NCBI GenBank assembly: GCA_016201765.1
Contig: JACQCE010000117.1
Location: forward strand, 1-34,524
Direction of reading: 5' to 3'
Length of the DNA: 34,524 nt
From: Nitrospirota bacterium
GTDB taxonomy: Bacteria > Nitrospirota > Nitrospiria > JACQCE01
Shown one piece after another: positions 1 through 34,524 of this stretch. Each line of letters begins with the position of its first letter. Position 1 is the stretch's first letter. Both the position numbers and the translations under genes were made by a program. The notes below the pieces were generated by a model. That model had not been told where the DNA came from. It searched no databases and saw only the letters and a list, made by a program, of their open reading frames with translations.

Positions 1-804
1 CTGGGTTGCGCCAATCTGCACACCGCGCTGGGTCTGCCCTATCCGGAGGAGACGCTCTCCGACTTCATGAAGGAAAAAGTCCGCCGGCTCAGCGACGTGA
101 TCGTGGACACCGGCATTGAGCATCTCCGGTTGATCAGCGGAGCGCAGGATTTTTTGGAGATCGCCAATCCACGGTACAAGGAGAAGATGCGCCTGATCCG
201 GCAGGTGCAGGGACTCGACGTCGATTACATCATTCTGGACCTGGGCGCCGGCACGTCGTTCACCATCCTCGATTTTTTTCTCAGCGCGGCCAACGGTCTG
301 CTGGCGGTCGTGCCGGAGCCGGGTTCCATCGAGAACGTCTACCGGTTCATTAAAAGCGTCTATTTCCGCAAGTTCAAAAAAATCGCCAGAGACCCTGAAA
401 TGCGGGAATTGATCACCCAGGCGATGGACCGGAAGAACACGCTCGGGCTGCGGACCCCGCATGATCTGGTCGCCTACATCCAGACCATCAACGCCGATCT
501 TGGCCGGCGGTTGACGGAGTCGCTGGCGACCCTTCGTCCCAAGCTGGTGGTCAACCAGGTCCGGACCAAGGACGACATCGCCCTCGGTTTTTCCATGCGC
601 AGCTCCTGCAGCAAGTATTTCGGAATCGACGTGGAATATCTCGGCTATATCGAATCCGACGACACGGTCCGCGTGGCGGCGCGGCGGAAACGGCCGCTGT
701 TGCTGGATTATCCCTATTGCAGCGCGGCCCGCTGCATCGATCGCATCGCCCAGAATCTGGTCAAGCACGAACAGCTCAATTTTGAGTTGATCCCCAAACC
801 CTAG
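1..804 (+). CDS. MinD/ParA-like P-loop ATPase, 5'-truncated
   Basis: The reading frame is open from the first base, so the start and the deviant Walker A lie outside the window. The visible part begins LGCANLHTALG, a segment typical of MinD/FlhG-like ATPases just after their switch region. It continues with a Walker B-like strand YIILDLGAG and the conserved VVPEPGSIENVYRFIK helix region. Known family members are membrane- or pole-associated ATPases that place division, flagellar or other cell-surface machinery. The following gene, 17 nt downstream, encodes a J-domain/HTH protein and probably belongs to the same operon. The exact role here is inferred: no flagellar genes are visible, so a positioning or regulatory function linked to surface structures is only a guess. 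The family assignment is firm; the specific cellular role is not. Confidence 0.85.
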   Translation: MGCANLHTALGLPYPEETLSDFMKEKVRRLSDVIVDTGIEHLRLISGAQDFLEIANPRYKEKMRLIRQVQGLDVDYIILDLGAGTSFTILDFFLSAANGLLAVVPEPGSIENVYRFIKSVYFRKFKKIARDPEMRELITQAMDRKNTLGLRTPHDLVAYIQTINADLGRRLTESLATLRPKLVVNQVRTKDDIALGFSMRSSCSKYFGIDVEYLGYIESDDTVRVAARRKRPLLLDYPYCSAARCIDRIAQNLVKHEQLNFELIPKP

Positions 805-821
805 CGCAACCGAGACGCCCC

Positions 822-1418
822 GTGCCGACCGAACAGAATCTGTACCGGCTGTTGGACGTGGCCGACACCGCAACCCCGCATGAAATCCGGCAGGCGTACG
901 AATTGGCCCGTCGCACCTACGGCGGTGAATCGCTGGCGACTTATTCGCTCTTCGGCGCCGAGGATCGTCAGGCGGTGATGGCGCAGATCGAGGAAGCCTA
1001 CCGGGTGCTGAGTGATCCCGAACGCCGTCGATCGTATGATGCCCGATTGAGCGCCGTGACGGCCCCGCAGGGGGCGGCCCCCCAGGCGGCGCCGGCTCCG
1101 CCGGCGGATGCCGCGCGGGCGGAGGCGCCTCATGAGGCCCCGGCGACGCCGGAGACGATCGTCATCCCGGATGTCATCACCGGCCGGGAGTTACGGCGCT
1201 GGAGGGAGGCCCGTCGGTTGTCGTTGCAGACGATCGCCAACCTGACGAGGATCAACATCAAATACCTGCAATACCTGGAGGAGGATCTGCACGCCAAGCT
1301 GCCCCACACGGTGTTCATTCGCAGCTACCTGCTGCAATACGCCAAGGCGCTCAGGCTGGACGCGGACCGGCTGCTCAACGCCTATCTGAAGGGCATGAAC
1401 CCTGGAGCCGGAGCTTAG
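822..1418 (+). CDS. Degenerate J-domain protein with C-terminal RodZ-type helix-turn-helix
   Basis: GTG start, 198 residues. Residues about 5-75 look like a DnaJ J-domain (LYRLLDV at the start, then IEEAYRVLSDPERRRSYD). The HPD tripeptide needed to stimulate DnaK is absent; the corresponding stretch reads RRTYGGES. Residues about 76-110 form an Ala/Pro-rich linker. Residues about 118-190 form an HTH_25/RodZ-like domain (GRELRRWREARRLS, then HTVFIRSYLLQYAKAL). The gene follows the MinD-like ATPase closely and converges with bioA, the two stop codons overlapping by 4 nt. The missing HPD argues against a true DnaK co-chaperone, so a scaffolding or partner-binding role for the ATPase is my inference. 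The domain calls are based on motif recognition only. Confidence 0.82.
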   Translation: MPTEQNLYRLLDVADTATPHEIRQAYELARRTYGGESLATYSLFGAEDRQAVMAQIEEAYRVLSDPERRRSYDARLSAVTAPQGAAPQAAPAPPADAARAEAPHEAPATPETIVIPDVITGRELRRWREARRLSLQTIANLTRINIKYLQYLEEDLHAKLPHTVFIRSYLLQYAKALRLDADRLLNAYLKGMNPGAGA

Positions 1419-2797
1419 CCGGGCGAGGCGGACCCGGAGATTCGCGCAATCGACCGACCCACAATCTCCGCCATCCGGCGGATCACCGACCGGCTCGTCG
1501 CGAGCGGCGGCATCAGAACGATCACGTCTCCCAGGGGCCTGAGGAGCAATCCGCGGCGCCTGGCCTCGCGGCAGACCCGGTATCCCGTGCGCCTGCCGGC
1601 GGGGTAGGGGCTCTTCTTCTCCCGATTCCTGACCAACTCGATCCCCGCCATCAACCCGCATTGCCGGATCTGTCCGACGTGGGGAAGCGAGGCGATCTGG
1701 CGCAAGGCGATCGTGAGCTCCGCCACGGTTGATTGAAGCCGCTCGATCGTCCGTTCCCGGTCAAAAATCTTCAGATTGGCCAGGGCGGCGGCGCATCCCA
1801 ACGGGTTGCCGGTATAACTGTGGCCGTGAAAGAAGGTTTTAAATGCGGTGTACGGACCGAGGAACGCCCGGTAGACGCGTTCCGTCGTCAACGTGGCGGC
1901 CAGGGGCAGATAGCCGCCCGTGAGCCCCTTGGCGACGGCCATGAGATCCGGCGTGACCTCTTCATGCTCGCACGCAAACAGACGCCCGGTCCGGCCGAAT
2001 CCGGTGGCGACTTCATCCGCGATCAGCAAGGCATCATATCGCCGGGTCAGCTCACGCACACGGCGCAGGTGGCCGGGTGGGGCGGTCACCATCCCGGCGG
2101 CCGCCTGCACGAGCGGCTCGATGACCACGCCGGCAATCTCGTCCTTTCGGCGTTTGAGCGTTTGTTCCAGCTGGTCGAGGCAGGCGATGCCGCATTCCGG
2201 ATATCGCAGCCCCAGCGGACAGCGATAACAATAGGGGGCGTGGACCTTGAGCGTGGGAAAGAGCAGCGGGGCGAACCGGTGATGGAACAGATCGATGCCT
2301 CCCACGCTGACCGCGCCGAGCGTATCCCCGTGATAGGCATTGGCAAACGAAATGAACGTGCGTTTGCGCCTGCCGGCCTTGCCCGATTGCTGCCAGAATT
2401 GAAACGCCTGTTTGAGCGCCACTTCCACGGCGGTCGACCCGTTGTCGGAATAAAAGACCCGCGTCAACCCCGAGGGAGCGCGCCGGGTCAGCTCGGCGGC
2501 CAGTTCGATCGCCGGCGGGTGGCTGAGCCCCAGCAGGGTGGAGTGGGCAATCCGGCGCAACTGGGCTTCGACGGCCCGGTCCAACTCCGGGTGGCGATGG
2601 CCGTGCACATTGACCCACAGCGATGATGTCCCGTCCAGATAGCGGCGGCCGTCATGCCCCCAGAGCACCGGGCCCTTGCCGCGCAGAATCATCAACGGCG
2701 GTTCCCTGTTCCAGCCGGCCATTTGCGTGAAGGGATACCAGAGATGGCGGCGTGATTGAGCCGCCAACCGGCGGAGATGGTCGCGTGATCCTGTCAT
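1415..2797 (-). CDS. bioA: Adenosylmethionine-8-amino-7-oxononanoate aminotransferase (BioA)
   Basis: A class-III PLP aminotransferase of about 460 residues. It converts 7-keto-8-aminopelargonate to 7,8-diaminopelargonate in biotin synthesis, using SAM as amino donor. The BioA signature WYPFTQM lies near the N-terminus. It is followed by SDNGSTAVEVALK, the cofactor-site Asp in IADEVATGFGRTG, and the PLP lysine in AVAKGLTGG at about residue 290. I chose the ATG at 2797. An in-frame TTG at 2839 would add a low-complexity Ser-rich leader, and that TTG coincides with a consensus -35 box TTGACA. No other biotin gene is in view, so it stands alone between two unrelated operons. A different class-III aminotransferase function is possible, but the WYPFTQM motif strongly favours BioA. 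Confidence 0.93.
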   Translation of the reverse strand: MTGSRDHLRRLAAQSRRHLWYPFTQMAGWNREPPLMILRGKGPVLWGHDGRRYLDGTSSLWVNVHGHRHPELDRAVEAQLRRIAHSTLLGLSHPPAIELAAELTRRAPSGLTRVFYSDNGSTAVEVALKQAFQFWQQSGKAGRRKRTFISFANAYHGDTLGAVSVGGIDLFHHRFAPLLFPTLKVHAPYCYRCPLGLRYPECGIACLDQLEQTLKRRKDEIAGVVIEPLVQAAAGMVTAPPGHLRRVRELTRRYDALLIADEVATGFGRTGRLFACEHEEVTPDLMAVAKGLTGGYLPLAATLTTERVYRAFLGPYTAFKTFFHGHSYTGNPLGCAAALANLKIFDRERTIERLQSTVAELTIALRQIASLPHVGQIRQCGLMAGIELVRNREKKSPYPAGRRTGYRVCREARRRGLLLRPLGDVIVLMPPLATSRSVIRRMAEIVGRSIARISGSASPG

Positions 2798-2809
2798 GGG
2801 GCGTGGCCT

Positions 2810-2839
2810 ACCATATGAGAAGCTTGAGGAACTTGTCAA
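2810..2839 (-). promoter_or_regulatory. Putative sigma-70 promoter of bioA
   Basis: On the minus strand, TTGACA (2839-2834) is followed after 18 nt by TATGGT (2815-2810). Transcription would begin a few bases before the ATG at 2797, giving a very short leader. This placement is the main reason for rejecting the upstream TTG start. Predicted by eye. Confidence 0.4.
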
Positions 2840-2849
2840 TCAGTCCGCC

Positions 2850-2878
2850 TTGACAGGGTGACGATTCGCCGCTACCTT
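2850..2878 (+). promoter_or_regulatory. Putative promoter for the AAA ATPase/HD-GYP pair
   Basis: A perfect -35 TTGACA (2850-2855) is followed by a 17-nt spacer and a weak -10 TACCTT. It lies 55 nt before the GTG start and is divergent from the bioA promoter. The -10 matches consensus at only 3 of 6 positions, so this is tentative. Confidence 0.3.
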
Positions 2879-2932
2879 TTTAGTCAAGAAGGGGGCCGCA
2901 TGCAAACAGAAGGCCCTTAGATAGGTGGAGGC

Positions 2933-3763
2933 GTGTACACGGACTATTGGGGATTGAAATCCCTCCCATTCGAGAACGTGCCTGACCCACGTTTTTATTT
3001 TCCATCCAGCCAGCACGAAGAGGGGCTGCATCGCCTGCTCTACGCCGTGACACAGCGCAAGGGCGCCGCCATGCTGACGGGCGAAGTGGGGTGCGGCAAA
3101 ACGCTCCTCTCCAGGGAATTTCTCGGCCATCTTCGGGATGACCGGTTCAACGTGGCGTTGATCACCAATCCCGATTTCCCGGCCCAACAGTTTTTACACG
3201 AAGTCCTGTACCAGTTCGGCATCGATACGACGGGCAGCCGGAAGGTCTCGATGCTGCATCGCTTTAACGAGCATCTGTTGAACAACGACGAGCGGCAGAT
3301 TCAGAGTGTGCTGGTGGTCGATGAGGCGCAGGCCATTTCGGACGAGCAGGTGTTGGAGGAATTGCGGCTGCTGTTGAACTTTCAGCGCAACGACCGGTTC
3401 CTGCTCACCCTTGTGCTGCTCGGGCAGCCGGAGCTGCGCGAAAAGTTGTGGGCGATTCCGCAATTCGCCCAGCGCATCGGCATTCAATACCACCTGATGC
3501 CGTTGGAGCCGGCCGAGGTCGATCGATACGTGAAATTCCGGATTCAGGCCGCCGGACGATCGGAGGAGCTCTTCGATCCGGAGGCCGTGCAGGTGATCAG
3601 CGAATGCAGCAAGGGCATCCCGCGTGTCATCAACAACCTCTGCGATTTGTGCCTGTTGTCCGGCTGTCTGGCCAAGGCCTCCCGCATCGACGCCGATCTG
3701 GTCCGGATGGTGGCGCGCAACGGCTATTTCTCGACGCCGGTCTCAACGGTGATTCATGGCTGA
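2933..3763 (+). CDS. ExeA/GspA-type AAA ATPase
   Basis: GTG start, 276 residues. The N-terminus MYTDYWGLKSLPFENVPDP is the standard opening of the ExeA-like family and fixes the start. Walker A is GEVGCGKT (residues 50-57) and Walker B is VLVVDEAQ (126-133). A sensor-like segment LLGQPEL follows at about 162. Relatives include ExeA, which helps assemble the type II secretin, and the ATPase found in exosortase/PEP-CTERM exopolysaccharide loci. The protein ends shortly after the AAA lid, without the peptidoglycan-binding C-terminus of ExeA, which favours the EPS-associated type. Its stop overlaps the next gene by 8 nt, so ATPase and HD-GYP protein are co-translated. No exosortase or secretin is visible in the window. 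Confidence 0.88.
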   Translation: MYTDYWGLKSLPFENVPDPRFYFPSSQHEEGLHRLLYAVTQRKGAAMLTGEVGCGKTLLSREFLGHLRDDRFNVALITNPDFPAQQFLHEVLYQFGIDTTGSRKVSMLHRFNEHLLNNDERQIQSVLVVDEAQAISDEQVLEELRLLLNFQRNDRFLLTLVLLGQPELREKLWAIPQFAQRIGIQYHLMPLEPAEVDRYVKFRIQAAGRSEELFDPEAVQVISECSKGIPRVINNLCDLCLLSGCLAKASRIDADLVRMVARNGYFSTPVSTVIHG

Positions 3764-4871
3764 GCCGGTGAAAAAAGACCAGCCGATTGTCCGTTACAGC
3801 GATCTGGCCCGGTCGCCGGCCAATAGCCAGCGGAGCATCGACCCGTCGACTCACGACCACACGCCGGGAGAGATTGCGTTTCGTGAGGCGACGCAATTGA
3901 AGAGTCTGGCCCGATCCGACGCGTCCCGGATCATCACATCCGATGTCGTTGTTGATCCCAAAGCCGTGCAGTTATTCGAGCAGATCCTCAAGGACGTTAA
4001 GGTCGTATATGATGCGGTGCGGTCGGGACAAACTTTTCGGCTCGACCGTATTTTCGGACTGGCGCAGGCCATCGTTGATTATCCCGATACGGACCGTCTG
4101 CTCTATCAAGTGTTTGAAGCGCAGCAACAGGTCTATCAACCCTATCTGAACTCGGCACATTGCACGATTCTGGCCGTCCAGATTGCACGGGGGATGGGGC
4201 ATCAGCGCGACGAACTGGTTCAACTGACCGTCGCGTCGCTGGTGCATGACATCGGGACGCAAAAATTATCTCAAGAGTTGCTGGACAAGCCGGGAAAGCT
4301 GTCCAAGGAGGAGTTTGCCGCCGTGCAGACCCATCCGGAGGTGGGCTACAAGCTGCTGATGCAATACTCGCCGCAACACACCTGGCTGGCTAAAATCGTC
4401 AGGGACGAACACGAACGGGAAAATGGACAGGGATACCCCCACGGGCTGCACTCGGAAGAAATCCATGACCTGGCGAAAGTGATCGGCGTGGCCGACATCT
4501 ATGACGCCCTGACCAGTCCCCGGCCCTACCGGAGGATTTTCAGCCCGCACGAAGCGGTGCAGGAGTTGCTCGATTGTCAGGAACACCTGGGGTATTCGCG
4601 GCCGGTCGTCCGGGCGTTGATCCAGCAGCTCTCACTGTTCCCGGTCGGGTGCTGGGTCAGACTCAGCTCGCAGGAGATCGGCCGGGTGGTGCAAAGCAAC
4701 AGCCGCTCGCCGCTCAGACCGGTGGTGGAGGTGTTGCACGATTCGGCCGGGCAGCCGCTGGCGTCGCCCCGGTGCGTCGACCTGAATACCAATCCGCTGC
4801 TCTATATTGTGTCGTCACTGCCCCTCGAGGCGCCGGCCTCGGCCTCCTCCACCAACGGCCGGCACGAGTAA
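3756..4871 (+). CDS. HD-GYP domain cyclic-di-GMP phosphodiesterase
   Basis: 371 residues, with the ATG overlapping the stop of the upstream ATPase gene. The HD-GYP core is complete by eye. HDIG is at residues 164-167, His193 lies in a TxxHPxxG motif, and the DEHE box ends at 220. GQGYP, the GYP motif, is at 224-228, followed by IGVADIYDALTS and RPYR. Such enzymes hydrolyse c-di-GMP to pGpG or GMP, and some act on 3',3'-cGAMP. No receiver or membrane domain is seen, so the enzyme is probably cytosolic. The N-terminal 60 residues are polar and look disordered. A cyclic-dinucleotide riboswitch 2.1 kb downstream gives a plausible functional link, though that link is inferred. It converges with the nucleotidyltransferase gene. 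Confidence 0.92.
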   Translation: MAEPVKKDQPIVRYSDLARSPANSQRSIDPSTHDHTPGEIAFREATQLKSLARSDASRIITSDVVVDPKAVQLFEQILKDVKVVYDAVRSGQTFRLDRIFGLAQAIVDYPDTDRLLYQVFEAQQQVYQPYLNSAHCTILAVQIARGMGHQRDELVQLTVASLVHDIGTQKLSQELLDKPGKLSKEEFAAVQTHPEVGYKLLMQYSPQHTWLAKIVRDEHERENGQGYPHGLHSEEIHDLAKVIGVADIYDALTSPRPYRRIFSPHEAVQELLDCQEHLGYSRPVVRALIQQLSLFPVGCWVRLSSQEIGRVVQSNSRSPLRPVVEVLHDSAGQPLASPRCVDLNTNPLLYIVSSLPLEAPASASSTNGRHE

Positions 4872-4882
4872 CCTTTTCGCTC

Positions 4883-6037
4883 CTACCGACTCGTTTCCCA
4901 TCCCCTCCGTCGCAACAAGCGCGTGGCGAGCCGCACCGCTTGCCATGACAAACGGGCCACGCGGTTCAGATAGCCCCAGGTGAGATCGATCGCCGATGAT
5001 GACCGAACCTGGTCCCGCATCATTTCCGGTTTAGGCGCAAGCGTGTGGCGCAGAAACCGCCACCGGGCCGGCAGGTGCGGAATGGCCAGCAGATAGAGCA
5101 GATCGCCCATGCCGTCGATTCGATGGCCGGCCGTCAGCCATTTCTCCAGGCGGCGCGCCGCCCAGTGCATGGATGGAGCCGGCAGTGGGTCGGATTGAAG
5201 CCGGGGCAATTTGATGACGCAGTGAAGGTAGGCACAGACGAAATAGAGCGGCTGCTCAAGCGACAGTTCCTGCGCCCGCCTTCGCACGTCGTCAAGCCGC
5301 GTCCGGGCATCCAGCCGACCGAGCAACCGGCCGATATCGACGAACCAGATCAACCGGCCGAATGAATGTTTTTGCAGGTGGGCGCTGAGGATGATGATCT
5401 GGTCGATGGGTGACAAGGTCCAGGTTTGCCTTGCGCCGAACGGGCGGCGAACAGCCGAAGCCCAGAGCGTGTCCTCTTCGATCCGAAGCGGGTTGACGGC
5501 GGGTTCAGACCGGGACAGATAGGCCAGTTGCTGGTGCAGGTCGATGCAGACGCCGTCCCGCGCGTAGACCGGAGGATAGCGCGAGACGGGCGTGTAGCCC
5601 AGACGGCTCAGGAGTGTGTGCATTGCCTCGAGCTGGTTTTCCCGAATGAGCAGGTCGATATCACTCAACGGACGAATGCCGGCCGGATAGAGTTCTTCGT
5701 CGATTGCCATGCCCTGAAGGACCATGAGGCGGATTCCCGCCTGTTCAGCGGACTGTAAGAGCTCTTCGAGAGCCTGGCGCTTGATCTGATCGTCGAGCAG
5801 ACGGTGGGTGTGGCGTTTTTTCAGGATTCGCCGCAGATCGGTCTGGATGGCTGCCATCAACCCTTCACGCCTCAACCAGTCAAGGAGAACACCGTCCATG
5901 CCTTCGGCCTCCGCCTGCCTCAGGAGCGCCGGCCAATCGGTGAGCGAATCAGCGAGGGCCTTGCGGTCGGCCTGCCCCCCGGCGTTGCACGCGAGACGGG
6001 CAAGCGAGAGCAACGGTTGTGGATTTGTCACGGACAT
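4883..6037 (-). CDS. NTP_transf_5-type nucleotidyltransferase
   Basis: 384 residues from the ATG at 6037. The open frame continues upstream to 6445, but that part is an Arg/Ser-rich shadow of the opposite gene. The signature is LYPAG-IRPLSDIDLLI (DIDLL at residues 126-130), with VLQGMAIDEE just before. These are features of the uncharacterised nucleotidyltransferase family PF14907. The usual KG before the catalytic strand reads QG here. A DLHQQLAY segment follows, and the C-terminal half is helical and Arg-rich. This family recurs next to HprK-like kinases, PqqD proteins and amidotransferases in RiPP (lasso-type) and EPS loci. That fits the genes on its upstream side. The reaction is unknown; transfer of a nucleotide to a peptide or sugar is plausible. 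Confidence 0.82.
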   Translation of the reverse strand: MSVTNPQPLLSLARLACNAGGQADRKALADSLTDWPALLRQAEAEGMDGVLLDWLRREGLMAAIQTDLRRILKKRHTHRLLDDQIKRQALEELLQSAEQAGIRLMVLQGMAIDEELYPAGIRPLSDIDLLIRENQLEAMHTLLSRLGYTPVSRYPPVYARDGVCIDLHQQLAYLSRSEPAVNPLRIEEDTLWASAVRRPFGARQTWTLSPIDQIIILSAHLQKHSFGRLIWFVDIGRLLGRLDARTRLDDVRRRAQELSLEQPLYFVCAYLHCVIKLPRLQSDPLPAPSMHWAARRLEKWLTAGHRIDGMGDLLYLLAIPHLPARWRFLRHTLAPKPEMMRDQVRSSSAIDLTWGYLNRVARLSWQAVRLATRLLRRRGWETSR

Positions 6038-6056
6038 GATGATTGTTACCTTGATC

Positions 6057-6085
6057 AGGATACTCATCAAGACGACGGATGTCCA
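6057..6085 (-). promoter_or_regulatory. Putative promoter of the nucleotidyltransferase gene
   Basis: Minus strand: TGGACA (6085-6080), 17-nt spacer, TATCCT (6062-6057). The ATG at 6037 lies about 20 nt downstream, with an AAGG ribosome-binding element in between. Predicted by eye and moderately weak. Confidence 0.3.
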
Positions 6086-6095
6086 GCCAACCATC

Positions 6096-6124
6096 TTGAC
6101 AATGGACCGGATGCGGGATAATAG
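6096..6124 (+). promoter_or_regulatory. Putative promoter of the peptidase/PqqD genes
   Basis: Perfect TTGACA at 6096-6101. The -10 is either GATAAT (6117-6122, 15-nt spacer) or TAATAG (6119-6124, 17-nt spacer). It is divergent from the nucleotidyltransferase promoter. Transcription would start almost at the ATG at 6132, implying a very short leader. Confidence 0.35.
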
Positions 6125-6131
6125 TGAAGCG

Positions 6132-6581
6132 ATGGATCGGTCGCATCGACAGCACTCGATCGCGTTGAGCCGGCGCGCGCTGGAACGGGAAGGGGCGCTC
6201 TGGTTCGAGATCGATGGCGGCAGCATGAAGCCGTTTTTGAGGGCAGGAGATCGCGTATTGGTTCGGTCCTGCTCCGCGGACGCGCTGGCCAGCGGCGATC
6301 TGGTGCTTCTTACCGAGGCGGACACGCTCTGCCTGCATCGTGTCATAAGATCGGGGCGGAGCAACGGTCGACGCTGGCTGAGGACCAAGGGGGATGGATG
6401 CGGGCGATGGGATCTGCCGGTTGAGGCCGGGTCGGTTGTGGGCAAGGGGGTGGCGAGACAACGAGGACACCGGACGGTGCCACTGGACGGCTGGTCGGGT
6501 CGTCTGTTGGGTTTCTTGTGCGTGTACGGTTCCGTTTTAATGGGATGGGGATTGTGGCTGAAATGGCGTTTTCAAGCGTGA
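6132..6581 (+). CDS. S24/S26-family signal-peptidase-like protein
   Basis: 149 residues from the ATG at 6132; in-frame ATGs at 6102 and 6111 lie inside the predicted promoter. The nucleophile motif is GGSMKPFL with Ser31. It is followed by GDRVLV, SGDLVLL, CLHRVI (His69) and RTKGDG (Lys86). This arrangement resembles S26B/SipW-like peptidases, in which Ser pairs with His instead of Lys. The likely membrane segment is C-terminal (about residues 124-145, GFLCVYGSVLMGWGLWL), the reverse of LepB. Known family members cleave signal or leader peptides or process regulators. The neighbouring PqqD gene overlaps its 3' end, suggesting co-translation. A role in cleaving the leader of the 54-residue peptide downstream is possible but speculative. 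Confidence 0.8.
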   Translation: MDRSHRQHSIALSRRALEREGALWFEIDGGSMKPFLRAGDRVLVRSCSADALASGDLVLLTEADTLCLHRVIRSGRSNGRRWLRTKGDGCGRWDLPVEAGSVVGKGVARQRGHRTVPLDGWSGRLLGFLCVYGSVLMGWGLWLKWRFQA

Positions 6582-6850
6582 ACAGAATTCCCATGAAAGC
6601 GGTCCACACCGCTTCGCAAGTCATCGACGGCGAAGCGGTGGTGCTGGATATTCCCGGCAAAACGCTGCGTGGTCTCAATCCGGTCGGCAGCCGGATTTGG
6701 GAATTAGTGGATGGGACGCGCACGCTGACCGAGATTGCTCGTGTGGTGGCCGGTGAATATGCCCGGTCTGAGGAAGAGGTGTTTCAGGATGTGGTTTTTT
6801 TTCTGGACGAATTGGCCGCTCGCCGGGTGATCGAATTTAAGGAGTGTTAG
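6563..6850 (+). CDS. PqqD-like peptide chaperone (RiPP recognition element)
   Basis: 95 residues from the ATG at 6563, overlapping the peptidase gene by 19 nt. GTG 6518, ATG 6545 and ATG 6593 are alternative starts. The PqqD core is clear: DGEAVVLDI, then LNPVGSRIWELVDG, then TLTEIARVVAGEY and a final helix FLDELAARRVIEF. PqqD proteins form a winged-helix RiPP recognition element that binds the leader of a precursor peptide and presents it to a radical SAM or other enzyme. A SPASM radical SAM gene and a short peptide gene with a YxxPxI leader motif lie 5 kb downstream on the same strand, so a physical partnership is likely. The two halves of the system are separated by the riboswitch-controlled secreted-protein genes. 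Confidence 0.9.
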   Translation: MAFSSVNRIPMKAVHTASQVIDGEAVVLDIPGKTLRGLNPVGSRIWELVDGTRTLTEIARVVAGEYARSEEEVFQDVVFFLDELAARRVIEFKEC

Positions 6851-6912
6851 TCGAGGGCAAAATGTCATGTATTTCCAATTGGTTGGACGGCTGATTCTTG
6901 CCGGTTGCCGAC

Positions 6913-6940
6913 TTGACGATTGGGAGGACTGCGTTATAGT
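6913..6940 (+). promoter_or_regulatory. Promoter upstream of the riboswitch
   Basis: TTGACG (6913-6918), 16-nt spacer, TATAGT (6935-6940). The predicted transcript start near 6947 lies about 30 nt before the riboswitch aptamer, the expected arrangement for a riboswitch leader. Confidence 0.55.
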
Positions 6941-6974
6941 TACAACAAGACATTGAAGAGACAACGAGCAGCGC

Positions 6975-7072
6975 AGGAACCGACACCGATAACAGCAAAC
7001 CCCGAGTAATCGGGGGGCGCAAAGCCGCTCACCCCGCCGAAGAGGGACGGGGCAGGAGGGTTGCCGAAGTGG
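6975..7072 (+). promoter_or_regulatory. GEMM-I-type cyclic-dinucleotide riboswitch
   Basis: The leader carries the conserved GEMM-I blocks in order. GCAAACC begins at 6995. A perfect hairpin CCCCGA/TCGGGG (7000-7005/7010-7015) is closed by a GTAA (GNRA) tetraloop. GCAAAGCC is at 7019-7026. A second hairpin built on CCCCGCC/GGACGGGG spans 7032-7052, and GGGTTGCCG is at about 7058-7066. This is the c-di-GMP-I aptamer layout: the GNRA loop docks on the second hairpin and the GCAAAGCC adenine stacks between the ligand bases. The base directly before GCAAACC is A, where the Vibrio Vc2 aptamer has G20. In the GEMM-Ib subclass this change shifts specificity towards 3',3'-cGAMP. The regulated gene is the large secreted protein that follows. 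P1 was not resolved by hand. Confidence 0.82.
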
Positions 7073-7090
7073 ACGGAAGGCACATCACAG

Positions 7091-7125
7091 CCCATTTTCT
7101 CATCAGGAGAATGGGTTATTTTATT
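7091..7125 (+). terminator. Terminator-like hairpin, probable riboswitch expression platform
   Basis: CCCATTTTCT (7091-7100) pairs over 10 positions, with three G-T wobbles, with GGAGAATGGG (7106-7115) around a 5-nt loop. TTATTTTATT follows at 7116-7125. This is an intrinsic-terminator shape directly after the aptamer. The 3' arm also contains the AGGAG and the ATG at 7111, so it could block translation as well as transcription. Confidence 0.6.
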
Positions 7126-10100
7126 ATCGCCGCAACGCGACGCACGCGGTTTTCTATCAGCGCATTACTGCTGGTCGCCGCATTCAGTTGGTTGCTGTGG
7201 CCCCCTCATGAGGCGCAGGCGGCGGTGGCCTATCGAGCGTCAGGCACGTTTACGGCTGGCACCGGCGCGATCACGCCGCCCTATCCGGCCAGCATGGCGG
7301 CGAACGACGTGTGTCTCCTCGTTGTTGAATCGGAAGACCAGTCCATTTCACTCTCCTCGGCGCAGGGCTTTGTTCAAGTGCCGTGGTCGCCGCAGAGCGC
7401 CAATGACGGCAATCCTCCGCCATCAAACCCGTCGTCCCGATTGGCGGTCTACTGGAAGAGAACGGTCGGCGGCGATGCGGCCCCAGCGGTGGCGGATTCC
7501 GGCGACCACACGACAGGTCAGATCCATTGCTTCTCGGGCGTCATCACCTCCGGCAATCCGTGGGACACCGGCGCGGGCGGAAACGATAGTGGAGGGAACG
7601 ACACGACCGGCACCATTGCAGGTTCAACAACGACGGTGGCTAATACCTTGGTGGTCCTTATCACCTCAACGAGCAACAACGGCACGAGCACCGCTCAATG
7701 CTCGGGCTGGACGAATGCGAGTCTCGCCAATCTGACCGAACGGTCCGATAATACCAACACAGTCGGTCTTGGGGGCGGCCACTGTATGGCGACTGGGGAC
7801 AAGGTTGCGGCGGGGGTCTATGCCACGACGACCGTGACGCTGGCGCAGAACTCGCTCAAGGGCGCAATTTCACTGGCGCTCAAGCCGGCGCCGCCCAACC
7901 CGACCCAGATCCATTATCGCTGGCGGAACGACAATGGCGGCGAGTCGCCGCCGCTGAATATCGCCCTGATCTGCGCCACGGCCACCTGCACCGATGTGAA
8001 CATCGATGTGCCCCTGAAGAATCATTTGTCCACGACGCTGGGCTACACGGTGACGACATTCATCGATACCAACACCGCCTGGACGCCGACCAATTACGAT
8101 CTCGTGATCATCTCCGAGTCCACATTGTCCGGAAACACCGCCTGGCTGAAAAATCAGGCCGTGCCCATTCTGACGGTCGAAGGGGCAAACTGGGATGAGT
8201 TTGAATTGGGAACGAGCGGGGACAGCAACATCGGCGGGGATAATGTCATCAATATTACGGATAACTCTCACTATATTACGGCGCCGTTCCCGCTGGGGCC
8301 GTTGACCGTGACCGACCCGGCGACCACCAATCTGACCAATGACCTGGGCTATGTCTCCGGATGGGCGAACGGCGTGACAAAGCTGGCGCATTATAATTCG
8401 GTGCCCGCACGGGCCAAACTGCTGGTTGTGGAGGCCGGCGGTCTGCTGCAAGGCGGCGTGAATACGGCGGCCGAGCGGCGGGTCTTTTTTGCTGCACGAT
8501 ATTTTGCCAGACTGAACGCCAATGGCATCACGATCTTCAACCGTGCGCTGGAGTGGGTCTCCTATGCCGTGGGCGCCGCGACGTTTGCGGCCAACGAAGA
8601 CACGCCGTTGATCGGTCATCCGAAGCTCACGCCCATCCGGGGCAGAATCGAGGTCTCCAACGAGGGCGGAGCCAGCACGGGGGCGCTGACTTACCGGCTC
8701 GAGTATGCCCTGTCGACCGCGGGTCCTTGGACGACCGTGCCGGCATCGGCGACCGCCGAGGACTGGGAAATGGTCGATTCCATCCATTTTGTGGACGGCC
8801 TGGCGACGCAGAACATCGTCCCGGGATTGACGGATGAAAATACGACCTTCGTGGCCGGCCAGCTCAAGGATACCGGTTCGACCACGAGTGCGATCACGCT
8901 GTCATCCACTCAGTTCACTGAAATTGAATATTCGATCCGGGCCACCAACAATTCGACCAATTGCCAGACCTATTATTTCCGCGTGACGAACGCCGGGGCG
9001 ACCACGAATTTTACGTATCCCGTCTATCCGCAGATCACGCTGGCCGGCTCGCCGGCCTGCGTGGCGCCCGTGCCGATCACCAATCTGACGATCACCGCCT
9101 ACAACTCCGAGAACACCATCACCTGGGATAACCCGCCGGCCGACTACACGCAGATTATTGTCTTGGCCAAGACAGCGGACTGCTCATTCAGCGTTGATCC
9201 GACCGGCATCGAGGCGATTGACACCGCCGTCGGCACTGGGGTGGTCATCTTCAACGGCAACCCGGCCGTGGATATGGCCTCCACGTCGGTGACGGTCGGG
9301 GGCGCAACCACCGTCAGTTACACGGCCTCGACCCAGCGGCTCTTGCACAGCGGCCTGATCGACGGGACGATCTATTGTTACAAGGTCTACGCCCGAAACG
9401 GCGATTTGCTTGATGACAACAGCGGCTCGGCCCGGCCGTCAGTGACGGCAAAAGGTACCAATGGCGTGGCACCGAGCGCGGTCTGGAGTTTCAATCTGAT
9501 TTCCACGGCCGGGGCGACACTGGTGCAACCGAGCCTGGACCCCGGCGCATCCATCTATACATCATATGGCAGCGGGACACTGGCATCGATGGGGGCGACC
9601 ACCGGCCTGTTGGGCTGGCGCAATACGCCGGCCTCGGGCGCCATTCAGGATCAATCGGCGGTCGTCTGGATGTCCGGTTCCAGCACCTGCGGTCTGGCCG
9701 GAGCGACCAACTGTATTTTTGCCGCTTCGCAGGACGGCTATCTCTACGCCCGGAATGCCGTGACCGGCGCGGCGGCGTGGAGCTACCGCCATGCCGGGGG
9801 CGACGTGTTGCAGGGCGCGCCGGCCGTGCAAATTAAAGATTACAGCAACGGCGGCTACACCCCGACGGTCGACCGGCTCTTCGCCGTCACCCGCAATGCG
9901 ACGACGAGCGCCAACAAAGTCTATGCGCTGAACCCGACCGTGGCGCCGCCGACGGTGGCCTGGTCGTTTACCGGCGGAGGCGCGAATCCGGCTCTGGATA
10001 TGATCAGCTCGCCGCCGGCGTTGGATTACACGAATAACCGGCTCTATGTAACCAGCAGCTCCAACGGCACGACCCAGCGGAGCCTCTGGGTCTTCGACAC

Positions 10101-10719
10101 CGTGGCGGGCACATTGCTGAGCACCGGGGCGACCTATGGCGGCACCACGCTTGGTGACGTGTTGGTGGCGCCGGCGTTAAACATCACCGGCAGCGTGGTC
10201 TATGTGGGGACGTCGGCCGGCGCGAGCAGCGAGGTGAAGGCCTACAGCACCAGCACCGGCAATCAACTCTGGTCGTTTACCACGTCGAGCCCGGTTGTGT
10301 CGGGCATCTGGGTGGAGTGGCGCGCCGGGTTAGCTGATAACCTGTTCTTTACCACGGCCAACGGGAAAGTCTGGAGGATCAAGGACAATGGGGCGTCCGC
10401 CGCCGATCAATGGGGCGCCGGCGCGCCGACAATTACGTCGGCCTCGTTCCCCGTGGTGATCCCGTCGGCGGGGAAGGTCTATGTGGGCGGCTGCTCCGGC
10501 GCCAGTTGTGCGGCAGCCAGCCTCGGGAAACTCTATCAACTGGCCGTGACCACGGGGACGAAGGAACAATGCCGTAGCCTGGGCACCAACGTGACGGTCG
10601 GTGACCCGGCGTTTGATACCGTGCTCGATCGATTGCTGGCGGGGACCAGCGACGGCAAAGTGCACGAATATGCCGCTCCGGCCGGCCTTCTGGGAGGAGA
10701 TCCGTCATGCACGCCGTGA
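7111..10719 (+). CDS. Large secreted protein with C-terminal PQQ-like beta-propeller
   Basis: About 1202 residues from the ATG at 7111. A Sec signal peptide is seen: an Arg-rich start, hydrophobic ISALLLVAAFSWLLW, then cleavage near AQAA. The N-terminal part is rich in Thr, Ser, Gly and Asn and looks like beta-sandwich modules. An FN3-like segment lies around 9067-9470 (VPITNLTITAYNSENTITWDNP). From about 9475 to the end there are repeated blades of the PQQ-like/WD type (YLYARNAVTGAAAWSY, KVYALNP, VKAYSTSTGNQLWSF, KLYQLAV). Such propellers are often structural, so cofactor binding cannot be assumed. No PEP-CTERM or LPXTG anchor is present. Expression should depend on the riboswitch just upstream. 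GTG 7069, with AGGAGGG 8 nt upstream, is an alternative start lying inside the aptamer's 3' strand. Likely an extracellular or periplasmic adhesin or matrix-type protein. Confidence 0.88.
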   Translation: MGYFIIAATRRTRFSISALLLVAAFSWLLWPPHEAQAAVAYRASGTFTAGTGAITPPYPASMAANDVCLLVVESEDQSISLSSAQGFVQVPWSPQSANDGNPPPSNPSSRLAVYWKRTVGGDAAPAVADSGDHTTGQIHCFSGVITSGNPWDTGAGGNDSGGNDTTGTIAGSTTTVANTLVVLITSTSNNGTSTAQCSGWTNASLANLTERSDNTNTVGLGGGHCMATGDKVAAGVYATTTVTLAQNSLKGAISLALKPAPPNPTQIHYRWRNDNGGESPPLNIALICATATCTDVNIDVPLKNHLSTTLGYTVTTFIDTNTAWTPTNYDLVIISESTLSGNTAWLKNQAVPILTVEGANWDEFELGTSGDSNIGGDNVINITDNSHYITAPFPLGPLTVTDPATTNLTNDLGYVSGWANGVTKLAHYNSVPARAKLLVVEAGGLLQGGVNTAAERRVFFAARYFARLNANGITIFNRALEWVSYAVGAATFAANEDTPLIGHPKLTPIRGRIEVSNEGGASTGALTYRLEYALSTAGPWTTVPASATAEDWEMVDSIHFVDGLATQNIVPGLTDENTTFVAGQLKDTGSTTSAITLSSTQFTEIEYSIRATNNSTNCQTYYFRVTNAGATTNFTYPVYPQITLAGSPACVAPVPITNLTITAYNSENTITWDNPPADYTQIIVLAKTADCSFSVDPTGIEAIDTAVGTGVVIFNGNPAVDMASTSVTVGGATTVSYTASTQRLLHSGLIDGTIYCYKVYARNGDLLDDNSGSARPSVTAKGTNGVAPSAVWSFNLISTAGATLVQPSLDPGASIYTSYGSGTLASMGATTGLLGWRNTPASGAIQDQSAVVWMSGSSTCGLAGATNCIFAASQDGYLYARNAVTGAAAWSYRHAGGDVLQGAPAVQIKDYSNGGYTPTVDRLFAVTRNATTSANKVYALNPTVAPPTVAWSFTGGGANPALDMISSPPALDYTNNRLYVTSSSNGTTQRSLWVFDTVAGTLLSTGATYGGTTLGDVLVAPALNITGSVVYVGTSAGASSEVKAYSTSTGNQLWSFTTSSPVVSGIWVEWRAGLADNLFFTTANGKVWRIKDNGASAADQWGAGAPTITSASFPVVIPSAGKVYVGGCSGASCAAASLGKLYQLAVTTGTKEQCRSLGTNVTVGDPAFDTVLDRLLAGTSDGKVHEYAAPAGLLGGDPSCTP

Positions 10720-11303
10720 AGAAACGGCACACCGCCAATCTGCTGCTGATCGGTCTGTTTGCATCGGCCGCGATGCTCATGCTTCTGCCTGGTTTGGTCC
10801 AGGCTGGCGAGGGGGGATCGGGTCACGGCACCGGTCACCACCCGAAGGTGGAGGCGCGGCTGGCCACGGCCGGCATGGATATGAACGATCTGGTCGGCGG
10901 ACGCAGTTCTAAAAATTTATGGAAAACACTGAAGCCGGGTTCGGCATTTTCCGTGTCGACCGTTCGCGACCTGTTCCTTTACACCTATTGGCGCAGGCTG
11001 TCGGGCGAGCATGTCATGACGCTCATGATTTATGGACCGGATGGCCAGCTCTATCAGCAACGGCTGTTGCCGATCTCAACCGGGACGCCGTCGTCGCCGA
11101 CCCGGTCGGTGCCCGGCATCGAAGGCCTGGTTGAGGTGCAGCAGACCATTTCGTTCGGCGGATACGACGTGTCAATCATTCAACTGCCTGTTGCCGGCAC
11201 CTGGATTACCGAACATCGCCTCCTGGGCTTGTGGCGTGTGGATGTGCACTTGGACGACGCATCGTCGCCCCTGGTCAGCGGGACATTCACCCTCACCGAA
11301 TAG
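10707..11303 (+). CDS. Small secreted protein of unknown function
   Basis: 198 residues. The ATG overlaps the end of the propeller gene by 13 nt and is preceded by a strong GGGAGGAG ribosome binding site, so the two are co-translated. A clear signal peptide (LLLIGLFASAAMLMLLPGL, cleaved near VQA at about residue 33) is followed by a Gly/His-rich stretch GHGTGHHPK that could bind metal. The mature domain looks beta-rich (FLYTYWRRLSG, VMTLMIYGPDGQLYQQRL, TWITEHRLLGLWRVDVHLDD) and ends in SGTFTLTE, resembling the strand pattern of an Ig-like or C2-like sandwich. I do not recognise the family. The shared operon suggests that it works outside the cytoplasm with the large propeller protein, under the same riboswitch. 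Confidence 0.8.
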   Translation: MHAVKKRHTANLLLIGLFASAAMLMLLPGLVQAGEGGSGHGTGHHPKVEARLATAGMDMNDLVGGRSSKNLWKTLKPGSAFSVSTVRDLFLYTYWRRLSGEHVMTLMIYGPDGQLYQQRLLPISTGTPSSPTRSVPGIEGLVEVQQTISFGGYDVSIIQLPVAGTWITEHRLLGLWRVDVHLDDASSPLVSGTFTLTE

Positions 11304-11337
11304 TCTGCTCCCGCTGGATCCAGGGTCTCCGATTGTG

Positions 11338-11366
11338 TTGCGGGCGGGGTTGGTGTGGGGTATAGT
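11338..11366 (+). promoter_or_regulatory. Putative promoter of the peptide/kinase/radical SAM unit
   Basis: TTGCGG (11338-11343), 17-nt spacer, TATAGT (11361-11366), placed 35 nt before the peptide start. Its -10 is identical to that of the riboswitch promoter. It would let the peptide genes be expressed independently of the riboswitch. Confidence 0.45.
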
Positions 11367-11401
11367 GGGGGCTGTTGGTCACATTCTGGGAGGTGACGGC
11401 C

Positions 11402-11566
11402 ATGGCCGATGAACCGGAAGCGGAAAAGAAGCTGCAGCGCCCTCAACCCTATACCAAACCGAAGATTGAGTGGGAAGAGCCGTTTGAACCGGTCACCTCG
11501 GCGATCAGTTGCGCCAAGCGGCCCGGACAGGGCGTCCCCAGCTGCACGGCCGCGCCCCGGCTCTAA
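11402..11566 (+). CDS. Candidate RiPP precursor peptide, 54 residues
   Basis: The ATG at 11402 follows GGGAGGTGA (11388-11396), one of the strongest ribosome binding sites in the window, as expected for an abundant peptide. The N-terminal half is acidic/lysine-rich, then reads YTKPKIEWEEPFEP. Y17, P20 and I22 match the YxxPx(L/I) leader motif recognised by PqqD-like elements in lasso-type systems. The C-terminal half carries Cys37 and Cys48 (SCAKRPGQGVPSC) and ends TAAPRL, a plausible core. The stop lies 11 nt before the HprK-like gene, which runs directly into the radical SAM gene. With the PqqD gene upstream this forms a RiPP-type set. I do not recognise a named peptide family, and the core boundary and modification are unknown. 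An in-frame start at 11375 is less likely given the ribosome binding site. Confidence 0.78.
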   Translation: MADEPEAEKKLQRPQPYTKPKIEWEEPFEPVTSAISCAKRPGQGVPSCTAAPRL

Positions 11567-11577
11567 CACGGAATGGC

Positions 11578-12384
11578 ATGACATCCTCCGTCACGATTGA
11601 GATGGCGGGCATCGCCTGTGCCGTTACGGCGCGGGAACCGGCATTGATGGAGCTGTTGATCCAACGGTACCAGGGCTTTCTTTCGGAGCGGCCGCCTCAT
11701 TTCACGCTGTCGGTGGCGGTTGATCCTTCAGCCGTTGACGGCGATCCGCTGGAGATCAGACCCGTTCCGGTCACGATCAAACGGCGCGACCACCTGATCA
11801 TTCTGGCCGGCGATCAGTGCGCGGCCCAATATGATCTGACATCCCGGACCGGGACGATGACCCTCCCCCTGAACCTGACCCCCCTCGATCTGCTGTTGAA
11901 GACAGTGTATGCCGCATACCTCCTGGATGAGAACGCATTGTTTGTTCACGCCTGCGCCGTTGGTCGACTGCACGGCGGCGATCTCTTCTTCGGCCCTTCA
12001 GGAAGCGGCAAGTCAACGATGGCGGGGCTGGCCGCGGAGGCGGGCGGGGGAGTGCTGGCCGATGAACTGGTGATCATTCGGCAGGCAGGAAGGCACTGTA
12101 CCGTTCACGGCACGCCATTCTGGGACGGCCGTAACGCGTCGGCGGATGTGCGGGGCCTGTTTGCGTTGTCTCCCGACCATCAGTCCGACGCCGTCACGAC
12201 CATGACGCCGCTCCAGGCGCTCCGGCGGCTGCTGCCCTGCATGGGCGATTTCTTTCAGGAGCCCGGTCAACGGGCCCGGTTGTTCGCCCTGACGGGTTCG
12301 CTGGCGCGCTCGACGGTCTGTCAGGAGCTGCGTTTTTCCACCACCGAATCGATGAGAGGATGGCTGGATGCTCGTCTCAGTTGA
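11578..12384 (+). CDS. HprK-like Ser kinase-type P-loop protein
   Basis: 268 residues from the ATG at 11578, 11 nt after the peptide stop. Walker A is GPSGSGKST (residues 139-147), preceded by LFVHACAVG. It is followed by VLADELVII and VHGTPFWDGR, the order seen in the catalytic domain of HPr kinase/phosphorylase relatives. The N-terminal third is a beta-rich domain unlike the HprK regulatory domain. True HprK phosphorylates HPr. Short HprK-like proteins occur in RiPP loci, such as the paeninodin-type kinase that phosphorylates a lasso precursor, and in EPS loci. Placement between precursor and radical SAM gene suggests that it acts on the 54-residue peptide (Ser/Thr present in the core); this is inferred. 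The 3' end overlaps the radical SAM gene by 17 nt. Confidence 0.85.
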   Translation: MTSSVTIEMAGIACAVTAREPALMELLIQRYQGFLSERPPHFTLSVAVDPSAVDGDPLEIRPVPVTIKRRDHLIILAGDQCAAQYDLTSRTGTMTLPLNLTPLDLLLKTVYAAYLLDENALFVHACAVGRLHGGDLFFGPSGSGKSTMAGLAAEAGGGVLADELVIIRQAGRHCTVHGTPFWDGRNASADVRGLFALSPDHQSDAVTTMTPLQALRRLLPCMGDFFQEPGQRARLFALTGSLARSTVCQELRFSTTESMRGWLDARLS

Positions 12385-13564
12385 ATCTGACAGTCATCGA
12401 ACGGGTATGGGAACGGGTATGGGGCTTGCGACGGCGCCCTCCGGCTACGCGCGCTTGGTCCAGCGGGCGGCGAGCGCGTACGTACCCTTGAATGTGCTGG
12501 TGGAACTGACCCATCGCTGTCACCTGGATTGCGTCCATTGCTATCTGGAGGACAATCACGCCCACGGGGCCAAACCCCGTGAGTTGACGCTTGATGAGCT
12601 GTGCAGGCTCATCGATGACCTGGCCGCCGCCGGGTGTCTCTTTCTCACCCTGAGCGGAGGGGAAATCTTCCTCCGACGTGAGACATTGGAAGTGGCTCGC
12701 TATGCCCGCCGGCGAGGCCTGGCAATCAGGTTGTTTACCGCGGGTCTGTTGTTGACGCCCGAGCTGATCTCAGCCATCCGGGCGTTGTACCCGCTGTCCG
12801 TCGAGTTTTCGCTCTATTCCGCCGAGAAGGCCGATCTGCATGATGCCATCACCCGGGCGCCCGGATCACACGGCAAAACCGTCTGGGCGATTCGAGAGCT
12901 GGTCGCCCGGCATGTGCCGGTCGTGATCAAGACCCCCTTGATGCGGGAGGTTTTTCCCGAATATCCCGCCCTTGTCCGGTTGGCCCAGTCCCTTGGAGCG
13001 GCCTATCTGCTTGACCCGACCGTCACGCCGAAAAACGATGGCGACCAGTCCACCTGCGCGCTTCGATTGACCCCGGACCAGTTGACCGCCTTGTATGCCG
13101 ATCCTGCACTTCCAGTGGCGGAGGAAATCCGGACCCTTGTCTCCCGGCAGCGCCCGAGAGACCCCGAAGATGAGGTCTGCAATCTGGGCAAAACGGGCTG
13201 CGCCATTTCACCGTTCGGGGACGTGTATCCGACGCTGGGTTTTCCATGGCCGGCCGGGAACATCAGGGAACAGCCCTTTCGGACGATCTGGCGGGAGGCG
13301 CCCCTGCTGAACAAACTGAGGGCGCTCCGGGTCAAGCATCTTGGCGCCTGTTCCGGCTGCAACAAATTTTCCTACTGCAACCGTTGTTGCATGTGGGCCC
13401 TGATGGACGACGGCGATTTTCTTGGCGGGTCGTCCTGGGCCTGTGACATCGCGGCCGCCAAGGAACGGGCGGCGGGGCTGCCGTCCCATCCCACGCCGCA
13501 TCAGGCGAAGATGCAACAGTCCTCATCTGCGGCGCCCGTGAGCCCGGTTCGCTGCTCGTTCTGA
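12368..13564 (+). CDS. Radical SAM/SPASM peptide-modifying enzyme
   Basis: 398 residues. The ATG at 12368 has GAGAGGA upstream and overlaps the kinase gene. The radical SAM cluster motif is C51-x3-C55-x2-C58 (RCHLDCVHCY), followed by the SGGE motif at 96-99. The C-terminal SPASM region contains CNLGKTGC (271, 278) and CSGCNKFSYCNRCC (328, 331, 337, 340, 341), with Cys359 after it. The usual YPC of SPASM domains reads YPT, so one auxiliary-cluster ligand appears changed or supplied elsewhere. SPASM enzymes such as PqqE and AlbA build C-C, thioether or related bonds in peptides that a PqqD-type protein presents. The likely substrate is the 54-residue peptide encoded two genes upstream. The last 30 residues are polar and probably disordered. 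Confidence 0.92.
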   Translation: MLVSVESDSHRTGMGTGMGLATAPSGYARLVQRAASAYVPLNVLVELTHRCHLDCVHCYLEDNHAHGAKPRELTLDELCRLIDDLAAAGCLFLTLSGGEIFLRRETLEVARYARRRGLAIRLFTAGLLLTPELISAIRALYPLSVEFSLYSAEKADLHDAITRAPGSHGKTVWAIRELVARHVPVVIKTPLMREVFPEYPALVRLAQSLGAAYLLDPTVTPKNDGDQSTCALRLTPDQLTALYADPALPVAEEIRTLVSRQRPRDPEDEVCNLGKTGCAISPFGDVYPTLGFPWPAGNIREQPFRTIWREAPLLNKLRALRVKHLGACSGCNKFSYCNRCCMWALMDDGDFLGGSSWACDIAAAKERAAGLPSHPTPHQAKMQQSSSAAPVSPVRCSF

Positions 13565-13657
13565 CGTTTTCCCGCCGATTTATCAGGCTGCTTGATCCTG
13601 CCACCTGTTTGAGGGATGTCGGATGTTGCCACCATCTGGTTGATCTTGTGAACTAAT

Positions 13658-13686
13658 TTGACAGCTTTGCCGACCTCGGCTACAGT
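13658..13686 (+). promoter_or_regulatory. Promoter of the exopolysaccharide operon
   Basis: Perfect TTGACA (13658-13663), 17-nt spacer, TACAGT (13681-13686), about 75 nt before the export lipoprotein ATG. It sits in the only sizeable gap (13565-13760) before a run of closely spaced genes. I saw no terminator or other element in that gap. Confidence 0.55.
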
Positions 13687-13760
13687 TTAAGTACGAAGGC
13701 GAGATCATCCAGAGGGATACCGGCATTGTGCGAATCGGGTTCCGATCGACGGAGAGCGTC

Positions 13761-14480
13761 ATGATGATACAGAGACGACAGGCAAAAATGCTGGCCGTTG
13801 GAATGCTGATGATGGGCATCGGAGTCGGCTGTACGATCAAGACGCCGGTGCCGACCGTTCAACCGGAGACGACGGTCCGGGCCAGAGTGATGACCATTAC
13901 GCCGGGGGATGTGTTGGAAGTCGTCGTGCGCCGCGGGGCGGGGGAGGACCGTTTTACCTCCACGGTTCGTGAAAACGGCGTCCTCTCCATGTCGTTTGTC
14001 GATGTCCCGGTCAGGGATTTGACGGCGACCGAGGCGGAGCAAAAGCTGGCGGAGGCGCTGACCCCCTTTGTGAAGGAGCCCCGCGTGCAGGTGCTCTTTA
14101 AACAAAAGGTCATTCTGGACCGCTTTTATGTCTTCGGCGAAGTCACCAAACCCGGGGTCTATTCGCTGGAATCGGGCATGACCATCGCCGATGCCCTTGG
14201 CAAGGCCGATGGCTATACCAAGAACGCCTATCTCCCCAGCGTCCGGATCCTGCGGGGGGGAGGGGAGCGGCCGGAAATTCTGCCGGTGAATGTCGATCAA
14301 ATGCTCCACGTGGGCGACATCGCGCAGAATCTGGTCCTGAAAAACCAGGATATTATTTTCGTGCCCCGGAGCCGGATCGGCGATTGGAACGCCTTCATGG
14401 AGGACCTCAAGCCGACGCTGGATGTGATCGAAAAGATGCTCCAACCGCCCATCCTGTATCAAACGATTCGAAACCACTGA
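13761..14480 (+). CDS. Wza-like polysaccharide export outer-membrane lipoprotein
   Basis: 239 residues from the ATG at 13761, chosen for the GGAG 6 nt upstream; an in-frame GTG at 13728 is less likely. The N-terminus carries a lipoprotein-type signal with MLMMGIGVGC, Cys24 being the probable lipidated residue, though the box (GVGC) is weaker than LxGC. A polysaccharide export domain follows (ITPGDVLEVVV, then NGVLSMSFVDVPVRDLTATEAEQ). A SLBB-type domain comes next (VYVFGEV-like FYVFGEVTKPGVYSLESG, NQDIIFVP). Wza-family proteins form the outer-membrane exit channel for capsule or EPS. At 239 residues it is shorter than E. coli Wza and closer to the size seen in exosortase-type EPS loci. First gene of the EPS operon, 9 nt before the Wzc-type kinase. 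Confidence 0.93.
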   Translation: MMIQRRQAKMLAVGMLMMGIGVGCTIKTPVPTVQPETTVRARVMTITPGDVLEVVVRRGAGEDRFTSTVRENGVLSMSFVDVPVRDLTATEAEQKLAEALTPFVKEPRVQVLFKQKVILDRFYVFGEVTKPGVYSLESGMTIADALGKADGYTKNAYLPSVRILRGGGERPEILPVNVDQMLHVGDIAQNLVLKNQDIIFVPRSRIGDWNAFMEDLKPTLDVIEKMLQPPILYQTIRNH

Positions 14481-14489
14481 GGGGACGCC

Positions 14490-16772
14490 GTGGCCCAATA
14501 TGAGCTGAATCTTCGAGACTACTGGCACGTTGTCAGAAAACAACGGCGGACGGTCCTCTTGATGGTCTTTCTGGTTGCGCTCTCTTCGCTGGCGCTCTCG
14601 GAACTGCTCAGGCCCACGCCGATGTACGAGGCCACGGCCAGCGTGAAATACGACCGTTCCAGCACGCTGGCCGGCTTCTTTGTCGAGACGATGTCCTATT
14701 CCTATACGGATGACGTGGCCAGTCAGACGGAGGTGGTGCGGAGTTACCCCGTGATCGAGGCGGCCGCGAAGGCGGCAGGGTTGATTCCCGCCACCGTCAG
14801 CAGCGATGCGATTCGGAATAATCCCAACCTGCTCAAGATCGTGCTGGACCTGCAGCGACGGGTCAAGGCGGAGCGGGAGGGGAATACCAATATCATCCGG
14901 ATTCGGGTGACCGCGGCCGAGTCCCGGCAAGCCGAGCAACTGGCCAACGGCGTCATGGAAGCCTACCGTGAGGAAAACACCAGGAACCGCAACCGGCAGG
15001 TGGAGGAAGGGAAGGCATTTATCGAAGCCCAGTTGACGGTTGTCAAAGCCCGGCTCGACCAAGCGGAGCAGGGGCTGGAACAGTTCAAAAAGACCGAAGG
15101 GGTGGTGGAAATCAGCGATGAAGCCAAGGCGGCGCTGACCGAACTGACCCGGGCGGAAGCGGAGCTCGAGAAAGTCAGGCGCACGCTCGAGGAGATCGAC
15201 GAACAAGCCGGCCAACTGCAGCGGGGCGACAACCTCGGACACGCGACCGGCTCATCCCGTATTTTCACCGAAGAGGCGGCCGCCCAGGTCTTCATGTTGA
15301 ACACGAAGCTGATGGACCTGCAGCAGGAACGCGACACGCTTCTGATCAGTTATCTGCCCGAACACCCGGCCGTGATCGAACTGAACAATAAGATCCAGGT
15401 GGTTCGGGGCGAAATGATTCGTGAACTGCAGTCCAAGCGGGAGACGTATCAGATCAGGAATGAGCAACTGGCCGCGCGGTTCGCGGAATTGAAGCGGCAA
15501 TATTACAGCGTGCCGGAGAAGGCGCTGCGGTTGGCCCGGCTGGAGCGTGAAGTCAAGGTGAACTCCGACATTTACGCGTTGTTGGAGACCAAACACCAGG
15601 AGGCATTGATCCGCGGGGCCGAAAAAATCGTCGAAGTCACGCAACTTCAACCGGCGTTTGCCAGCCCCCTCCCCGTGAATGTCCCCAACACGCTGCTGAA
15701 CATGTTCATTGGCGCCATTATTGGATGTCTGCTGGGATTGATGATCGGATTTGTTCAGGAATCATTTGACACCTCGCTGGGCACGATCGAGGACGTGGAA
15801 TCGTTTTTGGGGCTGCCGGTCCTGGGGGTCCTGCCGCACGCGGGCGACGATGTCACCAGCCATGCGTCGCAAATGGGCGCCACCGGCTCGACGAAATCCT
15901 CCGTCAGACCATGGTTTGCCGGATGGTTCGGCAGGGGCCGCCAATCGAAATTTGCCGAACGGGCGGGCCGCGGCCGCTCGGCGGCCGATTTGTCGCTGCT
16001 CTATGCGCCGAAATCGGCGCTGGCTGAAAGTTATCGCTCGCTCCGCACCAATGTCCTCTTTACCTCACTGGGCAAACCCCTTCAGGTGGTGCAGCTCACC
16101 AGCGTGGCCATCGGCGAAGGCAAAACGAGCGTGATCGTCAACCTCGCGGTGAGCATGGCCCAGGCCGGCAAGCGGGTGCTGGTGATCGATGCCGATTTGA
16201 GGCGACCGGCGATTCATCAGGTCTTCGGGATCGACAAATCACCCGGTCTGACGGAACTGCTGCTCGGCACCAAGACCGCTCAACAGGTGTGTCGAAGCCT
16301 CCCTGATCTGTTGATGGGCCGCTTCAAGGTGGAAGAGATCATGGCGTTTCCCGGCATCGACAAGCTGAACATCGTGACCAGCGGCTTTCTCCCGCCCAAT
16401 CCCTCCGAATGTTTGAACTCCGCCCGGCTGGATGATCTGATGCGGGAGTTCCGACAGCAATATGACCTGATTTTGATCGACACGCCGCCCATCCTTCCCG
16501 TGGCGGACTCGATCATCCTCGGCCGCAAGGCGGACGGCACGCTGCTGGTCTATGAGGTCGGGGACATTCCGCGCGTCGCGCTGCGTCGCGCCAAACTGGT
16601 GCTGGAGCAGGCGCAGGTGAAGGTGCTGGGCATCGTGCTGAACAACATGCGGGCCGAGATCGCCATGGACCAATATCATTTCGATTATCACTATCCCTAC
16701 TTTGCCGCCGGCACTGCCGCGGAGCCGGTTCACCAGCCTGCACAGGTCAACGGCAGCCCGGCCAGGAAGTAG
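14490..16772 (+). CDS. Wzc-type chain-length determinant/BY-kinase
   Basis: GTG start with GAGGGGA upstream, 760 residues. An N-terminal Wzz domain (YELNLRDYWHVVRKQRRT) with TM1 at about 21-38 is followed by long periplasmic coiled coil (about 150-380, Glu/Arg/Gln heptads) and TM2 at about 401-421. A cytosolic kinase has Walker A SVAIGEGKTS (538-547), Walker A' VLVIDADLRRP (563-573) and Walker B LILIDTPP (660-667). A C-terminal Tyr cluster Y729, Y733, Y735, Y737 is the likely autophosphorylation site. It controls EPS polymer length and couples polymerisation to export through the Wza-like channel. A Gly/Ser/Arg-rich linker of about 50 residues (450-498) separates the Wzz and kinase parts. In many exosortase loci these two parts are separate proteins; here they are fused. 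Confidence 0.95.
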   Translation: MAQYELNLRDYWHVVRKQRRTVLLMVFLVALSSLALSELLRPTPMYEATASVKYDRSSTLAGFFVETMSYSYTDDVASQTEVVRSYPVIEAAAKAAGLIPATVSSDAIRNNPNLLKIVLDLQRRVKAEREGNTNIIRIRVTAAESRQAEQLANGVMEAYREENTRNRNRQVEEGKAFIEAQLTVVKARLDQAEQGLEQFKKTEGVVEISDEAKAALTELTRAEAELEKVRRTLEEIDEQAGQLQRGDNLGHATGSSRIFTEEAAAQVFMLNTKLMDLQQERDTLLISYLPEHPAVIELNNKIQVVRGEMIRELQSKRETYQIRNEQLAARFAELKRQYYSVPEKALRLARLEREVKVNSDIYALLETKHQEALIRGAEKIVEVTQLQPAFASPLPVNVPNTLLNMFIGAIIGCLLGLMIGFVQESFDTSLGTIEDVESFLGLPVLGVLPHAGDDVTSHASQMGATGSTKSSVRPWFAGWFGRGRQSKFAERAGRGRSAADLSLLYAPKSALAESYRSLRTNVLFTSLGKPLQVVQLTSVAIGEGKTSVIVNLAVSMAQAGKRVLVIDADLRRPAIHQVFGIDKSPGLTELLLGTKTAQQVCRSLPDLLMGRFKVEEIMAFPGIDKLNIVTSGFLPPNPSECLNSARLDDLMREFRQQYDLILIDTPPILPVADSIILGRKADGTLLVYEVGDIPRVALRRAKLVLEQAQVKVLGIVLNNMRAEIAMDQYHFDYHYPYFAAGTAAEPVHQPAQVNGSPARK

Positions 16773-16823
16773 CCGGAGGCGATCGACTCCGGCCCCGAAC
16801 CTCATGACACGGAGCGGACGGGC

Positions 16824-18209
16824 ATGCGCACGATAGAGCGGGTCGAACCGCATCACCTCCCGTTTCTCCTGCTCTCCGCGATGGCGCTGGCCGTCGCGTT
16901 TGCCATTGTCCAGATGACCCCGGCCCACGCGGCCATGGCCTTTACACTGGCCGGACTGTGCATCGCGGCGTTACTCTCCACCCCCTTTGCGCTCTATCTG
17001 TTGATCTTTTCCATGCTGCTCTCGCCCGAGCTGGTGATCGGTCAAATGGCCGGGAAAAGCATGATTGATCGCGGGATGACCCTCAGGCTTGACGACATGC
17101 TCCTGCTGGTGATCGGGCTGAGCTGGCTCGTGAAAATGGCCGTGTACAAGGAGCTGGGCGTCGTCTTCAAGACCCCGCTCAATCGTCCGATTCTGTTGTA
17201 TCTTGCGGCCTGCATCGTCTCGACGCTGGTCGGCATCCTCTTCGGACGGGTCAGGCCGGTGACCGGATTGCTCTATACGATGAAATATTTCGAATATTTC
17301 TTCATCTATTTCATGGTGGTCAATCATCTCCAGACGCGCAACGAGGCAAAACGGTACCTGATTGCGGCCCTGATCACCTGTTGCATTGTCAGCCTCTACG
17401 CCATTGCGCAGATTCCGTCTGGCGTGCGGGCCAGCGCGCCGTTCGAAGGGGAAGTCGGCGAGCCCAACACGCTCGGGGGCTATCTGGTGTTGATGTTTTC
17501 GCTGACGGCGGGTCTGTGGTTGTTCGTGAAGGAAACCCGGATCAAATTTATGCTGGGCGTGCTGGGCGTCCTCATGCTGGTGGCGCTGTCGGCGACCCTG
17601 TCGCGCAGCTCCTATCTGGCGCTGGGTGCGACGATGGCGGCGCTCATGATCTTCAGCCGCAGGCGGGCGGTGCTGGTCTTGGGGGTGGCACTCCTCATTT
17701 CATTGAGCCCCTTTATCGTGCCGGAGCGCGTCAAACATCGGGTGGGGGAAACATTCGCCCGGCAGCCGGGGGAGGAACAGGGGCAGGTGCAGATGGGGAG
17801 GGTGATGCTGGACACCTCGACATCGGCGCGGTTGATCAGCTGGAAGACGTCCACACAGGACTGGCTGCGTCACCCCCTGTTCGGGTACGGCGTGACGGGC
17901 TACGGCTTTATCGATGCGCAATACTTCAAGGTGCTGGTGGACACCGGCGCGGTTGGCATGATGGCGTTTGTCTATCTCCTCTATTCCCTTTGGTCAAAGG
18001 TCATGGCGGCCTACCGCACATTGACGGCCTCATGGACCCAGGGGCTGGCGCTCGGGTTTCTGGCCGGCTATATCGGCCTGCTGGTCCATGCCATCGGCGC
18101 CAATACGTTTATCATCGTCCGCATCATGGAACCCTTCTGGTTGATCGTCGGATTGATCGTGGTCATTGTGTCCCACCCCGGGTCCGAAGAGAGAGCGGCG
18201 CCCGCCTGA
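16824..18209 (+). CDS. O-antigen ligase/Wzy-type polymerase membrane protein
   Basis: 461 residues with roughly ten to twelve hydrophobic segments. The Wzy_C/O-antigen-ligase block is seen near the C-terminus: RLISWKTS, WLRHPLFGYGVTGYG, VLVDTGAVGMMAF, then a final pair of membrane helices. The large loop before it (PERVKHRVGETFARQPGEEQGQ) is polar. Members polymerise lipid-linked repeat units or ligate glycans on the periplasmic face of the inner membrane. Between a Wzc-type kinase and a flippase in a Wzx/Wzy-style operon, polymerase is the likelier job. Ligase cannot be excluded, since the two families share the fold. A 6-bp hairpin (CCGGAG/CTCCGG, 16773-16792) lies in the short gap before it, without a T tract. 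Confidence 0.87.
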   Translation: MRTIERVEPHHLPFLLLSAMALAVAFAIVQMTPAHAAMAFTLAGLCIAALLSTPFALYLLIFSMLLSPELVIGQMAGKSMIDRGMTLRLDDMLLLVIGLSWLVKMAVYKELGVVFKTPLNRPILLYLAACIVSTLVGILFGRVRPVTGLLYTMKYFEYFFIYFMVVNHLQTRNEAKRYLIAALITCCIVSLYAIAQIPSGVRASAPFEGEVGEPNTLGGYLVLMFSLTAGLWLFVKETRIKFMLGVLGVLMLVALSATLSRSSYLALGATMAALMIFSRRRAVLVLGVALLISLSPFIVPERVKHRVGETFARQPGEEQGQVQMGRVMLDTSTSARLISWKTSTQDWLRHPLFGYGVTGYGFIDAQYFKVLVDTGAVGMMAFVYLLYSLWSKVMAAYRTLTASWTQGLALGFLAGYIGLLVHAIGANTFIIVRIMEPFWLIVGLIVVIVSHPGSEERAAPA

Positions 18210-18224
18210 GTTCCCGGGGCTGAC

Positions 18225-19754
18225 ATGTCCAACCTCGGCCGCATACTGATTCACAACACGCTCTCCGGGGCCGCGGCTTATCTGGTCGATCTGGTCGTGG
18301 GTCTGCTGCTGGCGCCCTATCTGCTCGCCACGCTGGGCCCCGAACTGTTCGGAGTCTGGATTGTTCTGGTGGTGACGACCAGCTATTTCAGCCTCTTTGA
18401 CCTGGGAGTCAGTCTGGGATTTATCAAGCATCTCGCCGAGGCCGAGACGCTCCGACGAATCACGCGCCGGAATGAAATCGTGGCTACCGGGTGGGTGTTC
18501 TATGCGGGGTTCAGTCTGTTGGTGATCGGCGCCGGGACGGCACTGGGGGGGTGGGTGCTGCAGTTTTTGAAGGTTGATCCGGCGTTTGCGCCGGTCTACT
18601 GGGGAATCCTGTCCGTCTTCGGCATCCGAAACAGTTGCGTGGTGTACCGATCGGTGCTCTTTGCGCGGCAACGGCTTGATGTGCTCAACGCCATCGCCAT
18701 CGCGGCCGCATTGCTCAACGCCGCTGCCACGGTGGCGGTGCTGGCCCTGGGGTATGGGTTGTCCGGGCTGGTGGTGGTCAGCATCGGGGTGGCGCTGTTC
18801 CATGTGGCGTCGGAAATCGTCATGGCCTATCGCTGTTGCGACAGACTGCAGCTCCGACCGTTCAACGCGTCCCTGTCGACGTTCCGGACCCTGTATCACT
18901 ACGGGATCAGGGTGCAGGCCAGCCGGCTCGCCGATCTGGTCTATCTGCACGTCGACAAGCTGCTCCTCAGCCATTTTGTCGGATTCGGATCGGTGACCTT
19001 TTACGAGCTGGGAGCAAAAGTCGCCGGCGTGACGCGCACGTTTCCCGCCGTGTTGCTGCAGGGCTTGCTGCCCGCGGCGGCGGAGCTGGAAGCGCAGCGC
19101 AATCGGGAACGCCTGCTGCGCCTCTACCTGAAAAGCTCCCGGTATCTGGCGGCGCTGGCTTTTCCCGTGGCGGCCTTTTCGATCGTGGAAGCCGATGACG
19201 TGATGCGCCTCTGGCTGGGGGCGGGGGAGCATGCCGGAGCCGCGCTGGCGCTGCGGGCGCTCACCGTGGCCTATCTGTTTCATTTGCTGATGGAGGCGGC
19301 CATGGCGGTCGCCCGCGGGATCGGCGTGGTGCAGTATGAAATGCGGGCGTTGCTGACGGCCGCGACGCTCAATCTCGTCTTGAGCGCCCTGCTCATCATC
19401 CGGTACGGTTTGACGGGGGTGTTGATCGGCACCGCCGTCTCGATGGCGGTCGGCTACGGGTTGTTCATGTGGTCGTTCCATCGGTACGTGGCGTTGCCGT
19501 TTGTCAGACTGATCAAGGAGGTCTATCTGGTCCCCCTGGCCGGCGTGGCCGTCGCATCGGCCGTCATTGCCGCGGCCGGTTTGTTCGAAGTGGTCGGGAT
19601 GTCATCCGCGGCCTCGCGGATGAACGTGTTGATGGTTCTTGGATTTCACGGAATGTTGTTTGTCCTGATCTATGGTGCGATGGTCTGGAAGGGGGGATAT
19701 ATCGCCATGAGCGATGTCCATCTGCTGCGTCGAACGGTGTTGTCGTCTTCATGA
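18225..19754 (+). CDS. Wzx-type oligosaccharide flippase
   Basis: 509 residues with about 12 to 14 hydrophobic helices spread over the whole length. It opens with GRILIHNTLSGAAAYLVDLVVGLLLAPYLLATLGPELFG and LFDLGVSLGFIKHLAE. That is the usual N-terminal pair of the MOP/polysaccharide_synt flippase family, including the conserved Asp-Leu-Gly segment. ADLVYLHVDKLLLSHFVGF and VTFYELGAKVAG follow around the middle, another family hallmark. It would move undecaprenyl-linked repeat units across the inner membrane for the polymerase encoded just upstream. The ATG lies 15 nt after the polymerase stop. No unusual composition or interruption is seen. Confidence 0.92.
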   Translation: MSNLGRILIHNTLSGAAAYLVDLVVGLLLAPYLLATLGPELFGVWIVLVVTTSYFSLFDLGVSLGFIKHLAEAETLRRITRRNEIVATGWVFYAGFSLLVIGAGTALGGWVLQFLKVDPAFAPVYWGILSVFGIRNSCVVYRSVLFARQRLDVLNAIAIAAALLNAAATVAVLALGYGLSGLVVVSIGVALFHVASEIVMAYRCCDRLQLRPFNASLSTFRTLYHYGIRVQASRLADLVYLHVDKLLLSHFVGFGSVTFYELGAKVAGVTRTFPAVLLQGLLPAAAELEAQRNRERLLRLYLKSSRYLAALAFPVAAFSIVEADDVMRLWLGAGEHAGAALALRALTVAYLFHLLMEAAMAVARGIGVVQYEMRALLTAATLNLVLSALLIIRYGLTGVLIGTAVSMAVGYGLFMWSFHRYVALPFVRLIKEVYLVPLAGVAVASAVIAAAGLFEVVGMSSAASRMNVLMVLGFHGMLFVLIYGAMVWKGGYIAMSDVHLLRRTVLSSS

Positions 19755-19782
19755 GCGGGTGCAGAGCACCGACGGAGCAACC

Positions 19783-20805
19783 ATGAGGATGCTGCTCAGC
19801 GGGTATCACAATCCTCATTTTGAAACGCTGACGGAATATACGGAGGCGGCCATCACGGAACTGGGCGTGCATCTGACCGTGTTTGATGACCGGGATTTTC
19901 TGTTGCCGGGGACGGTCAGAACACTGTGTGGACCGCTTCAACGGTGGGATGCGGCGCGCCTCAATCGCCGGTTGGTAGCGCTGGCCTCCGCGCACCGGCC
20001 CGACGTCTGTCTGGTTCAGGGAGGACATCGCATCAGTGCGGTGAGTGTCGAGGCGATGAAACGCATGGGAATCGTGACGGTCCTGTGGACCATTGACGCC
20101 CCCGGCTCGTCCGGTCTGCCGTTCGATACGGCCCGGCTCTATGACGTCGTCTGCTGCGGCGGGACCGAAGCCGTCGAATTGTTTGCGGCGGCGGGGATGC
20201 CCCACGCGCAATGGCTGCCGTTTGCCTGCGCCCCCGGACGGCACGCGACCACGGTGTTGAACGACGACGAGAAGCACACGTATGCCAGCGACGTCTGTTT
20301 CGTCGGCTCCTATTATCCCAATCGCGCCCGCTGGCTCGAACCGCTGGCGGACATGAATCTCGTGATTCGAGGCCCGGGATGGGGACAGCTGGACGGCCGG
20401 TCAGCATTGAAAGGGGTGGCGCGCGATGAGCAGGTCGTCCCGTCCGAGTGGCTGAAGCTCTACGCCGCAGCGAAGATTATTCTGGCCATTCACTATCAGG
20501 ACGGGGTGTCGCCGTGCCACCAGGCCAGCCCGAAGGTCTTCGAGGCGATGGCCTGCGGGGGATTCCTGCTCAGCGATGACCAGCGCGACGTGACCACGCT
20601 GTTCAAGGAGGGAGAACATCTGGCCGTGTTTCGTAACGCGCACGATCTGCGCGGCAAGATCGCGTATTATCTGTCCCGTTCCGATGAACGGGCGCGGATC
20701 GCCGGACAGGGCCATCGCGAGGCCATCACCAACCATACCTATGTGCGCCGGATGGAACGGCTGCTCTCCATGGTTCGCACGGTTCAGACGAGGGGACGGG
20801 GATGA
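19783..20805 (+). CDS. CgeB-like glycosyltransferase
   Basis: 340 residues from the ATG at 19783, chosen for the GGAG 6 nt upstream; the open frame reaches back to 19714 inside the flippase gene. It begins MRMLLSGYHNPHFETLTEY, then VLWTIDAPGSS and VCCGGTEAVELFAAAGM. SDVCFVGSYYPNR and SPKVFEAMACGGFLLSDDQRDVTTLFKEGEHLAVF follow. The last block is typical of the Glyco_trans_1_2 (CgeB) GT-B family, with the Glu of the nucleotide-sugar site in KVFEAMACGG. It probably transfers a sugar in the cytosol onto the growing lipid-linked EPS unit. Its stop overlaps the next gene in an ATGA arrangement. Donor and acceptor cannot be told from sequence. Confidence 0.88.
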   Translation: MRMLLSGYHNPHFETLTEYTEAAITELGVHLTVFDDRDFLLPGTVRTLCGPLQRWDAARLNRRLVALASAHRPDVCLVQGGHRISAVSVEAMKRMGIVTVLWTIDAPGSSGLPFDTARLYDVVCCGGTEAVELFAAAGMPHAQWLPFACAPGRHATTVLNDDEKHTYASDVCFVGSYYPNRARWLEPLADMNLVIRGPGWGQLDGRSALKGVARDEQVVPSEWLKLYAAAKIILAIHYQDGVSPCHQASPKVFEAMACGGFLLSDDQRDVTTLFKEGEHLAVFRNAHDLRGKIAYYLSRSDERARIAGQGHREAITNHTYVRRMERLLSMVRTVQTRGRG

Positions 20806-23090
20806 AGACGGGCGCTCCACAGCCCATCCGTGTGGTGCATCTGATCGATCGCCTGGAGATCGGAGGCATGGAGCGCGTGCTGGCCACGATCGTCTCCGGC
20901 CTGGATCGCTCCCGGTACCGGGCCCGGGTCCTCTGTCTGTCGGGGCGGGGTCCGATCGCCGATGAATTGAAGCGGGCCGGCATCACGGTCGACTGCTTCG
21001 AATGGAACGCGCGGCGGCGTTTCAAGGAATTGCTCCGCCTGGCCCGATGGCTTCGGGAACATGAGATCGTCATCCTGCACACGCACGGCTATTCGGCCGG
21101 CGTCCTCGGACGCGTGGCCGGGGTGCTGGCGCGCACGCCGGTGCGCATCGCCCATCTGCATACGACCGACTGGGGATTCGCCGTGAGGCAACGGTGGATC
21201 GAATGGGGACTCTCCTGGATCACCGACCGGGTGATCTGCTGTTCGCACAGCGTCGGCGCATTCGCCACCGCGCGATTGGGGCTGTCACCGGGCGTGGTGT
21301 CGGTAATCCGCAACGGCGTGCCGCTCCGGCGGGAATCCGAGAGCGCCGCGAAGGAAGAGACCGCCGTACGACGGCTGTACGGGCTGTCGGCCCGCGCGCC
21401 GGTGATCGGCATCATCGGCTCGCTCACTCCCAACAAGGGGCACGCGGTCGCCCTGCGCGCGTTCGCCCGTTTGCGGCGCGATCTGCCAGATGCCAGAATG
21501 CTGATCGTCGGCGACGGCCCGGAACGGGCCCGGCTGCACGACTCGGCGGAGAAGCTTGGATTGCTGCCGGCGGTGGTGTTCACCGGCCGCCAGGCGTCCG
21601 TGACGCCGCTGATGGCCGCCTGTGACGTGGTCTGTTTGCCATCGGTGCAGCGGGAGGGGCTCGGGCTGGCGGTGCTGGAGGCCATGACCGTCGGCAAGGC
21701 CGTCGTGGGGTCGGATCTGGACGGGATTCGTGAGGCGGTGGCCCCGTCGGAGACCGGCGCGCTGGTGCCGCCGAACAATGCCGATCAATTGGCCGAGACC
21801 CTGGCATCGGTGCTGACCGACCCAGACCACCGCCGCGCCATGGGCGCCAACGGCCTGCGCCGGGTCGAGCAGCTCTTTTCCGAGAGTCTGATGCTGCGTC
21901 GGATCACCGAGCTGTATGACGAGTTGTGCGCCCGCCTCACGCGGGCGACACATCGTCCCGTACCGATCCTCTATGTCACCTGCCGCGGGACCTTGGAACG
22001 CGGCGGGCAACACAGCCTGCTTCAGTTGCTCTCTCACCTGGATCGTCGTCAGTTCCGCCCCGTGCTGCTCTGTCCCGAGCGGGGCGACCTGAGCGACCGG
22101 GTGGAAGCCCTGGGAATCGAGGCAATGATCTGGCCGCTGCCGCAGGTGACCGTGCGGGCGGCCTGGACGATCGTCCGGACAATGGGACGGCTGGCCTCGA
22201 TGCTCCGTCGACGGCGGATCCCGCTGGTTCATACCGATGCCCCGCGGGAAACGTTCTATGCCGGGATTGCGGCAGCGTTCGGCCGCGCGGCCGTGTTGTG
22301 GCACATCCGGGCCAGCACCGGCGACTGGTCCGACCGGTGGCTGGCAACGTTCTCCGACCGGCTGGTCCTGGTCGCGGAAGCGCTCCGCCCCAGGTTCCGG
22401 TTCAATGTGTCGGGAGAGGATCAGCAGAAACTGACGGTCATCCACAACGGGGTTGAATTGGCGGCGCCGGCCTCAATCGAGTCTCAACGGTCGGCCATCC
22501 GCAAGCGGGTCGGCGCCGGGCCCGGCACAGTCGTCGTGATCTCGGTCGGACGAGTGGAGCCGCTCAAGGGCGCCGACGTGCTGCTGGACGCGTTGGGGCA
22601 ATTGCCCCGCGCCTGCCGTGATTACCGGCTCCTGCTGATCGGACAGGTCGATCCGGTCTATCGGACCAAACTGGAGGCCCAGGCCAAGCGGCTTCAGGTG
22701 GCGGATCGTGTGGAATTTGCAGGGTATCAACAACCCGTTCAGCCATGGATTGCAGCGGCAGATCTACTTGTTCATCCTTCTCTTTATGAGGCATTTCCTC
22801 GAGCAATTCTTGAAGCCATGGCGTTGGCGAAACCCGTCATCGCCTCCAGGGTCGGCGGGGTCGCCGAAGCGGTGCTGGACGGCGAAACAGGCCTGCTCGT
22901 GCCGGCGGAACAGCCCGACGCGTTGGCGGCGGCGCTGGAACGCTGTCTCTTGGACGGCGCGTTGCGGGAACGGATGGGTAAAGCCGGCCGGCAGCGGGTG
23001 GAACAACAGTTTGGCGCCGAGCGCCATGCGCGCCAGATCGAGGCGGAGTATCATCGGTTGTTGGCGGGGTTGCTGGGGGGGCGGACATGA
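20802..23090 (+). CDS. Tandem-fused double GT4 glycosyltransferase
   Basis: 762 residues, about twice a normal GT4. The first half (1 to about 380) starts IRVVHLIDRLEIGGMERVL and has IIGSLTPNKGHAVAL and the EGLGLAVLE nucleotide-sugar motif. The second half (about 385-762) starts ILYVTCRGTLERGGQHSLL and has VISVGRVEPLKGADVLL and EAFPRAILEAMALAKPVIAS. Both carry the E-x7-E type motif, so both may be active, perhaps adding two successive sugars. There is no stop or frameshift between them. An AT-richer patch (22711-22830, 58 of 120 G+C by hand count) sits in the second active-site region. It overlaps its neighbours by 4 nt on each side, so translation is coupled. Confidence 0.9.
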   Translation: MKTGAPQPIRVVHLIDRLEIGGMERVLATIVSGLDRSRYRARVLCLSGRGPIADELKRAGITVDCFEWNARRRFKELLRLARWLREHEIVILHTHGYSAGVLGRVAGVLARTPVRIAHLHTTDWGFAVRQRWIEWGLSWITDRVICCSHSVGAFATARLGLSPGVVSVIRNGVPLRRESESAAKEETAVRRLYGLSARAPVIGIIGSLTPNKGHAVALRAFARLRRDLPDARMLIVGDGPERARLHDSAEKLGLLPAVVFTGRQASVTPLMAACDVVCLPSVQREGLGLAVLEAMTVGKAVVGSDLDGIREAVAPSETGALVPPNNADQLAETLASVLTDPDHRRAMGANGLRRVEQLFSESLMLRRITELYDELCARLTRATHRPVPILYVTCRGTLERGGQHSLLQLLSHLDRRQFRPVLLCPERGDLSDRVEALGIEAMIWPLPQVTVRAAWTIVRTMGRLASMLRRRRIPLVHTDAPRETFYAGIAAAFGRAAVLWHIRASTGDWSDRWLATFSDRLVLVAEALRPRFRFNVSGEDQQKLTVIHNGVELAAPASIESQRSAIRKRVGAGPGTVVVISVGRVEPLKGADVLLDALGQLPRACRDYRLLLIGQVDPVYRTKLEAQAKRLQVADRVEFAGYQQPVQPWIAAADLLVHPSLYEAFPRAILEAMALAKPVIASRVGGVAEAVLDGETGLLVPAEQPDALAAALERCLLDGALRERMGKAGRQRVEQQFGAERHARQIEAEYHRLLAGLLGGRT

Positions 23091-23956
23091 CCGTGCGACA
23101 CGCGGGGACCGGCTCGACGGTCGGGGTCGCCGAATCCACCGGCCGCTGCCCGTTGTGCGGCGGACGATCGGCCAGCGTCATCGAGCGATGCGGCGAGGTG
23201 CTGACGGCCTTGTGCGCCGGATGCGATGTCGCCTATCTCACGCCGGTGCCGTCCTTGACGGAATTGAGCGATCATTATGACGAAGGGTATTACGCCGACT
23301 GGATCACGTCGCAGCAGCGGGCTCGGCGGCGGTTGTGGAGGCAGCGATTGGCACTGGTGCGCGAACGGCGGCAGGCCGGCGATCTGCTGGATATCGGCTG
23401 CGGCGACGGCAGTTTTGTCGAGACGGCGCAGGCGTCCGGATTCCTGTGCGCGGGGACCGAATTGTCCGAGTATGCCGCCGAGCGGGTCCGGCGGCGGCTG
23501 TCCATCCCCGTCATGACCGGACCGGTCCGGGCGATCGAATGGCCCGCCGCGTCGTTTGATGTGGTGACCATGTGGCACGTCCTGGAACATCTGACCGATC
23601 CCCGGGGCGATCTGGCCATTGTGCAGCGACTGCTGAGGCCCGGAGGATTGCTGTTTGTTGCCGTGCCGAACCGGCTGAGCACGGTCTTCAACACCGTCTA
23701 TCGGATGATCAAGGGCGCGCCGCCGTCGTTCTACACGCCGGATGAGCGGGAACTGCACCTCTTCCATTTCACGCCGGCGAGTCTCCGCCGGCTGCTGGAG
23801 GAGCGCGGGTTCCGGGTGTTGTCCCTCGGGATGGATGTCGAGGATGCCGACTGGCGCAAACGATGGCTGGACCGGGCCGCCCGGTGGTGGTGCCAGATGA
23901 CGGGGATCAATCGATCGCTGACCATCCTGGCCGTTGCGGAGAAGCCGCATGACTAG
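23087..23956 (+). CDS. Zinc-ribbon class I SAM-dependent methyltransferase
   Basis: 289 residues. The N-terminal zinc-binding knuckles CPLCG and CAGCD (about residues 22-48) are followed by the YDEGYYADW block. The SAM site is LLDIGCGDGSFVE (motif I), with MWHVLEHLTDP (motif IV region) and LLRPGGLLFVAVPN. It belongs to the Methyltransf_23-type group often found in glycan loci, where members methylate sugars or related small substrates in the cytosol. HLFHFTPASLRRLLEERGF near the end is also typical. It overlaps the double glycosyltransferase gene by 4 nt and the GT9 gene by 8 nt. Methylation of an EPS sugar is the natural inference; the substrate is not visible in the sequence. Confidence 0.9.
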   Translation: MTVRHAGTGSTVGVAESTGRCPLCGGRSASVIERCGEVLTALCAGCDVAYLTPVPSLTELSDHYDEGYYADWITSQQRARRRLWRQRLALVRERRQAGDLLDIGCGDGSFVETAQASGFLCAGTELSEYAAERVRRRLSIPVMTGPVRAIEWPAASFDVVTMWHVLEHLTDPRGDLAIVQRLLRPGGLLFVAVPNRLSTVFNTVYRMIKGAPPSFYTPDERELHLFHFTPASLRRLLEERGFRVLSLGMDVEDADWRKRWLDRAARWWCQMTGINRSLTILAVAEKPHD

Positions 23957-25160
23957 AAAATGGTTCAAAGACGGCATCAAGCGGCTCTACTATGCCGTCC
24001 GGACGCCGGCCTTGTGGCTGCTGCTGCCGTTTTTCGCCCGGTGGTCGACACCCATCGACCCGGAAGCGGTCCGCCGAATCGCGGTGATTCGCCTGGACCG
24101 GTTGGGCGATCTGGTGCTCACTCTTTCACTGCTTCGTGCGCTCAAACGGCGGTGGCCGGAGGCTGAAATCACGCTGGTCTGCCGCGAAACCGTGGCCCCC
24201 CTCGCGCAGGTGCAGCCCGAAGTCGACCGGCTGATGACGGTGAGGGGGATCTCGGGGCACCTGGGCGGCCGCGCGGGCCGGCTGCTCGAACAGGATGAAC
24301 GGCTGCAGCTTCACGCGCGGCTTCGCGCCGAACAGTTTGACCTGGTGATTGATCCTTTCAATGGTGAGGAGTTGGAAACCGCGTTGCTGGCCTGGCACAG
24401 TCGGGCGCGCTGCCGGGCGGGGTTTTCGACGGCCGGCCGCGGGCTCTATTTCACGCACGTGGCGGAGGCCCGCCCGGACCAGTCGTTTCTTCAGCAACAG
24501 CAGGCCCTGGCGGCGGCCATCGGTGTTGAACTCGATCCGGAGGAGCGGCCCTGCCTCCTGGTGACGCCGGGGGAGCGGGACACGGCCCTGGAGCGGCTGC
24601 GCCGCAGCGGGCTCGATCCGGCGCGGCCGATCATCGGCATTCATCCCGGCGGGTATTACCCGTCGCAGCGCTGGCCGTTGGGCCGGTTTCTGCAGGTGGC
24701 CCGGCAACTGGAAAAGCGGTGGCAGGTGGTCTTCTTCGGCACCCGCGCGGAGGAACGGCTCATCGCGCAAGTCGGCATGGACGTGGGGCAGCGGATTGCC
24801 GTCTTCTTCGGGCTGGAACTGCGGGAATTTATCGCCCTGCTGGGTTGCTGTCAGGTGCTGGCCTGCAACAACTCGGGGCCGTTGCATCTGGCGTCGGCCC
24901 TTGGCGTCCCGACGGTCTCGACCATGGGGCCGACCGATCCGATCCGCTGGCGGCCGGCCGGGGAGGGGCACCTGATCGTGCGCAAACCGCTCTGGTGCAG
25001 CCCCTGCGGAGAGGGTGAGTGCCCGTTGGGCACCCACGCGTGCATGACGGCGATCACGGTCGAGGAAATGACGGCCGCGGTCGAAGAGCAGATGGCCGCG
25101 GTGCGGGCATCCGGAGGCGGGGGCCCGGCCGCGACGCTGTTGGTGGAGGACGCCGCATGA
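23949..25160 (+). CDS. GT9-family glycosyltransferase (heptosyltransferase-like)
   Basis: 403 residues from the ATG at 23949, supported by GGAG upstream; the longer TTG-started frame is less likely. The signature IAVIRLDRLGDLVLTLSLLRALKRRWP is the GT9 opening. Later come GIHPGGYYPSQRWP, VVFFGTRAEERLI and NNSGPLHLASALGVPTVSTMGPTDPIRW, the ADP-heptose-type donor site. A C-terminal C-x2-C/C-x6-C cluster (SPCGEGECPLGTHACM) resembles the tail of many GT9 proteins. Family members add heptose or related sugars to lipid A-core or other glycans. In this operon it more likely acts on EPS. Its stop overlaps the small membrane protein gene as ATGA. Confidence 0.9.
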   Translation: MTRKWFKDGIKRLYYAVRTPALWLLLPFFARWSTPIDPEAVRRIAVIRLDRLGDLVLTLSLLRALKRRWPEAEITLVCRETVAPLAQVQPEVDRLMTVRGISGHLGGRAGRLLEQDERLQLHARLRAEQFDLVIDPFNGEELETALLAWHSRARCRAGFSTAGRGLYFTHVAEARPDQSFLQQQQALAAAIGVELDPEERPCLLVTPGERDTALERLRRSGLDPARPIIGIHPGGYYPSQRWPLGRFLQVARQLEKRWQVVFFGTRAEERLIAQVGMDVGQRIAVFFGLELREFIALLGCCQVLACNNSGPLHLASALGVPTVSTMGPTDPIRWRPAGEGHLIVRKPLWCSPCGEGECPLGTHACMTAITVEEMTAAVEEQMAAVRASGGGGPAATLLVEDAA

Positions 25161-25345
25161 ACCGGCGCTGGTTCTGGCAGGCGGCATTGGCGCTCGCCGC
25201 GGCCGCGCTCAGCGTCTATATCGCCTCGCTGGTGATGCAGTACTACGGGATGGGCTCGACGGCGTACGAACCGAAGGATTTTGAGCGGCAGCAACTCTAT
25301 GAGCAAACAGGGAAATCGGCGATCGAGTCATCAGGGCGTCGCTGA
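25157..25345 (+). CDS. Small single-pass membrane protein, 62 residues
   Basis: The ATG overlaps the GT9 stop (ATGA), so translation is coupled. The N-terminus MNRRWFWQ is followed by one hydrophobic helix (about residues 9-28, AALALAAAALSVYIASLVM). A short polar tail comes next (YYGMGSTAYEPKDFERQQLYEQTG). The positive-inside rule places the N-terminus in the cytosol and the tail in the periplasm. I do not recognise a family. The gene overlaps the next glycosyltransferase frame by 47 nt if that starts at 25299. Its coupled position within a glycan operon suggests an accessory subunit, for example a membrane tether for a glycosyltransferase or polymerase, but this is inferred. A non-coding reading is possible but less likely given the coupling and the clear helix. 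Confidence 0.6.
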   Translation: MNRRWFWQAALALAAAALSVYIASLVMQYYGMGSTAYEPKDFERQQLYEQTGKSAIESSGRR

Positions 25346-26801
25346 CCGACGGCGCCCCGTGTCGGCCCCGTCCGCCAGGCGGTGGGCCAGGCGTCCGTCC
25401 GCCGTTGGCTCAAACACCCCCCCGCCAGACCGTAACAACGGTTTGGGAGACGGGCGGGTCACGGTGTTGCATCTGATTACGAGACTGGATCGAGGCGGAT
25501 CAGCGGAGAATACCCTGCTCACCGTGATCGGACTGGATCCGAAGCGATATCGGGTGATCCTCGCCTCAGGCGCCTCGGCCGAATCGCACATGACCACGGA
25601 AGAGGCCAGGTCGTTGGAGCAGCGGCTTGCCGCCGCACGGGCGGCCGGCGTGGAGCTGGTGGTGATTCCGTCGCTCCTGCGTCGGCTGTCGCCCTGGCAC
25701 GACGGGGCGGCGCTGCTGGCCATCATTCGATTGATCCAACGATCCAAACCGCAGGTGGTGCACACCCATACGTCCAAAGCCGGGGCCCTGGGCCGTCTGG
25801 CCGCGAGACTGTGTCGGGTGCCGGCCATCGTACACACGCCCCATGGCCACATTTTTTACGGGTATTACGGGCGGTTGATCAGCGCCGCGTTTATTGCCGT
25901 GGAACGGTGGCTGGGGCGGGTGACCCACGCGCTGATCGCGTTGACCGAGGCCGGCAGAATGGAGTATCTGGAACGGCGGATTGCGCCGGCTGACCGGTTG
26001 TTTGCCATTCACAGCGGCATTGATCTGACGGCTTATGATCGGAACCGTTCGACGCCGGCTGTGGCGAGGAAAACCCTGGGGCTGCCGACCCGCGGGCCGA
26101 TCATCGGCGTGCTGGGACGATTGGAGCCGATCAAGGGCCATCGTTATCTGATCGACGCGATGCCGGCCATACTCAGTGAATTTCCCTCCGCGATCTTCCT
26201 GTTCGTGGGAGAGGGCCCGGAACGGGAGTCGCTGGCTCAACGCGCGGCGGTGCTCGGCGTGGCGGATCATCTCCGGATGGTCGGCGCCCAATTTGACCTG
26301 CCCGGGTATGTCGCCGCGTGCGATGTGATCGTCCAGCCGTCGTTGAACGAGGGAATGGGGCGGACCGTGCTGGAAGCGCTGGTCATGGGCAAGCCCGTTG
26401 TCGCCAGCCGGGTGGGGGGGCTGCCCGATCTGATCACCCACGGCGGCAACGGGTTGCTGGTGCCCCCGGCCGCTCCGTCGGCGCTCGCCCACGCGGTCTG
26501 CTCGCTCTTGTGGGACCCCGTGCGACTGAGACGGATGAGCGAAACGGCTCATCGTTCGGTCGGGAGCCGGTTCAGCGCGCAGGCGATGGTGGAGGCGATC
26601 GACCGCCTCTACAGGGGGTTGCTTGACGTCGACCAGGCGATCCGCGGCGTCGGCCTCGACTCGACCCGTGCCGCGCGTTCCGCGGGCCGCCGGCGTCGGT
26701 CATCGAATGTGGGGGCCCGTGCGGAAGGGAAATCCCCCAAAAGCTCCGCGTTTGGGTCGGCGATGCCCTCACGCCCCGGGCGGACGCGGCGTCGTGGTTA
26801 A
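25299..26801 (+). CDS. GT4-family glycosyltransferase with basic tails
   Basis: About 500 residues if started at the ATG at 25299. The GT4 core begins at VTVLHLITRLDRGGSAENTLL, so a GTG at 25464 is a credible alternative start. Recognisable parts are VVHTHTSKAGALGRLAA, VHTPHGHIFYGYYG, IGVLGRLEPIKGHRYLI, LFVGEGPERESL, and the EGMGRTVLEALVMGKPVVASRVGGLPDL donor site. It is related to the WcaL/EpsD-type GT4 group. The N-terminal 55 residues and C-terminal 60 residues are Arg/Ser/Pro-rich, without domain character, and may be read-through of GC-rich spacer. It overlaps the upstream small membrane gene by 47 nt and the PHP gene by 8 nt. It probably adds one sugar to the EPS unit. Confidence 0.85.
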   Translation: MSKQGNRRSSHQGVADRRRPVSAPSARRWARRPSAVGSNTPPPDRNNGLGDGRVTVLHLITRLDRGGSAENTLLTVIGLDPKRYRVILASGASAESHMTTEEARSLEQRLAAARAAGVELVVIPSLLRRLSPWHDGAALLAIIRLIQRSKPQVVHTHTSKAGALGRLAARLCRVPAIVHTPHGHIFYGYYGRLISAAFIAVERWLGRVTHALIALTEAGRMEYLERRIAPADRLFAIHSGIDLTAYDRNRSTPAVARKTLGLPTRGPIIGVLGRLEPIKGHRYLIDAMPAILSEFPSAIFLFVGEGPERESLAQRAAVLGVADHLRMVGAQFDLPGYVAACDVIVQPSLNEGMGRTVLEALVMGKPVVASRVGGLPDLITHGGNGLLVPPAAPSALAHAVCSLLWDPVRLRRMSETAHRSVGSRFSAQAMVEAIDRLYRGLLDVDQAIRGVGLDSTRAARSAGRRRRSSNVGARAEGKSPKSSAFGSAMPSRPGRTRRRG

Positions 26802-28377
26802 AGCGTTTCTTGCAGTTCTTCTGGTGTCGGGGGGGGGTGTCTGGGGCGCCGGTTGGGCAGGTGCCGCGTCCGCCTCTTCCGTCCATCAAATCGCCCTGGC
26901 CGTTCACGTCCATTCCACCCTCAGCACCGGCTCGCTCTCCCTGGAGGAGCTGGCATCGCGGGCGCGGGAGGGCGGTCTGGACGGTCTGGTGCTGACGGAC
27001 AATTACAACCTGCATGTCGACTACGGGGTGTGGCCGCTGCGCGGCCTGCTCCGGTACGGCGTGAACTATCCGTCGGTCCGCCGATCCGGCGCCGCGGCGT
27101 ACCTGAACGAGATCCATGCCCTTCAGCGGCGCCACCCCGATCTGCTGGTCATTCCAGGCGTGGAAGTCATGCCCCATTATTTTTGGACCGGTTCGCTTTG
27201 GCAGGGGAACCTCACCCTGCACAACACGCAGAAAAATCTGTTACTGGTCGGGCTTGACGACCCGGAGCAACTCACCGCCGTCATCGAGGGCGACCGGTCG
27301 GCCTGGCGTCCGGCGCTCTTCTGGCCGCTGCTGTTGGCGGGGCCCGCGGTCTGGCTGTGGAAGAGGGAACGGGTGGTCGAGGTGAAGATGCGATTTTTTC
27401 AACTCTCCAGACGCCGCCGCCGGCGTCCGGAGGCGATCGCCGTGGCGGTGGTGGGCGGACTGTTGTTGATGAATAATCTGGTGTCGGCCCATGGCACCTC
27501 CACACGAGACGACCCCTACGGACCGGATCCCGGCGATGCGCCGGCACAGCGGCTGATCGATGCCGCGCGCGCGGCCGGCGGGTTGAGTTTCTGGTCGCTG
27601 CCGGAGGCGATCGACGATCATCACTATCGCATGTCGGATCTGGCCAGCCAGGACGGCACGCTGGGCCCGCTCGGATTGATCGGCACGCTGCTGGCCTGGT
27701 ACGGCGGAACGGTGAGCGTGCGGACCAACCCCTATCCGGAATCTCTGGCAAATACGACCGGCTACACCGGTTTTGGCGCCGTCTACCAGGATCACGTCCG
27801 GGCGACGGAGCCCGGAGCCGAATGGGACCGGTTGTTGCGCGTCTATCTGGACGGCGTGAGGGCGGAACCGGTCTGGGGCATCGGCGAACTGGCCTATCAC
27901 GATGAGGGGTTGGGGCGCAAACGGTTCACCGATGTCCAGACGGTGGTGCTGGCGGAATCTCGCTCTGTGACGGCCGTGGTCTCGGCGTTGCGCCGCGGCG
28001 CGTTTTATGCCCGCCAACGTCAACCCGAATGGGGATTGACCTTGGACCAATGGTCGGTTCATCACGGGGGTGATCAGACGATCGCCCCCGCGGAAGCCGG
28101 TTCCGGCCAGACACTGAGCGCAGCATCCGGTCTCCCCGTGACGGTGGGGCTGGCCGTCTCCGCCAGCGACGGTCGATCCGCACCGGTCAGGGTGAGGGTC
28201 ATCAAGAACGGCCGGGTGTGGCGGGAATTCACGGCACAGACCCCGTTTGATCAGCAATGGACCGATGTCGCGCCGCCGGCCAACGGCCGGGCCTACTATC
28301 GAGTGGAAGTGGGGCACGGCGACCAGCATCTGCTCTCCAACCCCATTTTTCTCAACGCCATCGCGTCGACCGGGTAG
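26794..28377 (+). CDS. PHP-domain protein with signal sequence and internal membrane segments
   Basis: 527 residues from the GTG at 26794; the frame is open upstream to 26623 but only as an Arg/Pro-rich shadow. An N-terminal hydrophobic segment (AFLAVLLVSGGGVWGAG) acts as signal or anchor. The PHP metal site is recognisable: HVHS (38-41), LTDNYN (67-72), IPGVEVMPHYF (120-130). Two hydrophobic stretches (about 172-188 and 213-230) separate the PHP start from the rest, with a very basic RRRRRR loop between them. Later parts (LSFWSLPEAIDDHHY, GIGELAYHDEG) supply further His/Asp residues, and a beta-rich C-terminal domain ends the protein. PHP proteins are metal-dependent phosphoesterases. In glycan loci some dephosphorylate BY-kinases or lipid intermediates. 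The substrate here is unknown. Confidence 0.8.
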   Translation: MVKAFLAVLLVSGGGVWGAGWAGAASASSVHQIALAVHVHSTLSTGSLSLEELASRAREGGLDGLVLTDNYNLHVDYGVWPLRGLLRYGVNYPSVRRSGAAAYLNEIHALQRRHPDLLVIPGVEVMPHYFWTGSLWQGNLTLHNTQKNLLLVGLDDPEQLTAVIEGDRSAWRPALFWPLLLAGPAVWLWKRERVVEVKMRFFQLSRRRRRRPEAIAVAVVGGLLLMNNLVSAHGTSTRDDPYGPDPGDAPAQRLIDAARAAGGLSFWSLPEAIDDHHYRMSDLASQDGTLGPLGLIGTLLAWYGGTVSVRTNPYPESLANTTGYTGFGAVYQDHVRATEPGAEWDRLLRVYLDGVRAEPVWGIGELAYHDEGLGRKRFTDVQTVVLAESRSVTAVVSALRRGAFYARQRQPEWGLTLDQWSVHHGGDQTIAPAEAGSGQTLSAASGLPVTVGLAVSASDGRSAPVRVRVIKNGRVWREFTAQTPFDQQWTDVAPPANGRAYYRVEVGHGDQHLLSNPIFLNAIASTG

Positions 28378-28441
28378 GCGGGAGAAGAGACGGTAAATGG
28401 TACTGAACATCGGACGTGACGTCTCGCGGAGCTCGACGTAA

Positions 28442-30346
28442 ATGTGCGGCATTTGCGGATTCGTCGGACTTCATGACGGCGCGCTCCTGAGCCGGATGAC
28501 CCAACGGCTCGTCCACCGCGGTCCCGATGACGAGGGATCCTATCTGGAGGGGACGACGGGCCTGGCCATGCGGCGGCTCAGCATTATTGACCTGACCGGC
28601 GGCCATCAGCCGATCGCGAACGAAGACGGCACCGTCAGGATCATCTTCAACGGGGAGATCTACAACTACCGTGAACTGCGCGAGGCGTTGATCGCGAAGG
28701 GCCACACGTTCACCACGCACAGCGACACGGAGGTGATCGTTCATCTGTACGAGGAGTATGGCGACGCCTGCGTGGAACGGTTGCGGGGGATGTTCGCCTT
28801 CGCGCTCTGGGACGCGCGTCAGGAACAGCTGCTGTTGGCGCGCGACCGGCTGGGGATCAAGCCGCTGTACTATCTGGTCCACCACGGTGCGCTGCTCTTT
28901 GCCTCCGAACTGAAAGCGCTCCTGGAGTATGACGGCCTGCAAAAAACGATTGATCCCAGGGCGCTGGCGTCGTTCCTGACCTTCCTCTACATACCCTCGC
29001 CCGGGACCATCCTGACGGGCGTTCGCAAGCTGCCGCCGGCCCATCTGTTGCGGTACCGGAAGGGAGAGCTGTCGCTGCGTTCCTACTGGCGTCCGGGGTT
29101 TCCGAACGAACGGGAGCGCCGGCGCTTGCTCCGCCGGCACCCCCGCGACATCGCCGACGAGTTGAAGTCGCTTGTCACGGAGTCGGTCCGCGCGCATCTG
29201 ATCAGTGACGTCCCCCTGGGTGTGTTCCTGTCGGGCGGGCTGGATTCGGGCAGTATCGCCGCCCTGATGGCCCGAGAATCGTCCGGCCCGATCGACACCT
29301 TCACCATCGGGTACGGGGAGGAGGCCGCCTCGTATAACGAGCTCGATGCCGCCCGGACGGTGGCGCGGCACATCGGGTCGAACCATCATGAAGAGATCGT
29401 CACCCCGGACGTGATGGGATTGCTGCCCAAGCTGGTCTGGCATCTGGACGAACCCTTCGCCGATTCGTCGTTGATTCCGACCTATCTGGTTTCGGCGTCG
29501 GCCCGGAGGCACGTGACCGTGGCCCTGACCGGAATCGGCGGCGACGAGTTGTTCGGCGGGTACCCGCGCTATCTCGGGGCCCGACTGGCCGCCGGATACT
29601 CGCGGCTGCCGATGTGGGCGCGCCGGACGCTTGCCGGTCTGGCCGACCGTGTGCCGGAATCGACCGGGAGTCGCAACGCGGCCGGCTGGGTCAAGCGGTT
29701 TCTGAAGAGCGGGCCGCTGTCGCCGCGCGAGCGCTATCTGTCGTGGATTTCCTTTTACGACGAGAGGGGACTGCACGCGCTGCTGGCCCCGCCCATGCAG
29801 GCCGCCGTCGGCGACACGGCCTCGCTCTGGGATGCGCACCGACAGTGGTACGATCACCCCGATGCCCTGGCCATCCTGGACCGCGTCTTTTCCGTGGATG
29901 TGCAGGGCTATCTGGCTGACGATCTGCTGATGCTGGGAGACAAGATGAGCATGGCGGCCTCGCTCGAGTTGCGCGTGCCCTATTGCGACCACCGGCTGCT
30001 CGAATATGCGGCGTCCATTCCCGCCGAGGTCAAAGTCCGCGGATTGACCTTGAAGGCGTTGTTTCGTGATGCCATCCGGGAACTGATCCCGTCCGAGATC
30101 CTGCACAGGGACAAGCAGGGCTTCATGGTGCCGATCGGGCAGTGGTTGAATCGCGAGCTGAAACCCCTTGTGCGTGAACTGCTCTCGGAAGGGGCGATCC
30201 TGAAACGGGGCTATTTCAACCCCGCGGAGGTGTCACGATTGTTGAAGGAGCATGAATCAGGGCGGAGAAATCTCTCCGACCAAATCTTCGCCTTGCTGGT
30301 GCTGGAACTCTGGCATCGCATCTATCTGGACGGGGAGCGCTGGTGA
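28442..30346 (+). CDS. asnB: Asparagine synthase-type glutamine amidotransferase
   Basis: 634 residues. Met removal would expose Cys2, the class-II glutaminase nucleophile (MCGICGFVG). NGEIYN (70-75) and HSDTEV complete that domain. The synthetase half has SGGLDSG (264-270), the ATP-pyrophosphatase loop, plus DEPFADSS and ALTGIGGDELFGGYPRY. Full-length domains suggest a working amidotransferase. In EPS loci such AsnB-like enzymes are thought to amidate sugar acids or peptide parts rather than make free asparagine, and a close relative is a standard part of exosortase EPS clusters. It lacks the features that would make it an obvious lasso cyclase, since the glutaminase half is intact. SD-like GGAG lies 13 nt before the ATG. 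It overlaps the last GT4 by 4 nt. The symbol follows the family name. Confidence 0.9.
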   Translation: MCGICGFVGLHDGALLSRMTQRLVHRGPDDEGSYLEGTTGLAMRRLSIIDLTGGHQPIANEDGTVRIIFNGEIYNYRELREALIAKGHTFTTHSDTEVIVHLYEEYGDACVERLRGMFAFALWDARQEQLLLARDRLGIKPLYYLVHHGALLFASELKALLEYDGLQKTIDPRALASFLTFLYIPSPGTILTGVRKLPPAHLLRYRKGELSLRSYWRPGFPNERERRRLLRRHPRDIADELKSLVTESVRAHLISDVPLGVFLSGGLDSGSIAALMARESSGPIDTFTIGYGEEAASYNELDAARTVARHIGSNHHEEIVTPDVMGLLPKLVWHLDEPFADSSLIPTYLVSASARRHVTVALTGIGGDELFGGYPRYLGARLAAGYSRLPMWARRTLAGLADRVPESTGSRNAAGWVKRFLKSGPLSPRERYLSWISFYDERGLHALLAPPMQAAVGDTASLWDAHRQWYDHPDALAILDRVFSVDVQGYLADDLLMLGDKMSMAASLELRVPYCDHRLLEYAASIPAEVKVRGLTLKALFRDAIRELIPSEILHRDKQGFMVPIGQWLNRELKPLVRELLSEGAILKRGYFNPAEVSRLLKEHESGRRNLSDQIFALLVLELWHRIYLDGERW

Positions 30347-31566
30347 AGCTGCTGGTGGTGGCCGATGTGCCGATTCACCGCCTCGACGGCGGGGCGAGCC
30401 GGGTCCTGCATGAAGAAACGACGCGCCTGGCGGCCAGGGGCCATGCGGTGCGTCTCCTGACCCGTCAGGTGGACCCGGCGTGGCCCGAAGCGGAATGCAT
30501 CGACGGCGTGCGGGTCCATCACTATCGTCCCGACCAGACGCACGCGGCCGCGTTTCTTTTCTCGACCCTCATCCGCGCCCGGGCCCTGTTCGACCGTCTG
30601 CTGGCGGAGGAGCCGGTTGATCTGATCCATCTTCATCAACCTCTTTCGGCGGCGGGCGTGCTGCGGTCGCCGCGCAGCCGGTCGATTCCGACGCTTTACA
30701 CCTGCCATTCGCTGGCGTTCGAAGAGTATGACACGCGCGAGCCGGATGCCAACCCGATCCTGGCCGCGCTCCATTCGTGGGGCCGGAAACGGCTTGAGCG
30801 GAACGCCATCGAACAGAGCCGCCGGGTGACGACACTGAGCGAATTCATGCGACAACGCGTGCACGCGCGGCATGGCGCGCCGCTGGAGCGGATCGATGTC
30901 ATCCCAGGCGGGGTGAACGAAATGCGGTTTCGCCCCGCGCCCGACAAGCCGTCCGTGCGCGCGAAATTAGGACTGCCCGCGGGGCGGTTCATGCTCTTCA
31001 CCGTGAGAAACCTCGTGCCGCGCATGGGGCTCGACAACCTCATCCTGGCCATGCGACGGGTGGTGCGTGGCGCCCCCGGCGCCCTCCTGGTGATCGGGGG
31101 AACGGGGCGGTTGCGGGGGCGGCTGGAATCGCTGGTGGAGGAACACCACCTCAATGAGCATGTTCGTTTCACCGGCTTCATTTCTGAGGACGAGCTGCCC
31201 CTCTATTATCAGGCGGCCGATCTGTTTGTGCTGCCGACGGTGCAACTGGAGGGTTTCGGATTGGTGACCGTGGAGGCGCTCGCGTCAGGGTTGCCGGTGG
31301 TGGGCACGCGGATCGGCGGCACACCGGAGATCCTGGAAGCACTCGACCCGGGACTGCTGTTCGCTTCTCCGGATCCCGCCGCGCTGGCCGGGCTCATCGT
31401 GGACAAATACCGGTTGTGGGCGCCTCAGCCCGAACAGTATGCCGAGATGAGCCGCCGATGCCGCCGTCATGTGGAGGCGCACTTCACCTGGCAGCGGCAC
31501 GTTGAACGGCTCGAGTCGTTGTACGACCGACTGCTGTCGGAATCAGGCCGTCATCGCCGCGGATGA
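30343..31566 (+). CDS. GT4-family glycosyltransferase, last gene of the EPS operon
   Basis: GTG start overlapping the amidotransferase stop, 407 residues. It opens MKLLVVADVPIHRLDGGASRVLHEET, then LIHLHQPLSAAG and TLYTCHSLAFEEYD. VIPGGVNEMRFRP, FTVRNLVPRMGLDNLI and EGFGLVTVEALASGLPVVGTRIGGTPEIL follow. Both Glu residues of the donor-site motif are present. It transfers a sugar from a nucleotide-sugar donor in the cytosol, presumably to the lipid-linked EPS precursor. Its stop codon lies within a 16-bp perfect palindrome, and the pirin gene has its own promoter after it, so the operon probably ends here. Confidence 0.92.
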   Translation: MKLLVVADVPIHRLDGGASRVLHEETTRLAARGHAVRLLTRQVDPAWPEAECIDGVRVHHYRPDQTHAAAFLFSTLIRARALFDRLLAEEPVDLIHLHQPLSAAGVLRSPRSRSIPTLYTCHSLAFEEYDTREPDANPILAALHSWGRKRLERNAIEQSRRVTTLSEFMRQRVHARHGAPLERIDVIPGGVNEMRFRPAPDKPSVRAKLGLPAGRFMLFTVRNLVPRMGLDNLILAMRRVVRGAPGALLVIGGTGRLRGRLESLVEEHHLNEHVRFTGFISEDELPLYYQAADLFVLPTVQLEGFGLVTVEALASGLPVVGTRIGGTPEILEALDPGLLFASPDPAALAGLIVDKYRLWAPQPEQYAEMSRRCRRHVEAHFTWQRHVERLESLYDRLLSESGRHRRG

Positions 31567-31574
31567 TCATCCGC
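31559..31574. repeat. Perfect 16-bp palindrome at the operon end
   Basis: GCGGATGATCATCCGC reads the same on both strands and spans the glycosyltransferase stop codon. It lies 20 nt upstream of the pirin -35 box and has no T tract, so an operator is likelier than a terminator. Could be chance. Confidence 0.4.
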
Positions 31575-31594
31575 CCGGCTGTGTGATCCGATTC

Positions 31595-31624
31595 TTGCGC
31601 GTGATCCCTCCCATTGCTTATACT
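31595..31624 (+). promoter_or_regulatory. Putative promoter of the pirin gene
   Basis: TTGCGC (31595-31600), 18-nt spacer, TATACT (31619-31624), 30 nt before the ATG and its GGGAGGTGA ribosome binding site. Confidence 0.45.
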
Positions 31625-31654
31625 CCCTGTGCACGTGTGAACAGGGAGGTGAAC

Positions 31655-32563
31655 ATGGGGACCATTCGGGCCGTTGATCGTTTGATGCAAAGTCGACCCA
31701 CGATTGAAGGGGCCGGCGTCAAACTGAAACGCGCGTTCGGATCACCCCACCTGCCATTGTTCGATCCGTTTCTGCTTCTGGACGATTTTCATTCCGACAA
31801 CCCGGAGGACTATCTGGCCGGATTCCCCATGCACCCGCATCGCGGCATCGAGACGATCACCTATCTGTTGCAGGGGCGGGTCCTGCACAAGGACAGCATG
31901 GGCCACAGCGGCGCCATCGAGGCGGGGGACGTGCAGTGGATGACGGCCGGCGGCGGCATCATCCACGAAGAAATGCCCCAGGTCTCGCAGCCTGCACTCT
32001 GGGGATTTCAGCTCTGGGCCAATCTTCCGGCCGCGCAGAAGATGATGGCGCCCCGGTATCAGGAAATCCGGCGCGACCAGATCCCCGCGGTGTCCCCGGC
32101 CCCCGGCGTGACAGTGCACGTCATCTGCGGCCGGGTGGCGGGCGTGGAGGGACCGGTCCGCGAGATCGTCATCGATCCCGAATATCTCGACGTGACGGTG
32201 GCGCCCCAGACGCAATACGACCATCCGGTCAAGGCGGGCCACCGCGTGTTCGCCTACGTGCTGGACGGTGAAGGCCGATTCGGCGGTCAGGACGGCCGAT
32301 CGGCGGGAGTCGAAACGGTCGTCCTCTTCGCCGATGGGGACGTGGTCCGGGTCGCCGTGGCGGGGCGGGCGGTCCGGTTTCTGCTCGTCTCCGGCAAACC
32401 GATCGGCGAGCCGATCGCCTGGGGCGGACCGATCGTGATGAACACGCGGGAGGAGCTGACCCGGGCATTCGAGGAGTACCGGGACGGCACCTTTCTGCAG
32501 GCCGGACCGTCTACAGCCCGACGCCCCACACGGCCCGGACCGCAACGCCGATCGCGTAACTGA
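31655..32563 (+). CDS. Pirin family protein
   Basis: 302 residues from the ATG at 31655, which follows GGGAGGTGA; the open frame extends upstream into the glycosyltransferase gene without support. It is a bicupin. The pirin metal site is seen in MHPHRGIETITYLLQGRVLHKDS and GDVQWMTAGGGIIHEE (three His and one Glu in the N-terminal cupin). The second cupin lies after FQLWANLP. Pirins bind iron or other metals. Some have quercetin 2,3-dioxygenase activity and others act as redox-linked regulators; the physiological role is unclear in most bacteria. The last 53 nt overlap the 3' end of the convergent MbfA-like gene, so antisense interference is possible. Confidence 0.93.
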   Translation: MGTIRAVDRLMQSRPTIEGAGVKLKRAFGSPHLPLFDPFLLLDDFHSDNPEDYLAGFPMHPHRGIETITYLLQGRVLHKDSMGHSGAIEAGDVQWMTAGGGIIHEEMPQVSQPALWGFQLWANLPAAQKMMAPRYQEIRRDQIPAVSPAPGVTVHVICGRVAGVEGPVREIVIDPEYLDVTVAPQTQYDHPVKAGHRVFAYVLDGEGRFGGQDGRSAGVETVVLFADGDVVRVAVAGRAVRFLLVSGKPIGEPIAWGGPIVMNTREELTRAFEEYRDGTFLQAGPSTARRPTRPGPQRRSRN

Positions 32564-33467
32564 CGCCGACCGCCGCCGCGATGATCACCAAGTTCACGAC
32601 CATCCGACGGCGGACATCCATCCCCGACAGAAACGCCAGCACCATGGAGACCAGCAGAATGGTCAGGCCGCCGGCCACGATGGAGGCCAACGCGGTTGTC
32701 GCGCCCAGCAGGACGGGCAGAATCGGCAGCACGGCGCCGGCGAAATAACCGAACCCGACGATGGCGGCGGCGCCCAACGCCGAGCCTTCCGGTTCCCCGG
32801 CATCAGCCTGTCCGTTCAGAAATTGCGCTTTTTCGCGCTGGGTCCGGCGCACCTCCTGTTCGGAACTGGCGGCCACATAGGCGCCCGCGGCCATGGAGAG
32901 CGAGCCGGCCGCGGCGGTGGTCACGCCGGCCAGCAGGACCGTCAGACTGTGGCCGAAGGCGGCGAAGAACCCGCTGACCGCGCCGAGAATTTCGACCAGG
33001 CCGTCGTTAAACCCCAGAAAAATATTCCGCACCCGGTCCGGGTTGATCTTCCGCGCCGTTAACCGGGTGACGGCCTCGTCTTCATGGCGGAATTCATCCT
33101 CAAGAATCTCCCTGACGGCGTTGCCGAGCGGATCGTGCCGGTACTGGTCCCACAACGCCAGGTACTTCCGGACGCCATAGACTTCGATCGCCTCCAGCGT
33201 CAGATGGATCCCCAGTTCGCCGGTCAAGCGGCAGGCGACACTGATAATCCCCAGCTTCATGCGGCGGCCGGGATCAAGCGTGGCAAGCGGAAGCCCAAAA
33301 AACGTCTGCCAGAAGGCCAGGTGGCGGCCTTCGACTGTGATCAATTCATCGAGCGTGGCGTGCAGCTCGGAACGGGCAAAGGTCCGCATTTGCCGGTAGA
33401 GCGAAAGGTCAAACAGTTCGTCAAGGATCAACTGTGTCGCCAGGGGGGATGACGGTGCCGACGGCAT
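32511..33467 (-). CDS. Ferritin-like/VIT1 fusion (MbfA-type iron exporter)
   Basis: 318 residues. The N-terminal half is a helical ferritin-like (rubrerythrin/Er-type) domain with E46xxH49, E92 and E125xxH128 as candidate di-iron ligands. The C-terminal half is a VIT1/CCC1 membrane domain beginning NIFLGFNDGLVEILGAVSGFFAA. It carries the TTAAAGSLSMAAGAYVAASSEQEV segment and ends in four to five membrane helices. MbfA proteins with this order export iron and protect against iron/peroxide stress, and VIT1/CCC1 proteins move Fe2+ or Mn2+. Start ATG at 33467 with GGATGAGG upstream. It is transcribed opposite to its neighbours and is not part of the EPS operon. No Irr/Fur-type box was identified. 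Confidence 0.9.
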   Translation of the reverse strand: MPSAPSSPLATQLILDELFDLSLYRQMRTFARSELHATLDELITVEGRHLAFWQTFFGLPLATLDPGRRMKLGIISVACRLTGELGIHLTLEAIEVYGVRKYLALWDQYRHDPLGNAVREILEDEFRHEDEAVTRLTARKINPDRVRNIFLGFNDGLVEILGAVSGFFAAFGHSLTVLLAGVTTAAAGSLSMAAGAYVAASSEQEVRRTQREKAQFLNGQADAGEPEGSALGAAAIVGFGYFAGAVLPILPVLLGATTALASIVAGGLTILLVSMVLAFLSGMDVRRRMVVNLVIIAAAVGVSYAIGVAVRAVWGVGL

Positions 33468-33533
33468 GACGGCCTCATCCTATGACGCGGACGGGCGGGA
33501 GGTCAATAACCGGTCCGGGTTCGTCCGGCTGGT

Positions 33534-33675
33534 CGGTAGTGGGTCAGTTGAATGGATTCAAGCGTGGCAAAAATGGGGACACGTCCCAATTTCGTTGATC
33601 GCCGCGCGCAGCCTGAGGAAATTGGGACGTGTCCCTATTTTTGAGACCGGTCACGGTGAAACTGACCCACTACCG
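33534..33675. mobile_element. 142-bp inverted-repeat (MITE/REP-like) element
   Basis: Perfect 16-bp terminal inverted repeats CGGTAGTGGGTCAGTT (33534-33549) and AACTGACCCACTACCG (33660-33675) enclose a second inverted pair. The inner arms (33568-33593 and 33618-33643) are 26 bp with one mismatch, around a 24-nt GC-rich spacer. Each arm contains the near-palindrome GGGACACGTCCC. No coding capacity and no obvious target duplication were seen. The GGGAC-AC-GTCCC arms resemble REP-type palindromes moved by RAYT (Y1) transposases. The hairpin with its TATTTTT stretch may also stop transcription. Confidence 0.75.
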
Positions 33676-33684
33676 GGTGATCGA

Positions 33685-33713
33685 TTGACTTGGAGGGGCA
33701 AGAAGATTATAAG
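33685..33713 (+). promoter_or_regulatory. Promoter of the cupin gene
   Basis: TTGACT (33685-33690), 17-nt spacer, TATAAG (33708-33713). Both boxes match consensus at 5 of 6 positions. It begins 10 bp after the inverted-repeat element, about 40 nt before the cupin ATG, which has GGGGAGG 8 nt upstream. Confidence 0.6.
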
Positions 33714-33750
33714 GTAACAAGACAGGGGCACAGGCGGGGAGGTTGCAGAG

Positions 33751-34188
33751 ATGACCGATGCATTGAAGCAGGCACAGATTACGACGTTTCCCAACGGGGT
33801 CAAGCTGATCAAATGGAGCCGGAAGGAAGAGCCGACGGCGGAATTGGTGGCGGCGGAGATGGCGCGCTTGGGTTACAAGGTCTACGATCTTCAGACGATC
33901 GGTCCCTGGTTTGAACGCAGCCGCCACGCGCATGATTACGAGGAGATCCGCGGGGCCGTCTCCGGCGTGACCACGTTTCACTTCGACGACTGCCCCATTA
34001 CGATCGAGGGCGGGGATATTTTGCTCATTCCCGGCGGCCTGCCGCATGAGGTGATCAGCCACAACGGCCGGCCGTTCTCCGCCTACAAGGGGTCGCTCAG
34101 CGGCGAGCGCAAGGTGACCGAACACGGGGATGCCAAAGGCAGCGTTGAAACCCTTGGCAAGCGGAAAGCGCCGGCCGGAGCACCATGA
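33751..34188 (+). CDS. Small single-domain cupin protein
   Basis: 145 residues with a strong ribosome binding site (GGGGAGG). One cupin barrel is seen. The first motif region is RSRHAHDYEEIRGAVSG (His, His, Glu candidate ligands). The second is ITIEGGDILLIPGGLPHEVI with a conserved His. The N-terminal 50 residues (LIKWSRKEEPTAELVAAEMARLGYKVYDL) are typical of stand-alone cupins whose ligand is unknown. Such proteins bind a metal and may act as small dioxygenases or sensors. The C-terminus is a short basic tail. It is followed after 1 nt by the HAD gene, so the two form an operon. Function unassigned. Confidence 0.88.
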   Translation: MTDALKQAQITTFPNGVKLIKWSRKEEPTAELVAAEMARLGYKVYDLQTIGPWFERSRHAHDYEEIRGAVSGVTTFHFDDCPITIEGGDILLIPGGLPHEVISHNGRPFSAYKGSLSGERKVTEHGDAKGSVETLGKRKAPAGAP

Positions 34189-34189
34189 C

Positions 34190-34524
34190 ATGCGGTTGAT
34201 TGCGCTGGATCTGGACGGCACGCTCGAGGACAGCCGCCGCGATATGGTGGCCGCGGCCCGGCGCGTCCGCGCACAGCTTCATTTGCCGGCCCGGCCGGAT
34301 GAGGCCCTGCTCCCGTGGGTCAACAAGGGGATGGATCAGTTGTATCGGGCCTGCTTCGATGATTACCTCCAGGCCGATGACTCCCGTGTCGCCGACGTCC
34401 GCCGGCTCTATGAAGACGATTACTTCGCGCACGTGGCCGTCGACACCCGGCTCTATGACGGCGTGGCCCCGGCGATCGGGCAGCTCGCGGCCATGGGGAC
34501 CCTGGCCTGTGTGACCAACAAGCC
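34190..34524 (+). CDS. HAD-superfamily hydrolase, 3'-truncated
   Basis: ATG at 34190, 1 nt after the cupin stop and with GGAG 9 nt upstream; the frame runs off the window. It opens MRLIALDLDGTLEDSRRDM. The DLDGT motif carries the nucleophile Asp and the general acid Asp. A helical cap follows (WVNKGMDQLYRACFDDYL), then YFAHVAVDTRLYDGVAPAI and LACVTNK, which is HAD motif II (Thr). The arrangement resembles phosphoglycolate phosphatase (Gph)-type enzymes, which dephosphorylate small metabolites. About half the protein is visible, so the substrate class cannot be set. Confidence 0.88.
   Translation, partial: MRLIALDLDGTLEDSRRDMVAAARRVRAQLHLPARPDEALLPWVNKGMDQLYRACFDDYLQADDSRVADVRRLYEDDYFAHVAVDTRLYDGVAPAIGQLAAMGTLACVTNK

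Follow-up and report, generated by a model that had tools for sequence, protein, structure and literature searches.

What would a locus make that places the genes of an HprK-like kinase and a radical SAM/SPASM enzyme (rSAM) behind the reading frame of a 54-residue, cysteine-containing peptide? We examined this for a stretch of 34,524 nucleotides from a Nitrospirota bacterium (here called the window), for which a sequence-only reading had proposed a compact unit of these three genes. Our preferred explanation, with a probability of roughly 0.7, is that the window contains a divergent copy of an rSAM RiPP maturation cassette of a widespread and apparently undescribed kind, fitted with the kinase/transferase module of lasso peptides. 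The cassette has six parts, not three: precursor, PqqD-type RRE, SPASM rSAM, HprK kinase, S24/S26 peptidase and NTP_transf_5. Hence the observation that was first made is partly confirmed and its interpretation partly supported: peptide, kinase and rSAM stand, the peptidase had been omitted, and the unit also includes the genes for PqqD and NTP_transf_5, located 5-6 kb upstream. The suggestion of a new product class does not hold in that form, as the locus is not isolated: it is a divergent representative of a kind that is widespread and lacks a library model.

Features of the window used in this analysis:
4883-6067, minus strand: NTP_transf_5 nucleotidyltransferase-like gene, divergently oriented, start uncertain (Pfam 1e-40)
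6111-6581, plus strand: S24/S26-type peptidase, candidate leader peptidase, start at 6111 or 6132; overlaps the PqqD gene
6518-6850, plus strand: PqqD-type RRE, start at 6518, 6545 or 6563 (Pfam PqqD 2.5e-15)
7069-10719: exported PQQ-type beta-propeller protein, 1216 aa, between PqqD and precursor
10707-11303: secreted protein, 198 aa, between PqqD and precursor
11388-11396, plus strand: Shine-Dalgarno sequence GGGAGGTGA, rated strong from the sequence
11402-11566, plus strand: precursor peptide, 54 aa, MADEPEAEKKLQRPQPYTKPKIEWEEPFEPVTSAISCAKRPGQGVPSCTAAPRL (HMM of relatives without the window, shuffles, alignment)
11450-11467, plus strand: leader motif Y17-TKP-K-I22, a predicted YxxPxI-type RRE-binding motif
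11510-11563, plus strand: predicted core CAKRPGQGVPSCTAAPRL with C37 and C48; last residue Leu (Ser in relatives)
11578-12384, plus strand: HprK-like kinase, 268 aa (fold, motifs, weak NCBIfam match)
12368-13564, plus strand: radical SAM/SPASM enzyme, 398 aa (Pfam, Cys columns, Foldseek)

The precursor peptide

The peptide frame is real and its homology exceeds chance. An HMM trained on relatives' peptides, with the window excluded, ranks the ORF first among the 709 six-frame ORFs of the window (E 8.9e-7, next best 0.55); this value is somewhat optimistic, since the nine peptides behind the model were picked after the window had been seen. The precursor reaches 24.7 bits, the top of 5,000 composition-matched shuffles 10.3, and a profile of the wider family again puts it first (E 0.0044). 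Judged from these comparisons, the ORF is a RiPP-like precursor homologous to the peptides of related loci. The window peptide as sole query returned only noise from 396 genomes of the phylum, and homology was therefore approached via the enzymes. Searches of 12 locus genomes and 297 Acidobacteriota genomes yielded additional homologous peptides, for the most part adjacent to HprK. For its own genome (1.96 Mb, 86% complete) the precursor is the sole match to profile A2, which includes the window peptide; neither of two profiles revealed a second precursor, and no further plausible small ORF was seen around the cassette. Pfam and NCBIfam models gave zero matches for the precursors tested, both of the window/FE type and of the three-rSAM type.

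The peptide can be partitioned into a leader (about residues 1-36) and a core of 18 residues (about C37-L54), the core length also seen in most Acidobacteriota relatives. RREs recognise leader motifs of the form W/Y/LxxP/L/I (PMC12710340), and the YxxPxI motif noticed earlier in the leader is indeed of this YxxP type; a short precursor with an RRE motif is thus co-conserved with an RRE protein, as in RiPPs with a PqqD-type RRE. Invariant in the close set (alignment A2) are Y17, P20, F28, E29, A34, C37 and C48. Four of the five residues singled out beforehand are among them; the fifth, I22, is merely hydrophobic (I/V/F/W/M) among close relatives. Regarding expression, the strong ribosome binding site is borne out by the Shine-Dalgarno sequence, but the promoter that the sequence-only reading gave to the peptide is not: a sigma-70 scan found none upstream of the precursor, and by eye there is only TTGCGG-N17-TATAGT, with 3/6 and 5/6 matches.

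The kinase and the radical SAM enzyme

Gene coordinates agree with those first read: the kinase ATG (11578) follows the precursor stop by 11 nt, and the rSAM ATG (12368) lies inside the kinase gene, giving an overlap of 17 nt. The AF2 model of the kinase (pLDDT 93.2) retrieves ATP-PEPCK (4e-9) and HprK/P (1e-5) with Foldseek; its sequence has no match in the PDB, and NCBIfam HprK_rel_A stays under its cut-off (3.8e-5). Retained are H124, the P-loop from G139 to K145 (G139, G144, K145), D162 and the GTP motif, and E163 takes the position of the lasso-kinase Asp, as Glu does in many relatives. Fold, P-loop and catalytic His and Asp are those of an HprK/PEPCK-fold kinase. As a query it yields weak matches in 65 of the 396 phylum genomes.

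The rSAM is recognised by Pfam (Radical_SAM 1.6e-16, SPASM 5.8e-7) and combines its SPASM domain with a CX3CX2C motif (C51/C55/C58); the nearest structures found with Foldseek are PqqE, SkfB and the sactipeptide maturase 5why. No NCBIfam rSAM equivalog reached its cut-off for this enzyme, and none of the rSAM or kinase models did. The SPASM cysteines are C271, C328, C331, C337, C340 and C359. This set is incomplete: Thr289 (codon 13232-13234) stands where 35/35 relatives carry the cysteine of the SPASM GX4C motif. A sequencing slip does not account for it, as the codon ACG is at least two (two or three) base changes away from a Cys codon.

Upstream members and gene layout

The S24/S26-type peptidase was found with an HMM of the relatives' peptidases (E 8.3e-21) and also passes Pfam Peptidase_S24 (29.7 bits vs a cut-off of 23.3). 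It keeps the Ser-His-Asp positions (GGSMKP, LHRV, KGD) that characterise S24/S26 peptidases. Related clusters have such a peptidase adjoining the precursor. Here the PqqD-type RRE sits 4.6 kb upstream of the precursor, and two unrelated genes (7069-11303) part it and the peptidase from the precursor, so that the operon is broken up. Neither of the two (7069-10719 and 10707-11303) has homologues in the related loci, and they are not counted as cassette. The NTP_transf_5 gene is likely the counterpart of the lasso-cluster nucleotidyltransferases PsmN/BsfN. No dedicated exporter was recognised for the cassette.

Directly after the cassette lies a polysaccharide cluster (13728-31566) with Poly_export, chain-length/tyrosine-kinase type, Wzy, flippase and glycosyltransferase genes and an asparagine synthase-like gene (28442-30346).

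Related loci and phylogeny

Related loci were selected by rSAM or HprK. Among the 42 with both, PqqD is present in 40, S24 in 35 (33 separate genes and two fused to NTP_transf_5) and NTP_transf_5 in 26; these counts are minima, because locus flanks are often incomplete. The anticipated co-conservation of the peptide with HprK, rSAM/SPASM and PqqD is seen across phyla: a scan based on the rSAM alignment located HprK-PqqD-rSAM sets in named genomes of Acidobacteriota, Omnitrophota, Elusimicrobiota, Planctomycetota, Chloroflexota, Verrucomicrobiota, Bdellovibrionota, Myxococcota and others, many of them adjoined by precursor-like ORFs. Overall, the cassette occurs in other Nitrospirota and in at least eight bacterial phyla outside them. 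Neighbourhoods of the best HprK matches within the phylum contain PqqD, rSAMs and NTP_transf_5, as well as small ORFs whose leader has a Y..P motif. The window type itself was met in only three other genomes of the Nitrospirota sample and in none of the same class.

In both trees the window belongs to the single-rSAM group, whose members carry FE-type peptides, and stands apart from the three-rSAM group. For the rSAM it falls inside a clade of 21 rows (100/99) containing every FE-type member, and the HprK tree splits a set of the same kind from the other group (98/98). The inner order has no resolution, the FE-type rows do not make up a single clade, and the window sits on a long branch.

The wide distribution also bears on the idea that the HprK-like kinase and NTP_transf_5 serve the assembly of the neighbouring exopolysaccharide or glycan, with a RiPP unit of peptide, PqqD and rSAM only. 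Polysaccharide export, chain-length, Wzy-type and glycosyltransferase genes do start directly at 13728. Given that the kinase adjoins peptide, PqqD and rSAM amid quite different surroundings in Acidobacteriota, Elusimicrobiota, Omnitrophota and others, and that kinase and peptide are linked by the C-terminal serine pattern described below, we regard such a role as very improbable.

Several loci deserve separate mention. The fusions of S24 to NTP_transf_5 (L090:3892-5973 and L098:9096-10706) tie two functions together. Locus L061 shows two adjoining HprK/rSAM sets in one genome with very different precursors (1366-1545 and 4547-4762), one of which has a (GGGGQ)n core with a single Cys. Tandem duplicate precursors with differing cores are present in three Nitrospirota three-rSAM cassettes (L063, L069, L079). 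For the Acidobacteriota precursors of L170 and L180 the leader is kept and the core frame apparently lost; these are possibly pseudogenes.

The C-terminal serine and its absence in the window

Lasso kinases (PadeK, ThcoK, SyanK) phosphorylate the C-terminal Ser of their precursor, and PsmN places a hexose on the lasso-peptide phosphate (PMC9266682; PMC8498205). BsfK differs: its precursor ends in Asp, its target is the internal core Ser3, and it is stimulated by the RRE (PMC10368454). Among 50 family peptides, which include the window peptide and several close copies, the last residue is Ser in 43 and Thr in 3, against a Ser background of 6.8% among the remaining ORFs of these loci. This pattern links kinase and peptide. 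Since the cores are very different in length and sequence, mere descent is an unlikely cause of the common last residue, as far as can be judged from a set in which clusters without HprK are absent as a control. One Elusimicrobium cassette (L106) has a Ser-ended precursor with no HprK gene seen within the stretch examined, showing that the C-terminal Ser does not depend strictly on a neighbouring kinase.

The window peptide ends in PRL, with Leu54 in place of the Ser that lasso kinases target. The suggestion of the sequence-only reading that the kinase acts on this peptide is consequently unsupported as written, and phosphorylation is a weaker claim here than in the relatives. As the core has the same 18 residues as most Acidobacteriota cores, Leu54 looks like a substitution, not a truncation.

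Together with the missing SPASM cysteine, the loss of the C-terminal Ser means that the window copy may be altered or decaying. A decaying or reassigned cassette would have lost its phosphate acceptor and an auxiliary-cluster ligand, and its product would not be made as in the relatives, or one step only would be left. Leu54 for Ser at equal core length, Thr289 for the Cys of 35/35 relatives, the long HprK branch (2.14) and the scattered gene order all fit such a history. Every frame is intact nonetheless and the Shine-Dalgarno sequence good; H/K/D are retained in the kinase, Ser/His/Asp in the peptidase and CX3CX2C in the rSAM; two or three base changes separate ACG from a Cys codon; and apparent frame loss is found in two relatives (L170, L180), not in the window. 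On balance, decay or reassignment seems rather unlikely.

Comparison with known systems

The following are shared with phosphorylated or phosphoglycosylated lasso peptides (paeninodin with PadeK, pseudomycoidin with PsmK/PsmN, Bradymonas with BsfK/BsfN): a YxxPx[LI] leader, a discrete RRE, an HprK-fold kinase with H/K/D, a nucleotidyltransferase-like partner and, in the window's relatives, the C-terminal Ser. In contrast to those systems, the cassette has an rSAM/SPASM enzyme for the B2 protease and C cyclase, an S24/S26 peptidase and a Cys-bearing core, and the window peptide ends in Leu. It could be argued that this is a lasso-peptide cluster after all, with protease and cyclase elsewhere in the genome, since lasso clusters are known to feature the YxxPxI leader motif, a discrete RRE, an HprK-type kinase and a nucleotidyltransferase. 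Yet no B2-type protease was found among the ORFs scanned, the sole Asn_synthase gene (28442-30346) lies 15 kb off among glycosyltransferases and has a glutamine amidotransferase domain, and in relatives (loci selected by rSAM or HprK) the kinase is accompanied by an rSAM; a displaced lasso cluster is hardly credible. Lasso-peptide membership was rejected in view of the lack of B2 protease or C cyclase domains near the precursor, as the sequence-only reading had noted.

With the rSAM/SPASM RiPPs that use an RRE (sactipeptides, ranthipeptides, PQQ, mycofactocin) the cassette shares a SPASM rSAM, an RRE and a short precursor, whereas kinase, transferase and S24/S26 peptidase are additional. The SynChlorMet cassette (ScmC, PqqD-like, ScmE, ScmF) unites PqqD and two SPASM rSAMs with an HprK-like protein, and no precursor is known to have been assigned to it. 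The window has one rSAM, not two, and scores 14 vs 125 bits for ScmC and 64 and 78 vs 400 for ScmE and ScmF. SynChlorMet membership was rejected, the cut-offs of these models not being reached. The Nitrospirota three-rSAM cassettes (L063, L065-L075, L077-L079) have PqqD, HprK, NTP_transf_5, S24, a Y..P leader and a C-terminal Ser in common with the window kind, but possess three rSAMs and EQAILSACSL-type precursors, and group apart in both trees. The open-access papers searched gave no account of an rSAM-HprK-S24 cassette, which is weak evidence of absence from the literature. The parts are all of known kinds; what looks new is how they are combined, and the occurrence of the C-terminal rule outside lasso peptides.

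Proposed maturation and significance

Judging from the protein families, the PqqD-type RRE would capture the precursor via YTKPKI, and the SPASM rSAM would alter the core at C37 and C48 or close to them, most likely by forming a thioether or another Cys-centred cross-link (a class that the sequence does not fix). The HprK-fold kinase would phosphorylate a Ser or Thr of the precursor, and NTP_transf_5 might add a sugar or nucleotide to the phosphate, as happens with phosphoglycosylated lasso peptides. The S24/S26-type peptidase probably cuts off the leader close to the conserved A-[LI]-x-C. The predicted phosphate acceptor in relatives is the C-terminal Ser. Given that Leu54 occupies this position in the window, the kinase would either use another hydroxyl (candidates are T32, S33, S36, S47 and T49, with the core Ser3 of BsfK as a precedent) or be inactive on the window peptide.

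A broader proposal can be put forward tentatively, and we rate it as more doubtful than probable: a RiPP class across many phyla in which SPASM rSAMs cross-link a Cys-bearing core, HprK and NTP_transf_5 equip the C-terminal Ser with a phosphate-linked sugar or nucleotide and the S24/S26 peptidase releases the peptide, the window copy having a shifted phosphorylation site and an altered auxiliary Fe-S cluster.

Summarizing, the cassette unites rSAM peptide maturases with the kinase/transferase tailoring module of lasso peptides, two fields that tend to be considered separately. The analysis supplies candidate precursors and a candidate leader peptidase for cassettes whose peptides are covered by no Pfam or NCBIfam model. 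With the C-terminal Ser rule, the kinase target becomes predictable over dozens of uncharacterised clusters, and the window copy, which breaks both this rule and that of the SPASM cysteines, offers a natural experiment on the role of each.
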